Of a stretch of DNA of 64,000 nucleotides, positions 1-64,000 are shown piece after piece (within the stretch, counting starts at the first letter, position 1; each line of letters starts with the position of its first letter). Under the pieces are notes generated by a model. It was given only the letters and a program-made list of their open reading frames with translations. It ran no database searches and was not told the DNA's origin. The DNA comes from Prauserella flavalba. Its GTDB lineage: Bacteria > Actinomycetota > Actinomycetes > Mycobacteriales > Pseudonocardiaceae. The position numbers and the translations under genes are program-made. The stretch lies in the NCBI RefSeq assembly GCF_003202235.1, contig NZ_MASU01000020.1:1-64000 (forward strand), read 5' to 3'.

Positions 1-5
1 TCGGG

Positions 6-18
6 CGGGGCCTGTCAA
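6..18 (+). repeat. Left terminal inverted repeat of IS4-family element
   Basis: The sequence CGGGGCCTGTCAA is the exact reverse complement of 1748-1760. Similarity may continue outward with a one-base gap. Confidence 0.75.
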
Positions 19-107
19 GTGCTCCGCAGGTGTGTTGCGCGGCGAGGTGATCGAGGCTTCTGGTAAGGCAGGGATCGACCAAGATCATCCTGCTGCGAGA
101 GGTCCCG

Positions 108-1751
108 TTGCGCGATCAGTGTGCCCTTTCTTCGTCCCGGCTCACCGGGGAGGATGCCCGATTCCGGATGGCGCCGGGGCATCTGGGCGAGTTGACTCGT
201 TACCTCCCCGTGGAGCTCGTCGACGCCGTGTTGGCCGAAACCCGAACCGTGGAGCGGAGACTGCGGTGCCTGCCGTCTCGGGTCGGGGTGTACTTCGTCT
301 TGGCGCTCACGCTGTTCCCGTCGTTGGGGTACTCGCGGGTGTGGGACAAGCTGACCGCCGGGCTGCGGAGTTATGTCCGCCTCTGCCCGAGTGAGAAGGC
401 TCTTCGTGACCTCCGTCGGCGGCTCGGGCCCGCGCCGTTCAAGGCCTTGTTCGAGATCGTGGCTGGTCCTCTGGCGCAACCGACCACGGCAGGGGTGTGC
501 TACCGGCGCTGGCGGACCGTCGCCTTCGATGGCTGCAGCGCGGTGAAGGTCCCCGACTGCGAGCGCAACCGCGCCTGGCTGGGGAGGATCCAGGCGCGGC
601 TGGGTTGGGCGGGCTATCCCATGCTTCGGCTGATGACATTGTGCGAGACAGGGACGCGCGGCGTGCTCGGCGCCGCGTTCGGACCGATCAGCCAGTACGA
701 AACCGGGTATGCACGCCAGTTGCTGCCGCTATTGGACGCGACCATGCTCGTACTAGCCGACAGAGGCTTCGACGCCGACGACTTCCTCGCCGACACCGCC
801 GCGACTGGCGCCCAGCTCCTTATCCGTGTGACCGCCCGACGCCGGCCGGCGATCCTTGCCGCACTACCCGATGGTTCCTACCTGACCCGGTTGGGCCGCT
901 TGAAGCTCCGCGTCATCGACGCGGAGATCACGATGACTGCGAGCAGCGGTGAACGGGTTGTGGAGCACTACCGGATCGCCACCACGCTGCTGGACTGCCG
1001 TCGTGACCCCGCCGAGACGCTGGTGCGGCTCTACCACGAACGGTGGGAGGTCGAGTCCGCCTTCTACGCCCTGCGGCACACCCTGCTGCGCGGAACCGTA
1101 CTGCGGTCACACGATCCCATCGGTCTCGAGCAAGAACTGTGGGCCCAGCTCACCGTCTACCAGCTCCTACGCACGGCCATGGTCGACGCGGTGGAGTCCC
1201 GGCCAGGCTCCGATCCCGACCGCGCCAGCTTCACCATCGCTCTGGAGGCCGCGCGAGATCAGCTAACCCTTGCCGCGCCGGCACAAGACGCCGCGCGCGA
1301 CGCACTGATCGGTGTCGTCGGCACCGCGATCCTGGCCGGTCTGTTGCCTCCTCGACGTCGCCGCACCAGCGCCCGAGCGGTCAAGGCAGGTCGCACCCGC
1401 TATCCCGTCAAACCGGATGAGCGTCGTCCCCGCCGCAGTCGCCCGATCACGAGCCTGGTCCTCATAGTCCGGCCCGCTCCTACCAGCCCACCGTCGACCA
1501 GATCAGACGACCCCGTAGATCGCCGCAAGGCTGTCCGCGGGACCAGGCCGATGGGCGCAGGGCACCGCAACCGCGTCTTCCACCTGATGTCCCGTCAGCC
1601 GGACCGTGTCTGGCGCCCGATCGAAGTCGCCGCGCACCTGGACGTCCCGAACATCGCGACGCAGATGAACCAATGGGCCACCGAAGGCGTGCTCCGCAAA
1701 GTCGGCTACGGCAAATACACCCTGGCCGACGAATGGAAAACAGCCCATTGA
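108..1751 (+). CDS. IS4-family transposase with C-terminal winged-helix-like extension
   Basis: DDE transposase of about 547 residues. The N-terminal part (GHLGELTRYLPVELVDAVL) resembles the IS4 N-terminal domain. Catalytic candidates are the Asp in TVAFDGCS, the Asp in LVLADRGFD and the Glu in YHERWEVESAF. The IS4 Y-x2-R-x3-E-x6-K signature is present with Arg in place of the last Lys. The last 60 or so residues (from NRVFHLM) look like a small winged helix, an unusual addition to this family. The start is uncertain: the codon used is a TTG and no ribosome-binding site is obvious. The frame is intact, so the protein may be active. Confidence 0.8.
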   Translation: MRDQCALSSSRLTGEDARFRMAPGHLGELTRYLPVELVDAVLAETRTVERRLRCLPSRVGVYFVLALTLFPSLGYSRVWDKLTAGLRSYVRLCPSEKALRDLRRRLGPAPFKALFEIVAGPLAQPTTAGVCYRRWRTVAFDGCSAVKVPDCERNRAWLGRIQARLGWAGYPMLRLMTLCETGTRGVLGAAFGPISQYETGYARQLLPLLDATMLVLADRGFDADDFLADTAATGAQLLIRVTARRRPAILAALPDGSYLTRLGRLKLRVIDAEITMTASSGERVVEHYRIATTLLDCRRDPAETLVRLYHERWEVESAFYALRHTLLRGTVLRSHDPIGLEQELWAQLTVYQLLRTAMVDAVESRPGSDPDRASFTIALEAARDQLTLAAPAQDAARDALIGVVGTAILAGLLPPRRRRTSARAVKAGRTRYPVKPDERRPRRSRPITSLVLIVRPAPTSPPSTRSDDPVDRRKAVRGTRPMGAGHRNRVFHLMSRQPDRVWRPIEVAAHLDVPNIATQMNQWATEGVLRKVGYGKYTLADEWKTAH

Positions 1752-1760
1752 CAGGCCCCG
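1748..1760 (-). repeat. Right terminal inverted repeat of IS4-family element
   Basis: TTGACAGGCCCCG is the reverse complement of 6-18. It includes the last two bases of the transposase stop codon. Confidence 0.75.
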
Positions 1761-2345
1761 TCCCGGCTTAACTTCGTGGCCTTGGGCGTCCGAGACGTGT
1801 TTTTCCTGATCTGCGATGGTCTCAAAGGACTTCCCGACGTGGTCGAACAAGTGTGGCCGCAGACGATCGTGCAAACCTGCATAATCCACCTTATCCGGAA
1901 TTCGTTCCGATTGACATCGAGGAAATACGCGGACGAGCTGAAACGGGACCTAAAAGCGATCTACTCTGCACCGACGGCGGATGCCGCGGAAGTTGCATTG
2001 GACGAGCTCGATGATAAATGGTCGGAAACCTACCCAGCATTGATTCGACTCTGGCGCAAAGCCTGGACCGAGTTCGTGCCCTTCCTTGACTATGACATCG
2101 AGATCAGGAGGATGATCTGTTCGACAAACGCCATTGAATCCCTCAACGCCCGCTACCGCCGCGCGGTACGGGCACGCGGGCATTTCCCGACCGAGCAAGC
2201 GGCTATGAAGTGCCTGTACCTTGTCACCCGAAGCCTCGACCCGACCGGCACCGGAGCCGCCCGCTGGGCAGTGCGCTGGAAGCCCGTGATCAACGCTTTC
2301 GCCGTCACCTTCGGTGACCGCTGGCCGGGAGCCGAGACCTACTAA
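1761..2345 (+). pseudogene. IS256-family (mutator) transposase, C-terminal fragment
   Basis: The reading frame is open from the IS4 right end onward and encodes about 194 residues of an IS256/mutator transposase: the DGLKGLPDVVEQVWP block, the CIIHLIRNS block, and the family signature CSTNAIESLNARYRRAVRARGHFP-like stretch that carries the catalytic Glu. Family members are about 400 residues, so the N-terminal half and at least one catalytic Asp are missing, cut off by the IS4 insertion. The other half may lie outside the window to the left. The stop at 2343-2345 looks like the natural C-terminus. Confidence 0.8.
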
Positions 2346-2372
2346 TCGAAACCGCCAGAAACACCGCTCGTG

Positions 2373-2787
2373 TTACGGACCTCCGAGGTACTCGGCGACG
2401 TCCTCAACTGTCCATAGTCGACTCAATGGGTTTATCCTTCCATACTTGGCAATGGCTTCTTCGATCTCCTCCTTTGCGATTCGTCGTCGCTCGCGAGCTT
2501 TCGCGGCGGCGGTGTTGGCGAGTGCGGCGTCACCGATGGTCAGCCAGCCGACGCCGTCGAACAGCCAGTTCAAGGTGACCGTGGCGTCGTCGCCGGTCAG
2601 GTCAGGATCGGCCGGCGTATGACCGGGATGCTCGGGTGGTTCGCCGCGTTGGTAGGCCTTCCGCACGGCCCGTAGCGCCGTCAGGGTGGTGGAGTAGTGG
2701 CGGCTTTTGGTGGAGAAGTGGCCGCCGAAGCCCAGCATGTGGGCCCATTTCTGGAGCTTTCCCCAGCTCTCGGCCCAATCCAGGGAG
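2373..2787 (-). pseudogene. AICE-type replication initiator (RepSA-like) C-terminus joined to truncated excisionase
   Basis: Read on the minus strand, the frame is open from the ISL3 edge and gives LDWAESWGKLQKWAHMLGFG then GHFSTKSRHYSTTL, a block typical of the replication initiators of actinobacterial integrative elements of the pSAM2 type. It continues through an arginine-rich tail (AAKARERRR) and ends in SRLWTVEDVAEYLGGP. That ending looks like the start of the helix-turn-helix of an excisionase, but it stops before the recognition helix. The gene is therefore truncated at both ends: by the ISL3-family element upstream and by a junction with the IS256 remnant downstream. No integrase or attachment site was seen. 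Confidence 0.6.
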
Positions 2788-2820
2788 TGTCAGATTTTCG
2801 GCTCTGTCGCTGATCTTGTG
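2788..2820 (+). repeat. ISL3 terminal inverted repeat, left
   Basis: 33 bp, matching the reverse complement of 4123-4155 at 29 of 33 positions. It ends in the shared block CGGCTCTGTCGCTGATC. Confidence 0.8.
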
Positions 2821-2831
2821 ATGTCTTCTTA

Positions 2832-4120
2832 TTAGTTGGTGAGGAGTACGCGTTTGCGGAGGAGGTCGAGTCCGGCTCGGCCGTACATCTGTCGCTTGAT
2901 CATTTTGATGCGGTTCACGTGGCCTTCGGTGGGGCCGTTGCTGTAAGGCTGGGTGAGCGCGGCGGTCACGGCGCTAGCGTCTTTGCCCAGTCCGCGGGTG
3001 AAGGAGTGCAGGTAGGGCAGGTCAGAGCTGCGCACGGTCGTGATCCACGCGCGTAGCCGGGTGGCGTTGCCTGGGCTGGGTGTCAGCAGTTCCGCGAAGC
3101 CGTGGACGGCATCGGCGAGATCGATCATCTCGGGGCAGGCGCTGGTGAGTTCGTCGCGCAGGTGTCGTTGGACGTCGGTCAGGCGATCAGGGTGGGTGAG
3201 GATGAGGCTGGTGAGGCGGCGCGGCGAGATCGAGGCCCGATCGTTTTCGACTCGTCCCTGGTTGATGTAACGGGCGAGGAGATTCGCGCTGCCTTGGTAG
3301 CCCAGGGCTTTGATCTCCTTGAGTAGCTGTGTCACGCCGACGGTGGGGTCATCGGCACGGCGTTGGCGGAGATGTTCTCGGTATGGGTCGACCAGCGTGG
3401 GCCGATAGACCGGGGCGCGCACGAGACGCTCTGGTTCGGTGATGCGTGCGTACCGTTTGACGGTGTTAAGGGCGAGGTTCAGTCGTCGTGCGCACTCCAG
3501 CATTCCCACACCGCGGTCGAGGAGGTCGTGGACGTGGTGCCAGCGCTCGCGGGTGGTGGTGGCACGTGTGCCCTCACGTATCGTAGGGCGAAATCGTCCA
3601 CGCCCGCCACCGTCACCTCACCGCGCGGCGGGTCCGGTGGAGCCCGGACACGCCGCAGGATCGTGTCTCGGCCACAATTGATGCCGATCGCCGCTGCCAA
3701 CCGCGCGCCGGCGCGGCCGGCCAGCGCCAGCCCAATGCGCGCCACCATGTCCTGCCACAACGGCGTCGCTCGAGAGTGTGGAGTGGTCACACCCGGGACT
3801 TGCTCGGTGAAGGTCACGGCGGCACACTTTCCGTTGGTGCAACGGAAACGCCGCACCTGGAGGACAACCACCACGCCAGCCCCTGCCACCGGAGCATCCG
3901 CCAACGTCCTGTCGTAGCGGCCGTGGACCCGCCCAGAATACTTCCCACAGTGACGGCAACGAGCACGATGACCGCGGACCCGCGCGGAGACGACGACTTC
4001 GTCGACCTTCCGCTCGATGTGTTCTACGATCAACTCACCGAGGTGAGGCCACAAGCTATGACTGTCCACACTGCACAGTCGCCACCCTATGATGCTTCGA
4101 GTCAGAAACCAGGTAGACAC
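2832..4120 (-). pseudogene. ISL3-family transposase with internal deletion and frame break
   Basis: The N-terminal part (3479-4120) has the zinc-binding region CRHCGKYSGRVHG then CTNGKC, the QVPGVTTPHSR block, and the beginning of the DDE domain (VAGVDDFALR). Directly after this, near 3580, the similarity moves to another frame and resumes at TTTRERWHHVHDLLDRGVGM, then continues to the normal end (EGHVNRIKMIKRQMYGRAGL, DLLRKRVLL). About 110-120 codons between VDDFALR and TTTRERW are missing compared with full-length family members. This removes the second catalytic Asp region. The gene is almost certainly non-functional. Confidence 0.8.
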
Positions 4121-4122
4121 TC

Positions 4123-4155
4123 CACAAGATCAGCGACAGAGCCGTTTTTCTGACA
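4123..4155 (-). repeat. ISL3 terminal inverted repeat, right
   Basis: 33 bp partner of 2788-2820. It lies just beyond the transposase N-terminus. Confidence 0.8.
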
Positions 4156-4250
4156 GACCCAGACCCTGGTGTGCGGGCGTCGGGTGTCGGGCCAGTCGAT
4201 CCACTCGGCTGTCGCTCGACACCTGGTAGCGCCGTGGTTCAGATATGGCC

Positions 4251-5291
4251 CTACTTGAACGCGTCGGGGTAAAGACGGGCCGAGATGGTTTCCACGGCGT
4301 CGATGTTTCCGAGCGTTCCGGGGTACAGGTCGCTTTGCGGTACCGCGATGAGAAGGTCGTTCTTGACGGCCGGGATGTCGGGAAACGTGGTGCGCAGGTA
4401 GGTGCGGGTTTGTTCTTCCTGCTGGGGGCTGGCGGTGCCGAATACGATGGCGTCCGGGTTGCGGCTGATGATTTCTTCCGGGTTGATCTCGGCGGCGAAG
4501 AAGTCCGCGAATTCGGGGGCGTCTGGGTCGAAGACGTTTTCACCGCCGGCCTTGCTGATGATGTCTGCTTCGACGCCGGCTCCGATGGCGCCGAGGGAGT
4601 TTCCTTCGACGTAGACCTGTGCGACGGAGAGGCGTGGGTGGTCGGCGATTGCGGTCTCCACGGCCGCAAGCCGATCTTGGGCGTCTTGTGCGAGGTCAGC
4701 GGCGGCGTCGGGGACGCGGAGGATGTTGCCGAGGTTGGTGACGTCGGTGAGGACGTCGGTGACCTCGGCGGTGTTGCGCCGGTCAGCGCAGCCACCGGTG
4801 GCGACATACGCTTGAGCGCCGTTCTGGGCCAGTTGGTCGATGCTGGCGAAGCCCTGCTCGGCGGTGAACTCGTACTCGGTGGGCGAGACCACGAGATCGG
4901 GCTCGGCGGCGAGCAGGTCTTCGCGCGCTGGTGGCGCGTCGGTGCTCAGCACGGGGATGTCGGCGGCCTGCTGCGCGATGTCGCCCGGAAGGGGCGAGGT
5001 GTCGGTCTGGGCTTGCCCGGCGAGAGAGTCCTGGACGCCGAGGCGCAGGAGCAGCTCGGTCTGTGACGGCATCATGCCTACGATGCGGGCCGGTGTGGTG
5101 TCGAAGGACAGCTCTCGTCCGCAGTTCGTGATCGTCACCGTCTCGCCTGAGCCGCCGGTGGAGGCGGTGTCGCTGGTGACACCGGTTCCGCACGCCGTCA
5201 GGGCCAGTGATGACACGGCGAGCAGCGAGAGCGTCGCCGTCAGGGGCCGGCGGCGCGGACGCCGAGACGAGGTGGTCTGGTGGGTGGTCAT
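4251..5291 (-). CDS. FecB/BtuF-type metallophore-binding lipoprotein
   Basis: 346-residue substrate-binding lipoprotein of an ABC importer. A twin-arginine-rich N-terminus (SRRPRRRP) leads into a hydrophobic segment and the lipobox LTAC, so the mature protein should be anchored outside the membrane. The periplasmic-binding-protein fold is recognisable from ARIVGMMPSQTELLLRLGV, the EDLLAAEPDLVV segment and the C-terminal AVPQSDLYPG region. It is the last gene of the left arm of the RiPP cluster and overlaps the ATPase gene by ATGA. The ligand is not readable from sequence; the context suggests the cluster's own peptide product, with or without metal. Confidence 0.85.
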   Translation of the reverse strand: MTTHQTTSSRRPRRRPLTATLSLLAVSSLALTACGTGVTSDTASTGGSGETVTITNCGRELSFDTTPARIVGMMPSQTELLLRLGVQDSLAGQAQTDTSPLPGDIAQQAADIPVLSTDAPPAREDLLAAEPDLVVSPTEYEFTAEQGFASIDQLAQNGAQAYVATGGCADRRNTAEVTDVLTDVTNLGNILRVPDAAADLAQDAQDRLAAVETAIADHPRLSVAQVYVEGNSLGAIGAGVEADIISKAGGENVFDPDAPEFADFFAAEINPEEIISRNPDAIVFGTASPQQEEQTRTYLRTTFPDIPAVKNDLLIAVPQSDLYPGTLGNIDAVETISARLYPDAFK

Positions 5292-6121
5292 CGGGTGGTG
5301 GTCCCTTCCTGAATGGAGTCCAAGGGGTGGACGTGGGCGCGCCCGGTCGGCTGCGGGCTGCGGGAGTCGAAGAGGAAGTGCGGCTGCCGGGTGTCCGGGT
5401 GACTGACGACGGTGGATTCGACCCGGAAGACGGAGCGGATGAGGTCGGTGTCGAGGATGTGCTCGGGCGTGCCGTGAGCGACCAGATGCCCGTCGTTAAG
5501 CACACCGATGGCGTCGCAGGAGCGTGCCGCGAGGTTGAGATCGTGCAGGGCGATCAGCACGGTCCTGTCGGTGGCCCGGATCAGGTCGAGCAGTTCGAGC
5601 TGGTGGGCGATGTCGAGATGGTTCGTCGGCTCGTCGAGGACGAGCACCGGCGTGTCCTGGGCGAGTGCCCGGGCGAAGAGCACGCGCTGGCGTTCCCCAC
5701 CAGACAGCGCGGAGAAGGCCCTGTTGACCAGGTGGCTGGCGCCGACCCGGGCCAGGGCGTCGCAGGCGAGGGCGATGTCGGCCTCGGAGTCCCGGCCGAA
5801 GCCTCGCCCGTGCGGGATGCGTCCGAGGAGCACGAGTTCAAGGACGGGGATCTCGAATTCCTCGCTGTGTTCTTGCGTCATCACCGCGACACGTTGCGCG
5901 AGCTGCCTGCGGGTGAGGGCGGTCATGGGGGTCTCGTCGTAGCGGACCGTTCCTGCCGAGGGCGCGTCGATGCCGGAGACGGCACGAAGCAGCGTGGACT
6001 TGCCGCTGCCGTTGGGGCCGAGCAGCCCGAGGACGGTGCCGGAGGGCACCGCGATGCTCACGTCGGTGACGATGCGGCGTCCGCCGCGGTAGGCATCGAG
6101 GTTCTCGATGGCGACTCTCAT
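5288..6121 (-). CDS. FecE/FepC-type ABC importer ATPase
   Basis: 277-residue cytoplasmic ATPase. It shows Walker A GPNGSGKST, a Q-loop at VMTQEHSEE, the signature LSGGERQRVLFARAL, Walker B VLVLDEPTNHLD and an H-loop ALHDLN, all canonical. The start at 6121 is chosen because it overlaps the permease stop as ATGA; a longer frame exists but runs inside the permease. It should drive uptake through the permease at 6118-7299 and the lipoprotein at 4251-5291. Confidence 0.9.
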   Translation of the reverse strand: MRVAIENLDAYRGGRRIVTDVSIAVPSGTVLGLLGPNGSGKSTLLRAVSGIDAPSAGTVRYDETPMTALTRRQLAQRVAVMTQEHSEEFEIPVLELVLLGRIPHGRGFGRDSEADIALACDALARVGASHLVNRAFSALSGGERQRVLFARALAQDTPVLVLDEPTNHLDIAHQLELLDLIRATDRTVLIALHDLNLAARSCDAIGVLNDGHLVAHGTPEHILDTDLIRSVFRVESTVVSHPDTRQPHFLFDSRSPQPTGRAHVHPLDSIQEGTTTR

Positions 6122-7299
6122 CGGCTCACCCCCACGCTGTCGGCGCGGTCGCGCCGCAGCAGCCACAGGAAGAAGGGCGCACCGACCAGCGCGGTGAGTA
6201 CTCCGAGCGGGATCTCGGAAGGGGCGGAGAGGGTGCGGGCAAGCAGGTCGCAGGTGGTCAGGAAGACCGCGCCGGCGAGGAGGGCGATGGGCAGCATCTT
6301 GCGGTGATCGGAACCGACGATGATGCGCGCGATGTGCGGGACGATGAGCCCGACGAATCCGATGCCGCCGGACACGGCGACCGCGGAGCCGGTCAGCAGC
6401 GCAGCGGCGACAAGGATGCCGCTGCGCAGCCGGTTGACGTTGATGCCCAGCGAGCTGGCGGCCTCATCGCCGACCAGGAGCGCGTTGAGCGCCCTGGCGC
6501 GCAGCGCGGCGAAGAGCCCCACGACGCACAGGGCGATGGCGGGCAGCAACAGGTGGCTCATCGCCGCCGCCGAGACCGATCCCAGCAGGAAGAACATGAT
6601 GCTGTAGACGTTCTGCGCATCGGTCGAGATGGTCAGGTAGCTGGTGATCGCGCTGAACAGCGAGCCGAGGGCGACACCGGCGAGGATCAACCGCTGTGGT
6701 GCGATACGACCGCCTTTGCGCGCCAGGACGTAGACGGCCGCGGTGGCGATCACCGCGCCGATGAACGCCGACGCCCCGATCCCCAGTGAGCTGAGCCCGA
6801 TCCCGAGCACGATGAACGACACGGCTCCGACTCCGGCTCCCGCGGAGACACCGAGGATGTAGGGCTCGGCCAGCGAGTTGTGGACCACGGCCTGCATGAG
6901 AGCGCCCGCCAGCGCCAGTGCGGCCCCGGTCAGCGCGGCGAGCACACTGCGCGGTAGCCGGAACTGCCACACCGCGTTGTCCTGCACGCTGCTGAGCGAG
7001 CCGTCGGACATCCACGGCATTCCGGGAACGAGATGCCCGACGATGATCTTGAGACTGTCGGCCAGCGGCACGCCGATGGTGCCGATGCTCGCCGAGACCA
7101 CGATCACGGCCAGGAGCGACAGCGTCAGCGTGGGTATGAGAATCCGCACGGCGAGGGCTCCACGGCGACGCAGCCGCCGGGGCGGTTCGGGCGGGTTCGG
7201 GCCCGTCGTGGTGGCGCTCCCGTCGGTTTCTGGTCGTGAACTCGTCGGGTCCGGCCGGGGAGAGGCCGGGTCCGGGCTTCGGTGGTTTACCGATGTCAT
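6118..7299 (-). CDS. FecCD-family metallophore ABC permease
   Basis: 393-residue inner-membrane permease. The N-terminal 60 residues are Pro/Ser/Arg-rich and cytoplasmic-looking. They are followed by FecCD-type transmembrane segments, with family landmarks WQFRLPRSVLAALTGAALAL, AGALMQAVVHNSLAEP, LAGVALGSLFSAI, GGIGFVGLIVPHIARIIVG and PSEIPLGVLTALVGAPFFL. The start at 7299 forms an ATGA overlap with the S9 peptidase stop. A single permease gene implies a homodimer. Confidence 0.9.
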   Translation of the reverse strand: MTSVNHRSPDPASPRPDPTSSRPETDGSATTTGPNPPEPPRRLRRRGALAVRILIPTLTLSLLAVIVVSASIGTIGVPLADSLKIIVGHLVPGMPWMSDGSLSSVQDNAVWQFRLPRSVLAALTGAALALAGALMQAVVHNSLAEPYILGVSAGAGVGAVSFIVLGIGLSSLGIGASAFIGAVIATAAVYVLARKGGRIAPQRLILAGVALGSLFSAITSYLTISTDAQNVYSIMFFLLGSVSAAAMSHLLLPAIALCVVGLFAALRARALNALLVGDEAASSLGINVNRLRSGILVAAALLTGSAVAVSGGIGFVGLIVPHIARIIVGSDHRKMLPIALLAGAVFLTTCDLLARTLSAPSEIPLGVLTALVGAPFFLWLLRRDRADSVGVSR

Positions 7300-9068
7300 C
7301 TGTGGTGTGTGCTTTCTGCGGTCGGCGACGTCGTGGGTCGTGCTGGCCCGGTGGTGATGGCGGCGAAGCTGAGCACCGTCGCGCCGAGGCGATGGAGGCT
7401 GTCGAGATGGTTGCTCCCGTGGCCGGTGCGGTCGGCACGCCACACGGCGGCGTCGCCGCCTCTGTCCCGCAGGGCGTCGACGACCGCTTGGGTGGCATCG
7501 GCGTTGACGCGGGAGTCCTCCGCGAGCACGATGCCGAGGAATCTCGGAAGCCGGATCCGGTCAGGCAGAGTGTGGGCGCGGTGTAACGGTGAGATGCGGC
7601 GCAGTTCGTCGATGCCACCGGGACTGTCCGGATCGCCGAACTCGTTGATCCAGTGGTGCCCGAGCGGATGGGCGTCGAGGTTGAGCAGGTCGAGCGGGGC
7701 CGCGGTGCTGACGACACCGGCGCACAGGTCCGGGAAGCCGAGTGCGCAGCTGGCTACCAGCACACCTCCGTGGGACGCGCCGGCCAGTACCAGTTGGTCG
7801 GGCCGGGTGTAGCCGGCCTCGACGAGGCCGCGGGCGACGCAGGCAAGGTCGTCGATCCCGCGGTGCTTGTTCCTCCCGCGACCGGCATCGCGCCACGCCT
7901 TGCCGCGTTCGCCGCCGCCCCGGACGTGGGCGATGGCGTATCGGCCGCCGTGTTCGATCCAGGCGGGGATGGTCGGTTCGAACACGGGGAGGCTCGGCAC
8001 CCCGAATCCGCCGTAGCAGGTAAGGATCAGCGGAGTCGGCCCGTCGATGTCGACGGGAGAGGTGATCGCCACCGATATGGTCTCGCCGTCGTCGGCGGTG
8101 ACCGTGTGCCAGTGGGTGCGGGCGGCCGCGGCGTTCTCGCGGCTGCTGGTCTCGGCGGTGTCTGCCAGCAGCTCGACGGCTGGGACGATGCGTGGGGGCA
8201 GCGCCGGTGCTTCGATGAGAACGTGAACCCGGCCGGCGTCGGCACTCACCCCGCTCGCCACGGCCGGAGCTCCTCGGTAGCTGACGAGGCGCTCGTCGAT
8301 GACGTGTCCGTCGGCGAGCCGGAGGAGGACGCTGTGGCCGTCCCGGACGGCGCCAATGTGCACGTGCCGGCCTGCGACCGCGAGGGACGTGATCTGCAGG
8401 GCAGGATCCTGCCAGGACCATTTCTCGGTCCCGCCGGGCGGGTCGAGGACATGAAGCGTGGTGCCGTCGTCGATGAGGACGTCGTCGCCGATGCCGACGG
8501 CCCGGACGACTGCCGGGAACGAGGCGAAGTGTCTGCCGGTGGCACGGTCGACCATGCGAGTGGGTGTGCCCGGGCGGCTTTCGCAGAGGAGCCCGCGCGG
8601 GCCTGCCGGGAACAGCCGCACGCGCGCCTCAGCGGTCAGTTCCGTGGTCGTGACCCGATGGGCGGTCACATCGAGGCTGATGAGGCGTTGGGGTTCTCGG
8701 GCGACGAGGTCGACCGTGCGCGAGTGCGCGTCCCACACCATGGGCTCGTAGCGACAGCGGACACCCGGATACGGGTGGACCTGACCGGATGCGACGTCCA
8801 CGATCGCGAGGTTCGCGTTCTCATCGGCGTGCTCGGCGAGCTGGATCGCGATGTGGCGGCGATCAGGGGCCGCGGCCATGCGCAGAATGTGCCCGTCCGG
8901 TTCGATGACGGCCTCACCAGTGTCGGCGTGATAGATGCCGCGACGCTGCCGCCCAGGTAGGCGGCTGAGTGTGAAACCGCCTTCGGGCAGGCCAGGCCGG
9001 CCGTGCTGCTCCCAGCGGGACAAGGCGGCATCCAGCGCAGGGTCGATCGGGACGATCACCTCAGTCAC
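7296..9068 (-). CDS. S9 prolyl-oligopeptidase-family serine peptidase
   Basis: 590 residues with no signal peptide, so probably cytoplasmic. The N-terminal ~330 residues look like a beta-propeller, followed by an alpha/beta-hydrolase domain. Catalytic residues are readable: Ser432 in GASHGG, Asp518 in AEDSRVN and His550 in TGHGSN, with YGGFG and HVRGGGERGKAW as typical S9A oxyanion-side motifs. S9 enzymes cut short peptides, often after Pro. Its place between the uptake genes and the divergent RiPP operon suggests it trims the peptide during maturation or hydrolyses the re-imported product to release cargo. It starts at a GTG, three bases after the propeller gene. Confidence 0.85.
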   Translation of the reverse strand: MTEVIVPIDPALDAALSRWEQHGRPGLPEGGFTLSRLPGRQRRGIYHADTGEAVIEPDGHILRMAAAPDRRHIAIQLAEHADENANLAIVDVASGQVHPYPGVRCRYEPMVWDAHSRTVDLVAREPQRLISLDVTAHRVTTTELTAEARVRLFPAGPRGLLCESRPGTPTRMVDRATGRHFASFPAVVRAVGIGDDVLIDDGTTLHVLDPPGGTEKWSWQDPALQITSLAVAGRHVHIGAVRDGHSVLLRLADGHVIDERLVSYRGAPAVASGVSADAGRVHVLIEAPALPPRIVPAVELLADTAETSSRENAAAARTHWHTVTADDGETISVAITSPVDIDGPTPLILTCYGGFGVPSLPVFEPTIPAWIEHGGRYAIAHVRGGGERGKAWRDAGRGRNKHRGIDDLACVARGLVEAGYTRPDQLVLAGASHGGVLVASCALGFPDLCAGVVSTAAPLDLLNLDAHPLGHHWINEFGDPDSPGGIDELRRISPLHRAHTLPDRIRLPRFLGIVLAEDSRVNADATQAVVDALRDRGGDAAVWRADRTGHGSNHLDSLHRLGATVLSFAAITTGPARPTTSPTAESTHHR

Positions 9069-9071
9069 GGT

Positions 9072-10274
9072 TCACCGGCCGACCGGGTCGACGGCGCCGC
9101 CGTGCCAGTACAGGTGCCCGCCCTCGTCGAGTGGCGTGGGCACGGTGAGGGTGTCGATTCCGTCGTGGCCGATCAGGTGCAGCTGACTGTCTCCGCCGCG
9201 GGTGACGGCCACCATCGAACCGGTGGGGTCGAGGGCGATCGCCCTGCGCTGGGCCGGGGAGTCGCCGACCGGATCCCACGGGAGGTGTCCGGCGGCCGGT
9301 GGACGGGACAGTGCTGGCAGTGAAACCGTGCGGAGGCGGTGCAGATCCGTGCCGGAGCGGTCCACGATCGTCACTTCGTCGCCGTCGGGATGGATCGTGG
9401 CCACCGCTGCCCGCCCTCCGCCGAGAGCGAACCGGAACGCCAGCCCCGGGGGAAGTCCCGTGCTGCGCGTGTGGCCGGTGGAGAGATCGACGTCCACGAG
9501 ATGGTTCGTCCAGGCGGTCCACTGACCCGGGGAGGTGGGACCGCCGCGGACGACGCCGACCGCTCGGCCCGTGGCTGGATCGAAGCGCAGGTAGAACGCT
9601 CGCCCCGGAACCGGCCACGGGGTGCGGCCGATCATGCGGGGCACACCCTGATCGATGACGAACCGCTCCAGGCCTCGGCTGGTTGCTGTCGCCGCGATCC
9701 CCGTCCGGTGATCGACGGCATCACCATGCCCGTCAGCGGCGAGATCTGTTGTGGCCCGCCCGCTCAGTTCTGGCACGTGCGAACCTACGTCCAGGCCGTC
9801 GCGGAGCGGGATCGCTTCGATGGCTCCGGGTTCTCGGTGCCGTAGCACGATCGCCGGTTCGCCGTCGCGCTGGTCGGGAACGACAAGGACGCCGGGTTCG
9901 CCGACCCGGGTGCGAAAGCGCACCGATTCGTCCTGGTCGACATCGACGACGGTGACGACATCGCTCCACACGTCCGGGTTCGCGCCCATCCCCGTCGTGA
10001 TCACGACATACCGGCCCGTGACATCGCAAGCGAGATGTTCGCCGGGGATCGCGACCGGGATCCGCCGTCGCTCGTCGCCCGTGTGCACCACGAGCGCGCC
10101 GCCGCGGTCGTCGACGAACGCCCACCCGCGAGGGCGGCCCGCCCGTTCGGGCAACGACAACACGCCCGCGTGTTCGGCCAGCACGCCGGAGCCGAACGGG
10201 CGCACGGCAGCGCCGTGAACGGCGTACACGCTCCCTGCCCGGTAGTCGGCGACCACGAGCCGCGGAGTATCCAT
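9072..10274 (-). CDS. Beta-propeller-like protein of unknown function
   Basis: 400 residues, rich in short strands with repeated xxVVDVD and GDExTIVDRSG-like turns. These suggest a WD40/S9-like propeller, but there is no hydrolase domain or catalytic motif. I chose the ATG at 10274 (MDTPRLVVADYRAG); a longer frame would start inside the operator. No signal peptide is visible. It is the first gene of the left arm and is tightly linked to the S9 peptidase, whose own N-terminal half is a propeller. It may be an accessory binding partner of that peptidase or of the peptide product. No function can be assigned from sequence. Confidence 0.55.
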   Translation of the reverse strand: MDTPRLVVADYRAGSVYAVHGAAVRPFGSGVLAEHAGVLSLPERAGRPRGWAFVDDRGGALVVHTGDERRRIPVAIPGEHLACDVTGRYVVITTGMGANPDVWSDVVTVVDVDQDESVRFRTRVGEPGVLVVPDQRDGEPAIVLRHREPGAIEAIPLRDGLDVGSHVPELSGRATTDLAADGHGDAVDHRTGIAATATSRGLERFVIDQGVPRMIGRTPWPVPGRAFYLRFDPATGRAVGVVRGGPTSPGQWTAWTNHLVDVDLSTGHTRSTGLPPGLAFRFALGGGRAAVATIHPDGDEVTIVDRSGTDLHRLRTVSLPALSRPPAAGHLPWDPVGDSPAQRRAIALDPTGSMVAVTRGGDSQLHLIGHDGIDTLTVPTPLDEGGHLYWHGGAVDPVGR

Positions 10275-10294
10275 GCTCCCAAACCTATTAGATA

Positions 10295-10309
10295 TGAAAA
10301 TCGTTATCA
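10295..10309. promoter_or_regulatory. Fur/Zur-like operator in the divergent promoter of the RiPP cluster
   Basis: TGAAAATCGTTATCA is a 7-1-7 dyad with five of seven arm pairs matched, the architecture of Fur-superfamily boxes. It lies in an AT-rich island in otherwise GC-rich DNA. It is close to the actinobacterial Zur motif (TGAAAATnATTTTCA, two mismatches) and equally close to the Fur 7-1-7 core (TGATAATnATTATCA, two mismatches). It is unlike the IdeR/DmdR box. It lies 21 bp from the propeller start and 80 bp from the precursor start, so one regulator could control both arms. Confidence 0.55.
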
Positions 10310-10388
10310 ACTAGGGTCGAGGTGTTCGCCTCGCGAACTCGGGCCGGCCTTCCCGCCGGCACGGCTCATCTATCGAGAGGAGTCCGCA

Positions 10389-10487
10389 ATGGACACGCAG
10401 ATTGTCGCCGAGATCGAGGAGCCCGAGCAGCTGGCGCACCTGTCGGCCACGCACTCGAACGCGCTCGTCGAGAACCCGTTCGACTGA
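10389..10487 (+). CDS. RiPP precursor peptide (azol(in)e-type, cysteine-free)
   Basis: A 32-residue ORF with a good ribosome-binding site (GAGAGGAG, 7 bases before the ATG). The first 18 residues are acidic (six Glu/Asp) and end QLAHL, like a leader. The tail LSATHSNALVENPFD holds the only Ser/Thr residues outside position 3: Ser19, Thr21 and Ser23. There is no Cys, so a YcaO/SagB pathway could give only oxazolines or oxazoles. His17, His22, Glu28 and Asp32 are possible metal ligands. It is the first gene of the right arm and is separated from the enzymes by a strong hairpin. The leader/core border is inferred. Confidence 0.7.
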   Translation: MDTQIVAEIEEPEQLAHLSATHSNALVENPFD

Positions 10488-10511
10488 CCACGTCGTCAGC
10501 GAGAACACACT

Positions 10512-10546
10512 CCGGTCGGGCAGCCCTTTTGGGGTTGCCCGACCGG
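10512..10546 (+). terminator. Strong hairpin between precursor and modification genes, likely attenuator
   Basis: An 11-bp perfect stem extended by one G-U and three G-C pairs, with a 5-base loop. It lies 25 bases after the precursor stop and 20 bases before the next start. No U-tract follows, so it is better read as a processing or partial-termination signal that raises precursor mRNA over enzyme mRNA, an arrangement common in RiPP operons. Confidence 0.6.
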
Positions 10547-10566
10547 GCCTGTCCGAAAGGCCGTCT

Positions 10567-11439
10567 ATGGTCCCCAAAACTCCTGTCGCTCACGTGCCCG
10601 CTACTGGCGCGCAGGTGCTGATCGACTTCGATGGCACCGCGATGGTACGCACGTCCGCGGGCCGGTTCCTGCGTCTGCAGGCGCCGCCGCCGGGGCTGTG
10701 GGACGTCCTCACCGGGGCCTCGGCCGGTGACGAGGCGACCGCGGCCTACCTCGCCGCGCTCCAGGAGGAGATGACCTCACGTGAGGCCGCCGACGCTCGA
10801 CACCGGTGGCCGGTCTCCAGGCGCACGGTGGGGTTGCTCGGATCCGGTGCTGTCATCGACGAATTGGCCCAGGCACTGGGTGAATGGGGTGTGAGCACGC
10901 AGCGGTACGCCACGAGCGCCCAACTGCTGGCGACCCGGCACCCGGGGCCGGAAGGCGAACCGGTGACTGGTGAGGGCGGGTCCGTCGCTCCGGTTCTGGT
11001 GATCGCCTATGCGGACTCGCCCGCGGAACGGGCCGACTGGGACCGGCTGGATGTCCTGCCGGGCGCGGGGGTCGCGTGGCTGCGCGCCTACCGGGAAGGT
11101 GGGAACTGTTTCGTCGATCCGATCGGCGTGACCGCCGAGGACCCCGGCAGCGAGCAGGTACGGCGTCGGCGCTTGGCGGCCAGCCTCGTGCCCGGACAGT
11201 TGGCCGCCTGGCAGCGGGCGGCCCCCGCGGACGGCAGGCCGATGCCGTCCAGCGCGCGCATCTTCCTGGTCGGCCGCATCCTCGCCGTTTCCTTGGCATG
11301 GGCGCAGGAGACCGCGCTGCTGGAGGAGTACCGACAGACGCTGTGGAAGTTCGTACCGGCGACCGGCACGGTCAGCGAACACCCCGTCCTGGGCTACGCC
11401 CCGCCGCACGTGCCCGATGAGCCGGTGATCCGACGGTGA
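10567..11439 (+). CDS. Ocin-ThiF-like / TOMM cyclodehydratase partner protein
   Basis: 290 residues. The N-terminal ~75 residues (VLIDFDGTAMVRTSAGRFLR) fit the peptide-recognition (RRE-like) part of TOMM partner proteins. The centre has a degenerate ThiF-like nucleotide-fold motif (VGLLGSGAVIDELAQAL) and the C-terminal half has YREGGNCFVDPIGV and RRRRLAASL, as in cyclodehydratase-associated proteins. There is no Cys-x2-Cys zinc site, which argues against an active adenylating E1 enzyme. The role is to bind the leader peptide and present it to YcaO. The next gene overlaps by one base (TGATG). Confidence 0.75.
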   Translation: MVPKTPVAHVPATGAQVLIDFDGTAMVRTSAGRFLRLQAPPPGLWDVLTGASAGDEATAAYLAALQEEMTSREAADARHRWPVSRRTVGLLGSGAVIDELAQALGEWGVSTQRYATSAQLLATRHPGPEGEPVTGEGGSVAPVLVIAYADSPAERADWDRLDVLPGAGVAWLRAYREGGNCFVDPIGVTAEDPGSEQVRRRRLAASLVPGQLAAWQRAAPADGRPMPSSARIFLVGRILAVSLAWAQETALLEEYRQTLWKFVPATGTVSEHPVLGYAPPHVPDEPVIRR

Positions 11440-12428
11440 TGACACCGATGCAGCCACGCGAGCATGTGTGCCGCATGCGCGACGGCACTGAGCTTCGAGG
11501 GCAGTTCTGGGAGTGTGCGGCCCCGGCAGGCCTGGTCGTGATCCGAACCCCCTACGACGCGCGGCAGCACGCGGCGACGGCGAGGTCCTGGTCGGCGCGC
11601 GGCTACCACTGCCTGATCCAGGACGTCCGCGGACGGTACCGGTCCGGCGGCGACTGGACCGCCTACCAGCACGAGGAGGACGATGGGGGCCAGGTGCTCA
11701 CCCAGCTGGGCCGCGAGCACCCCGGACTGCCGATCGTTCTGTTCGGTGCATCCTATGCCGCGCACGCGGCCCTGGAAGCCGCTCGCGGGGCAGCACACGT
11801 CGGCAGCGTCACGGTCGCGGCGGTGATCGTGCTCGTCCCGGCGCTGGGACTTGCCGAGACCGCGTGGGACAGCTCAGGCACTCCGCAGATCCGGCATCGG
11901 ATCGGATGGTGGCACGAACACGGCCGCACCCGCTGTGCCCAGAACCCGCTGTCCGCGGCCGAACTCGCCCGGCGCACAGCGGAAGCCGACGACGCCGGTG
12001 TTGTCGATGCTGCGAAGAACTGGGGCTGGACACCGCACGCGCTAGCGCAATGGCGGCGGCTGTGGCAGGCCGAGCGGATCGACCTGGCCGCACGCTACGA
12101 CCTCGGCATCCCGCTGTTGGTGATCAGCGGCGACGACGACTTCTTCGACAACGACGCCCGCCGCCTGGCGCGCACCTGGACCGCGGCGAGCCACTTCGTC
12201 ACCGGGCCTTGGGGCCACAGGTTGGCCGGAGACATCGCCGACCCCGAGCTGCGGAGCCGTTTCCGCGCTGCCGGCGGCTTGGGCGGCATCATCGAGGCGT
12301 GGCTGTCGGCCCACGACCTGTCCGGAACCGCGGCGGGGTGGACCGAGGTCCTGCGGGACGCGCCTCACACTCGCTCGACGCTCGATCCCGCCGACGGGGC
12401 TTGGCGTCACGAAAGGACTGCGCCATGA
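11439..12428 (+). CDS. S15/CocE-type alpha/beta hydrolase
   Basis: 329 residues. It has the X-Pro-dipeptidyl-peptidase/CocE beginning (RMRDGTELRGQFW, VIRTPYDARQ, IQDVRGRYRSGGDW) and a nucleophile elbow GASYAA with Ser in the usual place. A C-terminal Asp (SGDDDFFDND) and His (GPWGHRLAG) complete a plausible triad. Family members cut acyl-peptide or ester bonds. The CocE C-terminal jelly-roll domain is missing, so this is a short form. Lying between the partner protein and YcaO with ATGA overlaps, it is a candidate for leader removal or C-terminal trimming. Confidence 0.75.
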   Translation: MTPMQPREHVCRMRDGTELRGQFWECAAPAGLVVIRTPYDARQHAATARSWSARGYHCLIQDVRGRYRSGGDWTAYQHEEDDGGQVLTQLGREHPGLPIVLFGASYAAHAALEAARGAAHVGSVTVAAVIVLVPALGLAETAWDSSGTPQIRHRIGWWHEHGRTRCAQNPLSAAELARRTAEADDAGVVDAAKNWGWTPHALAQWRRLWQAERIDLAARYDLGIPLLVISGDDDFFDNDARRLARTWTAASHFVTGPWGHRLAGDIADPELRSRFRAAGGLGGIIEAWLSAHDLSGTAAGWTEVLRDAPHTRSTLDPADGAWRHERTAP

Positions 12429-13864
12429 TCCCCGTCAACGCCGGCCAACCGCGTGAGCACGCCGAGGGTGAGCTCGCGACGACATCACCGCCCCGCCAGC
12501 ACGTGCTGCCCGTCGAGACGCTGGTAGACCCAGAATGCGGCGTCATCCGCTCCGTCCGCCGGGTGCCGCACCCCGCCGGTGCGCCCACCGCCTACCTCGC
12601 CTTGACCGCCGCGGTCTCGGACGCCCGCCGGCTGGGCGAATGGCCGGCTGACCGCGTGTCCCTGGGCACCTCCTTCGGCGATGTGGAACAGGCCCGCATC
12701 GCGGCGGTCGCCGAAGGCGTCGAACGGTACTGCGGCAACTGGCTCCCCGCCGAGCTCCCTGCCGAGGAGCTCCGCATCGCGACCAGGGCCCAGCTGCTCG
12801 ACGATGCGCTCACGCCCATCCCGCTGAGTGCGCTGCCGGTGTTCGCCCCCTGGCAGTACGACCGGGAGAACTTCCCCTACGAGCGATGCACCGAACACAC
12901 GCCCACACTGTGGACCCGCTGCACCGACGAACACTCCGCGGACGTGTGGGTCCCTGCCTCACTGGTCTACCTGAACTGGCGGCAATCCCGATTCCGGCAG
13001 CTGCGGCGCATCCATCACCTCAACTACGCGGGCATCGCTACCGGACAAGGCGCCGAGGACGCCCGCGACCGCGGCGTCCTGGAGATCATCGAACGTGACG
13101 CGCTCGAAGTGTGGTGGCACCTCGATGGACCCACGATCGGCATCGACCCCGCCAGCGTGCCCGGCCTCGCGGACGATCTCGACGGCAGTAGCCTGACCGT
13201 CTCGCTGGTGGTCATGCCCTCGGAGTTCGCTCCCGCCGTCGCCGCTCTCGTGCACGATCGGGACCGTGGCCTGTACGCGGCGGGATTCTCCGCCGCCCTC
13301 GACCCGGCACAAGCCGCCCGCAAAGCTGTCCTGGAAGCCGTGCACACCTGGATCTACACCCAAGGCTGCACGAGTGCCGACGGGTGGGTGTTCCGTGCTG
13401 TCGAGCAAGGCCTGATGGCCCGCGGTCTGTACCTCGATTTCCGCGACGACGCCCGTTATCTCGACGCCGCGGGTCAGCACTGCGAGCACATCATCGACCT
13501 CGGCGCGCATGTCCAGCTCTGGCTCGATCCCCGCGTCCACGACGAGGCGCGCCGCTTCACCGCTCCGGCCGGCGGAGTACGCCCGATCACCGACCTGACG
13601 GCGGTGACCATGGACGAGGTCTACCAGCGCCTGAGCGCACGCGGACATGGCGTCATCACCCGCGACCTGACCACCAGCGACATCCGCCGCACCCCATTGC
13701 GCGTCGTCCGGACCATCATCACCGGTCTCGTCCCCAACGCGCCGGCAGCCTTCGCCTACCTCGGCATGCCCCGCTTCGAGCAGGCCGCCCTCGACCGGGG
13801 ATGGCGCACCTCATGGGACGGCGGCCCGGCAGACCTCACCCTCATCCCGCCCCCGCATATGTAG
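12425..13864 (+). CDS. YcaO-family cyclodehydratase
   Basis: 479 residues. YcaO enzymes activate peptide amide bonds with ATP to close Ser/Thr/Cys side chains into azolines. ATP-site motifs are present: SFGDVEQARIAAVAEGVERY near residues 83-102, EIIERDALEVWW near 219-230, and the later ALDPAQAARKAVLEAVH helix. The C-terminus reads LTLIPPPHM, which retains a Pro run but not the PxPxP ending typical of azoline-forming YcaO proteins. With the ThiF-like partner encoded nearby, cyclodehydration is most likely; amidine formation is an alternative. The start overlaps the previous gene by ATGA. Confidence 0.9.
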   Translation: MIPVNAGQPREHAEGELATTSPPRQHVLPVETLVDPECGVIRSVRRVPHPAGAPTAYLALTAAVSDARRLGEWPADRVSLGTSFGDVEQARIAAVAEGVERYCGNWLPAELPAEELRIATRAQLLDDALTPIPLSALPVFAPWQYDRENFPYERCTEHTPTLWTRCTDEHSADVWVPASLVYLNWRQSRFRQLRRIHHLNYAGIATGQGAEDARDRGVLEIIERDALEVWWHLDGPTIGIDPASVPGLADDLDGSSLTVSLVVMPSEFAPAVAALVHDRDRGLYAAGFSAALDPAQAARKAVLEAVHTWIYTQGCTSADGWVFRAVEQGLMARGLYLDFRDDARYLDAAGQHCEHIIDLGAHVQLWLDPRVHDEARRFTAPAGGVRPITDLTAVTMDEVYQRLSARGHGVITRDLTTSDIRRTPLRVVRTIITGLVPNAPAAFAYLGMPRFEQAALDRGWRTSWDGGPADLTLIPPPHM

Positions 13865-13872
13865 GCCCGCCA

Positions 13873-14964
13873 ATGACCCCCATGACCACAGGCACTCCCG
13901 CAGACGGCACCCGGCGGCACGCGATACCGGCGATGTCGAGCCTCCCGGAACCCCTGGCACGCGCCCTCACTCCGGAGAGTCCCGGGCCCCCGGTGGCACC
14001 CGGACCCCGCGTCAACCCGTGGCAGAAGGCAGGGGCGGCGCCCGTCGCCGTCCCTGAGCGTCTGCGCAGCCTGTTCGACGGTCTGTGGCACAGCCCCGGT
14101 TACCACCACCTGCCCGACGGAACCGCCACCAGCATCCGGCAACGACCGGTGCCGTCGGCGGGTGCCGCCTACCCCGTGCACAGCCATCTCGTGGTCGGCA
14201 GCGCGGGCCTCGACGGTCTCGATCCTGGCCGCTACCTCTTCGATCACGAGAGTGGGAATCTCCTACGGCGGGTCGGATGGGACAACGAGCGTTCGCGTCC
14301 CGCCACCGCGCAGACCACACTGGTGCTGACCGTACAGCCCGGCCGCAGTTTCGGACGATACCGCCACCGCGCGTGGCCGCTCTGGATCGCCGATGTCGCC
14401 TATGCACAGACGGCGGTGGAGTTTCTCGTCACCGAGCGGCTGAGGACCTCGACCGGTCCCGGGCCGCGGCTGCGGGCGCTGCTCGGTGTTCCGCGCGCGG
14501 CCTGCGCTCAGCCGTGGCTGAACCGAGGACTCGTCCCCGAGATCCCGCTGGCGGCCGTCGAACTTCCTCCATCGTGGACAGTCGATGTCGGCCGCAGCCA
14601 TGCGTTGGCCACCCGGCGCTCTCCGGCGCTCAGCGAGTTCGAACAGGCCACGGGCCGTCGCCCGGATCCGCGCGCCGTGGAGGTCGCGCGCCTGTCCGGA
14701 CAGGCCTGGGTCCTCGGGGCGGACCGGGTCGAGACGTGGTCGGTGCCCGCGCAGGCCCCGGCTCGGGACATCGCCGAGGCCGTGTGGCAGGCGCATCGTC
14801 GCGCCGCGTCACTGTGCTACGAGGGAGTGCTGTCGGGCCGGTGGCGGAGCCGGCCGGTCTCCGGAATCGCCGCCGGCCATGGGCGCTGGATCACCCATGC
14901 CCTCGCGATGCTGCCGAGCAACGGGCACGGTCACACAAACGATGCCCAGGAGGCCGCCGCATGA
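13873..14964 (+). CDS. SagB-type FMN-dependent azoline dehydrogenase
   Basis: 363 residues of the nitroreductase superfamily. The motif RPVPSAGAAYPVHSHLVV is the SagB signature around the flavin site. LWIADVAYAQTAVEFLV and the Gly-rich VLSGRWRSRPVSG region follow. The role is oxidation of azolines to aromatic azoles, here oxazole or methyloxazole because the precursor lacks Cys. The N-terminal ~40 residues are Pro-rich and poorly conserved. It begins eight bases after YcaO and ends in an ATGA overlap with the exporter gene. Confidence 0.8.
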   Translation: MTPMTTGTPADGTRRHAIPAMSSLPEPLARALTPESPGPPVAPGPRVNPWQKAGAAPVAVPERLRSLFDGLWHSPGYHHLPDGTATSIRQRPVPSAGAAYPVHSHLVVGSAGLDGLDPGRYLFDHESGNLLRRVGWDNERSRPATAQTTLVLTVQPGRSFGRYRHRAWPLWIADVAYAQTAVEFLVTERLRTSTGPGPRLRALLGVPRAACAQPWLNRGLVPEIPLAAVELPPSWTVDVGRSHALATRRSPALSEFEQATGRRPDPRAVEVARLSGQAWVLGADRVETWSVPAQAPARDIAEAVWQAHRRAASLCYEGVLSGRWRSRPVSGIAAGHGRWITHALAMLPSNGHGHTNDAQEAAA

Positions 14965-16616
14965 TGATCGTGCGCGAGCTATGGCGCGAAGCGGCCCGGT
15001 TCCCTGCCGCACTGGCGTGGAGCATCGCTCTCTTGGTGCTCGTCTTCGCCACCCATGTCGGGCAGGCCGTGGCGATCGCGTGGTCCATGTCGGCGGTCCT
15101 GGACGGGCAGGCGCAGGACGTGCTCGTGGCTCTGGGGGCCATCGTCGGGATCGCACTGGCCCGACTGGTGCTCTCGCTGGTTCAAACCTCGGCGGCGGCG
15201 CGGCTGGGCGGACACGTGCGGGAGACCGTACGCCGCCGGGCGATGCGGGCCGCGCTGGTCCCCGACCGTCTGCACGACACGACCGTCCGGGACGGATCGA
15301 TGCGGGCGACGCTCGGCGATGGGATCGATGGCACCGACGCGTACGTGTCGAAGTACATCCCCGTCATCGCTCAGGTCTTCCTCACCTGCCCGCTGGTGAT
15401 CATCGCCGTGGTGGTGCTGTCACCCTGGGCGGGCCTGTGCGTGGCCGTCGGGGTCGTGCTCGCGCTGGCCGGGCCGATGGCGTGGAAGCGGATGATGGCC
15501 CGGCGCGGACTCGATCATTGGGACAGCTACGAAGCTGTCAGCGCCGACCTGCTCGAATCCCTTCGGGGCATGTCCACGCTACGTACGCTCGGTGACGTGC
15601 CCGCCACCCGCCGGCGCTTGCACGCACGTTCCGAAGCATTGCGACGGGCCACAGAACGGGTCATGCGGGTGTCGCTGGCCGAGACGGGGGTGACGGACTT
15701 CGCGATCCAAGCCGGTATCGCCGCCGCGGCGGTCGCCGCGCTTGCCCAGGCCGTCACCGGGCAACCGCCGGCCATGGACGTCTACCTGATCTTGTTGCTC
15801 GCGTCCGAAGCGTTCCGTCCGATCCGGGAACTCTCCCGCCACTGGCATGCGGGGTTCCTCGGCCTGACCGCGATCCCCGGCCTGGCCCGCATCGGTGCTT
15901 TCGCCGGGGCGACAGACACGGCACAGCCCACCTCGGCGGCCGGTGCCGGCCGCGCGGTCGCACCCGAGCAGGCGAGGCAGTTGCGGGTGAAGGCGCTGAG
16001 CTTCCGTTACGCCGACGCGGACGGCCCGGTACTCGACGGTCTCCATCTGACCGCGCGCAGGGGCACGCTGAGCGCCATCGTCGGCCCCTCGGGGGCAGGT
16101 AAATCAACCCTGTTCGACCTTCTCCTTGGATTTCTCACCCCGGATGCCGGGACGATCGACCTGGACGGGCGGGCACTGCGGGGCGGTGACATCGCGGTGG
16201 TTTCCCAACGGCCGGTGCTCTTCGCCGGAACCATCCGCGAGAACCTCGCCGTCACCGGGACCGTAGCGGAATCCGAGCTCATCGCTGCCTGCCGTGCGGC
16301 TGGCATCCTCGAGGAGATCCAGGCGTTTCCCCGCGGCTTCGACACCGAGGTGACCGAAGCAGGGTCGAGTCTGTCCGGCGGGCAACGCCAACGCCTCGCC
16401 CTGGCTCGCGCGCTGCTGGCGCACCGGCCGGTCTTGCTCGTGGACGAACCGACGAGCGCCCTGGATCCCGACCGCGCCGCCGACGTGATCGAGACACTGC
16501 ACCGGGTCGCCGCCGAGCGCATCGTGATCATGATCAGCCACCGTCCCGAAACACTCACCGGGGTGGACAACGTGCTGCGGTTGGACTTCGGTCAGCTGGA
16601 CAGGAGCACCCCGTGA
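14961..16616 (+). CDS. ABC half-transporter (TMD-NBD), first of exporter pair
   Basis: 551 residues. The N-terminal ~320 residues form a six-helix CydDC-like membrane domain, followed by a nucleotide-binding domain with Walker A GPSGAGKST, signature LSGGQRQRLALARAL, Walker B VLLVDEPTSALDPD and H-loop MISHRPE. It overlaps both neighbours (ATGA and GTGA). It most likely forms a heterodimer with the next protein to export the modified peptide. Confidence 0.85.
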   Translation: MMIVRELWREAARFPAALAWSIALLVLVFATHVGQAVAIAWSMSAVLDGQAQDVLVALGAIVGIALARLVLSLVQTSAAARLGGHVRETVRRRAMRAALVPDRLHDTTVRDGSMRATLGDGIDGTDAYVSKYIPVIAQVFLTCPLVIIAVVVLSPWAGLCVAVGVVLALAGPMAWKRMMARRGLDHWDSYEAVSADLLESLRGMSTLRTLGDVPATRRRLHARSEALRRATERVMRVSLAETGVTDFAIQAGIAAAAVAALAQAVTGQPPAMDVYLILLLASEAFRPIRELSRHWHAGFLGLTAIPGLARIGAFAGATDTAQPTSAAGAGRAVAPEQARQLRVKALSFRYADADGPVLDGLHLTARRGTLSAIVGPSGAGKSTLFDLLLGFLTPDAGTIDLDGRALRGGDIAVVSQRPVLFAGTIRENLAVTGTVAESELIAACRAAGILEEIQAFPRGFDTEVTEAGSSLSGGQRQRLALARALLAHRPVLLVDEPTSALDPDRAADVIETLHRVAAERIVIMISHRPETLTGVDNVLRLDFGQLDRSTP

Positions 16617-18316
16617 CCACGATCCCTCCGCCGCGCACCTTCCGTGCACTGCTGCCGGTGCTCCGCCCCGAATGGCGGGGCATGCTCGGGAGCTATCTCA
16701 TCGGCACCGCCAGTGCCATGGCGCTGGCGGCTTTGTCGGTCCTCACCGCGTGGGCCGTCGGCCACGCGGTCGTCGAACGCGCCCTGCCCGGGCCGGGATG
16801 GTGGATCGTACTGACCGGCCTCGTCGTGGTGCGGACAGTCCTGACCTGGCGGGAAATGGACGTCTCCCACGCCCTGGCCTACCGGGTGCTGGCGCGACTG
16901 CGGATGGCGCTCTTCGACGCCTACGCACGCAGCGTCCCCGGCCGACGCCGTGAGCATTCCGGACATGCCGCAAGCGTGGCGATGGACGACATCGAGAAGC
17001 TGGAGTTCTTCTACGCCCACACCATCGCCCAACTCGGTGCCTCCATCACCGTGTTCCTCACCTGCCTGGCCACCGCGTTCGCATTCCTGCCCGAAGCGGG
17101 CATCGTCCTGCTCGCGGGTAGCGTCCTCGTCGCCACCAGCGCGTTCTACGGAGCCGGAGTCATCCGGCGGCTGGGCGCGACCGAACAACAGGAACGCTCC
17201 TCATTGTCAGTACGGATCGTTGACGCGCTCGGTGCCCTGCGTGAAGTCCTGGCCTACGGTCTGACCTCGCGCATCATCGCCGACACCGTCGACGCCACGA
17301 CCCGGATCACCGCGATCGCCCGGCGACGCGAACTGCTGACGCAACTGGTCACCGCCATCCGTGAGTTCATCGTCACCGCGGTCGTCATCGGCGTGATCGC
17401 CACGAGCGCACTCGCCGTCGGCGTGCTCTCCAGCACCGCCGAGCCGCGACTGTCACCGGCGCTGCTCCCAGCCCTGGTCGCACTCGCCATCGCGGGAGTC
17501 TCGGCCACCACCGACGCGACGACCACCCTCACCCAACTGCACCCACTGGTGGCCAGCGCCCAGCGTGTCGCCGACGGCATCAACCGGCCCCCGGTCGTCA
17601 CCGCGCCGACCTCGCCGCGGCCGCTCCCCGACGGGCCGCTGGGCCTGCGGTTCCGCGACGTGTCTTTCTCCTACGACGACCGGCCAACAACACTGTCGTC
17701 CTGGTCAGCGGACATCGCTGCCGGCGAACACGTGGGCTTGACCGGACCCTCGGGTTCCGGCAAGAGCACCCTCCTCGCCCTCGCCGCACGACTGTGGGAC
17801 CCGTCCTCGGGCAGCATCGAACTCGTCGCCCGCGACGGCGCGACCCTGCCCCTCAACCAGCTCGACGACACTGCCCTCCGAGGGGCGGTCGCACTGGTCG
17901 ATCAGGACGCGACCTTGTTCCACGGAACCGTCCGCGACAATCTCCTCCGCGGCACCACACCGCTGCCCGACGAGGAGCTGACCGCGATACTCCACCGGGT
18001 AGGTACCGCCGAGTGGATCGGTCTCGACGACGACCTCGGCCAAAGCGGGCTCCGGCTCTCCGGCGGACAACAAGCCCGCCTCTGCCTAGCCCGCGCCCTC
18101 GTCCGCCAGCCCCGGATCCTGCTCGTCGACGAGGTCACCGCCAGCCTCGACCCCGGCACCGAACGCGCGATCTCAAACGTCATCGCCGACTTCACCGGCA
18201 CCGCCCTGATCGCCTCGCACCGTGCCGAGACCCTCAGCCGACTCGATCGCAGCATCGACATAGGTTCCGAGCACACCCACCGCACCACCGATGTCCCAGC
18301 CACCGGGGGACCGTGA
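16613..18316 (+). CDS. ABC half-transporter (TMD-NBD), second of exporter pair
   Basis: 567 residues with a membrane domain (about residues 15-315) and an NBD: Walker A GPSGSGKST, signature LSGGQQARLCLARAL, Walker B ILLVDEVTASLDPG, H-loop IASHRAE. The signature and Walker regions look competent. It is the last gene of the RiPP operon and ends 21 bp before a convergent permease gene, which marks the right edge of the cluster. Confidence 0.85.
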   Translation: MTTIPPPRTFRALLPVLRPEWRGMLGSYLIGTASAMALAALSVLTAWAVGHAVVERALPGPGWWIVLTGLVVVRTVLTWREMDVSHALAYRVLARLRMALFDAYARSVPGRRREHSGHAASVAMDDIEKLEFFYAHTIAQLGASITVFLTCLATAFAFLPEAGIVLLAGSVLVATSAFYGAGVIRRLGATEQQERSSLSVRIVDALGALREVLAYGLTSRIIADTVDATTRITAIARRRELLTQLVTAIREFIVTAVVIGVIATSALAVGVLSSTAEPRLSPALLPALVALAIAGVSATTDATTTLTQLHPLVASAQRVADGINRPPVVTAPTSPRPLPDGPLGLRFRDVSFSYDDRPTTLSSWSADIAAGEHVGLTGPSGSGKSTLLALAARLWDPSSGSIELVARDGATLPLNQLDDTALRGAVALVDQDATLFHGTVRDNLLRGTTPLPDEELTAILHRVGTAEWIGLDDDLGQSGLRLSGGQQARLCLARALVRQPRILLVDEVTASLDPGTERAISNVIADFTGTALIASHRAETLSRLDRSIDIGSEHTHRTTDVPATGGP

Positions 18317-18337
18317 CCTACCAGCTCTCAAGATGGC

Positions 18338-19660
18338 TCAGGCGAGTTGCTTGGCCGGTGTCTCGGCCGCCTTGGTGCCCATGTTCGCCAGCCGTCGCTT
18401 GTGGACTATCAGCGCGGCGCCGAGCGAGATCACGGCGGCGAAGGAGAGCCACACCGCCGGGATGGCGGCGTTCCCGCCCGACAGTTCGATCAACGAGGTT
18501 GCGATGGCGGGCGTGAATCCGCCGAAGATGGCCTGGGCGACGCTGTAGGCGATGGCGAATCCGGTGACCCGCACGGTTTCGGGCATGATCTCGGTGAGCG
18601 TGACGACCATGGCTCCCTGGTAGGCGCCGTACAGGGCGGAGAAGATGAGCAGCACGGTGAGCAGCCTGCCGAACGAGGGAGCCGTGGTGAGCCAGGTCAG
18701 CAGCGGGTAGCCGGCGAGCGCGGTGAGTGCGGAGGCCGTGATCAGCAGCCGGGTCCGGCCGACCCGGTCGGAGAGGGCGCCCATCACGGGGATCCAGAAG
18801 AAGTTCGACAACCCGACGCAGACGGTGGCGACGAACGAGGCGAGATATCCCAGGTTCAGCTCGCGTTCCCCGAAGGTCGGGGTGTAGGCGGTGATGAGGT
18901 AGAACATGACGCTCGTCAGGGTCACCAGCCCGACCGCCAGCGAGACGATCGGCCAGGCGGAGGCGAACGTCCGGAAGATCGTGCGCACGCTGGGTGTGCT
19001 GTGGCTGGTCCGCTCGGTGAACGACTCGGTCTCGGGAAGCGTGCGCCGGACCCAGAAGATGAAGGGCAGCACGAGCGACCCGATCAGGAACGGGATGCGC
19101 CAGCCCCAGTCGTTGAGCTGGTCCTGGGTCAGGGCCGCCGACAGCGCGACGCCGACGAGGGCCGCGAAGACCACGCTAATCTGCTGGCTGGCGGACTGCC
19201 AGCTCACGTAGAAGCCACGGCGTCCGGGTTTGGCGATCTCCGCGAGGTAGACGGACACGCCGCTCGACTCCGCTCCCGCGGAGAAGCCCTGCAGGAGCCT
19301 GCTGAACACCACGAGGATGGGTGCGGCGATGCCGATCGTGCTGTAGGTGGGCACCGCGGCGAGGATGACGACGCTGATCCCCATGATGATCAGGCTCAGG
19401 ATGAGCCCGGCCCGGCGGCCCTTGCGGTCCATGTAGGCGCCCAGCACGATGGCGCCCAGCGGGCGCATGAGGAAGCCGACGCCGAAGGTCAGGAACGACA
19501 GCATCGTGGAGACGAACTCGTTGCCGGTCGGGAAGATCGCGGTCGCGATGGCGCCGGCGTAGAAGCCGTACACCGCGAAGTCGTACATCTCGAGGAAGTT
19601 TCCCGCCGCGGCCTTGATGACGTTGCTCCGCGGGTTCGCCGTTGATCGGGAGCCGGACAT
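18338..19660 (-). CDS. MHS-family MFS permease (metabolite:H+ symporter)
   Basis: 440 residues with about twelve transmembrane segments. Family motifs are AAAGNFLEMYDFAVYGFYAG near the start, GAYMDRKGRRAGL (MFS motif A), RLLQGFSAGAESSGVSVYLAE and RRTLPETESF. MHS permeases import organic acids, betaines or aromatic acids with protons. The start at 19660 is preceded by AGGAGG. It is divergent from an IclR regulator and the catabolic operon behind it, so it is the likely importer of that operon's substrate. Confidence 0.85.
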   Translation of the reverse strand: MSGSRSTANPRSNVIKAAAGNFLEMYDFAVYGFYAGAIATAIFPTGNEFVSTMLSFLTFGVGFLMRPLGAIVLGAYMDRKGRRAGLILSLIIMGISVVILAAVPTYSTIGIAAPILVVFSRLLQGFSAGAESSGVSVYLAEIAKPGRRGFYVSWQSASQQISVVFAALVGVALSAALTQDQLNDWGWRIPFLIGSLVLPFIFWVRRTLPETESFTERTSHSTPSVRTIFRTFASAWPIVSLAVGLVTLTSVMFYLITAYTPTFGERELNLGYLASFVATVCVGLSNFFWIPVMGALSDRVGRTRLLITASALTALAGYPLLTWLTTAPSFGRLLTVLLIFSALYGAYQGAMVVTLTEIMPETVRVTGFAIAYSVAQAIFGGFTPAIATSLIELSGGNAAIPAVWLSFAAVISLGAALIVHKRRLANMGTKAAETPAKQLA

Positions 19661-19678
19661 CAGCCCTCCTGTGTTCCA

Positions 19679-19814
19679 ATATTTGTAACAGCGTCTTATA
19701 TCTCGGAAACGGAGAGCAGTGTGTGTCGCGCTGCCTGGCCGTGTCAATGGATTGACGGCACCGTTGAGCTGTGAGTATCGTATTTTGAAACGCTGTCCTG
19801 TATATTAGAACGCT
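19679..19814. promoter_or_regulatory. Divergent MHS/IclR promoter with repeated IclR-like half-sites
   Basis: Three related AT-rich words occur: ATATTTGTAACAGCG (19679-19693), TATTTTGAAACGCTG (19781-19795) and ATATTAGAACGCT (19802-19814). They share a TATT-n-GAAnCGCT-like core. The last abuts the IclR start codon. TATATT at 19801-19806 is well placed as a -10 box for a leaderless IclR transcript, and no Shine-Dalgarno sequence is visible. The sites would allow autoregulation and control of the permease. Confidence 0.5.
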
Positions 19815-20588
19815 ATGGACAGCACTCTGATGAAAGGACTGCGCGTGCTGGAAACGCTCGCGAGAAGCGACGAGCCGCGCGGGGTCAGCGAGCTGGCCCG
19901 CGAGCTCGAGCTGACGCGCAGCAACGTGCACCGCACCCTGCAGACCCTGGCCGCGGCCGGCTACGCCCGGCAAGGCGCCGCAGGCACCTACGAATGCACG
20001 CTCAAACTGTTCGAGCTCGCGAGCTCGGTCATGGAGCGGGTCGACGTCAAGCGCTGCGCTGAGCCGCACATGCGGCGGCTGGCCGAGCTCACCCAAGAGA
20101 CCGTGCACCTGTCGATGCTCAGCGGGGCCGAGGTGGTGTACCTGGACAAGATCGAGAGCCCCCAGCCGGTGCGGGCGTACTCGTCGATCGGTGGCCGGGC
20201 GCCGGCGCACTGCGTGGCCTCGGGAAAGGCGTTGCTCGCCGAGGTGAGCGACGCGGCGCTCGCCGAGATGTTCGGTCCCGACCTTCCACAGTGGACTGAT
20301 CGGACGATCCGTACCCGCGAGAAGCTCGTGACCGAGCTGGCCACCGTCCGTGAGTCCGGATACGCCGTGAACCACGGCGAATGGCGATCGTCCGTCGGCG
20401 GCGTGGCTGCCGTGATCGTGAACGCGGCCGGGAGGGCGGAGGCGTCGATCGGCGTGTCCGGCCCGATCGAGCGCGTCGAGCCCAAGTCGGACGACGCCTA
20501 CCGCGACGCGGTGATCGAGGCCGCCCGGGCGATCTCCCAGGAGATGGGTTGCGCCGCGTATCCGCCGCCACGGGCCTCCCGGTCATGA
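19815..20588 (+). CDS. IclR-family transcriptional regulator
   Basis: 257 residues. The N-terminal winged helix (LKGL-RVLETLARSDEPRGVSE-LARELELTRSNVHRTLQTLA-like) is followed by the IclR effector domain (YLDKIESPQPVRAYSSIGGR, HCVASGKALLAEV, NHGEWRSSVGGVAAVI). It probably controls the divergent permease and the downstream operon in response to the substrate or its CoA ester. The ATG follows directly after a putative operator and a -10-like box, so translation is probably leaderless. Confidence 0.9.
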   Translation: MDSTLMKGLRVLETLARSDEPRGVSELARELELTRSNVHRTLQTLAAAGYARQGAAGTYECTLKLFELASSVMERVDVKRCAEPHMRRLAELTQETVHLSMLSGAEVVYLDKIESPQPVRAYSSIGGRAPAHCVASGKALLAEVSDAALAEMFGPDLPQWTDRTIRTREKLVTELATVRESGYAVNHGEWRSSVGGVAAVIVNAAGRAEASIGVSGPIERVEPKSDDAYRDAVIEAARAISQEMGCAAYPPPRASRS

Positions 20589-20629
20589 GTCCCGCCCCTG
20601 TTGTCCCACGAAGGTGAAGGTGTGTGCTG

Positions 20630-21775
20630 ATGGTTGTTCCGTTGCGTGACATCCGTGTGGTCGAACTCTGTACGGTCGCCTCCGGCCCCTACTGCGGCAT
20701 GCTGCTCGCCGATCTGGGCGCGGACGTCGTCAAGGTGGAACAGCCCGGCACCGGTGACACGATGCGGCACTGGCCGCCGATCACCGACGGTTTCAGCGAC
20801 AACTTCGCCTCCCTCAACCGGAACAAGCGATCCGTCGCCCTGGATCTGAAGGATCCCGAGGACAACGCGAGAGCGCGCCGGCTCATTGCACAGGCCGACG
20901 TGGTGATCGAGAACTCCCGGCCCGGCGTGATGGCCAAGCTCGGTCTCGGCTACGACACCGTCAGCGCCGAGCAGCCCCGGCTGGTGTACGCCTCGATCTC
21001 CGCGTTCGGCCAGACCGGGCCCCGAGCACGCGAAGGCGGTTTCGACCTCACCATCCAGGCGATGAGCGGGATCATCAGCGTCACCGGGGAACCCGGGGGC
21101 GCGCCGGTGAAGTGCGGTGTGCCGATCTCCGACTTCGCGACCGGCCTGTACGCGGCCCTCGCCGTGGTCGGCGCCCTGCGGGAGGTCGACCGCAGCGGCC
21201 GAGGGACACACATCGACGTCTCCATGCTCGGCTCGTCACTCGCCATCGCCGCATTGCAGGTGAGCGAGTACTTCGGAAAGGGAGACGACCCGGCCAAGCT
21301 GGGGTCCGCGCACCCGCGCAACGCGCCGTACCAGGTGTTCGCCGCCTCCGACGGGCACTTCGCCATGGCGGCGGGCAACGACAAGCTCTGGCAGGCGACG
21401 TGTACCGCCCTCGACCGGCCGGACCTGGCGCAGGACGGCCGGTTCGCCTCGACGGCATCCCGTGCCCAGCACCAGGACGAACTGCGAGCCCTGCTGGAAG
21501 CGCAGTTCGCGCGGCACACCACGACGGAACTGATCGCCCTGTTCGAACAGGCGGGCGTGCCGTGCGCTCCCGTCAACAGCTACTCGCAGGCGCTGGCCGA
21601 TCAGCAGGTGGACCACATGAAATGGGTGTCGGAGCTCGACCTGCCGGGCGGACGCACCACCCGCACGTTCGGCTCACCACTGCGCTTCGGTGGCGAGGCG
21701 CCCAAGATCCGGCGGCGCCCGCCCGCGCTCGGGGAACACAACGCCGAGGTCCTGGCCGAGCTGGGGGAGGGCTGA
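20630..21775 (+). CDS. Class III (CaiB/BaiF) CoA-transferase
   Basis: 381 residues. Family motifs are VELCTVASGPYCGMLLADLG near the N-terminus, DVVKVEQPGTGD, SLNRNKRSVALDLK and GFDLTIQAMSG with the catalytic Asp at about 139. RNAPYQVFAASDGHFAMAAG and VPCAPVNS occur later. The enzyme moves CoA between two carboxylic acids. The ATG at 20630 is preceded by a GAAGGTG ribosome-binding site. It is the first structural gene of a six-gene coupled operon; the substrate acid is unknown. Confidence 0.85.
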   Translation: MVVPLRDIRVVELCTVASGPYCGMLLADLGADVVKVEQPGTGDTMRHWPPITDGFSDNFASLNRNKRSVALDLKDPEDNARARRLIAQADVVIENSRPGVMAKLGLGYDTVSAEQPRLVYASISAFGQTGPRAREGGFDLTIQAMSGIISVTGEPGGAPVKCGVPISDFATGLYAALAVVGALREVDRSGRGTHIDVSMLGSSLAIAALQVSEYFGKGDDPAKLGSAHPRNAPYQVFAASDGHFAMAAGNDKLWQATCTALDRPDLAQDGRFASTASRAQHQDELRALLEAQFARHTTTELIALFEQAGVPCAPVNSYSQALADQQVDHMKWVSELDLPGGRTTRTFGSPLRFGGEAPKIRRRPPALGEHNAEVLAELGEG

Positions 21776-22500
21776 TGGAGGAGCTGCTCGTCGACCGGGA
21801 CGGCCGGTCGCTCACCCTCACCCTGAACCGGCCCGCGAAACGCAACGCACTCTCCGAAGCGCTGGTCGAGGCCCTCATCGAGGCGGTGCGCTCCGCGTAC
21901 GACACACCGACCGACCTCGTCACTTTCCGGGGCGAGGGCAGAACCTTCAGCGCCGGCTTCGACTTCGGCGGTCTCTCCGAGACGTGCGACGGTGAGCTGC
22001 TGCGCCGGTTCGTCCGGATCGAGCAGCTCCTGCAGCTGATCCACTCCGCGCCGTTCGACACACTCGCTCTCGTCCACGGGCGCGTGTTCGGCGCCGCGGC
22101 CGACCTGCTCTGCGCGTGCGATCACCGGGTCGGTACCGCCCAGAGCACCTTCCGGCTCCCCGGGCTGGCGTTCGGCATCGTGCTCGGCACGCGGCGGCTG
22201 GCCGACCGCGTGGGGCAGGCCGCCGCGCGCCGGATCCAGGGCGACGGCAGCACGCTCGACGCGGAAAACGCGAGGAACCTCGGCCTGCTGACCGAGATCG
22301 TGGAGCCCGGGGACTGGGACAAGCGGCAGGCGCGGGCCGTCGAGGAGGCAGGCCGGATCGGCGCCGAGGCTCGCGCGGCCTTCCACCGGGCGCTGACTCC
22401 GGACCACGCGGATGCCGACCTGGCCGACCTGGTGCGCTCGGCGTCAGTACCCGGGCTCCGGCAACGCATCGAACGATTCCGAGAGGGGACCGCGGCGTGA
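21775..22500 (+). CDS. Crotonase-fold (enoyl-CoA hydratase/isomerase family) protein lacking catalytic Glu residues
   Basis: 241 residues. The crotonase fold is clear from RDGRSLTLTLNRPAKRNALS and the oxyanion segment EGRTFSAGFDFGGL. The second motif VHGRVFGAAADLLCACDHRV lacks the first hydratase Glu, and FRLPGLAFGIVLGTRRL has Gly where hydratases have the second Glu (usually LPEV). Simple hydration is therefore unlikely. Crotonase-fold proteins of this kind can act as hydrolases, lyases or isomerases with other residues. It starts by a TGATG overlap with the CoA-transferase gene. Confidence 0.75.
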   Translation: MEELLVDRDGRSLTLTLNRPAKRNALSEALVEALIEAVRSAYDTPTDLVTFRGEGRTFSAGFDFGGLSETCDGELLRRFVRIEQLLQLIHSAPFDTLALVHGRVFGAAADLLCACDHRVGTAQSTFRLPGLAFGIVLGTRRLADRVGQAAARRIQGDGSTLDAENARNLGLLTEIVEPGDWDKRQARAVEEAGRIGAEARAAFHRALTPDHADADLADLVRSASVPGLRQRIERFREGTAA

Positions 22501-23303
22501 CAAGCAAGCTCGTATCGCTGGTAGAGCTCACCAGCCACATCCAGGACGGCGACTCCGTCGCGCTCGGGGGCAGCTTCCTGCACCGAGGGCCGTTCGCCGT
22601 CGTCAGGGAGCTCATCCGCGCGGGCCGGCGCGACCTGGAGATCATCAAGCAGTCGCCGGGCTACGACATCGACGTGCTCTGCCGGGCGGGCAGCGTCCGC
22701 CGGGCCAGGGCAGGCATCGTCGCGATGGAAGGCAACTTCGGCCTCGCGCCCTGGTACCGCAAGGCGATCGAGAACGGCGCCGTCGAGCTGGAGGAGCACG
22801 CGTGCGCCACGCTCACCGCGGGCCTGCGCGCCTCGGCCTACGGCGTGCCGTTCCAGCCGATCGCCGGTGTCCACGGTTCCGAGCTCGCCGCTCTCAACAA
22901 ATGGGCGGAGCTGCCCGATCCCTACGGCTCGGGCACGACTGTGTGGGTCATCCCGCCCATCCGGCCGGACGTCGCGGTGATCCACGTCAACGAGGTCACC
23001 GAGCAGGGCGACGCGCGGGTGTTCGGGACCACCCACTGGGACCGCATCATGACCCGGTCCGCGCGCACGGTGCTCGTGGTCGCCGAACGAGTCGTCGACG
23101 AGTCCGAGTTCCGCGCACGGCCGGAGCTCACGCTGGTTCCCCACTTCCTTGTCGACGCCGCGTGCGTGGTGCCCGGTGGCGCGTGGCCGGGGTCCTGCGC
23201 GCCCGACTACGGCATCGACTACGACGCCGTGCGCGACTACCTCGTCGACGACGAGGACAGCCTCACCGCCCACCTCGCCACCGCCCCCGAGTCGAGGAGC
23301 TAG
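22497..23303 (+). CDS. Class I CoA-transferase alpha-like subunit (IpdA/GctA-like)
   Basis: 268 residues, with GTG start overlapping the previous stop. The CoA-transferase alpha fold is seen in LTSHIQDGDSVALGGSFLHR, EEHACATLTAGLRASAYGVP and PIRPDVAVIHVNEVTEQGDA. It resembles the IpdA/glutaconate CoA-transferase branch more than acetate CoA-transferases. IpdAB of steroid-ring breakdown are hydrolases rather than transferases, so ring or C-C bond hydrolysis of a CoA ester is possible here. It pairs with the next gene. Confidence 0.75.
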   Translation: MTSKLVSLVELTSHIQDGDSVALGGSFLHRGPFAVVRELIRAGRRDLEIIKQSPGYDIDVLCRAGSVRRARAGIVAMEGNFGLAPWYRKAIENGAVELEEHACATLTAGLRASAYGVPFQPIAGVHGSELAALNKWAELPDPYGSGTTVWVIPPIRPDVAVIHVNEVTEQGDARVFGTTHWDRIMTRSARTVLVVAERVVDESEFRARPELTLVPHFLVDAACVVPGGAWPGSCAPDYGIDYDAVRDYLVDDEDSLTAHLATAPESRS

Positions 23304-23307
23304 CCCC

Positions 23308-24039
23308 ATGACCGACGACTGGTCCCCCTTCTCCTACGTCGTGACCAACTTGGCTCGCTTCGTCCGGCCGCACGAGGTGACCTTCAGCGGCGTCAACTCC
23401 AGCTTCCCGATGCTCGCGTGCCTGCTCGCCAAGAAGGCCTACCCCTTCGACTTCACCTACCTCAACGTCGCGGGTGGCGTGGACCCGGAGCCGCCGTACG
23501 CGCCACTGTCCAGTTCGGACCCCGTGCTCACGCACGGCACCCGCTCGATCTTCGCGAACGAGGACTTCTACGACTTGTGCGCGCGAGGCGGCATGGACCT
23601 CTGCTTCCTCGGCGCGGCGCAGATCGACGGCTACGGGCAGACGAACGTCTCCTGCATCGGCGACTGGCACCATCCGAAGGTGCGCCTCCCGGGAGGAGGC
23701 GGTGCGGCGGTGATGCTGCCCACCGCCCGGCGCTGCTGCACCTGGCGCACCGAGCACTCTCCGCGCGCGCTGGTCGAGAAGCTCGACTTCGTCACGGCGT
23801 CCGGCGGCATGCACGGGGTGGTGACACCCATCGCCGTGTTCGTCCACGACGGCGAACGACTGCGGCTGGACTCCTGGCATCCCGCCGTCACGCTCGAGCA
23901 GGTGGTGGAGCGCACCGGCTTCGCGTTCGACGCCGCGACCGCTGCGCCGACCGAACCCCCGACCGAGGTCGAGGCCGCCGCACTCCGCGAGCTCGACCCG
24001 GACGGTGTCTTCGAACGCGACGCGGGACTGGTGCTCTGA
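23308..24039 (+). CDS. Class I CoA-transferase beta-like subunit (IpdB/GctB-like)
   Basis: 243 residues. Motifs DLCFLGAAQIDGYGQTNVSC, RLPGGGGAAVMLPTARR and FVTASGGMHGVVTPIAVFV fit the beta subunit of this family. The SENG-type catalytic Glu motif of true class I CoA-transferases is not visible (the region reads YLNVAGGVDP). This is also the case in IpdB-like proteins. It probably forms an alpha2-beta2 enzyme with the preceding protein. The start codon is five bases after the alpha stop. Confidence 0.75.
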   Translation: MTDDWSPFSYVVTNLARFVRPHEVTFSGVNSSFPMLACLLAKKAYPFDFTYLNVAGGVDPEPPYAPLSSSDPVLTHGTRSIFANEDFYDLCARGGMDLCFLGAAQIDGYGQTNVSCIGDWHHPKVRLPGGGGAAVMLPTARRCCTWRTEHSPRALVEKLDFVTASGGMHGVVTPIAVFVHDGERLRLDSWHPAVTLEQVVERTGFAFDAATAAPTEPPTEVEAAALRELDPDGVFERDAGLVL

Positions 24040-25520
24040 TGGTGGACGGTTCCTTCGCCGAGCGCATCGAGCACGCGCTGCGCGAGCATGCCGCGCGGGG
24101 CCGGACCGCGCTGGTCGGTGAGTTCGGTCGCGTCTCCTATCGGGACCTTGCCGACCGGGCGGCCTCCGCCGCGGCCACCATCCACGGCTGGCGGCTCCCT
24201 CCCGGCTCCACGCTGGGTATCGCGGCGGCGAAGAATCCGGACGCCGTCGCGGCCTTCCTCGGCGCGCTGCGGGCCGGCGTGTGTGCGTGCTTCCTGGAAC
24301 CCAGGCTGAGTCTCGATGCCACCACCGCCCGGATCGAGGAGTTCGGCATCGCGCGCGTGGTCACCGGTGGCGGGGACTTCCACGTCCCGCAGCACACCAC
24401 GCAGCCCATCGCCTCGCTGTTCCCGAGCACGCCTTCGCCGCACTCCGAGCCGCTCCGCTGGCCCGGTGACGACGACCACGCCGTCATGCTGTTCACCTCC
24501 GGCAGCACGGGCCGGCCCAAGGCGATCAAGCTCACGCACGCGAACCTGCGCTGCAACGCCGAAGGCGTGCTCGAACGGACCGGTATCACGCCTGACGACG
24601 TGCTGCTGCACATCATGCCGGTGCATCACACCAACGGCGTCAACAACCAGCTCATCGCCCCGCTGCTCGCCGGCGCCACCGTCGCGCTCGTCGAACGGTT
24701 CGACGCGAGCGCGCTGGAGTCGCAGCTCGCGCGGTACGAGCCGACGATCGTCACCGGGGTGCCGACGATGTACCTGCGGGCGCTCGACCACCTCGGCCCC
24801 GGCTACCGGCGGCGCCGCCTGCGTTTCCTGCGCTGCGGGTCGGCGCCGATCACGCCGGTGCAGCAGCAGCGGATCGAGAGCGCGTTCGGCGTGCCGCTGG
24901 TACTGTCCTACGGGTTGTCGGAAGCGACGTGCACGTCGACGATGAACCCGCCCGGAGCGCGGCGCGTCGGCAGCGTCGGGACGGTCCTCAACGGACAGTC
25001 GGTCGGCATCTTCGCGCCCGGCGGCGCCGAGCGCGTGGGTGCGGGTGAGGAGGGGGAGGTCCGCATCGCCGGGCCCGCATTGATGGAGGGCTACGTCGGC
25101 GGCGAGGACAGCCCGATCGAGGACGGCTGGCTGCGCACGGGCGATCTCGGTCGCCTCGACGCCGATGGCTACCTCACCATCACCGGCCGGATCAAGGACG
25201 TGATCATCCGAGGCGGCGAGAACATCGCCCCCGGGGCGATCGAGTCCGTGCTCGCCAGGCACAGCGGTGTCGCGCAGTGCGCCGTCGTCGGCGTCGAGCA
25301 CCCGGACCTCGGCCAGGTTCCCCGTGCCTACGTGGTGCCGGCCTCGGCGTCCAGCCCGCCGGACGAGGCCGAGATCCGCGACTACCTCCGTGCCGAGCTG
25401 TCCCGGCCGTACGTGCCGGACCGCGTGCACTACCTCGAGGACCTGCCCGTCAACCGCGTGGGCAAGATCGACCGGAACGTCCTGCGCGAACTCGGCCGGA
25501 ACGGAGGAGGACGGGCATGA
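24039..25520 (+). CDS. AMP-forming acyl-CoA synthetase
   Basis: 493 residues of the ANL superfamily. The phosphate loop VMLFTSGSTGRPKAI, motif LSYGLSEAT, WLRTGDLGRLDADGYLTITG and the hinge and Lys region RIKDVIIRGGENI with NRVGKIDRNVL are all canonical, so the enzyme should adenylate a carboxylic acid and form its CoA ester. It may activate the imported substrate for the CoA-transferases and IpdAB-like pair. It overlaps the previous gene by TGATG. Confidence 0.85.
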   Translation: MVDGSFAERIEHALREHAARGRTALVGEFGRVSYRDLADRAASAAATIHGWRLPPGSTLGIAAAKNPDAVAAFLGALRAGVCACFLEPRLSLDATTARIEEFGIARVVTGGGDFHVPQHTTQPIASLFPSTPSPHSEPLRWPGDDDHAVMLFTSGSTGRPKAIKLTHANLRCNAEGVLERTGITPDDVLLHIMPVHHTNGVNNQLIAPLLAGATVALVERFDASALESQLARYEPTIVTGVPTMYLRALDHLGPGYRRRRLRFLRCGSAPITPVQQQRIESAFGVPLVLSYGLSEATCTSTMNPPGARRVGSVGTVLNGQSVGIFAPGGAERVGAGEEGEVRIAGPALMEGYVGGEDSPIEDGWLRTGDLGRLDADGYLTITGRIKDVIIRGGENIAPGAIESVLARHSGVAQCAVVGVEHPDLGQVPRAYVVPASASSPPDEAEIRDYLRAELSRPYVPDRVHYLEDLPVNRVGKIDRNVLRELGRNGGGRA

Positions 25521-26077
25521 CGCGAACCGCCACGTACGACCTCGGCGCCTTCATCGCCGACGTCGGCTTGATCGTCGCCGAGGGGGCCGACGAGAGCAGG
25601 ACGACCGAGCAGGTCGCCGACCGGCTCCGGGAGTTGCTCGCCTCGGGACTGCAGCTCTCGGAAGCCGTGGTGCGGCCGCGCGAGGACAGGTACGTGATGC
25701 GTCCGCTGTACGTCCATCCGGACGCCGGCTTCTCCATCGCGTGCGCGGTGTGGAACGTCGGCCAGAGGACGCCGGTGCACGGTCACGAGACCTGGGGTGT
25801 GGTCGGGATCCACTCCGGGATCGAGCACGAGACCCGCTATCGCAAGCCGGGCCGGCCGAGGGAACCGCTCGAGGCCCTCCCCGCCGCGGACTGGGGTCCC
25901 GGCGAGGTGACGGTCTGCTGCACCACCGACGACGACGTGCACCTGGTGGAATGCGGCAGCGACGTGCCCTGCGTCGGCATCCATGTCTACGGCGCCGACA
26001 TCGGCACGCTGCCCCGGCGCAGCTACGACCCCGAGACGGGCGAGGTCTCGTGGTTCGTCTCTCCGTGGGGTGGGTGA
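25517..26077 (+). CDS. Thiol-dioxygenase-like cupin (cysteine/3-mercaptopropionate dioxygenase family)
   Basis: 186 residues. The cupin metal motif TPVHGHETWGVVGIHSGIEH and the later DDVHLVECGSDVPCVGIHVYG match the cysteine-dioxygenase type I family, with three candidate iron ligands (two His in HGH and the later His). Family enzymes convert thiols to sulfinic acids. As the last gene of a CoA-ester operon this suggests a sulfur-containing acid as substrate, but family members also act on other small molecules. It overlaps the synthetase by ATGA. Confidence 0.7.
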   Translation: MTRTATYDLGAFIADVGLIVAEGADESRTTEQVADRLRELLASGLQLSEAVVRPREDRYVMRPLYVHPDAGFSIACAVWNVGQRTPVHGHETWGVVGIHSGIEHETRYRKPGRPREPLEALPAADWGPGEVTVCCTTDDDVHLVECGSDVPCVGIHVYGADIGTLPRRSYDPETGEVSWFVSPWGG

Positions 26078-26417
26078 CGGTCGAGCACGCACCCCGTGGC
26101 AGTACTGGCGGTTCCGGGTCGGGGACGACGAGCACGAAGAGCTGAAGCAGGTATGTGGCATGTTCTTCGCTGCCAATGGGGTGGCCCCGAGCAACCTCGG
26201 CGCCAGCTGAAGCAACCGCAACCCTGACGCTTACCGTCCTCGACTCGGGTCGTGCTGCCGGGTGGGTTTGGCGGTGCGCGGGCGCGTGGGCTTGCTGCTG
26301 CGGGCGATGGCGCGGGCGGGGGGTTCGGGGTAGGCCTCGCCAGCTGTCGCAGCCGTCCGGAGAGCGCTGCCCGGTGGTACAGCTTCAGCTGCCGCGCATG
26401 CCGCCCGGCCGTCGTCG
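26078..26417. other. Intergenic stretch without a recognisable gene
   Basis: A 340-bp gap between converging transcripts. Short open frames exist on both strands (one plus-strand frame ends VAPSNLGAS at 26210), but none resembles a known protein. A 10-base word AGCTGAAGCA occurs twice about 65 bases apart. It could be the decayed remains of a mobile element or gene. No clear terminator hairpin was found. Confidence 0.4.
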
Positions 26418-27452
26418 TCAGTCGTCGAGTAGCCGCCACGCGGTGAGGGCGAGCCTGGCCCTCGTCAGCCCGGTGGGTTCGGTGAGCTCGACGCCGAGGG
26501 CCTGCCCGATCCGTTCGAGCCTGCGGGCGACGCTGCTGTGGTGGAGGTGGAGCCGCTCGGATGCCTGGCGCAGGGAACCGGTGGCGCAGTAGGTGTCCAG
26601 TGTTTCCAGGTCCTCCGGATTGACGGCCAGGCGGGCGATCGCGGCGACGTCGGTGTTGGCTCGTGCCACCTCTTTGGGTACCTCCGCGAGCAGGGCCAGC
26701 GATCCGAGGTCGTGGTGGCGGACGACGGGCAGGCGTCCGGTGGCGAAGCGCAGGGCGGTACGGGCCTGGCACCACGAACGTTCCGGGCTGCCGGTGGCGC
26801 CGATGCCCGCGCGGACGCCCGCCGGGAACCGTGCCGGATCCAGGTCGGCGGCCAGGATGACGCCCACGCCGTCGAGTGGCGCGGCCTTCACCAGTCCGGC
26901 CGGGCAGACCAGGGCGCCGACCCGGTCGAGCGGATGCGGGGACCGGACGGCCGCGACGCGGACGGGCTCCTCGGGGGCGAAGCCGAGGAGCCGCAGCGCC
27001 CGGTTGCGGCCCGCCTCGTCGCTGTCCGCGCTGATCACCAGCTCGACGAGGGCCGGGTCGGCCATCGTGGTGCGGGCCGGGCCGTACCTTTCCACCACGG
27101 CCGCGGCGGCGATGGCGAGCCGGTCGAGCACCACGTCGTCGAGCGAGCTGGGTGTGGTCGCGCGTTCCAGCCACACCGTGCCGAGGTCCTCGCCGTCCAG
27201 CGTGATCGGCATCGTGGTGGACGCGGGTTTCGCCGGTTCGGGCGCGGGTTTGCCGTCGGGCGCGTAGCGGATCACCGTCCCCTTGTCGTGCAGGCGGATC
27301 CCGGCCACGCACTCGGCCAGGTTCGCCGAGGCACGGACGAGCGCGGGCAGGTCCACGCGCCTGCGCATCAGCGTGTCGTAGAACATGACGACGCGCAGGG
27401 CGCCTTCGACGTGGGAATCCAGTTGCGACAGCCGCTGCGCCAGTGCCTCCAT
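26418..27452 (-). CDS. PucR/CdaR-like transcriptional regulator
   Basis: 344 residues. The C-terminal 60 residues (LDTYCATGSLRQASERLHLH, then HSSVARRLERIGQALGVEL) form the PucR-type helix-turn-helix. The N-terminal two thirds lack recognisable ligand motifs beyond a GAF-like segment (IRLHDKGTVIRY). Start codon ATG at 27452. It is divergent from the esterase/ABC operon, 95 bp away, which it may control. A longer upstream frame runs into the neighbour and was rejected. Confidence 0.75.
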   Translation of the reverse strand: MEALAQRLSQLDSHVEGALRVVMFYDTLMRRRVDLPALVRASANLAECVAGIRLHDKGTVIRYAPDGKPAPEPAKPASTTMPITLDGEDLGTVWLERATTPSSLDDVVLDRLAIAAAAVVERYGPARTTMADPALVELVISADSDEAGRNRALRLLGFAPEEPVRVAAVRSPHPLDRVGALVCPAGLVKAAPLDGVGVILAADLDPARFPAGVRAGIGATGSPERSWCQARTALRFATGRLPVVRHHDLGSLALLAEVPKEVARANTDVAAIARLAVNPEDLETLDTYCATGSLRQASERLHLHHSSVARRLERIGQALGVELTEPTGLTRARLALTAWRLLDD

Positions 27453-27547
27453 GCCCTCAGGATATGCGCGATCGGTGCGCGAGCAGGGCCGATCACGCGA
27501 CGGATGGCGGCTGACCTCCGCGCTCGCCTGCGCAGAGGATGGTCGGC

Positions 27548-28444
27548 ATGGATCCCGAACTCGAAGCCTTCCTCGCCCTGTTCCCCAAGACCGACCTGAC
27601 CGATCTGGAGACCTCGCGCAAGAACTTCGCCGAGCTCGCCGTCGCGGTTCCCGCACCCGATCTCACGGACATCCACGTCGAGAACCGCACGGTGCCCGCC
27701 GATCCGGAGGTGCCGGTGCGGATCTACCGTCCACACCTGGCTCAGGGCGCCCTCGTCTGGATGCACGGCGGCGGCTGGGTCATGGGGGACCTGGACACCG
27801 AGCACCCGTGGGCGGCGCGGCTGGCCGAGCTCTCCGGTGCCGTGGTGATCTCGGTGGGCTATCGTCTCGCTCCCGAGAACCCGTTCCCCGCCGCGCTGGA
27901 CGACTCCTACGCGGTGCTGAACTGGACGGCCGAGCACGCCGCCGAGCTCGGCATCGACCCCGCGCGGATCGCCGTCGGGGGACACAGCGCGGGCGGGGGC
28001 CTCGCGGCGGGCGTGGCGTTGCGGGCGCGTGACGAGCAGGGGCCGCCGATCCGGTTCCAGCTGCTCAACCAGCCTGGTCTGGACGACCGGCAGGAGACCT
28101 GGTCGGCGCGCACCTTCACCGACACGCCGTGGATGAACCGCGACAAGGTGACCGAGGCGTGGCGGCACTACCTCGGGTCCGGGCCCGCCACGCGCTACGC
28201 CGCCCCGGCCAGGGCGACCGACCTGGCCGGCCTTCCGCCCGCCTACGTCTCCACCGCGGAGTTCTGCCCGAGCCGCGACGAGGACATCGAATACGCGCTG
28301 CGGCTGCTGCGGGCGGGGGTGCCGGTGGAGCTGCACCAGTGGGCGGGCACGTTCCACGGGTCGCAGGCGATCCTGTCCGCCGAGGTGTCGCAGCGCCAGC
28401 TCGCCGAACTCGGTGCGGTCGTCGGCCGGGCGCTGGCCGGCTGA
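27548..28444 (+). CDS. HSL-type alpha/beta-hydrolase (esterase)
   Basis: 298 residues of the hormone-sensitive-lipase family. The oxyanion motif MHGGGWVMGD, nucleophile GGHSAGGGLAAG, Asp in STAEFCPSRDED and His in AGTFHGSQAI make a plausible triad. No signal peptide, so cytoplasmic. It is coupled by TGATG to two IrtAB-like ABC half-transporters. That link hints at hydrolysis of an imported ester, for example an ester siderophore, but this is inference. The ATG at 27548 was preferred to the ATG at 27539 because of spacing. Confidence 0.85.
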   Translation: MDPELEAFLALFPKTDLTDLETSRKNFAELAVAVPAPDLTDIHVENRTVPADPEVPVRIYRPHLAQGALVWMHGGGWVMGDLDTEHPWAARLAELSGAVVISVGYRLAPENPFPAALDDSYAVLNWTAEHAAELGIDPARIAVGGHSAGGGLAAGVALRARDEQGPPIRFQLLNQPGLDDRQETWSARTFTDTPWMNRDKVTEAWRHYLGSGPATRYAAPARATDLAGLPPAYVSTAEFCPSRDEDIEYALRLLRAGVPVELHQWAGTFHGSQAILSAEVSQRQLAELGAVVGRALAG

Positions 28445-30231
28445 TGACCGCCACCGACCTCGCCGGGGCGAGCACACCGTTCACGTCCACCGCCACTGCC
28501 GGGGAGCCGCCGAGCGCGGCCCGGTTGTTGCGCCCCTTCGCGGGGAGCTTCGCGGCCGTGGTGGTCCTGCAGGTGATCGGTGCCGTCGCGGGGCTCGCGC
28601 CGCTGCTGGCGGTGGCCGAGCTGGGCCGGACCCTGCTCTCGCCGGGGCCGGTGGATCGCGGGCACGTCTGGTTCGTCGTGCTCGCGGGCGTGGCGGGGCT
28701 GCTCGTTCGCCTGCTGTTCACGGCCGCCTCGGCGGGCATCGGGCACCTCGTCGACGACCAGGTGCAGCTGTCGTTGCGCCGGGCGCTGGCGGCGCGGCTG
28801 GGCAGGGTGCCGATCGGCTGGTTGGCCCGCCGCCGGACCGGGGAGCTGGCGAAGGTCGTGGGTGACGACGTGAGCGCGGTGCACCCGTTCATCGCGCACG
28901 CGCCCAGCGAGCTGGTCGCCGCGTTCGTGGTGCCGCTCGTGTCTCTGGTCTACCTGTTCACCGTCGACTGGCGGCTCACGCTGATCACGCTGATCCCGGT
29001 GGTGCTCGCGGTGGCGCTGGTCCCGCTGATGATGACCCCGGCACGGCTGCGTGAGCAGGAGGAGTTCGACGCGGCGATGGGCCGGATCGCGAACTCCGTC
29101 GTCGAGTTCGTGCAGGGCATCGCGGTGGTCAAGGCGTTCGGCGGCGCAGGGCGGGCGCATCGCCGGTTCCGCACCGCGACGGAGGACTTCGCTCGCGTCT
29201 TCTTCCGGTGGGTGCGGGGCCTCTCCGTGATCGCCGCGGGAATGCAGCTGGCCCTGTCTCCGCCGTTCGTGCTCCTGGTCGTACTGATCGGTGGCACCGT
29301 CCTGATCACGGGCGGCGGCCTGGCCCCCGCCGACCTGTTGCCCTTTCTGCTGCTCGGTCTCGGGCTGACCGCTCCGGTCGCAGCACTCGGCCACGGGTTC
29401 GACGACCTGCAGGCCGCGCGGCGTGCGGTCGGCCGGATCCGGGAGGTGCTCGCGGTGCCGTCGCTGCCGGAACCCTCGCAACCGGTCACGCCGCGGGGGC
29501 ACCGGGTGGAGCTGCGGGACGTCCGCTTCGCCTACGAGCCAGGGCACGAGGTGCTGCGCGGCATCGACCTCGTGCTGGAGCCGGGAACGGTCACCGCGCT
29601 CGTCGGACCGTCGGGCAGTGGAAAGTCCACAGTGGTCCGGCTGCTGCCGCGGTTCTTCGATCCCACGCACGGTTCGGTCACCCTCGGCGGAGTCGACCTG
29701 CGCGAGATCGGCAGTCGCGAGCTCTACCGGAGGGTCTCCTTCGTTTTCCAGGACACCGTGCTGCTGCGCGCGCCGGTCACGGACAACATCGCGCTCGCGG
29801 CACCGGGCGCCGGCCTCGGCGACGTGGTGCGTGCCGCCCGGCTGGCGAACGTCCACGAGCGGATCCTGGCGCTGCCGCGGGGATACGAGTCGGTGATCGG
29901 CGAGGACGCCGTGCTCTCCGGCGGTGAGGCGCAGCGGATCGCGCTCGCTCGCGCCGTGCTCGCCGACGCGCCGATCCTGGTGCTCGATGAGGCGACCGCC
30001 TTCGCCGACCCGCAGACCGAGCAGGCGGTGCGCCGGACACTGACGACGCTGAACAGCGAGCGCACGATCCTCGTCATCGCGCATCGCCTGGAGACCATCG
30101 CCGACGCCGACACCGTCGTGATGCTGGAGCACGGGAAGGTCGCCGAGCGCGGCAGCCCCGCGGAACTGTTGGCGGGCAACGGAAGGTTCGCGTCGTTCTG
30201 GCAGTCCCACGGAGGAGGAGAGCCCCGATGA
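28444..30231 (+). CDS. ABC half-transporter, IrtA/YbtP-like
   Basis: 595 residues. Membrane domain at about 30-340, then NBD with Walker A GPSGSGKST, signature LSGGEAQRIALARAV, Walker B ILVLDEATAFADPQ and H-loop VIAHRLE. The D-loop reads FADPQ in place of the usual ALD, a feature shared with the siderophore importers IrtA/YbtP that have an exporter fold. No siderophore-interaction domain is fused to it, unlike mycobacterial IrtA. Confidence 0.75.
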   Translation: MTATDLAGASTPFTSTATAGEPPSAARLLRPFAGSFAAVVVLQVIGAVAGLAPLLAVAELGRTLLSPGPVDRGHVWFVVLAGVAGLLVRLLFTAASAGIGHLVDDQVQLSLRRALAARLGRVPIGWLARRRTGELAKVVGDDVSAVHPFIAHAPSELVAAFVVPLVSLVYLFTVDWRLTLITLIPVVLAVALVPLMMTPARLREQEEFDAAMGRIANSVVEFVQGIAVVKAFGGAGRAHRRFRTATEDFARVFFRWVRGLSVIAAGMQLALSPPFVLLVVLIGGTVLITGGGLAPADLLPFLLLGLGLTAPVAALGHGFDDLQAARRAVGRIREVLAVPSLPEPSQPVTPRGHRVELRDVRFAYEPGHEVLRGIDLVLEPGTVTALVGPSGSGKSTVVRLLPRFFDPTHGSVTLGGVDLREIGSRELYRRVSFVFQDTVLLRAPVTDNIALAAPGAGLGDVVRAARLANVHERILALPRGYESVIGEDAVLSGGEAQRIALARAVLADAPILVLDEATAFADPQTEQAVRRTLTTLNSERTILVIAHRLETIADADTVVMLEHGKVAERGSPAELLAGNGRFASFWQSHGGGEPR

Positions 30232-31934
30232 TCCGCATGTTGCTGCGGGTGCTCGGACCCGAGTACGCGAAGCCGGTGCGCCGCACGGTGGCACTGATGA
30301 CGATCACCGCGATCGCCGAGGGACTGTCCTACGCGCTGCTGGTTCCCGTGCTGCGGGCGCTGTTCGGCGGCGACCCCGCGAGCGCGTGGCCGTGGCTGGC
30401 CGGGTTCGGTGGCGCGGTGGCGGTGTTCGCCGTGCTGCGTTACCTCGGCGACCTGTCCGGGTTCCGGGTCGGGACGTCGCTGCTGCTCGGGATGTACCAC
30501 CGGCTCGGTGACCATCTGGCCCGCCTGCCCATCGGCTGGTTCAGCGCGGCACGGGTCGGCGAGGTGTCGGTGCTCGGCAGCCGCGGGGTGCTGGGCGCGA
30601 TGGGCGTGGTGGCGCACCTGCTGGCGCCGTTCATCTCCGCCTGCGTGACGCCGTTGACGATCGTGGCCGTGCTGCTCACGCTCAACTGGCAGCTGGGCCT
30701 GGCCGCACTGGCCGCCGCACCGGTCGTCGCGGCGGTGCAGCTGCGGACGGGCCGCTCGATGGCCGCACACGACGCTGAGCGCCACGAACGCGACCACGAG
30801 GCAGCGGGCCGGGTCATCGAGTACCTCCAGGCACAGCCGGTGCTGCGGGCGGGCGGGCGGACCCACGAACGGTTCGCGATGCTCGACGACTCGCTGCGCG
30901 AGGTGCAGCGCGCATCCCGCAGGACGTTGCTGTCGGCGCTACCCGGCACGGTGGGCCTCACGCTCGCGGTGCAGGCGATGTTCACCGTGGTGCTGATGCT
31001 GGGCACCTACCTCGCCCTCGGCGGAACCATCGGCGTGGCGGAGGTGCTGGCGATACTGGTGCTCGCCGCGCGGTGCGCGGATCCGCTGCTGTCGCTGTCG
31101 GATATCGGCGGCAAGCTCCGCGGTGCGCGTTCCGAGCTGGCGAGGCTCGACGCGGTGCTGAGCACCGAGCCGCTGCGGGAAACGCGTGAGCCGGTCGAGC
31201 CGGACGGTCATGGCCTCGAGTTCGACGCGGTCACCTTCCGGCACGGCGACCGCACCGTGCTCGATGAGGTGTCGCTGTCGGTGCCGGAGGGGCAGCGGCT
31301 CGCCGTGGTCGGGCCATCGGGTGCGGGCAAGAGCACGCTGCTGCGGCTGCTCGCGCGGTTCCACGACGTCGACGCGGGCACGGTGCGCGTGGGCGGCGCG
31401 GACGTGCGCGAGATCGAGACCGAGGCGCTCATGGCGCGGATCGCGATCGTCTTTCAGGACGTCTACCTCTTCGACGGCACGATCGAGGAGAACGTGCGGC
31501 TCGGCCGCCCCGAGGCGAGTGTCGCCGAGGTGCGGGCGGCGGCGAGCGGGGCGGGGCTCGACGAGGTGGTGGAGCGGTTGCCCGGCGGCTGGGCGGCGAA
31601 CGTCGGCGAGGGTGGCGCGCTGCTGTCGGGCGGTGAGCGCCAGCGGGTGTCGATCGCGCGGGCGCTGCTCAAGGACGCGCCGATCGTGCTGCTGGACGAG
31701 GTGACCTCCGCGCTGGACCCGGTGAACGAGGCGGCCGTGCACGCCGGCCTCGAGCGGCTGCTCTCGGGCCGGACGGTGGTACTCGTGGCCCACCGGCTGC
31801 GGACCGTGCGCGGTGCCGATCGCATCGTCTTCCTCGACGGCGGCCGGGTCGTGGAGGAGGGCGGCCACGAGGAGCTGTTGCGCCGGGGCGGCCGCTACGC
31901 CGCATTCTGGAGCCTCGCCACGATGCCGGCGTAG
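30228..31934 (+). CDS. ABC half-transporter, IrtB/YbtQ-like
   Basis: 568 residues, GTG/ATG-coupled to the preceding half-transporter. Membrane domain in the first ~310 residues. NBD has Walker A GPSGAGKST, signature LSGGERQRVSIARAL, Walker B IVLLDEVTSALDPV and H-loop LVAHRLR. It forms the presumed heterodimer with the 28444-30231 product. The transport direction is inferred from similarity to IrtAB/YbtPQ and is not certain. Confidence 0.75.
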   Translation: MIRMLLRVLGPEYAKPVRRTVALMTITAIAEGLSYALLVPVLRALFGGDPASAWPWLAGFGGAVAVFAVLRYLGDLSGFRVGTSLLLGMYHRLGDHLARLPIGWFSAARVGEVSVLGSRGVLGAMGVVAHLLAPFISACVTPLTIVAVLLTLNWQLGLAALAAAPVVAAVQLRTGRSMAAHDAERHERDHEAAGRVIEYLQAQPVLRAGGRTHERFAMLDDSLREVQRASRRTLLSALPGTVGLTLAVQAMFTVVLMLGTYLALGGTIGVAEVLAILVLAARCADPLLSLSDIGGKLRGARSELARLDAVLSTEPLRETREPVEPDGHGLEFDAVTFRHGDRTVLDEVSLSVPEGQRLAVVGPSGAGKSTLLRLLARFHDVDAGTVRVGGADVREIETEALMARIAIVFQDVYLFDGTIEENVRLGRPEASVAEVRAAASGAGLDEVVERLPGGWAANVGEGGALLSGGERQRVSIARALLKDAPIVLLDEVTSALDPVNEAAVHAGLERLLSGRTVVLVAHRLRTVRGADRIVFLDGGRVVEEGGHEELLRRGGRYAAFWSLATMPA

Positions 31935-31940
31935 GCCGGC

Positions 31941-32963
31941 TCAGCTGTGCAGCACGCCACTGAGGATGTCGCTCTGCTTGAGGGAGTCGATGATCAGCGA
32001 GGTCTGCAGGTAGCGCGCGTGCCGGGTCCACGGCGCACCGGCGAGCACCTCCTGCAGGGCCTGCTTGTCCGGCAGCCGGATGTCGGCCACGAGCTGGTAG
32101 TCGCCGATCAGCACGGCGGCGTAGCGCACGTACGGGGCAGCCGCCAGTTCGGCGGCGATGGTCTCCACGCGGTCCGGGCGGCTCTGGATCCACACGATCG
32201 CCCCGACCGGAAGGCCCACCGCGGCCGGATCGGTGACCGCGCGGATCGCGACCAGGCCGTCCCGGCGCATGGCCTCGACGCGCCGTTTCGCGGTCTGCTC
32301 GCTGAGCCCGCACAGCCGGCCCAGCTCGTCGTAGGATCGGCGGCCGTCCTCGGCGAGCGCTGTGATCAGCATCCGGTCCTGCTTGGGGAGGTTGACCGGC
32401 GAGCCGGGGGCAGGCCACGGCGACGCGGACGGGATCTCGCGCAGCGCCGCCACCTCCTCCTGGGTCAGCGCGCCGAAGTCCCAGTCGTGCAACGTCGTCA
32501 CGTAGCGCAGCACCGGCAGGGTGTCGATCCGCGCGATCCCGGGGATCGCCGCCAGCTCCTGCAGGAACAACGCCGTCACGCGGTGCGGAGGGCACCAGAT
32601 GTCGGCCACCAGGTCGGCGGTGCCGAACAGCAGGTGCGCGAACACCGTCTCCGTGCGGCGGGCGATGGCCGCGGTCACCGACCACGACGCCTTCGGCTCG
32701 CACGTCGCACGCAGCAGGTACTGCTCGCCCCGGCCCAGCCGCCGCGGGTCCGCCATGCCGTGGATGACGACGTGGCCCTGCTCCAGCAGCTGGTTGCCGC
32801 GGCGCGCGACGGTGCGTTCGGGCTGGCCGAGCACGGCGGCGATCCGGCGCCACGTCGCGCGGCCGTCGACGTGCAGCGCGGCGACGATGCGGCGGTCCAG
32901 CTCGTCAAGAGCGGCCGGTGTAGTTGGAGGCACGCGCCATAGTGTTGGCTGCTTCCTCCACAT
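31941..32963 (-). CDS. Lrp/AsnC-family regulator with two Lrp modules
   Basis: About 340 residues, twice the usual Lrp size. The first helix-turn-helix is in LDELDRRIVAALHVDGRATW and the second in LPKQDRMLITALAEDGRRSY. Each is followed by an AsnC-type effector domain (second: YAAVLIGDYQLVADIRL). The start is uncertain between ATG 32963, GTG 32933 and a TTG at 32984; no site has a strong ribosome-binding site. It is divergent from the amidase/AtoE operon, the probable target. Confidence 0.8.
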   Translation of the reverse strand: MWRKQPTLWRVPPTTPAALDELDRRIVAALHVDGRATWRRIAAVLGQPERTVARRGNQLLEQGHVVIHGMADPRRLGRGEQYLLRATCEPKASWSVTAAIARRTETVFAHLLFGTADLVADIWCPPHRVTALFLQELAAIPGIARIDTLPVLRYVTTLHDWDFGALTQEEVAALREIPSASPWPAPGSPVNLPKQDRMLITALAEDGRRSYDELGRLCGLSEQTAKRRVEAMRRDGLVAIRAVTDPAAVGLPVGAIVWIQSRPDRVETIAAELAAAPYVRYAAVLIGDYQLVADIRLPDKQALQEVLAGAPWTRHARYLQTSLIIDSLKQSDILSGVLHS

Positions 32964-33040
32964 TGGCAATGCTTCTTGCCGCAAACGTCGCTGATACTCA
33001 CTCTTGAGGCCACTTCGTTCTCAACGATGAGGAGTGGTGC

Positions 33041-34447
33041 ATGTCTGAGCTCATCGCGGCCACCGCACGCGAGGTCGTCGCAGGGCTGCGGGCCCGGGAG
33101 TTCGGCCCGGCCGAGTTGCTCAAGGCGCTGGAGGAGCGGGCCGCGCAGGTGGAGCCCGTCGTCAACGCGATCCCGGAGCGGTTCTTCGATCTCGCACACC
33201 GCGCGGCGGAGGGCATCGGGGCCGAGGGCGACCCGGCGCGCTGGCTCGCGGGCCTTCCCCTGGTGGTCAAGGACTACAACGACGTCGCCGGTGTGCCCAC
33301 CAGCATGGGCTCGCCGATCTTCGCCGGAACGCCGGCGCCCGAGTCCGACGCGATGGTGCGGCGGCTGGAGGCCAACGGCGCGGTCCCGTTCGCCAAGTCG
33401 AACGTGCCCGAGTTCGCGGGCGGGCACACCTACAACCCGGTCTTCGGCGCGACCCGCAACCCGTGGGACCCGCGGCTGACCGCGGGCGGCTCCTCCGGCG
33501 GCTCGGCCGCGGCGGTGGCGGCCGGACTCGGCTGGCTCGCCACCGGCAACGACCTCGGCGGTAGCCTGCGCACCCCGGCGGGCTACTGCGGAGTCGTCGG
33601 GATCCGCCCTACCCCGGGGCGTATTCCCCGCCGCAGCCCCAAGGTTCCGTTCGACGGCCTCTGGGTCGAGGGTCCGATGGCCCGCGACGTGCGGGACGCG
33701 GCGCTGATGCTGGACGCGATGGTCGGCTGGGACCCGCACGACCCGCTCACCTCGCCGGATCTGCCCGGGAGCTTCCTGTCAGCGATGTCGGGATACGGTC
33801 CGCCGCGCCGGGTCGCGTTCAGCCCGGACCTCGGCCTGCTCCCGGTCGAGCCGGTGATCCGCGAGCGCACCGAGCGGGCGATGGCGGCTTTCGAGCATCT
33901 CGGCGCGACGGTCGAGCACGCGTGCCCGGACTTCACCGGTGCCTACGACACCTTCCAGACGCTGCGGGCCGAGCTGGTCGCCGCGAGCCACGGTCCCCTG
34001 CTGGGGGAGCACCGTGACCGGATCAAGCCGGACATCGTCTGGAACATCGAACGGGGCCTGCGCCAGGGCACCGACGCCGTGCTGCGCGCGCAGCGCCGCC
34101 GCGGCGAGCTCTTCCACGAGGTCGTGCGTTTCTTCGACGACTACGACGTGCTGGTGTGCCCGACGGCGCCGGTCATGCCGTTCCCGGTCGAGCGGCACTG
34201 GCCGACCGAGATCGCCGGGACCCCGTTGGACACCTACATCGACTGGATCGCCATCACGTTCTTCGTGTCGCTGACCGCCTGCCCGGTCGTGGCGCTGCCG
34301 TGCGGCCTGCACGAGGGGCTGCCGGTGGGCGTGCAGCTGGTCGGTCCGCCCGGGTCCGAGGCGCGGCTGCTGGCGTACGCGGCGGAGCTGGAGGCCGCGG
34401 CGGGTGTGGCGGGTCGCCTTCCGGTGACCCCGCGGAAGCATGGGTGA
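33041..34447 (+). CDS. Amidase-signature hydrolase
   Basis: 468 residues. The Ser-cisSer-Lys triad is readable: Lys77 in LPLVVKDYND, Ser152 in TAGGSSGGSAAAVA and Ser175 in DLGGSLRTPA. These enzymes hydrolyse amides to acids and ammonia in the cytoplasm. The next gene is an AtoE-like transporter that overlaps by eight bases, and the divergent gene is a double-module Lrp regulator, which suggests scavenging of a small amide whose acid part is short-chain. Confidence 0.85.
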   Translation: MSELIAATAREVVAGLRAREFGPAELLKALEERAAQVEPVVNAIPERFFDLAHRAAEGIGAEGDPARWLAGLPLVVKDYNDVAGVPTSMGSPIFAGTPAPESDAMVRRLEANGAVPFAKSNVPEFAGGHTYNPVFGATRNPWDPRLTAGGSSGGSAAAVAAGLGWLATGNDLGGSLRTPAGYCGVVGIRPTPGRIPRRSPKVPFDGLWVEGPMARDVRDAALMLDAMVGWDPHDPLTSPDLPGSFLSAMSGYGPPRRVAFSPDLGLLPVEPVIRERTERAMAAFEHLGATVEHACPDFTGAYDTFQTLRAELVAASHGPLLGEHRDRIKPDIVWNIERGLRQGTDAVLRAQRRRGELFHEVVRFFDDYDVLVCPTAPVMPFPVERHWPTEIAGTPLDTYIDWIAITFFVSLTACPVVALPCGLHEGLPVGVQLVGPPGSEARLLAYAAELEAAAGVAGRLPVTPRKHG

Positions 34448-35894
34448 GGCCGTCATGGACAGGCTGACCGCGCCGGTGCACGGCATCGAGCGCGAAGGAC
34501 CGATCGGGCGCGCGGCACTGCGGGTGTCGGCGTGGATGGAGCGCTGGTTCCCCGACGCGTTCGTGTTCGTGCTCGTGGCGGTGGTCGTCTCGGCGGTGGG
34601 CGCGCTGGCCCTCGGGGTCAGTCCCGCCGGGGTGAGCGAGGCCTTCGGGGACGGCTTCTGGGACCTGATCCCGTTCGCGATGCAGATGACGCTGGTGGTG
34701 ATCGGCGGGCACGTCGTGGCCACCTCGCCGCCCGCGTCCCGGCTCATCGAACGGCTGGCGGCCCTGCCGCGCAGCGGCCGTGGCGCGGTCGCGTTTGTGG
34801 CGCTGGTCGCGATGCTCACGTCCCTGCTCAACTGGGGCATCAGCATCATCTTCGCCGGGTTGCTCGCCCGCCGGATCGCGCGGCGGGAGGAGCTGGGCAT
34901 GGACTACCGGGCCGCGGGCGCGGCGGCCTACCTAGGCATCGGCGGAGTGTGGGCGCTCGGGCTCAGCTCCTCGGCGGCACAGCTGCAGGCTAACCCCGGC
35001 AGCATCCCGGCGTCGCTGATGCCCGTCACGGGCGTGATTCCGTTCGCCGACACGATCTTCACCTGGCAGTCGCTGACGCTCGCCGGAACGCTGGTGGTGG
35101 TCAACGTGACCATCGCGTTCCTCTCAGCGCCGAAGGCCCGCCACGCGCGCACGGCGCAGGCGATGGGGGTCGGGCTGGAGGACGCGGAACCGGAGCGGTT
35201 CCGGCCGCGCCGTCCGGCCGAGTGGCTGGAGTACAGCCCGGTGCTCACGTTGCTGGTCGTGGTGCTCGGCGTGGGCTGGCTGGCGCAGGAGTTCACCTCG
35301 ACCGACCCGATCGTCGCGATCTCCGGCCTCAACACCTACAACCTGCTGTTCCTGATGCTCGGCATGCTCCTGCAATGGCGGCCTCGCGCGTTCGTCACCG
35401 CGGTGGGCAGGGCGGTGCCCGCGACGGCCGGGGTCCTGCTGCAGTTCCCGTTCTACGCGGGCATCGCCGGCATCCTCACCTCGGCCGAGAACGCCGAAGG
35501 GCACACGGTGGCGCACGCGATCTCCACGGCGTTCGTGCAGATCGCGACGCCCGGCACGTTCGCGCTGGTGATCGGCGCCTACTCGGCGCTGCTGGGGTTC
35601 TTCGTGCCCTCCGGCGGCGGCAAGTGGATCGTCGAGGCGCCCTATGTGATGCAGTCGGCCAACGATCTGCAGTACAACCTGGGCTGGACGGTGCAGATCT
35701 ACAACGCCGCGGAGGCGTTGCCGAACCTGCTCAACCCGTTCTGGATGCTGCCGCTGCTCGGCCTGATGCGGTTGCGGGCCAAGCACATCGTCGGGTTCAC
35801 CGCTCTACAGTTCGCCGTGAACCTCCCACTGGTGCTGGGTTTGCTCTGGCTGTTCGGCCAGACCCTGCCCTACGAGCCGCCCGCGCTGCCCTGA
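34440..35894 (+). CDS. AtoE-like short-chain fatty-acid transporter
   Basis: 484 residues with about twelve transmembrane segments. Family landmarks are LTSLLNWGISIIFAGLLARR, LSSSAAQLQAN, the FPFYAGIAGILT segment, and FFVPSGGGKWIVEAPYVM near residues 380-400. AtoE-type proteins move acetoacetate or butyrate. The first ATG (34440) lies inside the amidase gene; ATG 34455 is an alternative. A perfect palindrome follows the stop by 11 bases. Confidence 0.85.
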   Translation: MGEAVMDRLTAPVHGIEREGPIGRAALRVSAWMERWFPDAFVFVLVAVVVSAVGALALGVSPAGVSEAFGDGFWDLIPFAMQMTLVVIGGHVVATSPPASRLIERLAALPRSGRGAVAFVALVAMLTSLLNWGISIIFAGLLARRIARREELGMDYRAAGAAAYLGIGGVWALGLSSSAAQLQANPGSIPASLMPVTGVIPFADTIFTWQSLTLAGTLVVVNVTIAFLSAPKARHARTAQAMGVGLEDAEPERFRPRRPAEWLEYSPVLTLLVVVLGVGWLAQEFTSTDPIVAISGLNTYNLLFLMLGMLLQWRPRAFVTAVGRAVPATAGVLLQFPFYAGIAGILTSAENAEGHTVAHAISTAFVQIATPGTFALVIGAYSALLGFFVPSGGGKWIVEAPYVMQSANDLQYNLGWTVQIYNAAEALPNLLNPFWMLPLLGLMRLRAKHIVGFTALQFAVNLPLVLGLLWLFGQTLPYEPPALP

Positions 35895-35905
35895 TCCACA
35901 GTAGA

Positions 35906-35935
35906 CACTCGGTCACCCCGCGGGGTGACCGAGTG
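35906..35935. terminator. Bidirectional terminator-like perfect palindrome
   Basis: A 30-base perfect palindrome (14-bp arms around a GC centre) lies between the AtoE-like gene and the convergent TetR gene. It overlaps the last eight codons of the latter. Its position between converging genes fits a shared terminator. Confidence 0.6.
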
Positions 35936-36467
35936 CCGCGCAGGCGGCGTCGAGCGCGGCGGTCCGCAGCTCGTCGACGGGCGTGTCGGCGAGCAGCACC
36001 AGGCAGTCGCCGAGCCCGCCGAGCGCCACGATCGCCCGTGCCCGTGCGGCCACGTCGGCGTCAGGGCCCACCAGGAGCGTCGTGAGGCGGCGCCGCCAGT
36101 CCACGATGCGCTCGACGACACCGAACTCGCTGAGCGTCGGCAGGTCGCGCAGCATCAGGCCGGTGACGGCGCGATGCCGGTAGGAGACGTCGAAGTAGCG
36201 GCCGAGCAGCTCCCGCGCGTCGACGTCTCCCGCGGCCTCGTCCTCGGCGAGCAGGGCGTCGAGGTCGTCGGTCAGCGGTTGCAGCAGGCTCGCGACGAGC
36301 TCCTCGCGGGACGCGAAGTGGTAGTACAGCGCGGGTTTGGTGAGGCTGAGCCGGTCGGCGATCTGGCGCAGGCTCGTCTGCCGCACGCCCTGCTCGGCGA
36401 ACAGCTCGAGCGCCGCCTCCTGGATGCGCTCCCTGGTCCGGCTCGTCCTCGGTCTCGCCACGGTCAC
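35913..36467 (-). CDS. TetR-family regulator
   Basis: 184 residues. The N-terminal helix-turn-helix (ERIQEAALELFAEQGVRQTS then SLTKPALYYHFASREELVAS) is canonical. GTG start. It is divergent from a flavin monooxygenase and separated from it by an imperfect 43-bp palindrome that is its likely operator. Confidence 0.9.
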   Translation of the reverse strand: MTVARPRTSRTRERIQEAALELFAEQGVRQTSLRQIADRLSLTKPALYYHFASREELVASLLQPLTDDLDALLAEDEAAGDVDARELLGRYFDVSYRHRAVTGLMLRDLPTLSEFGVVERIVDWRRRLTTLLVGPDADVAARARAIVALGGLGDCLVLLADTPVDELRTAALDAACAALGHPAG

Positions 36468-36478
36468 ACCCTAGTTCA

Positions 36479-36521
36479 TTGACCGACCGGAAGGTAAACG
36501 GTTTACTTACCGGTAGGTCAA
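36479..36521. promoter_or_regulatory. TetR-type operator, long imperfect palindrome
   Basis: Two 21-base arms around one centre base match at 18 positions. The inner part GTAAACGGTTTAC is perfectly symmetric. It fills the gap between the TetR gene and the divergent monooxygenase, so the repressor should control both. Confidence 0.7.
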
Positions 36522-36536
36522 CGAATGGGGGTATCG

Positions 36537-37763
36537 ATGAACGTGCTGATCTCCGGGGCCAGCGTGGCAGGCCCGGTGCTGGCGTACTGGCTCGCGCGAG
36601 CGGGGTTCTCGCCGGTGGTCGTGGAGCGGACGCCGCGCCCCCGGCTCGGCCTCGGCGGCCACGCGGTCGACCTGTTCGCGCCCGCGATGGAGGTGGCGCG
36701 GCGGATGGGCATCGTGCCCGCGTTGCGCGAGGCCGCGCTCCCGCCTGCGGCGATCCGGCTCGAACGACCCGGCAGGCGCGCCATCGACACGGACCTGGCC
36801 GACCTGTCCGACGCCTTCGCCGACGGCAACCACCTCGAGGTCATGCGCGGCGAACTGGCCTCGACACTGCACGACGCGACCCGCGACGACGTCGAGTACG
36901 TCTTCGGCGACTCGATCCGGACGCTCGCCGAGGACGCCGGGGGAGTGGACGTCACGTTCGACAGTGGGCTCAGCCGGCGATTCGACCTCGTGATCGGCGC
37001 CGACGGCCTGCACTCGAACGTGCGGCGGCTCGCGTTCGGGCCCGAGCGCGACTTCCTGCACCACCTCGGCGGCTACCTCGCGGTGTTCACGCTGCCGGAC
37101 CACCTCGGGCTCGAAGGGCGGACGGTGCTGTACAACGCCGTGGACCGCGTGGTGGCGATGTACGCCGTGCCCGGCACCGGGCAGGCGCGGGCGGTGCTGC
37201 TGTTCCGCGCGGGCGAGCTTGCCTACGACCACCGTGACGTCGCCGAGCAGAAACGCCTGCTGCGCAAGCAGTTCGCCGGTGCGGGCTGGGAGGTGCCCCG
37301 GCTGCTCGACGCCGTGGACGACGCGGACGACTTCTACCTCGACGCGATCGGCCAGATCCGGATGGACACGTGGACGCGCGGCCGCGTGACCCTCGTCGGC
37401 GACGCCGGGTACTCGCCGGGCCCCGCCGTCGGCGGTGGCACCACGCTGGCGATGGCCGCCGCATACGTGCTCGCCCGCGCGCTCGCGGATGCCCGCGGCG
37501 ATCACACCGCGGCGTTCGCCGCCTACGAGCACGGCATGCGCGACTACGTGCTCCGCTGCCGCGGGGTCGCGCCGCGCGTGCTGCGCAACGGCGTCCCGCG
37601 TTCACCCGCCCACGTCGCGCTCACCGCCTTCTCGCTGCGGCTGCTGCCACGGCTGCCCAGGGCGATCCGCCGCCGCGCGCTCGCCAACGGGGCCAGCAGC
37701 ACCCTGTCGTCTTTCACCCTCCCCGGGGAGGATGGACCCTCTGGGGAAGGGAGAAGGCGATGA
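36537..37763 (+). CDS. FAD-dependent aromatic-type monooxygenase
   Basis: 408 residues of the PHBH/UbiH fold. The nucleotide-binding motif is LISGASVAGPVLAYWLARAG, a GxSxxG variant. DLVIGADGLHSNVRR and GDAGYSPGPAVGGGTTLAMA are the second and third FAD motifs. Such enzymes hydroxylate aromatics or drugs such as tetracyclines and rifamycins. The ATG at 36537 is preferred because GGGGG lies seven bases upstream; ATG 36525 is possible. Repression by the divergent TetR protein is likely. Confidence 0.85.
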   Translation: MNVLISGASVAGPVLAYWLARAGFSPVVVERTPRPRLGLGGHAVDLFAPAMEVARRMGIVPALREAALPPAAIRLERPGRRAIDTDLADLSDAFADGNHLEVMRGELASTLHDATRDDVEYVFGDSIRTLAEDAGGVDVTFDSGLSRRFDLVIGADGLHSNVRRLAFGPERDFLHHLGGYLAVFTLPDHLGLEGRTVLYNAVDRVVAMYAVPGTGQARAVLLFRAGELAYDHRDVAEQKRLLRKQFAGAGWEVPRLLDAVDDADDFYLDAIGQIRMDTWTRGRVTLVGDAGYSPGPAVGGGTTLAMAAAYVLARALADARGDHTAAFAAYEHGMRDYVLRCRGVAPRVLRNGVPRSPAHVALTAFSLRLLPRLPRAIRRRALANGASSTLSSFTLPGEDGPSGEGRRR

Positions 37764-38575
37764 GCTTCTGGATCTGCCGGACGTGCGCGGTGGAGCACGA
37801 CGAGCGCGTGGAGGTCTGCGCGATCTGTGCCGACGAGCGCCAGTGGGTGCCGGCCGAGGGCCAGCAGTGGACGACGCTGGAGCAACTCGGGTCGGCGGGC
37901 CGCGCGGTCGAGATCGTGCCGCTCGAACCCGGTCTCTTCGGCATTCGCAGCGTTCCCCCGGTGGGCATCGGCCAGCTCACGAAACTGCTGCGCACGCCCG
38001 GGGGCAACGTGCTGTGGGACCCGATCGGCTTCCTCGACGACGACGCCGTGCGCCGGGTGCGGGAGCTGGGCGAGGTCGTGGCGATCGCGGCCAGCCACCC
38101 GCACATGTTCGGCGTGCAGGTGGAGTGGAGCAGGGCGCTGGGCGGGGTGCCCGTGCTCGTCTCCGAACCCGACCTGGGGTGGGTCGCACGGCACGACCCG
38201 GCGATCAAGCCGTGGTCGGGCACCGTCGAACCCGTCACTGGCGTGACCATGACCCAGCCGGGCGGGCACTTCCCCGGCAGCGCGGTGGTGCACTGGGCGG
38301 CGGGCGCCGGCGGCCGCGGTGTGCTGCTGAGCAGTGACACCGTCTTCGCCAACCCCGACCGCGTCTCGGTGAGTTTCATGCGCAGCTACCCCAACCGCAT
38401 CCCACTCTCGGCGGGCGTGGTCGAGCGGGTCACGGCGCACCTCGAACGGTTCGAGTTCGACCGGCTCTACGGCAACTTCGACAACGTGATCGCCGAGGAT
38501 GCCAGGGCGGTCGTGCGCCGCTCCGCCGACCGCCACATCGGCTGGGTGCGCGGCGACTTCGACCACCTGACCTGA
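37760..38575 (+). CDS. MBL-fold-like protein with N-terminal zinc ribbon
   Basis: 271 residues. The N-terminus has a four-Cys zinc ribbon (CRTC, ten residues, CAIC). The rest resembles a metallo-beta-lactamase fold, but the first metal motif reads ASHPHMFG instead of HxHxDH. GGHFPGSAVVH and LLSSDTVF may give the other ligands. A hydrolase role is plausible but metal binding may be altered. It overlaps the monooxygenase gene by ATGA and probably works with it. Confidence 0.65.
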   Translation: MSFWICRTCAVEHDERVEVCAICADERQWVPAEGQQWTTLEQLGSAGRAVEIVPLEPGLFGIRSVPPVGIGQLTKLLRTPGGNVLWDPIGFLDDDAVRRVRELGEVVAIAASHPHMFGVQVEWSRALGGVPVLVSEPDLGWVARHDPAIKPWSGTVEPVTGVTMTQPGGHFPGSAVVHWAAGAGGRGVLLSSDTVFANPDRVSVSFMRSYPNRIPLSAGVVERVTAHLERFEFDRLYGNFDNVIAEDARAVVRRSADRHIGWVRGDFDHLT

Positions 38576-38581
38576 CCGCGG

Positions 38582-38995
38582 CTACTCGATGACCGTGCGC
38601 ACCGGCGTGCCGCGCTCGACGGTGCGGCTGACGGTGCACAGCTTGTCGTGGGACAGTGCGACCGTGCGCGGCAGCATCGCGCGCGCCGCGTCGCCCTGCT
38701 CGCCCTCGGGGAAACGCACGTGGAACGTCACCGACAGGTTCTCCATCCGGTTGCCGCTCTCGCGGTCGGACACCTTGTCGCCGCTGACGGTCACGGTGAA
38801 CCCGGTCGGCTCGGTGCGCCTGCTCGTGGCCACATCGGTGTCGATCGCCGTGCAGCCCCCGATCGCGGCGAGCAGCAGCTCCACGGGGCTGAAGTCGTCG
38901 CCGCCGATGGGTAGCGTGGCGCCGCCGGCATTGTGCGCGACGTAGCGTCCTGCGGCGACGCGCTCGATGCGGACGGACCTTGCGGATGTCGTCAT
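38582..38995 (-). CDS. OsmC-family protein
   Basis: 137 residues. The redox motif centre GGDDFSPVELLLAAIGGCTAID carries one Cys, and DKLCTVSRTVERG carries the second, as in OsmC/Ohr hydroperoxide reductases. It probably reduces organic hydroperoxides with a thiol partner. It is convergent with the MBL-like gene, with a six-base gap. Confidence 0.85.
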   Translation of the reverse strand: MTTSARSVRIERVAAGRYVAHNAGGATLPIGGDDFSPVELLLAAIGGCTAIDTDVATSRRTEPTGFTVTVSGDKVSDRESGNRMENLSVTFHVRFPEGEQGDAARAMLPRTVALSHDKLCTVSRTVERGTPVRTVIE

Positions 38996-39105
38996 GCCCC
39001 GAACCTACCGGTTACTCCATTCGAGTGATGCAGATCACGGAGTGCAACAACGGTTTCTGTGGCTGCGATCCCCACCACGCTGTCGCAACGGAGCGAGGAG
39101 TAACC

Positions 39106-39507
39106 GTGACCAGGCTTTCCAGAACCCTTGTGCTCGGGCTGATGACCGTCGTGCTCGCCCTGTTCGGGGCGACGCTGAGCGCGTCGGCCACCTCCACCGA
39201 GCCCATCCAGATCAGCGGCAACCCGTCGTGCGAGGGCGGGCTGAAGATCGACCCCGTCGTGAGCGGCACGTACGGACCCGTGACCATCGTGGTGACGGGC
39301 TCGTCGTTCAGCTTCACCACGGACGGCTCCCTGGTGTCCGACGTGATCGTCAAGGGCGGACCCAACGCCAACTGGTACCACTACGACCCCGCCGTCACCG
39401 CCGACTCCGGCCTCACGGCGCCGATCAACCCGAACAACGGGCGCCCCTACGGCCTGAGCCACCTGTGCTTCTCGGTCGACGACAAGAAGTTCCCCGACCC
39501 CAAGTAG
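39106..39507 (+). CDS. Small secreted protein of unknown function
   Basis: 133 residues. A clear Sec signal peptide (RTLVLGLMTVVLALFGATLS, cleavage near SASA-T) is followed by about 100 residues of beta-rich sequence with two Cys (NPSCEGG and HLCFSV) that could form one disulphide. The motif GPVTIVVTGSSFSFTTDGSL recalls secreted actinobacterial proteins of unknown role. GTG start with GAGGAG ribosome-binding site. It is followed by a secreted lysyl-oxidase-like protein. Confidence 0.7.
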   Translation: MTRLSRTLVLGLMTVVLALFGATLSASATSTEPIQISGNPSCEGGLKIDPVVSGTYGPVTIVVTGSSFSFTTDGSLVSDVIVKGGPNANWYHYDPAVTADSGLTAPINPNNGRPYGLSHLCFSVDDKKFPDPK

Positions 39508-39561
39508 CGGTCCGGCCGGGCGCACCCGCGCCCGGCCCACCCCTTTCCAGGAGGTATCGCG

Positions 39562-40323
39562 GTGTTCCGTCGTCTTCGGTCGGTCGCGCTGGTCTCGATG
39601 CTCTCGGCCGCCCTGCTCACCTCCGCGCCCACGCTCGGCGGTGCCACTGAGCCGCTGCCCCCGGATCTGGGCATGGCACCGATCTCCGATCTGACCGTGG
39701 CGACCACGGCCGCAGGGCAGCGCCAGCTGCGCTTCTCGGCGACGATCGTCAACGTCGGCAGGGGCCCGTTCGAACTGTCGGCGAGCCGCACCTCCACGGG
39801 CTCGGCGTTCACGGTCTCCCAGGCGGTGGCGCAGACGGACGGTTCACGCACGGTCACCGATGTGCCTGCCACGTTGCAGTTCGGCGGCGACGGCCACGGC
39901 CACTGGCACGTCAGGGACCTCGAGTCCTACGAGCTCGTCCGGCTCGACAACGGCGTCAAGGTCGGCACCAGCTCCAAGGGCGGCTTCTGTTTCTTCGACA
40001 CGACCGCATACCGGCTCTCCCTGCCGGGCGCACCGCAGTCACCGGTCCACTCGGCGAGCGGCTGCGGTGTGGAGAGCTCGCTGACCGTCTCCATGGGACT
40101 GTCCGTCGGCTGGGGCGACCGCTATCCCTGGACGCTGCCCGACCAGTACATCGACATCACCAACCTCTCCAACGGCCAGTACCGGCTGATCGCGACCGCC
40201 GACCCGCGTGGCACGTTCGTGGAGAGCGACCACGGCAACAACGCGACGTGGGTGGACATCTCCCTGTCCAACCGCAAGAACGGCGCGGCGGTGAAGGTCC
40301 TCGGCTACGGGCCTGCGGCGTAG
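39562..40323 (+). CDS. Secreted lysyl-oxidase-family protein
   Basis: 253 residues with a signal peptide (LVSMLSAALLTSAPTLGGA). The copper-binding motif HGHWH is at 112-116 in GDGHGHWHVRDLESYEL. The later segments GFCFFDTTAYRL and YPWTLPDQYIDITNLSNGQY fit the lysyl oxidase family, including the conserved region around the Tyr/Lys cofactor, though the cofactor residues cannot be assigned by eye. It may oxidise amines or crosslink proteins outside the cell. Confidence 0.75.
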   Translation: MFRRLRSVALVSMLSAALLTSAPTLGGATEPLPPDLGMAPISDLTVATTAAGQRQLRFSATIVNVGRGPFELSASRTSTGSAFTVSQAVAQTDGSRTVTDVPATLQFGGDGHGHWHVRDLESYELVRLDNGVKVGTSSKGGFCFFDTTAYRLSLPGAPQSPVHSASGCGVESSLTVSMGLSVGWGDRYPWTLPDQYIDITNLSNGQYRLIATADPRGTFVESDHGNNATWVDISLSNRKNGAAVKVLGYGPAA

Positions 40324-40324
40324 G

Positions 40325-40756
40325 TCAGGCGTCAAGCCCCACCCAGTGCCTGGTGTCCCTGCGCCGCGCCTGCACCAGTGCCAGCACCCCGAACAGCACG
40401 AGCATTCCGGCCCGCTGGCTGTCCGCCGGAGTGGTGCTCCCCGCGTACTCCGGCAGCGCGTTCACCACGAGCTCGGTGAGGACGATCACCAGCGCGAGGA
40501 CGCTGCCGATCGAGCTCACCCTGACACCGGCGGGTTTGCGCTGGAGCAGTAGTACACAGCCGGTGAGAGAGAACCCGGCGCAGGCGCCGTAGAGCGCGGC
40601 GAAGAGCGTCACCAGCAGCGGGTTCAGCACCAGCACGTCGCCCAGCACACCGAACACGCTGACGAACACCGGCAGGCAGAGCAGGCCGACCAGGCCGCCG
40701 AACACCACGGCCAGCACGGTCGAGACCCTGCTGGGCCGGTACTGCGTCTGTTCCAT
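40325..40756 (-). CDS. Small integral membrane protein of unknown function
   Basis: 143 residues with four hydrophobic segments (LAVVFGGLVGLLCLPVFVSV, NPLLVTLFAALYGACAGFSL, a segment at VLALVIVLTELVVNAL, and MLVLFGVLALVQ). No family recognised. The start at ATG 40756 has a GGAGGAA site upstream. It is followed in the same direction, 17 bases upstream, by a lipoprotein gene, so the two may be one operon. Confidence 0.6.
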   Translation of the reverse strand: MEQTQYRPSRVSTVLAVVFGGLVGLLCLPVFVSVFGVLGDVLVLNPLLVTLFAALYGACAGFSLTGCVLLLQRKPAGVRVSSIGSVLALVIVLTELVVNALPEYAGSTTPADSQRAGMLVLFGVLALVQARRRDTRHWVGLDA

Positions 40757-40773
40757 GTGCGTTCCTCCGATGG

Positions 40774-41322
40774 TCAGGCACCCACGGTGCTCAGGAAAAT
40801 GCGCCACTGGGCCTTGGCGATGTCGGCGCCCTCGGCGCAGATGCTCTGCGCCTCGGCGGCCAGTTGCGGGGGCGGTGCGGGTTCGTCGTTGAGGCCGTAG
40901 CAGGGCATCGACCCGGCGAGCTGGCCGACCGTGGACCGGATCTCGCTCGCGGTGGTGAGCACCGCGCCGTAGAGCAGGTGCGCGTGCTCGGGGTTTCCGG
41001 CCGTCAGTGTCTGCGCCGTGGCGTCGGCGACGTCGGCCGCCGCCGACAACGCCGTGCCGCACACCGTGTCGGTCAGCGGCGTCTGGCGGGTGCAGCGATC
41101 CAGCCCCTCGGTGCCGGGATGCGCGGCCAGCGCGGCCTCGTAGGCGTCCCGGATGTCGCGTTCGACGGGCAGCTCCTCCGGTGTGGGCGCCGGAGCGGAG
41201 GTCGTGGTCGTGGGCGACGCGGCCGCCGAACTCCGCGGGGTCGCCGCGTCCTGCTCGCCCGCGCACGAGGCGAGCAGAGCGCCCGTGGCGAGGGCGAGCG
41301 CGGCCCGATTGGTCCATCCCAT
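40774..41322 (-). CDS. Putative lipoprotein of unknown function
   Basis: 182 residues. Signal peptide with lipobox LASC at about residue 20, then a Ser/Thr/Pro-rich linker (SPTTTTSAPAPTP) and a helical domain with four Cys (RCTRQ, VCGTA, PCYGL, ICAEG) that could form two disulphides. It should be anchored on the outer face of the membrane. No family recognised. Confidence 0.6.
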   Translation of the reverse strand: MGWTNRAALALATGALLASCAGEQDAATPRSSAAASPTTTTSAPAPTPEELPVERDIRDAYEAALAAHPGTEGLDRCTRQTPLTDTVCGTALSAAADVADATAQTLTAGNPEHAHLLYGAVLTTASEIRSTVGQLAGSMPCYGLNDEPAPPPQLAAEAQSICAEGADIAKAQWRIFLSTVGA

Positions 41323-41401
41323 GCCGGTAAAGCTAGCCGCGAGCGCCGCTGAGCTGAGCGACCCTGGCCGGTAAGTGCCACGATCCGAAGTGGACCCAAC
41401 C

Positions 41402-41456
41402 GCAGTGAAGGCCACCCTGCCTGCGCTCAACGCAGTGAAGGTGGCCTTCACTGCGG
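41402..41456. repeat. Dispersed palindromic repeat, copy A (one degenerate, one intact unit)
   Basis: 41402-41425 is a degenerate unit and 41431-41456 an intact unit with the core GTGAAGGTGGCCTTCAC. The intact unit is a near-perfect palindrome. The same motif recurs at 48131-48191 and 54530-54586. Confidence 0.8.
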
Positions 41457-41494
41457 TCCGGCACTGCGGTCCGGACGAGCGGGCCAGGCGGGTC

Positions 41495-43213
41495 TCAGTG
41501 GGATTCGCGGCTGACCTTCGAGCCGCTGGAGCCGCGGAGGAAGTCGAGATCGGCGCCCGTGTCGGCCTGCCCGACGTGGTCGACGTAAAGCCGTTCCCAG
41601 CCACGGCGCGGGCTGGCGAAACCGTCGAGGGTGGCCCGGTTCGGCGTCCGCGCGCGCAGCTCGGGCTCGGGCACGTCGAGGTCGATCCTGCGTGCCGCGA
41701 CGTCGAGGACGACGACGTCGCCGGTGCGCACGAGCGCGAGCGGGCCGCCCGCCGCCGCCTCGGGAGCGACGTGCAGCACGACGGTGCCGTACGCGGTGCC
41801 GCTCATCCGGCCGTCGCACACGCGGACCATGTCGCGCACGCCGTCGGCGAGCAGCTTCGCGGGCAGCGGCATGTTCGACACCTCCGGCATGCCGGGGTAG
41901 CCCTTGGGGCCGCAGCCACGCAGCACGAGCACCGAGTCGGCGTCGACGTCGAGGTCCGGGTCGTCGATGCGCGCGTGGAAGTCCTCGATGGAGTCGAACA
42001 CGACCGCCCGGCCGCGGTGGCGGAGCAGATGCGGGGACGCCGCCGCCGGTTTGATGATCGCGCCGTCCGGGGCGAGGTTCCCGCGCAGCACGGCGATTCC
42101 GGCCTCCTCCTGCACCGGTTCGGCGCGGGAGTGGATCACGTCGGGGTCCCAGCTGCGGGCGTCGTCGAGGTGGTCGGTGAGGGCCTTGCCGGTGATGGTC
42201 AGCGCCGCGGGATCGAGCAGGTCGCGCACCTCGCGCAGCACGGGCAGGAGCCCGCCGGCACGGTGGAAGTCCTCCATGAGGTACTTGCCCGCGGGCTGCA
42301 GGTTCACCAGCAGCGGCACGCGGGAGCCGATGCGGTCGAAGTCGTCGAGGGTCAGCTCGATGCCCAGCCGTCCCGCGATCGCGAGCAGGTGGACGACGGC
42401 GTTGGTGGAGCCCCCGGTGGCGGCGAGCGCGACGATCGCGTTGTGGAACGACGCGCGCGTGAGCACGGTGCTGGGCCGCCGGTCCCGCGCGACCAGGTCC
42501 GTGACGAGCCTGCCGGTCTCGTGCGCCGATTCGAGCAGCCTGCTGTCGGGCGCGGGCGTACCGGCGAGTCCGGGCAGCACCGTGCCGAGCGCCTCGGCCA
42601 GGATCGCCATCGTCGACGCCGTGCCCATCGTGTTGCAGTGACCGCGGCTGCGGATCATCGCCGACTCGGAGCGCGTGAAGTCCTCGCGGTCGAGCGTGCC
42701 GCCACGGACCTCCTCCGACAGGCGCCACACGTCGGTGCCGCAGCCGAGCGGCGTGCCGCGGAACGTGCCGGTGAGCATCGGCCCGCCGGGCACCACGGCG
42801 GCGGGCAGGTCCACCGACGCCGCCGCCATCAGCAGCGCCGGGATCGTCTTGTCGCAGCCGCCGAGCAGGACGACGCCGTCGACCGGGTTGCCGCGCAGCA
42901 TCTCCTCGGTCGCCATCGCCGCCATGTTGCGCCACAGCATCGCGGTGGGCCGCAGCTGTGTCTCGCCGAGCGACACGACGGGCAGGTTCAGCGCGATCCC
43001 GCCCGCCTCGTGGATGCCGTCCCTGACCGAGGAGGCCACCTCGTTCAGATGCGCGTTGCACGGCGTGAGGTCGGAGGCCGTGTTGGCGATGGCGATGTGC
43101 GGGCGCCCCGTGAACGCGCTGCCCGGCAGGCCGCGCCGCATCCACGCGCGATGGATGTAGGCGTTGCGGTCGTCGCCCGAGTACCACTCCGCACTGCGCA
43201 ACTCTGCTGCCAT
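41495..43213 (-). CDS. IlvD/Edd-family dehydratase (sugar-acid or dihydroxy-acid dehydratase)
   Basis: 572 residues. Fe-S cluster Cys motifs are present: LLGGCDKTIPALLMAA, SRGHCNTMGTASTM and RVCDGRMSGTAYGTVVLHV. The closest group by eye is the arabonate/xylonate dehydratase branch (start SAEWYSGDDRNAYIHRAWMRRG). This suggests sugar-acid breakdown rather than branched-chain amino-acid synthesis, but the substrate is not certain. ATG 43213 was chosen because the longer frame lacks a family N-terminus. Confidence 0.85.
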   Translation of the reverse strand: MAAELRSAEWYSGDDRNAYIHRAWMRRGLPGSAFTGRPHIAIANTASDLTPCNAHLNEVASSVRDGIHEAGGIALNLPVVSLGETQLRPTAMLWRNMAAMATEEMLRGNPVDGVVLLGGCDKTIPALLMAAASVDLPAAVVPGGPMLTGTFRGTPLGCGTDVWRLSEEVRGGTLDREDFTRSESAMIRSRGHCNTMGTASTMAILAEALGTVLPGLAGTPAPDSRLLESAHETGRLVTDLVARDRRPSTVLTRASFHNAIVALAATGGSTNAVVHLLAIAGRLGIELTLDDFDRIGSRVPLLVNLQPAGKYLMEDFHRAGGLLPVLREVRDLLDPAALTITGKALTDHLDDARSWDPDVIHSRAEPVQEEAGIAVLRGNLAPDGAIIKPAAASPHLLRHRGRAVVFDSIEDFHARIDDPDLDVDADSVLVLRGCGPKGYPGMPEVSNMPLPAKLLADGVRDMVRVCDGRMSGTAYGTVVLHVAPEAAAGGPLALVRTGDVVVLDVAARRIDLDVPEPELRARTPNRATLDGFASPRRGWERLYVDHVGQADTGADLDFLRGSSGSKVSRESH

Positions 43214-43324
43214 CCCACGCACTATGCCCGCTCGGAGACGATCTCGGGAAGACCCCGTGTATCGCGGGCGCGGGCGGGGTAGGCGGAGGGAGTAGAGCGC
43301 AACCCGACGTGACGAGGAGGCGCG

Positions 43325-43726
43325 ATGAAGCAACACGAGATCGTTGCGGCGGTACGCAGGACCGTGAACCTCTCCGACCCCGGGCACGCGGAGTCGGCGA
43401 CCCGCGCCACGCTGTCAGTGCTGGGACAGCGGCTCGCCGGGGGCGAACCGAAGGACCTGGCGGCGCAGCTGCCGCCCGCTATCGCCGAGGCCCTGCCCAC
43501 CACCGGCGGGGGCGAGCCGTTCGGGGTGGAGGAGTTCTACCGCAGGGTGGCCGAGGCCGAGGGTCGGGACTGCACCCAGGACAGCGCACGGGAGCACGCC
43601 CGTGCCGTGGTGGCCACGCTCAAGGAGGGCGTGAGCAAGGGCGAGTTCGACGACCTGGTCTCGCAGCTGCCCCGCGACTACCGGGACGACCTGCTCTCCA
43701 CGGCGCCCATCGGCGAGCACCGCTGA
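43325..43726 (+). CDS. DUF2267 protein
   Basis: 133 residues with two repeats of the DUF2267 type: helices around LSVLGQRLAGGEPKDLAAQLP then VVATLKEGVSKGEFDDLVSQLP. The function of the family is unknown; members are often stress-related. The next gene starts at its stop codon (TGATG). Confidence 0.8.
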   Translation: MKQHEIVAAVRRTVNLSDPGHAESATRATLSVLGQRLAGGEPKDLAAQLPPAIAEALPTTGGGEPFGVEEFYRRVAEAEGRDCTQDSAREHARAVVATLKEGVSKGEFDDLVSQLPRDYRDDLLSTAPIGEHR

Positions 43727-44046
43727 TGGAGCGCACACCCAGCCACGAGGCGAGCCGGGGGTTCGCCGCGGTGCCCGCCATCGTGCTCAACACCGCCGCC
43801 GACCCGTCCCAGTCCAAGGCGTGGCTGTGCGACGTGCTCGGCGTGAGCCCTGGCGACGTGAGCTGCCACCTCGACCCGCCGCGCGCGTACTTCGCGTGGC
43901 CCGAAGGCAAGGCGGAGCTGCGCGTCGACGGCGAGGGCGCGGGCGCGAGCACGGCACGGCTACGTCTCAGCGGTGACGGCGACCTCGCGCCCCGCGCACT
44001 GGACGCACTCGCGAGCCAGGTGGCCCAGAACCTCGACCCTGGCTAG
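43726..44046 (+). CDS. Hypothetical protein
   Basis: 106 residues, coupled to the DUF2267 gene by TGATG. No family recognised. The middle (PAIVLNTAADPSQSKAWLCD then VLGVSPGDVSCHLDPPRAYF) is mixed alpha/beta, with a small C-terminal helix. Codon use matches neighbours, and overlap supports it being a real gene. Confidence 0.55.
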   Translation: MERTPSHEASRGFAAVPAIVLNTAADPSQSKAWLCDVLGVSPGDVSCHLDPPRAYFAWPEGKAELRVDGEGAGASTARLRLSGDGDLAPRALDALASQVAQNLDPG

Positions 44047-44051
44047 GCCCC

Positions 44052-44969
44052 TCACGGCATCGGCATGCCCTCGCGGGCGAACTCGCGCTGGGAGAAGCCG
44101 ATCAGCTCCCGGACCGTCGCCGTCGGGATGGTGCCCTCGGGATAGGCGATCACGATCGCGTTGGGCTCGACGTCGTCGGCGATACGGCGGTAGGCCAGCG
44201 GCAGTCCGTCGTAGGTGAAGTCGCCGTGCGGGCGGCCCATGATGATCGTGTAGCCGAGGCCTCTGGCGACCATCGAGCGGATGGTCTCGACGTTGGTGCT
44301 GCGCCAACGGACCTTCGGCTCGAAGCCCGCGGAACGCAGAATCGACTCGACGTGCGCGGTCGCGGGCTGCAACCCGAGCAGGATGGCGGTCTCGTCCTCC
44401 AGCTCGCGCAAGGGGATCTCGTCGAGCGCGGCCAGCCGATGTGAGGGCGCGAGCGCGATCTGCACGCGGACGGGCACGATCTCCTCGCTCGCCATGCCCG
44501 GCGTCAGGTGGTTGCGGTAGACGAGGACGACGTCCAGCTCTCCCGCGCGCAGTCGTTCCAGCAACAACGCGGAGGGGCCCTCCGAGATCTGCACGTCCAC
44601 GCCGGGGTGGTGCTCGACGAAGTGGGCGACGATGCGCGGGAACAGCCACGGCGAGAGCGTGCTGAAGCAGCCGATGCGCAACGGGCCCGCCAGCTCGCCC
44701 CTGACGATGCGTGCGACGGAGTCGATGTCGGCAGAGCGGGCCAGCAGCTCACGCGCGTGCTCGTACACCCACCGGCCTGCGGGCGTGACCGTGACGCCCT
44801 TGCCGCGCCGACGGAGCGTGAGCTGCACCTTCAGCGTCGACTCCAGGTCCTTCAGCGCGAGCGACACGCTGCCGGCGGAGACGTGCAGGCGGCGCGCGGC
44901 GGAGGTGACCGAGCCCTCCTCGACCGCGGCCGTGAAGTACTGGAGCTGGCGGAGCGTGTAACCGGTCAC
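44052..44969 (-). CDS. LysR-family regulator
   Basis: 305 residues. The N-terminal helix-turn-helix (LRQLQYFTAAVEEGSVTSAA, RRLHVSAGSVSLALKDLE) and a LysR substrate-binding domain are complete. GTG start. It is divergent from an MHS permease plus amidohydrolase pair and probably activates them in response to their substrate. Confidence 0.9.
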   Translation of the reverse strand: MTGYTLRQLQYFTAAVEEGSVTSAARRLHVSAGSVSLALKDLESTLKVQLTLRRRGKGVTVTPAGRWVYEHARELLARSADIDSVARIVRGELAGPLRIGCFSTLSPWLFPRIVAHFVEHHPGVDVQISEGPSALLLERLRAGELDVVLVYRNHLTPGMASEEIVPVRVQIALAPSHRLAALDEIPLRELEDETAILLGLQPATAHVESILRSAGFEPKVRWRSTNVETIRSMVARGLGYTIIMGRPHGDFTYDGLPLAYRRIADDVEPNAIVIAYPEGTIPTATVRELIGFSQREFAREGMPMP

Positions 44970-45082
44970 TTCAAGGATCTTAAAGAACTTCTCCGGACTT
45001 TTGTCATTGTCTCAATCAAGCCCGCCACGCAGAGTGAGTGCGCGACCGGCCTGCGACGGCAGGGGAGAAGAAGGGCTTGACG

Positions 45083-46405
45083 ATGGACACCGACAGGGCA
45101 GCGGCGCCCGAGCGAGAGCCGGAGACGCTGCGGGGACCCCAGATGCGGCGCATCCTCGCCTCCAGCTTCATGGGCAGCGCCATCGAGTTCTACGACTTCA
45201 TGCTCTACGCGACGGCGGCCGCGGTCGTGTTCCCGCGGGTGTTCTTCGCGGAGCTGAACCCCGCGCTGGCCAGTTTCGCCGCGTTCGGCACGCTCGCGGC
45301 CGGCTACGTCGCCCGCCCGCTCGGCGGGCTCGTGTTCGGCCACTTCGGCGACCGGATCGGGCGCAAGGGCGTACTCGTGACATCGATGCTCGCGATGGGC
45401 ATCGCCACCACCCTCATCGGCCTGCTGCCCTCCACCGCGCAGGCCGGTTCGGTGGCCGTGGTGCTGCTCGTGCTGCTGCGTGTCGTCCAGGGCATCGCGG
45501 TCGGCGGGGAGTGGGGCGGAGCGATGCTCATCGCCATCGAGCACGCGCCGGGCGGCAAACGCGGGTTCGCCGCGTCGTTCGCCAACCTGGGCGCCCCGGC
45601 GGGATCACTGCTGGCCGCGGGTGCGCTGTCGCTGGCCTCGCTCCTGCCCGACGCACAGTTCTTCAGCTGGGGCTGGCGGATCCCGTTCCTGCTCAGTGTC
45701 CTGCTGGTGAGCATCGGCCTGTTCATCCGGCTCAAGGTGGCCGAGAGCCCGTTGTTCCGGCAGTTCGAGGACGAGGCGCAGCACCGCCGGATCCCGATCG
45801 TGGAGGTGCTGACCCGGCATCCGAGAAACCTGGTGCTGGGCACGCTGGTGGCCATCAGCCAGCTGACCATCTCGGGCATCGCGAGCGTGTGGGCCGTCAA
45901 CCACGCCGTGACGCAGGGCGCCGACAAGACCGGCGTGCTCAACTCGAAGGCGCTCGCTGCCATCGCGCTGTTCCTCGCGACCCTCGTCAGTGCGCGGCTG
46001 TGCGACCGGTTCGGGCGCAGGCCGATCCTCATCGGCGGGATCGTCGCCGCGATGCTGTTCGCCTACCCGCTGCTGTTGCTGGTGCAGAGCGGCACCGTCG
46101 CCGGGTTCACCGTCGCCGTGATGGTCGGGCAGGGCATCCAGGGCGTCATCCTCGGTCCGCTGGCCGCCTTCCTCGCCGAACTGTTCCCCACCTCGGTCCG
46201 GTTCACCGGCTCGTCGCTCTGCTTCCAGGGCGCCTCCACCCTCGGCGCCGGGTTCACGCCTGCCATCGCCGCCGCATTGGTCGGCGCGGCGGGCGGCGGG
46301 ATCCTCCTGCTCGGCGGCGTCTGGATCGGCGCGCTCGCCGTCTGTCTGCTCGCCGCGTACCTCGCCACCGAGGGGCGCCGCCGCGACCTCGCCTCGATCC
46401 GCTGA
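45083..46405 (+). CDS. MHS-family MFS permease
   Basis: 440 residues with twelve predicted transmembrane segments. Motifs SSFMGSAIEFYDFMLYATAA, GHFGDRIGRKGVLV and RVVQGIAVGGEWGGAMLIAIEH are typical of metabolite:H+ symporters. The partner amidohydrolase and divergent LysR regulator suggest import of an aromatic or unsaturated organic acid. The ATG at 45083 is preceded by a weak ribosome-binding site, with a longer in-frame alternative at 45038. Confidence 0.85.
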   Translation: MDTDRAAAPEREPETLRGPQMRRILASSFMGSAIEFYDFMLYATAAAVVFPRVFFAELNPALASFAAFGTLAAGYVARPLGGLVFGHFGDRIGRKGVLVTSMLAMGIATTLIGLLPSTAQAGSVAVVLLVLLRVVQGIAVGGEWGGAMLIAIEHAPGGKRGFAASFANLGAPAGSLLAAGALSLASLLPDAQFFSWGWRIPFLLSVLLVSIGLFIRLKVAESPLFRQFEDEAQHRRIPIVEVLTRHPRNLVLGTLVAISQLTISGIASVWAVNHAVTQGADKTGVLNSKALAAIALFLATLVSARLCDRFGRRPILIGGIVAAMLFAYPLLLLVQSGTVAGFTVAVMVGQGIQGVILGPLAAFLAELFPTSVRFTGSSLCFQGASTLGAGFTPAIAAALVGAAGGGILLLGGVWIGALAVCLLAAYLATEGRRRDLASIR

Positions 46406-46434
46406 GAAACCCCGCGACCGCAGAAAGGAATCCC

Positions 46435-47418
46435 GTGCCGATCATCGACGTGCACACCCACATGCTCACCCCCGCCTACCTGGAGACGCTGAGGAACACC
46501 GCCGACTGCCCGTACACCGTGCGCCGCAACGCCGCGGGCGCCGACGCCGTCTTCCGCGGCGACACAGGGTTCGTCACGCTCACGCCCGAGATGTTCGACT
46601 GGGACGCGCGCATCCGGGACATGGACGCCGCCGGGGTGGACGTGGCCGTGGTGTCGCTGACGTGTCCCAACGTGTACTGGGGCGGGCGGGAGACCAGCGC
46701 CGCCACGGCCGCCGCGATGAACGACGAGATGGGCCGTGCCGCCGCGGCCGCACCCGGCCGCGTCCGCTACCTCGCGTCGCTGCCCTGGGAGTACGCCGAC
46801 GACGCCGTGCGCGAGCTGCACCGGGCCCGTTCGGCGGGCGCCGTCGGCGTGATGGTGCTCGCCAACGTCAACGGTGTCCCGCTCACCGACGAGCGCTTCG
46901 CCCCGGTGTGGGCCGAGATCGACCGGCTGGGCCTGCCCGTACTCGTGCACCCCACGGCCCCTCCCGGGCTCGAGGACATGTCGCTGACCGACTACCACCT
47001 CGTGTGGAGCACGGGGTTCACCTTCGACACGACGCTCGCGCTCGCCCGCATGATCATGGATGGCTTCTTCGACCGGTACCCGCGATTGAAGATCATCGGC
47101 GGGCACGCGGGCGGCTACCTGCCCTTCCTGATCAGCAGGCTCGACAAGGGCTTCGAGGCCTTCCCGCAGTGCCGCGCGCGGATCGACCGCGCACCGAGCA
47201 GCTACCTGTCGCAGATCTACGTCGACAGCATCGTCTACACGCGACAGGCGCTCGACTTCACCGTTGAGGTCTTCGGCGCGCAGAACGTGCTCTTCGGTAG
47301 CGACTATCCGCACAAGAACGGCCGGATGGAGGAGATCGCCGGCCTGGTCGGCGGCCTGCCTGCGCACGACCGTGAGCTGATCGAGAGCAAGAACGCCTCG
47401 GCCCTGTTCGGGATCTGA
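46435..47418 (+). CDS. ACMSD/resorcylate-decarboxylase-type amidohydrolase
   Basis: 327 residues. The metal motif IDVHTHMLTP at the N-terminus, VLVHPTAPP (His), GGHAGGYLPFLISRLD and FGSDYPHKNGR (catalytic Asp region) fit the amidohydrolase-2 family, many of which decarboxylate aromatic or semialdehyde acids using zinc or manganese. GTG start after GAAAGGAA. It probably acts on what the preceding permease imports. Confidence 0.85.
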   Translation: MPIIDVHTHMLTPAYLETLRNTADCPYTVRRNAAGADAVFRGDTGFVTLTPEMFDWDARIRDMDAAGVDVAVVSLTCPNVYWGGRETSAATAAAMNDEMGRAAAAAPGRVRYLASLPWEYADDAVRELHRARSAGAVGVMVLANVNGVPLTDERFAPVWAEIDRLGLPVLVHPTAPPGLEDMSLTDYHLVWSTGFTFDTTLALARMIMDGFFDRYPRLKIIGGHAGGYLPFLISRLDKGFEAFPQCRARIDRAPSSYLSQIYVDSIVYTRQALDFTVEVFGAQNVLFGSDYPHKNGRMEEIAGLVGGLPAHDRELIESKNASALFGI

Positions 47419-47421
47419 GCC

Positions 47422-48069
47422 CTACTCCGAGTGGCGCGCGAGGACGTGGTCCCGCGCGCCCTCGACGTGGGCGGTGATCACGCGCCGCAGCAGCGAGGCG
47501 TCGCGGGTGCGCAACGCCTCCACCATCGCGGCGTGCTCGTCGTCGATGCGGTCCAGCTCGTGTCCGGAGCGGACCCAGCGGCGGCTGTAGGGCTCCACGA
47601 GGTGCAGCAGCTGGTCGATGAAGCGCAGCGACAGCTTGCGCTCGGCGAGCTCGTAGATCCGCCGGTGGAACCGGTAGTTGACCACCGCCCTGCCCGCCGC
47701 GTCGGCGCCCATCGCGCGCATCTCGTCGGCGAGCGCCTGTAGCTCGTCGATGTCCCGATCACGGCAGCCGCGCACGATCTCGTCGGCGAGCGGCGGCTCC
47801 AGCTGCAGCCGCAGCTCGAAGAGGTCGACGATGTCGGCGCGGCTCAGCTCGGCGACGTGCATGCCGCGCTGGGGCAGCACCTCGATGAGGCCCTCGGCGG
47901 CCAGCGTGTGCAGCGCTTCGCGCAGGGGTATGCGGCTGACGTCCAGCTCCGCGGCCAGTTTCTCCTGGACGAGGCGGGTGCCGGGGAGCAGCTCACCGTG
48001 CCGGATCGACGTGCGCAGCCGCTCGGCGATGACGTTCGCGCTGTTGCCCGTTTTGGCCGCTGTGTTCAC
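47422..48069 (-). CDS. GntR-family (FCD) regulator
   Basis: 215 residues. N-terminal winged helix (RLVQEKLAAELDVSRIPLRE, ALHTLAAEGLIEVLPQRGMH) and C-terminal all-helical FCD domain with His ligands (NYRFHRRIYELAE, HAAMVEAL). It is divergent from an LhgO-like gene. A TGTATACA palindrome 38 bases upstream of its start is a likely operator. Confidence 0.9.
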   Translation of the reverse strand: MNTAAKTGNSANVIAERLRTSIRHGELLPGTRLVQEKLAAELDVSRIPLREALHTLAAEGLIEVLPQRGMHVAELSRADIVDLFELRLQLEPPLADEIVRGCRDRDIDELQALADEMRAMGADAAGRAVVNYRFHRRIYELAERKLSLRFIDQLLHLVEPYSRRWVRSGHELDRIDDEHAAMVEALRTRDASLLRRVITAHVEGARDHVLARHSE

Positions 48070-48106
48070 CGCCGGAGTCTAACCCCTTGCGTACGGACGC
48101 TGCGAC

Positions 48107-48114
48107 TGTATACA
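48107..48114. promoter_or_regulatory. GntR/FCD-type operator candidate
   Basis: TGTATACA, a perfect 8-base palindrome in an AT-rich patch between the divergent GntR and oxidase genes. FCD-type regulators often bind TnGTnnACnA-like sites of this kind. Confidence 0.5.
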
Positions 48115-48130
48115 TTCGCAGCGGTTCGCC

Positions 48131-48191
48131 ACTGCAGTGAAGGCCACCTTCACTGCAGTGGATCAACACAGCGGTGGCCTTCACTGCAGTG
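48131..48191. repeat. Dispersed palindromic repeat, copy B
   Basis: 48131-48159 is a full unit flanked by ACTGCAGT ends. 48169-48191 is a second, shorter unit in inverse orientation (GTGGCCTTCACTGCAG). This copy sits between two divergent starts, so it is not simply a terminator. Confidence 0.8.
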
Positions 48192-48217
48192 GGCTGCGAG
48201 CGAGGAGGGTCCGCGAG

Positions 48218-49465
48218 ATGTCCCGTGCTGTCGACGTCGCCGTCATCGGGGGAGGGGTGCTCGGCCTCGCCACGGCGAGGGCGGTCCTACTCGCCGATCC
48301 GCGCCGCTCCGTGACCGTCCTCGAGAAGGAACCTCGCTGGGGAGCCCACCAGTCGGGCCACAACAGCAACGTCATCCACAGCGGCCTCTACTACCGCCCT
48401 GGCAGCCTCAAGGCACGGCTGGCGCGGGCGGGCGGCGAGGCGATGATCCGCTACTGCGAGCGGCACGACGTCCCCGTGCGGCGCACCGGCAAGATCGTGG
48501 TGGCCACCGCGGAGAAGCAGCTGCCCCGCCTGGACATGCTCGCCGAGCGCGGGCAGGCCAACGGCGTCACCGTGCGGCGGCTCGGCCGGCGCGAGATCGC
48601 CGAGCAGGAGCCGAACGTCGCCGGGATCGCGGCGCTCGCCATCGCCGAGACCGCCATGACCGACTTCGGCGCCGTGTGCCGCGCTATGGCGGACGAGCTG
48701 ACCGGGCTCGGCGCGACCCTGCGCACGAACGCGCCCGCACTGTCGTTCGCCGGCGGGGGCGACCGCACGGTCATCCACACCGACGGCGAGGAGCTCCGTG
48801 CCCGTGTGCTCGTGAACTGCGCTGGCCTGCACAGCGATGTGGTCGCGCGCGCGGCAGGCGACCACCCGACGGTGCGGATCATGCCGTTCCGCGGCGAGTA
48901 CACGGAGGTGCGGCCCGGACGCAGGGACGTCGTCAGCAACCCCGTGTACCCGGTGCCCGATCCGGACCTGCCGTTCCTCGGCGTGCACGTGACCCCGATG
49001 CTCGACGGCTCCGTCCACGTGGGACCCAACGCGGTGCCCGCGTTCGCGCGCGAGGGCTACCGCTGGCGCGACGTCGACCGGCACCTGCTGGCACAGCTCG
49101 CCCGCGACCCCGCGCTACGCGGCCTCGCCCGGAGGTACTGGCGCTACGGGCTCACCGAGATGGCCCGCTCGCTCGTGTGGCGGCTCTACGTGCGCGAGGT
49201 CCGCAAGCTCGTGCCCACGCTGGGCGGCGAGGACCTGCGCCGCCACGGCAGCGGCGTGCGCGCACAGGCGGTGCGCGACAACGGCGAGCTGGTGGACGAC
49301 TTCGTCATCGACCGCACCGCGCGCGCGATCCACGTGCTCAACGCCCCGTCGCCCGCGGCGACGTCGAGCCTCCACATCGGAGCCCACATCGCGGCCGACG
49401 TCTTCGAGCACCTCGGCGAGAACGACCTCGCCCGTACCGTCCGCGCGGACACCGCCGCGGCCTGA
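48218..49465 (+). CDS. LhgO-like FAD-dependent L-2-hydroxyacid oxidase
   Basis: 415 residues of the DAO family. The Rossmann motif VAVIGGGVLGLATARAVL is followed by the LhgO signature GAHQSGHNSNVIHSGLYYRP and a C-terminal FAD closure region. L-2-hydroxyglutarate oxidase is the best-known member, but the neighbourhood (Ldh2-type dehydrogenase, sulfatase, MHS permease) suggests a different hydroxyacid. GAGGAGGG ribosome-binding site. Confidence 0.8.
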   Translation: MSRAVDVAVIGGGVLGLATARAVLLADPRRSVTVLEKEPRWGAHQSGHNSNVIHSGLYYRPGSLKARLARAGGEAMIRYCERHDVPVRRTGKIVVATAEKQLPRLDMLAERGQANGVTVRRLGRREIAEQEPNVAGIAALAIAETAMTDFGAVCRAMADELTGLGATLRTNAPALSFAGGGDRTVIHTDGEELRARVLVNCAGLHSDVVARAAGDHPTVRIMPFRGEYTEVRPGRRDVVSNPVYPVPDPDLPFLGVHVTPMLDGSVHVGPNAVPAFAREGYRWRDVDRHLLAQLARDPALRGLARRYWRYGLTEMARSLVWRLYVREVRKLVPTLGGEDLRRHGSGVRAQAVRDNGELVDDFVIDRTARAIHVLNAPSPAATSSLHIGAHIAADVFEHLGENDLARTVRADTAAA

Positions 49466-49482
49466 CAGCGAAGGAGAAGCCG

Positions 49483-50559
49483 GTGCGAGTTCCCGCCGAG
49501 CGGGTGCGGCAGCTGATCGTCGACGTCCTGACGGCGTGGGGCATGGACACCGACCTGGCGGGGACCACCGCCGACGTCATGGTCGGCACCGACCTCGCCG
49601 GCATCGACTCCCACGGTGTGTCGATGCTGATGACGTACGAGAAGTTCCGGAGCGAGGGCAGGATCGACCTGCGCGCGCGGCCGGTGGTGGTGCGGGAGAA
49701 CGCCGCGTCGGCGCTCGTCGACGCCGGTGGCGGCATCGGTCACCCGGCGAGCGAGTTCGCGATGCGCAAGGCGATCGAGAAGGCCCGCGCCAGCGCGGTC
49801 GGTGTGGTGTCGGTGGTCAACTCCCACCACTTCGGCGCCGCGGGCCATTACGCCGAGCTGGCGGCGGCCGAGGGCCTCGTCGGATTGGTCACCAGCTCGG
49901 CGAACCTCTCGTGCGCGTCGCCGACCGGTTCCGTGGTGCCCCGGCTCGCGACCAACCCGATCGCGTTCGCCGCCCCGGCCCGCCGCAACCCGCACTTCCT
50001 GCTCGACATCGCCACCACCACCGCCGCGGTCAACAAGGTGAAGGTCTACGACTACCACCGCAAACCGCTGCCGCCCGGCTGGGTCCTTGACGAGGAGGGG
50101 CGGCCGGTGGAGGACGCGGCGGTCGCGATGCGGATCATCAAGGAGGACGACCTCGGCGGGCTGACCCCGCTGGGTGGCACGCCGGAGATGTCGAGCCACA
50201 AGGGCTACGGGCTCAGCATGATGGCGCACATCCTCGGCGCGACCCTGTGCGGCGGCACGTTCCCGGCGATCCGGGAGCGCGACGACCCGGACGCGCCGCA
50301 CAACATCGGGCACTTCTTCCTCGCGCTGGACCCGGCGTTCTTCCGCGCGGCCGGCGTGTTCGAGGACGACCTCGACGACGCCATCGACCTCCTGCACGAG
50401 ACCCCGCCGCTCGATCCGTCCTCGCCCGTGCTGGTGGCGGGCGACCCGCAGGCACGGGCACGCGAGGAGCGCACCCGCGACGGAATCCCGATGCCGCGGC
50501 CCCTGGTCGACCAGCTGCGGGACGTCGCTGAGCGGGCCGGGGTGGAGTTCGCGCTGTAG
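49483..50559 (+). CDS. Ldh2/malate-type NAD(P)-dependent hydroxyacid dehydrogenase
   Basis: 358 residues. The family signature TDLAGIDSHGVSMLMTY, VVNSHHFGAAGHYAELAA (catalytic His region), SVVPRLATNPIAFAAP and SSHKGYGLSMM are present. Members oxidise lactate, malate, ureidoglycolate or sulfolactate. GTG start, 17 bases after the oxidase stop. It is in one operon with the LhgO-like gene. Confidence 0.85.
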   Translation: MRVPAERVRQLIVDVLTAWGMDTDLAGTTADVMVGTDLAGIDSHGVSMLMTYEKFRSEGRIDLRARPVVVRENAASALVDAGGGIGHPASEFAMRKAIEKARASAVGVVSVVNSHHFGAAGHYAELAAAEGLVGLVTSSANLSCASPTGSVVPRLATNPIAFAAPARRNPHFLLDIATTTAAVNKVKVYDYHRKPLPPGWVLDEEGRPVEDAAVAMRIIKEDDLGGLTPLGGTPEMSSHKGYGLSMMAHILGATLCGGTFPAIRERDDPDAPHNIGHFFLALDPAFFRAAGVFEDDLDDAIDLLHETPPLDPSSPVLVAGDPQARAREERTRDGIPMPRPLVDQLRDVAERAGVEFAL

Positions 50560-50569
50560 CGATCCCCGC

Positions 50570-52012
50570 TCAGCGGTGCGCGCTGTGCATGTCGGCCGTG
50601 TGCAGCGCGCTCCGCGCACGCCAGCGGGCGAGCACCCGCAGCAGCCGCTCCTTGGCCGCCTTCGCCTCGTCGTCCTCCGCCGTCCACAGGTTGCGCAGCT
50701 CGCCGGGGTCGGCGTCGAGGTCGAACAGCTGGCCCTCCTCGGAGTCGATGAACTCGACCAGTTTCCAGCGTTCGTCGCGCACCATCGTCATCAGCTCGGT
50801 GCCCGTGAGGATCATGTCCCGCGCGTGCTCGGAGAACACGTACTCGCGGCCCTGCCAGTCCTCGCCACGCAGCGCGGGCACGAGCGAACGTGCCTCCATC
50901 CACCCCGGTGGCTCGACCCCGGCGAGCTCCAGGATCGTCGGTCCGAGGTCCATCATGGACGTCAGCGCGTCGATCCTCCTGCCTCCCGCCACGCGGCCGG
51001 GTCCCCACACGATCGCGGGCACGCGCACGCTTGGCTCGTACATCGTCCACTTCTGACTGTGCCCGTGGTCGCCGAGGCAGTCGCCGTGGTCGGAGGTGAA
51101 GAGAATGACCGTGTCGTCGAGGACTCCGCGCCGTTCCAGCGCTTCCAGCAGCAGCCCGAGCTGCTCGTCGATCATCGTGATGTTGGCGTAGTAGTGCCTG
51201 CGCTGGCGTGCCGACTGCTCCTCGGTGGGCGCGGCGAGGTGCACGATCGCGTCGTGGTCGTTGGCCTGGTGGTGTTCGCGCAGCTCCTTGAGCGCACTCG
51301 GCTGACCGGCGAGGTCCTCATCGGACACCACGGGCAGCGGGACGTCGCGGTCGAGGTAGGGATCCAGGTGCCGCGGCACCGGGTCGTAGGGCGGGTGCGG
51401 GCCAGGGAAGCCGATCTGCAGGAAGAACGGCTCGTCGCCGGGATAGGTGTCGAGCCACCAGCGGGCGTGCCCTGACACGAAGACGTCGGAGTGCATGTCC
51501 TCGGGCAGCGTCCACTCGAACGCGCCGAGCCGCTCGCCGTAGTCGGCCCGCTCGCGGTAGGTCGTGCGCGTGGGCTTGCGCTCGCCGAGCATCCACAGTG
51601 CCTTGTCCCACTGGTCGTGGAAGAACGGGACGTTCGGGTGGTCGCGGTCCTTGTTCTCCACCACCGTGCGCTCGTGGAAGCCCATCGGCGTCTCCCACGG
51701 GTGCGTGTGCATCTTGCCGACGTTCACGCAGCGGTAGCCGGACTCCGCCAGCGTCTCCACCCACGAGTGCCGCCACACCTCCTCGTTGCGCAGCACGCCG
51801 AGGCTGTGCGGGTACACGCCCGTGAAGAGGCTCGCCCGCGACGGCGAGCACGACGGCGCGCTCACGTAGGTGCGGGTGAACGCGGTGCCCTCGCGCACGA
51901 GCCGGTCGAGGTTGGGTGTGTCGACGTGGTCGTGGCCCAGTGCGGCGATGGTGTCGAACCGTTGCTGGTCGGTGATGATCAGAACGATGTTCGGGCGGCT
52001 GGCTGACGGCAT
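50570..52012 (-). CDS. Type I sulfatase
   Basis: 480 residues. The formylglycine motif SAPSCSPSRASLFTG carries a Cys to be converted by a maturase. The metal-binding N-terminus NIVLIITDQQRFDT and FTSDHGDCLGDHG are also canonical. No signal peptide, so the substrate is probably imported, fitting the MHS permease next to it. No formylglycine-generating enzyme is encoded in the window. Confidence 0.9.
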   Translation of the reverse strand: MPSASRPNIVLIITDQQRFDTIAALGHDHVDTPNLDRLVREGTAFTRTYVSAPSCSPSRASLFTGVYPHSLGVLRNEEVWRHSWVETLAESGYRCVNVGKMHTHPWETPMGFHERTVVENKDRDHPNVPFFHDQWDKALWMLGERKPTRTTYRERADYGERLGAFEWTLPEDMHSDVFVSGHARWWLDTYPGDEPFFLQIGFPGPHPPYDPVPRHLDPYLDRDVPLPVVSDEDLAGQPSALKELREHHQANDHDAIVHLAAPTEEQSARQRRHYYANITMIDEQLGLLLEALERRGVLDDTVILFTSDHGDCLGDHGHSQKWTMYEPSVRVPAIVWGPGRVAGGRRIDALTSMMDLGPTILELAGVEPPGWMEARSLVPALRGEDWQGREYVFSEHARDMILTGTELMTMVRDERWKLVEFIDSEEGQLFDLDADPGELRNLWTAEDDEAKAAKERLLRVLARWRARSALHTADMHSAHR

Positions 52013-52029
52013 GTGCTGACGCGTTCCTT

Positions 52030-53340
52030 TCACTGCGGGGTGTTCACGAGTTCGTCGCGATAGGTCTCGGAGGCGAGCAGGATGCAGCCGAAGCTGACGA
52101 GGCAGACGAGTCCCATGTAGATCGCGACGGGCCAGTAGGACTGGGCGAACGCGGCCGCGAGCGCCGTCGCGATCGCGGGGGTCGGGGCGCCGCCGATGAG
52201 CGCGGAGGACTGGTAGGCCACGCCGAGGCCGGTGTAGCGGGTGCGGGTGGCGAACAGCTCCGCGAAGAGCGTGCCCTGGATCGCGAACATGCAACCGGTG
52301 CCGACCGCGAGCATCACCACGATGATCGCCCAGACGGCCAGTGTGTTGCCGCCGTCGAGGATGGGGAAGTAGGCGAAGCCGAGCCCGCCGCACAGCACGA
52401 TGCCGAACAGGTACACGGGCCGCCTGCCGACGCGGTCGGAGAGGTGGCCGATCAGCGGGATCGTGGCGATCTCGACGGCGGAGGCGATCACGAAGCCGGT
52501 GAGCATCACGTGCTCGGGCAGGCCCAGCTGCGTGGTGGCGAACGCGATGCCGAAGACGTTGATGACGTTGAACGTCACCGCATCGGCCAGGCGCGCGCCC
52601 GTGGCGATGAGGATGTTCTTCGGGTGCTCGCGCAGCAGCGCCAGGAACGGGAACCGCGGCGCGCTGCGCTCCTCGCCGGTGAACGCGGCGGTCTCGGGCA
52701 GGTTCCTGCGGATGTAGAACGCGACGAGCACGAACAGGCCGCTCAGCAGGAACGGGATGCGCCACGCCCATCCCTCGACGACGTCCCTGGGCAGCAGCTG
52801 CACGAGCGCGAACACGCCGGTGGCGGTGAGCAGCCCGATCGGCGTGCCCATCTGGTGGATGCTGCCCATGATCCCGCGCTTGCCTCGCGGTGCGTTCTCG
52901 AGCGCCACCAGCGCGCCGCCACCGAACTCGCCGCCGATGCCGAGCCCCTGCACCAGGCGGAACGTGATCAGCAGGATCGGGGCGAGCACGCCGATCGAGG
53001 AGTACGTGGGCAGCAGGCCGATCAGGAACGTGCCGCCGCCCATCAGGCTCACGGTGATCATCAGCATGCGCCGCCTGCCGACGCGGTCGCCGAAGTGGCC
53101 GAACAGCACCGCGCCGAGCGGGCGGGTGACGAAGCCGCCCGCGAACGCGCCGAACGACTGGATCATGGCGGCCGTCGGCGAGGAGCCGGGGAAGAACAGC
53201 GTCGGGAACACCAGCCCCGCGGCGATGCCGAACAGGTAGAAGTCGTACCACTCCAGAAACGACCCGGACACCGACGCGATGAGCGCGCGTCGCGTGGTGG
53301 CCCGGCTCGCCGTCGCGGTGCCGGTGCTCGCCTCGGCCAT
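52030..53340 (-). CDS. MHS-family MFS permease
   Basis: 436 residues, twelve transmembrane segments, with motifs SGSFLEWYDFYLFGIAAGLV, GHFGDRVGRRRMLM and RLVQGLGIGGEFGGGALVALE. It lies upstream of the sulfatase in the same direction with a 17-base gap, so the pair probably imports and desulfates one substrate. It is divergent from a SorC-type regulator with two CTCA/TGAG sites between them. Confidence 0.85.
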   Translation of the reverse strand: MAEASTGTATASRATTRRALIASVSGSFLEWYDFYLFGIAAGLVFPTLFFPGSSPTAAMIQSFGAFAGGFVTRPLGAVLFGHFGDRVGRRRMLMITVSLMGGGTFLIGLLPTYSSIGVLAPILLITFRLVQGLGIGGEFGGGALVALENAPRGKRGIMGSIHQMGTPIGLLTATGVFALVQLLPRDVVEGWAWRIPFLLSGLFVLVAFYIRRNLPETAAFTGEERSAPRFPFLALLREHPKNILIATGARLADAVTFNVINVFGIAFATTQLGLPEHVMLTGFVIASAVEIATIPLIGHLSDRVGRRPVYLFGIVLCGGLGFAYFPILDGGNTLAVWAIIVVMLAVGTGCMFAIQGTLFAELFATRTRYTGLGVAYQSSALIGGAPTPAIATALAAAFAQSYWPVAIYMGLVCLVSFGCILLASETYRDELVNTPQ

Positions 53341-53361
53341 GTGATCTCCCGCCGTTGGGCT

Positions 53362-53394
53362 CTCATATGAGCGAACTTAACTCTCAGATGTGAG
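53362..53394. promoter_or_regulatory. Two related palindromic sites, likely SorC-type operators
   Basis: CTCATATGAG (53362-53371) and CTCAGATGTGAG (53383-53394) share CTCA...TGAG arms, with centres 22 bases apart, about two helical turns. They lie between the divergent MHS permease and regulator genes. Confidence 0.55.
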
Positions 53395-53498
53395 GCATCA
53401 TGGATCGTGGCGGCGGGCGGAGTCAAGCCCGGATGCGGTTCACGGCGCGACGGGCGGGAGACTTGAGAGCGGGAATCGTGCCAGGAGGAGGACGAAAC

Positions 53499-54491
53499 GT
53501 GGTCGATGACGGATCCGCGCCGCTGCCGGCTGGAGAACCGTCGGCGGTCGAACGCGAGGCACTCGCCAGCGGCGACGAGACCACGCTGGCGATCACGATC
53601 TCCCGGCGCTACTACTTCCAGGAACAGTCGAAGGTCACCATTGGCAAGGCGCTCGGGTTGAGCCGCTTCCAGGTCGCGCGGCTGCTGCAGGAGGCCCGCC
53701 GCGACGGGCTCGTGCGCATCGAGATCGGCAGGCCCGGCCGTGTCGATGCGGACCTGTCCGCCCGGCTGCGTGACGAACTGGGCATCGACAGGGCCGTGGT
53801 GATCGAGAGCGCGGGCGGCGGGGTCGACCAGCTCGGCAGGGCGCTGGCAGGCACGCTGGCCGAGGAGTCCACCGAGGCCAGCGTGGTGGGGCTGACGTGG
53901 AGCCGTGCGCTGGTGTCGATGGCCCGGCACATCCGCAGGCTCAGCGCGCACTCGGTGCTCCAGCTCGCCGGAGCCCTGTACCCGCCGGACGGCGTGCCGG
54001 GGTCGGTCGAGGTCGTGCGCACGGTCGCCGCGGCCGCGGGCGGGGCCGCGGCGCACCCGATCTACGCGCCGCTCGTCGTGTCCGACGTCGACACCGCGGA
54101 GGGGCTACGCCGCCAGCCCGAGATCGCGGCGGCGATGGAACGGTTCCGGCAGCTCGACATCGCGCTCATCTCCGTCGGGGCGTGGCAGCCGGGCGGATCC
54201 GCGGTGTACGACCTGCTCACCCCGGCCGAGCAACAGCGGCTCGCCGACGCGGGCGCGTGCGGGGAACTCTCCGGCCGCGTCTTCGACCGCGACGGCAAGC
54301 CCGTGCCCAGCGACCTCGACGACCGGGTGGTGGGCATCGACTCGCAGACCCTGCGTGCGGTGCCGAAGCTCATCACGTCCAGCTACGGCGCCCACCGCGC
54401 CCAGGCCACGCGCGCGGCGGTCGCGACCGGGTGCGTGCACACCCTCGTGGCCGATGACGAACTGGCCCGGGCCCTCCTCTCTGGCGCCTAG
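53499..54491 (+). CDS. SorC/DeoR-type sugar-binding transcriptional regulator
   Basis: 330 residues. N-terminal helix-turn-helix (ISRRYYFQEQSKVTIGKALG, LSRFQVARLLQEARRDGLV) and a C-terminal sugar-phosphate-isomerase-like binding domain (VVGLTWSRALVSMARHIR, SYGAHRAQATRAAV). GTG start after AGGAGGAGGA. It probably regulates the divergent sulfatase/permease pair. Confidence 0.85.
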   Translation: MVDDGSAPLPAGEPSAVEREALASGDETTLAITISRRYYFQEQSKVTIGKALGLSRFQVARLLQEARRDGLVRIEIGRPGRVDADLSARLRDELGIDRAVVIESAGGGVDQLGRALAGTLAEESTEASVVGLTWSRALVSMARHIRRLSAHSVLQLAGALYPPDGVPGSVEVVRTVAAAAGGAAAHPIYAPLVVSDVDTAEGLRRQPEIAAAMERFRQLDIALISVGAWQPGGSAVYDLLTPAEQQRLADAGACGELSGRVFDRDGKPVPSDLDDRVVGIDSQTLRAVPKLITSSYGAHRAQATRAAVATGCVHTLVADDELARALLSGA

Positions 54492-54529
54492 CGTGCGGTA
54501 GAACGGTGGCCTCGCAGGTGGGGGCGCCG

Positions 54530-54586
54530 CTGCAGTGAAGGCCACCTTCACTGCGGTCAACGCAGTGAAGGTGGCCTTCACTGCGG
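54530..54586. repeat. Dispersed palindromic repeat, copy C (inverted pair)
   Basis: Two units, 54530-54556 and 54561-54586, are inverse copies of one another (23 identical bases) and each is itself nearly palindromic. They can fold as two small hairpins or one long one. This copy lies between convergent genes. Confidence 0.8.
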
Positions 54587-54607
54587 TCGGGGTGGTGGTG
54601 CCCGCGC

Positions 54608-55852
54608 CTAGGCTTCGGTGAGCGAGGCTCGCAGCTCCGCCTGGCTCTTGAACAGCGTGCCCGCCGTGGGCAGGGCGTCGCGGTCCGGCCAGGTTTCCGT
54701 GTCCCACAACGACGAGCGCGTGAAGGCCCGGCCACAGTGGACGAACAGCTCGCCGACCTCCACCGTGATCGCCAGGTCCGGCGCTGTGCCGTTCACCGCC
54801 AGCCGCTCCAGCAGCGGGCCCTCACGCACGATCGTGGCCCTGCCGTTGACCCGCAGCGTGTGGTCGACGCCCGGGACGACGAACAGCATGCCGACCTGAT
54901 CGTTGCGCAGGATGTTGCGCATGCTGTCCACGCGCCGGTTGCCGTTGCGGTCGGCGAAGGCGAGCGTGCGGCCGTCGCCGAGGACGAGCACGGTGCCGGC
55001 CGGGTCGCCGCGCGGTGACACGTCCACGGTGCCGTCGTCGGCGCTCGTGGCGAGCAGGAAGAACGGCGAAGCCTCCAGGAACCGCCGCGACTCGTCGTCG
55101 ATCCCGGCCACCGGTTTGTCGAGGATCACCTGCGCGGGCTCCTCCACCACCTCGCGCAGCTCGTCCTCCGTGGACACCGCCTTCATGGTGTGGTGCCTGC
55201 CGATGGGCACGATCAGCGGGGTCGCCGAGACGGGGTCGGGCACCACCCGGCACGGCAGCCCGAACACCTCGCGCACCAGCTCCTCCGAGACCACCGCGGC
55301 GGGCGCGCCCTCGGCCACCGGCTCGCCGTCCTTGAGCAGCAGAAGGTGATCGGCGTAGCGGCAGGCGAGGCTGAGATCGTGCAGCACGGTGACGATCGCG
55401 GTGTCCTCGGCGTGGTTGAGGTCGGCGAGCAGGTCGAGCAGCTCCACCTGCTCGGCCACGTCGAGCAACGTCGTCGGCTCGTCGAGCAGCAGCACGCCCG
55501 TGCGCTGGGCCAGCGCCATCGCGATCCACACGCGCTGACGCCAGGCGGCGGACAGCTCGTCGACGGGCCGGTCGGCCAGCTCCAGCGTGCCGGTGGCCCG
55601 CATGGCCCCTGCCACGGCCTCGTCGCCGGCACCCGGGCCGAGGCCGACGACATCCGCCACCGTGATGCCCTCCGGCGCGGACGGCAGGAGGCCGAGCTTC
55701 CCCGCGACCTCCACGCCCGGCAGCGTGTGGATGGCCTTGCCGTCGAGGCACGTGGCGGCCGACCGCAGCGCCCGCGCCCGCTCGCGCAGCAGAGCCGACC
55801 TGCCGGAGCCCTGAGGCCCGGCGATCACGGTGAAACCCGGCTGGTCCGGCAC
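54608..55852 (-). CDS. FecE-like ABC ATPase fused to a PPOX-type flavoprotein domain
   Basis: 414 residues. Residues 1-219 are a FecE-like ATPase, but Walker A reads GPQGSGRSA, with Arg18 in place of the invariant Lys, and the signature is LSAAWRQR in place of LSGGQRQR. Walker B LLLDEPTTLLD and the H-loop LHDLS are intact. From Met223 a pyridoxamine-oxidase-type FMN domain follows (FFLLATSADDGTVDVSPRGD, VLVLGDGRTLAFADRNGNRR). No permease gene is nearby. The ATPase may be inactive, or the protein may act in reductive iron release. It is seven bases downstream of the lipoprotein gene. An internal start at 223 is an alternative. Confidence 0.75.
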   Translation of the reverse strand: MPDQPGFTVIAGPQGSGRSALLRERARALRSAATCLDGKAIHTLPGVEVAGKLGLLPSAPEGITVADVVGLGPGAGDEAVAGAMRATGTLELADRPVDELSAAWRQRVWIAMALAQRTGVLLLDEPTTLLDVAEQVELLDLLADLNHAEDTAIVTVLHDLSLACRYADHLLLLKDGEPVAEGAPAAVVSEELVREVFGLPCRVVPDPVSATPLIVPIGRHHTMKAVSTEDELREVVEEPAQVILDKPVAGIDDESRRFLEASPFFLLATSADDGTVDVSPRGDPAGTVLVLGDGRTLAFADRNGNRRVDSMRNILRNDQVGMLFVVPGVDHTLRVNGRATIVREGPLLERLAVNGTAPDLAITVEVGELFVHCGRAFTRSSLWDTETWPDRDALPTAGTLFKSQAELRASLTEA

Positions 55853-55859
55853 GTCGCGG

Positions 55860-56873
55860 TCAGCCCGCGAGCGCGTCGGCGAACATCGGCACCGTCTTGT
55901 CCAGCGCGTAGGACAGGCCGACCACCGAGGCGCTCGAGAACGCCTGCGACACCGTGGGGTCGCTCAGCACCACGCTGCGCCCGTCCTTGACCGAGGGAAT
56001 GTTCCGGTACAGCGGGTCACGGGTGGCCTGGTCGGCTTCGACGCCGATGGGGAACAGCACCGTCAGGTCGGCGTCGAGCAGGTCGAGCCGCTCGTTCGAG
56101 ATCGGCACCCAGAAGTCGTCACCGGCGAGCTCCTGCACCGTCGGCGAATTGACGAACCCGAGCTGCTCCAGGAACTCGACCCGGCCGTCACCGTTGACGT
56201 AGGCGCCCCACGACTCGGCGGTGCGCGCGGCGACGGCCACCGTGGTGTCCTTGAACTCGGGGTGGTCCTGCGCGGCCCTGGTGAACTTCGCCTCGAGGTC
56301 GTCGTGCAGCTGCCTGGCCTCGTCCTGCTTGCCCAGTGCCTTGCCGATCAGGTCGAGCTGGTCCTGCCACGAGGTCAGGTAGGCGTCGGCGCCCTCGGGG
56401 ACGCTCACCACCGGCACACCGAGCTGGCTGAGGCGGTCGTAGCGCTCGCGGTCGCCGCTCGCGCGGGTGTCGAGGATGAGGTCGGGGTTCAGCCCGGCGA
56501 GCTGTTCCAGGTTCGGTTCCATCGTGCCGAGCTGGGCGGGCGGGTTGGTGTAGCGCTGTTCGACCCACGGTCCGAGGCCGTCGCCGCCGACGGCGAGCCA
56601 GTCGCTGACGCCGACCGGCTCGACGCCGAGCGCGAGCGCCACCTCGGCGTCGCTCCAGCCGAGCGCCACCACGCGCTGCGGCGCCTTCTCGATCGTCACG
56701 TCGCCGAACTTGGTGTCGACCGTGACGGGGAAGCCGGTGCCCGTGTTGGTCTGCGCCTGGCCCGTGTCCTCGCCGCCCTCGTCACCGCCCGTCGAGCAGC
56801 CCGCGAGTGCTACGAGCACACCGGCGAGCAGCACGGCGAGACCTCGACGGACCGGGGAGAGGGCAGTGCGCAT
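55860..56873 (-). CDS. FecB/BtuF-type siderophore-binding lipoprotein
   Basis: 337 residues. Signal peptide with lipobox LAGC, then the periplasmic-binding fold (APQRVVALGWSDAEVALAL, LEQLAGLNPDLILDTRASGD, a helical linker, and SYALDKTVPMFADALAG). An IdeR-like box lies 28 bases upstream of the start, so iron regulation is probable. It is the first gene of a two-gene operon with the FecE-PPOX fusion. The partner permease must be encoded elsewhere. Confidence 0.85.
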   Translation of the reverse strand: MRTALSPVRRGLAVLLAGVLVALAGCSTGGDEGGEDTGQAQTNTGTGFPVTVDTKFGDVTIEKAPQRVVALGWSDAEVALALGVEPVGVSDWLAVGGDGLGPWVEQRYTNPPAQLGTMEPNLEQLAGLNPDLILDTRASGDRERYDRLSQLGVPVVSVPEGADAYLTSWQDQLDLIGKALGKQDEARQLHDDLEAKFTRAAQDHPEFKDTTVAVAARTAESWGAYVNGDGRVEFLEQLGFVNSPTVQELAGDDFWVPISNERLDLLDADLTVLFPIGVEADQATRDPLYRNIPSVKDGRSVVLSDPTVSQAFSSASVVGLSYALDKTVPMFADALAG

Positions 56874-56900
56874 GGCGGGTGGCCTTTCGCGGGACGGCTC

Positions 56901-56919
56901 TTAGCTGTGGCTACCCTAA
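56901..56919. promoter_or_regulatory. IdeR/DmdR-type iron box
   Basis: TTAGCTGTGGCTACCCTAA matches the actinobacterial iron box TTAGGTTAGGCTAACCTAA at 15 of 19 positions and lies just upstream of the siderophore-binding lipoprotein gene. Iron-loaded IdeR would repress that operon. Confidence 0.7.
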
Positions 56920-56962
56920 CTTCCGATCCTCGTTCTGAGTACGTCCGGTTCGATGACGACGA

Positions 56963-58108
56963 TCACACGGTCTTGAGCAGGGTCGTCACCAGCTCGGCCA
57001 CCTGGCCGGTCTCGATCAGGAACCCGTCGTGGCCGTACTCCGAGGTGAGCACCCACGGCTGTCCGGAACCCGGCAGCGCGGCGGCCAGCTCACGCTGCTG
57101 CCGAAGCGGGTACAGCCGGTCGCTGTCGATTCCGGCCACGACCGTCGTGGCGGTGACCCCGCGCAGCGCGGCCGCGACGCCGCCCCGGCCCCTGCCGACG
57201 TCGTGGGTGTTCATGGCTTCGGCCAGGCGCAGATAGCTGTTGGCGTCGAAGCGGCGGGCCAGCTTCGCCGCGTGGTGGTCCAGATAGGACTCGACGGCGA
57301 ACCGGCCGCCGGAGAGCGGGTCCTCGCCGGGCTGCGGGTCGCCGTCGAACCGGGCGGCCAGTTCCGGTTCGCTGCGGTAGGTCAGGTGCGCGATGCGCCG
57401 CGCGATCCCGAGCCCGCGGTGCGGCCCGTCTCCGTCCGGGGCGAAGTAGTAGTCACCGCCCCGGAACCCGGGGTCGGCCCTGATCGCCGCGAGCTGGGCC
57501 GAGGTCCAGCCGATCTGGTCGGCGCCGGAGCGGGCGGGTGCGGCGAGGACCGCGAGCCGCCGCACGCGCCGCGGCTGCGAGACGCCCCATTCGAGCGCGC
57601 GCATGCCGCCCATCGACCCGCCGAGCACGAGCGCCCACGAGGCGATGCCGAGCTCGTCGGCCAGCGCGACCTCGGCGGTCACGAGGTCGCGGATCGTCAA
57701 GTGCGGGAACCGGCTGCCCCACGGCAGGCCGTCCGGCGACGTCGACGCCGGTCCGGTGCTGCCCTGGCAGCCGCCGAGCGCGTTGGGTGCCACGACGAAC
57801 AGCTCGCCGGTGTCGAGCGCCCTGCCCGGCCCGACCAGGCCGTCCCACCAGCCCGGGCCGGGATGGCCGGGCTGCGCGGGTCCCGCCACGTGGCTGTCGC
57901 CGGTGAGCGCGTGCAGCACCAGCACCGCGTTGGAGCCGTCGGCGGCGAGCTCGCCCCACGTCTCGTAGGCGAGGCGGTAGCCGGGCAGCACACCGCCGCG
58001 CTCCAGCGCGAGCGGCCGCGGGGAGCGGAACCACCGCCGCCGGCCGGGCGGGTCTCCCTCGCGCCAGGCGCCGCTGACCGGAAGGAGACCGCCCGTCCGG
58101 TCGGTCAC
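56963..58108 (-). CDS. metX: Homoserine O-acetyltransferase
   Basis: 381 residues of the alpha/beta-hydrolase MetX family. Nucleophile in VLGGSMGGMRALEWG, with RSGADQIGWTSAQLAAI and the C-terminal Asp/His pair (GIDSDRLYP, YGHDGFL). It acetylates homoserine for methionine synthesis. GTG start overlaps the metY stop. Homoserine O-succinyltransferase activity occurs in some members, but the actinobacterial metXY pairing supports acetyl. Confidence 0.9.
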   Translation of the reverse strand: MTDRTGGLLPVSGAWREGDPPGRRRWFRSPRPLALERGGVLPGYRLAYETWGELAADGSNAVLVLHALTGDSHVAGPAQPGHPGPGWWDGLVGPGRALDTGELFVVAPNALGGCQGSTGPASTSPDGLPWGSRFPHLTIRDLVTAEVALADELGIASWALVLGGSMGGMRALEWGVSQPRRVRRLAVLAAPARSGADQIGWTSAQLAAIRADPGFRGGDYYFAPDGDGPHRGLGIARRIAHLTYRSEPELAARFDGDPQPGEDPLSGGRFAVESYLDHHAAKLARRFDANSYLRLAEAMNTHDVGRGRGGVAAALRGVTATTVVAGIDSDRLYPLRQQRELAAALPGSGQPWVLTSEYGHDGFLIETGQVAELVTTLLKTV

Positions 58109-59412
58109 AGCTTGTCCTTGGCCGCCCGGAAACCCGCCTCGAGGTCGGCCTTGAGATCCTCGATGTGCTCCAGTCCCACCGACAGCCGCACGAGGCCGGG
58201 GGTGACGCCCGTGACGGTCTGCTCGTCGGCGGTGAGCTGCGAGTGGGTGGTGCTCGCCGGGTGGACGATGAGGCTGCGCACGTCGCCGATGTTCACGAGC
58301 TGGCTGAACAGCTCGGTGCCGTCGACGAACGCCCGGCCCGCCTCGACGCCGCCGCGCAGGTCGAACGACACCACCGCGCCCGCGCCCTTCGGCAGGTACT
58401 TCCGGGCCGCCGCGTACCACGGGCTCGACGGCAGCCCCGCGTAGTAGACGGCCGCCACCTCGTCGCGGGCCTCCAGCCACTCGGCGAGGGCCTGCGCGTT
58501 GGCGACGTGCCGTTCCAGTCGCAGCGACAGCGTCTCGATCCCCTGCAGCACCAGGAAGCTCGTCAGCGGGGCGATCGCGGCGCCGGTGTCGCGCAGCAGC
58601 TGCACGCGCAGCTTCGCGGCGAACGCGCCGGGGCCGAGCGCCTCCCAGTACCGCAGGCCGTGGTAGCTCGGGTCCGGTTCGGAGAAGTCGGGGAACCGCT
58701 CGGTGTGGGCGCCGAAGTCGAACGTGCCGCCGTCCACCACGACGCCGGCGATGGCGGTGCCGTGCCCGCCGAGGTACTTCGTCGCCGAGTGCACCACGAT
58801 GTCCGCGCCGTGTTCCAGCGGGCGCAGCAGGTACGGCGTGGGCACCGTGTTGTCCACCACGAGCGGCACGCCGACCTCGTGAGCCAGAGCGGCGACCGCC
58901 TCGATGTCGAGGACGTTGGACCTCGGGTTGCCGAGCGTCTCGGCGAAGAACAGCTTGGTGTTGGGCCGCACCGCCGCCCGCCACTGACCCAGGTCGTCGG
59001 GATCGTCCACGAAGGACACCTCGATGCCGAGCTTCGGCAGCGTGTAGTGGAAGAGGTTGTAGGTGCCGCCGTAGAGCGAGGCGCTGGACACGAAGTGGTC
59101 GCCTGCGCGCGCGAGGTTGAGGATGGTCGCGGTCTCGGCGGCCTGGCCCGAGGCGAACGCCACGGCGGCGACCCCGCCCTCCAGCGCGGCGACGCGCTGC
59201 TCGAACACGTCCTGCGTCGGGTTGTTGATGCGCGTGTAGATGTTGCCCGGCTCGGCGAGGCTGAACAGGTCGGCGCCGTGCTGCGTGTCCCGGAACACGT
59301 ACGACGTCGTCTGGTAGATCGGCGTCGCCCGCGCTCCGGTCGCCGGGTCGGGGGTGGCCCCGGCGTGGATCTGCTGCGTCTCGAACGACCAGCTCGCCGG
59401 TGTCTGCGTCAT
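58105..59412 (-). CDS. metY: O-acetylhomoserine sulfhydrylase
   Basis: 435 residues, PLP-dependent. The Lys motif [13 protein letters not shown] and the family N-terminus ([30 protein letters not shown]) are canonical, and the length is normal. It forms homocysteine from O-acetylhomoserine and sulfide in the cytoplasm. It is upstream of metX and coupled to it. The ATG at 59412 is preceded by AGGGAG. The leader has two short hairpins. Confidence 0.92.
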
Positions 59413-59762
59413 GGGATCTCCCTCTGTGTTCGGAAAACTCTGTGTCCGGACCAGAGTTAGCGGACGCGGGGTGTGCGGGACACCCCTTCCCAGCACGCGG
59501 AACGAACGCGGATTTCTCCTGGAGAGAAAGGAATTCCGGATAGCACGACCGGGTGAGCGAGCAGCGGATCACTTGCCTTGCGGTGGTGGACATGACCGGC
59601 CGTCGCCGGAGCGGTGGGGCGGCGAAGGGCGGCTACCAGCGCCTCGACGCCGACCGTGACCGTCGTGCTCGTACAGGCGGCCCAGTTCGCAGGGAACCGG
59701 TCGGCACGCAAGGCGTTACGGCAGAGCGGGCAGGGCTCGCCGGTGCCCCGCCCGCCTCGCCG
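59413..59762 (-). other. metY leader and upstream non-coding region
   Basis: 350 bp without a gene I can support. On the metY strand it holds a 7-bp hairpin with an 8-base palindromic loop region (59436-59458, just before the ribosome-binding site) and a GGGGTGT/ACACCCC hairpin (59468-59486). A regulatory leader is possible, but I could not recognise a known SAM riboswitch class. Confidence 0.4.
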
Positions 59763-60215
59763 TCACGGCGTGAGGTCGATCGCGGAGCGGAACGAGCCGT
59801 CCATGTAGAACGGCGTCGACGTGTGCTCGTGGGTGATCCGCCACGTGCCCTCGATCCGGCGCAGGCACACGGTGGCGCGGTACCAGAGGTCGAAGCCCTC
59901 CGCCGAGCCGCGCGGCACGGCCGACATCCGGTTCAGGCTGTGGCAGAAGGCGACGTCGCCGCCCACGGTGACGTCGAGGTCGCGGACCTCGGCGTCCACG
60001 GGGCCGTCGAACGTCGCCAGCCATGCGCGCACGCCGTCCGCGTCGAGCACCTCGGCGCCGGTGTGCCGCAGCGGCGGCGCGAGGTCGAACTTCACGGTCT
60101 CCGCCGTGTAGCGGGCGACGAGCGCATCGGCGTCGCCCGCGCGCAGCGCTTCGGTCTGTTCCGCGATCACGTCGCGGACCTCGGCCTCGGCCCGGCTCAG
60201 TACGGTGCTGTTCAT
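59763..60215 (-). CDS. SnoaL/SgcJ-like protein (nuclear-transport-factor-2 fold)
   Basis: 150 residues with the NTF2-like fold seen in SgcJ/EcaC and SnoaL families (VIAEQTEALRAGDADALVAR, WRITHEHTSTPFYMDG). No catalytic role assigned. It is divergent from the DGPF/sigma pair and may belong to the same stress regulon. Confidence 0.75.
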   Translation of the reverse strand: MNSTVLSRAEAEVRDVIAEQTEALRAGDADALVARYTAETVKFDLAPPLRHTGAEVLDADGVRAWLATFDGPVDAEVRDLDVTVGGDVAFCHSLNRMSAVPRGSAEGFDLWYRATVCLRRIEGTWRITHEHTSTPFYMDGSFRSAIDLTP

Positions 60216-60330
60216 CGGATCCTCCTCGGTCGGGCACCCCTCTCGGTGCCGCTCACCGGGGTGTAGAAGCCGGAGCGGCGATTTCGACGCCCATCGGTGA
60301 GAGAATTCGCGGGAGTTCCGGGAGGCATCG

Positions 60331-60698
60331 GTGAAGTACGTGATCCTGATCTACGGCAATCCCGCGTCGCGTGAGCTCTGGTCGCGGCTCACGCCCGAGC
60401 AGCGGCGGGAGGGGCTCGCCGACTACGCCGCGCTGGACGCCGACCTCGCCGCGTCGGGGGAGATGATCGTGTCCGAGGCGCTCGCCGATCCGGCGAAGAC
60501 CACGCGGGTCACCGTGCGCGAGGGCACCACGCTGACCAGCGACGGGCCGTTCGCCGAGGCCAAGGAGCTGCTCGCCGGGTTCTTCCTGGTCGACTGCGAG
60601 AGCACCGAGCGGGCCGTCGAGATCGCCGCGCGGGTGCCGGAGGCCGCGTTCGGCCTTGTGGAGGTGCGTCCCGTGGTGGAGCTCGACGAGCTGGCGGG

Positions 60699-60702
<4 letters not shown>
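60331..60702 (+). CDS. YCII-related DGPF-domain protein
   Basis: 123 residues. The motif TSDGPFAEAKELLAGFFLVD is the DGPF signature. Such proteins are the regular neighbours of ECF42-type sigma factors and are probably enzymes or targets of the regulon. GTG start with GGGAGG upstream. It overlaps the sigma gene by GTGA. Confidence 0.85.
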
Positions 60703-61904
<1,202 letters not shown>

Positions 61905-61959
61905 CGGGAATCATGCGGGATCTTTCGCCCTCCGCTGGTCGGCGGATTGCGCCCCGGTG

Positions 61960-62004
61960 GTGAACACAGGTTTACTTCAACGGGCGCGGTGAACAGAGGT
62001 TCAC
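61960..62004. promoter_or_regulatory. Two tandem palindromic operators upstream of DHA2 efflux gene
   Basis: GTGAAC-acag-GTTTAC (61960-61975, one mismatch) and GTGAAC-agag-GTTCAC (61989-62004, perfect arms) lie 29 bases apart centre to centre. They are probable binding sites for the TetR protein encoded downstream at 63502. Confidence 0.6.
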
Positions 62005-62043
62005 CGCCGTCGCCAGCCAGCCGAGGGAAAGGGGAGCTCAGTC

Positions 62044-63492
62044 GTGGCCGCACGGTCGTCCACCGGGTCGAGAGCGGCGATCGGGGTGCTCGCGTCGTCG
62101 GGCATCGTGGTGTCGCTGATGCAGACGCTGGCGGTCCCGCTGCTGCCGGAGTTCCCTCGCCTGCTCGGCACCACGCCCTCCAGCGCCGCGTGGCTGATCA
62201 CGATGACGCTGCTGACCGGGGCCGTGTTCGCGCCGGTGCTCGGCAGGCTCGGCGACATGTACGGCAAGCGGCGCATGCTGCTCGTCGCGCTTGCTGCGAT
62301 GGCGGTCGGCAGCGCGCTCGGCGCCGTGAGCAGCGAGTTCGTGGTGGTGCTCATCGCACGCGGCCTGCAGGGGGTCGCGATCGGCGTGATCCCGCTCGGC
62401 ATCAGCATCATGCGCGACGAACTGCCTCCTGAGCGGGTCGGCACCGGCATCGCCGTGATGAGCTCCACCCTGGGAGCCGGTGGTGCCGTCGGCCTCCCAC
62501 TCACCGGGCTCGTCGCCGAGCACGCCGACTGGCACTGGCTCTTCGCGGGCTCCGCGGTGTTCGCCGTGATCCAGATGGTGCTCGTGTGGCTGCTCGTGCC
62601 GGAGTCGCCGGTGCGCAGCGGCGGCCGGTTCGACGCCGTGGGCGCGATCGGGCTGTCGGCGGCGCTGCTGTGCCTGCTGCTGCCCGTGTCGCGCGGGACG
62701 GAGTGGGGCTGGGGCAGCCCGCTCGTGCTCGGCCTCTTCGGCGCGGCGCTCGTGCTCTTCCTCGCGTGGGGTTACTACGAGCTGCGCGTGCCCTCCTCGC
62801 CGCTGGTGAACCTGCGGGTCTCGGCGCGTCCTGCGGTGCTGCTGACGAACCTCGCCTCGGTGCTCATCGGAGTGGCGATGTTCGCGTCGTTCATGGTGAG
62901 CGCGCAGATGCTGCAGGCGCCGAGCGGAACGGGGTACGGCTTCGACCTCTCACTCATGCTCAGCGGGGTCGCGCTGCTGCCCGTGGGCGGTGCGATGGTG
63001 GCGTTCTCCCCGCTGTCGGCGAAGATCTCGGCCCGCTGGGGTCCGGCCGTCACGATGGTGCTCGGGGTCGGTGTGCTCGCGGTCGGCAACCTGGCCCGTC
63101 CGCTGGTGCACTCGCCGCTCGCCGGGGTGATCGTGGTGGTCACCGTCACCGCCATCGGGGCGGCGCTGGCCTACGGCGCCGTGCCCGCGCTCATCATGCG
63201 CGCCGTGCCGATGTCGGAGACGGCGGCGGCCAACAGCCTCAACGCACTGGCCCGCTCCATCGGCACCTCGACGTGCAGCGCGATCGTCGCGACGGTGACG
63301 GCGGGCATGGTGGTGGAGGTCGGCGGTCACGTGTACCCGTCCACCGACGCCTACACCGTCATCTTCGTGATCGCCGGTGGCGCCGCCGCGCTCGCCGGCG
63401 TGATCGGTCTGCTGATCCCGGGGCCGGGCAAGGGCGCCGAGGCCGTGACGGTGCCCTCACGGGTGGCCGCGACCGCGAGCGGGTCACGTTAG
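62044..63492 (+). CDS. DHA2-type MFS drug efflux transporter
   Basis: 482 residues with fourteen likely transmembrane segments. Motif A GRLGDMYGKRRMLLVA and motif C-type GAGGAVGLPLTGLVAEHADW are readable. It should expel small hydrophobic compounds with protons. GTG start. It is followed by a TetR gene nine bases downstream, which probably represses it. Confidence 0.85.
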   Translation: MAARSSTGSRAAIGVLASSGIVVSLMQTLAVPLLPEFPRLLGTTPSSAAWLITMTLLTGAVFAPVLGRLGDMYGKRRMLLVALAAMAVGSALGAVSSEFVVVLIARGLQGVAIGVIPLGISIMRDELPPERVGTGIAVMSSTLGAGGAVGLPLTGLVAEHADWHWLFAGSAVFAVIQMVLVWLLVPESPVRSGGRFDAVGAIGLSAALLCLLLPVSRGTEWGWGSPLVLGLFGAALVLFLAWGYYELRVPSSPLVNLRVSARPAVLLTNLASVLIGVAMFASFMVSAQMLQAPSGTGYGFDLSLMLSGVALLPVGGAMVAFSPLSAKISARWGPAVTMVLGVGVLAVGNLARPLVHSPLAGVIVVVTVTAIGAALAYGAVPALIMRAVPMSETAAANSLNALARSIGTSTCSAIVATVTAGMVVEVGGHVYPSTDAYTVIFVIAGGAAALAGVIGLLIPGPGKGAEAVTVPSRVAATASGSR

Positions 63493-63501
63493 CCTTACGC
63501 C

Positions 63502-64000
63502 GTGTCCACTCCGGAACCGGTCGCTACAGCGCCTCGCGACGCCTACCTGACCCGCGCCGCCGTGCTCCAGGCCGCCCGCCGCCGGTTCTCGTTGCACGGC
63601 TACGCCGACGTGAAGCTGCGCGATGTCGCCGCCGACGCCGACGTGAGCGCCGCGCTGGTGCTGAAGTACTTCGGCAGTAAGGAAGAGCTCTTCGCCGAGG
63701 CGTCCAGTTTCGAGGCCGACGCCGCGGTGCTGCTCGACTGCCCGCTGGAGGAACTCGGTGAGCACCTCGTGCGCACCCTGCTCGACTACCACGAGCGCAC
63801 GCAGGCCGATCCCTTGCTGCGCGCGCTGTTCACGTCGTCGCGCCCCGGTGGTGCGACGTTCCGCGAGAACTTCGAGCGGCAGTTCGTCGCCGAGCTGAGC
63901 CGCCGCCTGGACGGTGCCGAGCCGAGGCTGCGCGCCGAGCTCGTCTGCGCGCACCTGATCGGCCTCGGCGCGACGCGGCTCGTGCTGCGCATCGGCGCCG
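63502..64000 (+). CDS. TetR-family regulator, cut by window end
   Basis: At least 166 residues; no stop is reached in the window. GTG start. Helix-turn-helix in AVLQAARRRFSLHGYADVKL and DVSAALVLKYFGSKEELFAE. It probably controls the upstream efflux gene through the two operators at 61960-62004. A minus-strand open frame in the same place is a shadow. Confidence 0.85.
   Translation, partial: MSTPEPVATAPRDAYLTRAAVLQAARRRFSLHGYADVKLRDVAADADVSAALVLKYFGSKEELFAEASSFEADAAVLLDCPLEELGEHLVRTLLDYHERTQADPLLRALFTSSRPGGATFRENFERQFVAELSRRLDGAEPRLRAELVCAHLIGLGATRLVLRIGA

Follow-up and report, generated by a model that had tools for sequence, protein, structure and literature searches.

A streptamidine-family RiPP cluster with a divergent FecBCDE-type importer and a predicted Zur box in Prauserella flavalba

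The DNA analyzed here, a stretch of 64,000 nucleotides from P. flavalba (the window), contains between positions 4251 and 18316 twelve genes that are all open at the positions given below. Reading frames and family matches agree on a RiPP operon on the + strand that is divergent from a FecB/FecCD/FecE importer on the - strand, as proposed in the first-pass annotation. The accompanying description, according to which almost every gene overlaps its neighbour, was slightly strong: a 4-nucleotide overlap occurs at seven of the ten within-operon junctions but not at the other three. In the RiPP operon, the precursor gene amiA is followed by amiB, amiC, amiD, amiE, amiT1 and amiT2, in the same order as in the relatives.

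The precursor AmiA (MDTQIVAEIEEPEQLAHLSATHSNALVENPFD; 10389..10487, + strand) is a peptide of 32 residues matching the NCBIfam streptamidine model NF040714 with 67 bits (cut-off 40). Its core, HLSATH, is identical letter for letter to that of published streptamidine (calculated [M+H]+ 647.3260). The peptide is near-invariant across relatives, in a conservation count where the columns of the pattern used to locate their precursors (H[SAT]NALV and similar) are fixed. Ser and Thr each occur twice in AmiA, which lacks Cys and does not present the Ser/Thr/Cys-rich core of azol(in)e RiPPs. In S. albidoflavus, the same core is converted to an amidine in which Ser and Thr are unmodified (PMC8442711). 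An azol(in)e product of LSATHSNALVENPFD had been anticipated; the expected product is instead the amidine streptamidine, i.e. the HLSATH core minus water (m/z 647.33). On the strength of its sequence, the 4251..18316 region is almost certainly a streptamidine-family cluster. The gaps flanking amiA measure 114 and 79 bp. A 15-pair hairpin is predicted between amiA and amiB (10513..10545, + strand; fold of 10489-10566, z -4.08, none of 200 shuffles equally stable) and the fold of the amiA 5' leader is not unusual (z -0.95).

AmiB (10567..11439, + strand) gave no family match in Pfam or NCBIfam and was assigned as the YcaO partner by its position and by tblastn matches adjoining AmiD in 80 of 80 relatives; its "ThiF-like" label derives from a Phyre2 result in PMC8442711. 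AmiC (11436..12428, + strand; Peptidase_S15, 59.7 bits) is an S15/CocE-type hydrolase putatively involved in leader removal. AmiD (12425..13864, + strand; YcaO, 142.7 bits) is a YcaO cyclodehydratase whose matches of solved structure are MusD, TruD and LynD; no other YcaO gene was found in the genome. AmiE (about 13873..14964, + strand) is a SagB-like flavin dehydrogenase by a weak match only (TIGR03605, 22.4 bits, under the cut-off of 78.4). Neither this score nor the SagD-type score of AmiD (206.2, under the cut-off of 219.25) reaches the level that marks an azol(in)e RiPP (TOMM). The operon ends with two ABC half-transporters, the CydD-like AmiT1 (14961..16616, + strand; TIGR02857, 334.7 bits, under the cut-off of 435) and the CydC-like AmiT2 (16613..18316, + strand; TIGR02868, 254.3 bits, under the cut-off of 329), with CydC structures among the matches listed for AmiT2.

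On the opposite strand, the importer (amiF) consists of a FecB-type substrate-binding lipoprotein (4251..5291, - strand; Peripla_BP_2, 82.6 bits), a FecE-type ATPase (5288..6121, - strand; ABC_tran, 107.6 bits) and one FecCD permease (6118..7299, - strand; FecCD, 318 bits); a second permease is missing, which also holds for the listed relatives that share the divergent layout. By eye, a lipobox-like LTAC lies close to the FecB N-terminus; the closest solved chains of this protein are 4mlz and 4n01, BtuF appearing further down the list. The top NCBIfam matches of FecE are F420-0, corrinoid and FecE ATPases, all under cut-off (best 25 of 194). The next gene codes for an S9 prolyl-oligopeptidase-like peptidase (7296..9068, - strand; Peptidase_S9, 106 bits) whose best solved matches are prolyl endopeptidases. 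Its residues S432, D518 and H550 are kept in 33 or more of the 34 aligned sequences, the copy of the window being counted, and 33 of the 80 relatives have the peptidase with a score of 100 bits or higher (the search queries for the S9 peptidase, FecB and the propeller protein described below started one codon past the start codon).

The last - strand gene (9072..10274) encodes a protein that matched nothing in Pfam or NCBIfam at E 0.01. By sequence, no relative of solved structure could be retained, the matches being weak ones with profilins first. The AlphaFold2 model is confident (pLDDT 92.4), mostly beta, and matches beta-propellers. By E-value, Foldseek ranks hydrazine synthase first; 717 matches reach E 0.001, which is common for this fold, and the zinc chaperone AztD is matched with a TM of 0.55-0.61. 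In its modeled fold, the cluster propeller thus resembles AztD, which is a beta-propeller under Zur control according to the available part of PMC6689063, a control also predicted here. The two proteins nevertheless differ: AztD is exported, whereas no obvious signal peptide was seen by eye in the cluster propeller, their identity is 12-16% and no sequence match to AztD chains was obtained. AztD binds zinc through three pore His and, at a second site, two His and one Asp; among 26 aligned cluster propellers, His34 and His182 are invariant and His79 and His145 near-invariant (numbering from residue 2). The propeller is present in 74 of the 80 relatives and, among the 18 genomes of the class that hold it, 17 also match the streptamidine precursor model.

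A Fur/Zur-like dyad had been noticed between the operons. It is real and, by sequence, is a Zur box of the 7-1-7 type (TGAAAATCGTTATCA, 10295..10309), the only match to the Zur consensus within 3 mismatches in the 64 kb, for a chance expectation of 0.01. A box within 3 mismatches was found at one place in 75 of 79 related clusters with readable amiA (L071, a 3.7 kb contig ending before amiA, was excluded), the best matches being confined to the interval 141-176 nt before the HSNALV-type codons. The same threshold was reached by 8 of 1580 random segments and 2 of 1580 shuffled upstream sequences and, together with the chance expectation, these control segments rule out a chance dyad. The four remaining boxes (L069, L075, L084 and L121) have 4-5 mismatches; boxes over 3 mismatches number 4 of 21 in one overlapping locus set and 1 of 8 in another, the counts not being independent since the sets share some genomes. 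After dereplication, 29 of 32 promoters carry the box, and de novo motif discovery returned TGAAAATCATTTTCA. Of 40 loci with the collinear layout, 37 have a second box at 300 bp or less from the start of the propeller gene. The cluster box agrees with the Zur ChIP motif, the S. coelicolor motif being tGaNNatSatNNtCa in the available part of the published work. Iron control was also considered, and no DmdR/IdeR-type box occurs in the window within 3 mismatches.

The same box is associated with zinc-starvation genes elsewhere in the genome of P. flavalba, where a Zur orthologue is present (nearest structures 2o03 and 3mwm). Boxes with 3 mismatches precede a gene group encoding L28-L33-S14-S18 and a CobW/COG0523-type protein, a type B L36 gene (72.6 bits, cut-off 70) and AztA (256.6, cut-off 220); in the ribosomal paralogues, L33, S14 and S18 are Cys-less and L28 has one Cys. 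Of the 22 box sites of this genome, 17 have not been linked to zinc or metal genes, seven of these being outside the examined loci. Fifteen sites were inspected: five are before metal or ribosomal genes, seven are inside or across a candidate frame start and three (L058, L060 and L061) are unsorted. In a genome with the Streptomyces-type layout (G348), eight sites within 2 mismatches were counted for 0 in the control. Two fall within the ami cluster; others adjoin AztA and AztB, which both exceed their cut-offs, a gene like AdcA/ZnuA, and ribosomal paralogues, of which L33, L31 and S14 were assigned by eye. Zur control of both operons is strongly supported by these sequence data and appears highly probable; streptamidine-family identity and Zur control, taken jointly, are likely.

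This type of cluster is already known. The ami cluster with its FecBCDE genes was described by Russell et al. 2021, who proposed metal import, counted more than 90 clusters with FecBCDE-like amiF genes, extended the family to more than 230 species and gave the role of streptamidine as unknown (PMC8442711). The earlier claim that no azole RiPP with the full layout had been described does not stand as put, the main elements, RiPP operon and FecBCDE-like genes, being published there. Words beginning with "peptidase" or "propeller" are absent from the main text. In the suggested search for a recurring gene order, the divergent importer with S9 peptidase was present in 31 of 80 relatives; 37 others are collinear, six have the importer at the far end and six are on short contigs. 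No published description of Zur control of streptamidine clusters was found.

The best reading of these data is a Zur-repressed RiPP system for zinc starvation, with putative zinc binding. In presence of zinc, Zur would occupy the operator and both operons would be silent; under zinc starvation both would be expressed. AmiB and AmiD would then cyclodehydrate AmiA to the amidine, AmiC would remove the leader, AmiE would also act in AmiA processing and AmiT1/AmiT2 would move the product. FecB/FecCD/FecE may take up the product or its zinc-loaded form, to be handled inside the cell by the S9 peptidase and the AztD-like propeller. The HLSATH species isolated as streptamidine may be what a longer ligand becomes after processing or use. 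A role of the cluster in zinc acquisition is plausible, at a little under even chance. More tentatively, and on balance unlikely in this complete form, the product could be a ribosomally made zincophore that is secreted when zinc is scarce, taken back by FecBCDE and then cut, the isolated HLSATH amidine being the spent ligand. We know of no earlier ribosomally made zincophore system. Such a spent ligand would account for the requirement of importer and dehydrogenase for streptamidine to be seen, for its lack of both oxidation and metal binding, and for the strains that have retained the transporters after loss of biosynthesis. Streptamidine is lost on deletion of amiF (PMC8442711), which could reflect an operon effect instead of a need for import. 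Zinc binding and re-import of the product are inferred, and the published in vitro evidence is against binding by streptamidine itself, no interaction with Fe, Co, Cu, Mg, Mn, Ni or Zn being detected by CAS or by LC-MS with the seven metals (PMC8442711).

These negative results, the absence of any difference in an amiD mutant under metal starvation, the lack of detectable antimicrobial activity and the signalling or developmental role suggested by the authors (PMC8442711) are in favour of a Zur-controlled peptide that is not a zinc ligand but a zinc-starvation signal or cue re-imported through FecBCDE, as is the near-invariance of the peptide. This possibility is a serious one, if somewhat doubtful: the nearest curated families of the importer serve metal complexes, corrinoids and F420-0 (none over cut-off), and an AztD-like propeller travels with it. 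A metal-starvation phenotype may also be hidden by the znu and azt systems.

AmiT1/AmiT2 might also form one uptake unit with FecBCDE rather than export the peptide. Two loci devoid of amiB-E (L046 and L205) retain FecCD, FecE, FecB, T1, T2 and a Zur box, and in seven loci without ami biosynthetic genes (L206-L212) FecCD, FecE and FecB adjoin two ABC half-transporters. The latter pair, however, shares no more than some 30-40% identity with T1/T2 and could be another one, importer loci L213 and L214 have no such pair, and the closest families of AmiT1/T2 are CydDC-type exporters. That AmiT1/T2 may be importers of the IrtAB/YbtPQ type was also considered; none of these is named in the best 60 PDB matches of each (of 276 and 251). 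Deletion of T1-T2 lowered the product without abolishing it (PMC8442711). Such an uptake unit is rather unlikely.

The reading first proposed, an azol(in)e RiPP serving as metallophore for an unspecified metal, is compatible with the YcaO, SagB-like and FecBCDE-type genes and with the species consistent with an oxazoline-containing LSA accumulated by an amiE mutant (PMC8442711). It became very improbable in view of the precursor model match and of the amidine formed in S. albidoflavus from the identical core, to which are added the SagB match far under cut-off and the absence of an iron box in the window. Also very improbable is binding of the box by another Fur-family protein with a response to iron or peroxide. 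In its favour, Fur-family boxes resemble each other and four FUR-family genes are present (one, L065, being followed by a catalase-peroxidase-like gene by eye); against it stand the fit to the ChIP motif in the part of that work available, the same motif before zinc-transport genes (over cut-offs) and ribosomal paralogues in two genomes and, more weakly, its presence in a third (G223) before an AztA-like gene (L149, below cut-off) and a NikA-like one, L147 of this genome having no NCBIfam match.

For a Zur-repressed zinc-starvation system, the conserved box designates zinc starvation as a concrete condition in which to seek the product, a phenotype, and forms of the product that are longer or carry metal. 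Were the product to carry zinc, it would represent a genetically encoded and easily varied class of zinc ligand.

Coelibactin and EDDS are not ribosomal peptides, and we know of no metal importer or Zur box for klebsazolicin and bottromycin. The rings of the latter two are YcaO-made amidines, as in streptamidine (PMC8442711). The coelibactin and EDDS clusters exemplify actinomycete metallophore synthesis under Zur, as far as the available part of PMC6103462 indicates, and the likeness lies in the Zur control predicted here; both compounds are zincophores, whereas streptamidine tested negative for zinc binding (PMC8442711). The collinear Streptomyces layout has two FecCD genes for a single one in the window. 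The closest known system is the ami cluster of S. albidoflavus J1074 (PMC8442711; NF040714), with which the window shares the precursor family, the identical HLSATH core, the amiA-B-C-D-E-T1-T2 set and adjacent FecBCDE-type genes, and from which it differs in its importer: the genes run divergently, FecCD is present as one copy only and an S9 peptidase is added.

The segment 4251-18316 of the window carries two divergent operons with 12 genes, and the genes named in the first-pass annotation are real. Its statement that almost every gene overlaps its neighbour holds for 7 of the 10 within-operon junctions, which show a 4-nt overlap with the chosen starts, and fails for the other 3. A search of the 8.09 Mb genome found one YcaO gene. 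Two fragments of an ISL3-type transposase (2832-4120) directly adjoin the FecB gene, in the 2 kb where the window has its lowest GC content. The precursor AmiA (10389-10487, + strand; MDTQIVAEIEEPEQLAHLSATHSNALVENPFD) matches NCBIfam NF040714 (streptamidine) with 67 bits for a cut-off of 40, and its core, HLSATH, has the same six letters as the published streptamidine core. On the basis of this identity, the predicted product of the cluster is therefore streptamidine itself, provided that the same processing occurs; the summed residue masses give a predicted [M+H]+ of 647.326. The azol(in)e product proposed earlier is now unlikely, the core being that of a characterised amidine. Between amiA and amiB, a strong 15-pair hairpin without T tail (10513-10545, z -4.08) perhaps sets the precursor-to-enzyme ratio.

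According to Russell et al. 2021 (PMC8442711), the ami cluster of Streptomyces albidoflavus consists of amiF1-F4, amiA-E and amiT1-T2, and NMR shows streptamidine to be the HLSATH core with a six-membered amidine ring, for which the calculated [M+H]+ is 647.3260. Mutants lacking amiB, C, D, E or F1-F4 made none of the pathway compounds, and deletion of T1-T2 lowered streptamidine. Metal import, put forward in the first-pass annotation, was also expected by these authors from the FecBCDE genes, but their tests were negative: neither CAS nor LC-MS with seven metals detected any metal binding, and the amiD mutant had no phenotype under metal starvation. A literature search that covered few subscription papers, preprints or supplements turned up nothing that connects streptamidine or YcaO RiPPs to Zur; in the same literature, zinc and streptamidine meet only in the negative binding test of 2021.

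The Fur/Zur-like dyad noticed between the operons, a candidate Zur box at 10295-10309 (TGAAAATCGTTATCA), fits the S. coelicolor Zur motif tGaNNatSatNNtCa, determined by ChIP-chip (PMC5472717). When TGAAAATNATTTTCA was compared with the 270 bp upstream of the core in the 79 relatives whose amiA is readable, its best match showed 1, 2, 3, 4 and 5 mismatches in 19, 35, 21, 3 and 1 loci, respectively; matches within 3 mismatches occurred in 8/1580 random segments of the same loci and 2/1580 dinucleotide-shuffled upstreams. After removal of similar promoters, 29 of 32 were still within 3 mismatches. The same limit held for 17 of an overlapping set of 21 (20 loci and the window) and for 7 of 8 family relatives. 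An expectation-maximisation search, run with neither a given motif nor a palindrome rule, returned TGAAAATCATTTTCA. Of the loci with the collinear layout, 37/40 carry a second box no more than 300 bp ahead of the propeller start, 36 of the 37 being 4.08-4.40 kb before the amiA core.

A search of the 64-kb window for an iron box gave none. The own genome holds a Zur orthologue, whose nearest solved structures are the Zur proteins of M. tuberculosis and S. coelicolor, and three further FUR-family genes. Within 3 mismatches of the motif, 22 sites were obtained (control: 5), of which 15 were examined. The ami promoter site has 2 mismatches, like the box preceding a second FecCD/FecE importer (L048, contig C7:310146), possibly another zinc-complex importer. 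Sites with 3 mismatches precede AztA, type B L36, and L28-L33-S14-S18 paralogues transcribed divergently from a CobW/COG0523-type gene; of the remaining 10, 7 fall within a candidate frame or span its start, and 3 are unsorted. Cysteines are absent from the L33, S14, S18 and L36 paralogues and L28 has one. A review (PMC6103462) names COG0523 and ribosomal paralogues among the gene classes that it assigns to Zur. In G348, a genome with the Streptomyces layout, only 8 sites lie within 2 mismatches (control: 0), and 7 could be placed: two in the ami cluster, one between AztA and AztB, one at an AdcA/ZnuA-like gene, and the others at L28-S14/L33-L31 paralogues, a NikA-like gene and a binding-protein-like gene. 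Weaker evidence came from G223 (7 sites, control 0), with a NikA-like gene and an AztA-like gene below cut-off.

NF040714 matched 19 of 394 class genomes (own included; 18 above cut-off) and 9 of 100 close relatives, own genome included. A 13-sequence AmiD profile was run against 84,980 species, each represented by a single genome. From the 199 relatives obtained, the best 80 were retained, the nearest being Prauserella endophytica (AmiD 93% identical). Among these best 80 of 199, the gene order that the first-pass annotation proposed to search for, divergent and with the S9 gene, recurs in 31. Another 37 follow the collinear order of Streptomyces and lack S9, 6 (2 of them with S9) have the importer placed at the far end, and 6 are on short contigs. 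Precursor variants were also seen: [EA]LPHNSASHSNALVENPF in the window's family (L216, L218-L222), and a tandem pair of core units in ten genomes, nine of Nocardiopsis and one that bears the label Glycomyces (L069, L072-L080). A diverged cluster (L180:9240-9650, YcaO 44%), with precursor ...AHPTCNHALVADLF... and a cysteine in the core, adjoins two Zur-like boxes of 1 and 2 mismatches.

Two Nocardiopsis-like loci (L046:6306-13899 and L205:4169-10940) have lost amiB-E and kept FecCD, FecE, FecB, T1 and T2, next to a Zur box that deviates from the motif at 0 or 1 position. In L046 the propeller and S9 genes are reduced to fragments and the precursor has a stop; neither gene was found in the L205 locus. 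Retention of the importer is as expected if uptake benefits cells that do not make the product themselves; that of T1/T2 would not be expected of a pure product exporter. Seven genomes of several families (L206-L212) also hold FecCD, FecE, FecB and two ABC half-transporters together without ami biosynthetic genes (FecB 54-57% identical to that of the window, half-transporters about 30-40% to T1/T2); a box within 3 mismatches is absent from the fetched stretch in six, and in the seventh, L212, a site with 3 mismatches lies upstream.

The propeller gene was found in 74 of the best 80 relatives and in 18 class-sample genomes. Seventeen of these match the precursor model, one (G384) being a degraded locus with a propeller fragment only; the eighteenth, G259, carries a diverged ami cluster (precursor HPTCNHALV versus HLSATHSNALV), and two precursor genomes, G146 and G156, lack the propeller. 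This co-occurrence makes the propeller a regular member of the system. Its model is confident (pLDDT 92.4), and AztD accounts for 9 of the first 34 PDB fold matches (TM 0.55-0.61), but hydrazine synthase (TM 0.48) ranks first by E-value, and propeller folds are alike in general. The protein may be the amiX of PMC8442711; no word that starts with Zur, promoter, peptidase or propeller occurs in the main text of that paper.

The AztD-like fold and the importer loci without biosynthesis lead us to prefer a system for zinc starvation whose product is re-imported: zinc shortage would activate the ami genes, the product would be taken up again and streptamidine would be its processed form. The published need for amiF and amiE would thereby be accounted for. 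Because the zinc-binding test of the 2021 paper was negative, we place a role of the cluster in zinc acquisition slightly below an even chance, and consider the full spent-zincophore reading rather unlikely. AztD is a zinc chaperone under Zur control (PMC6689063); the predicted model of the window propeller is alike in fold, but its identity to AztD is only 12-16%.
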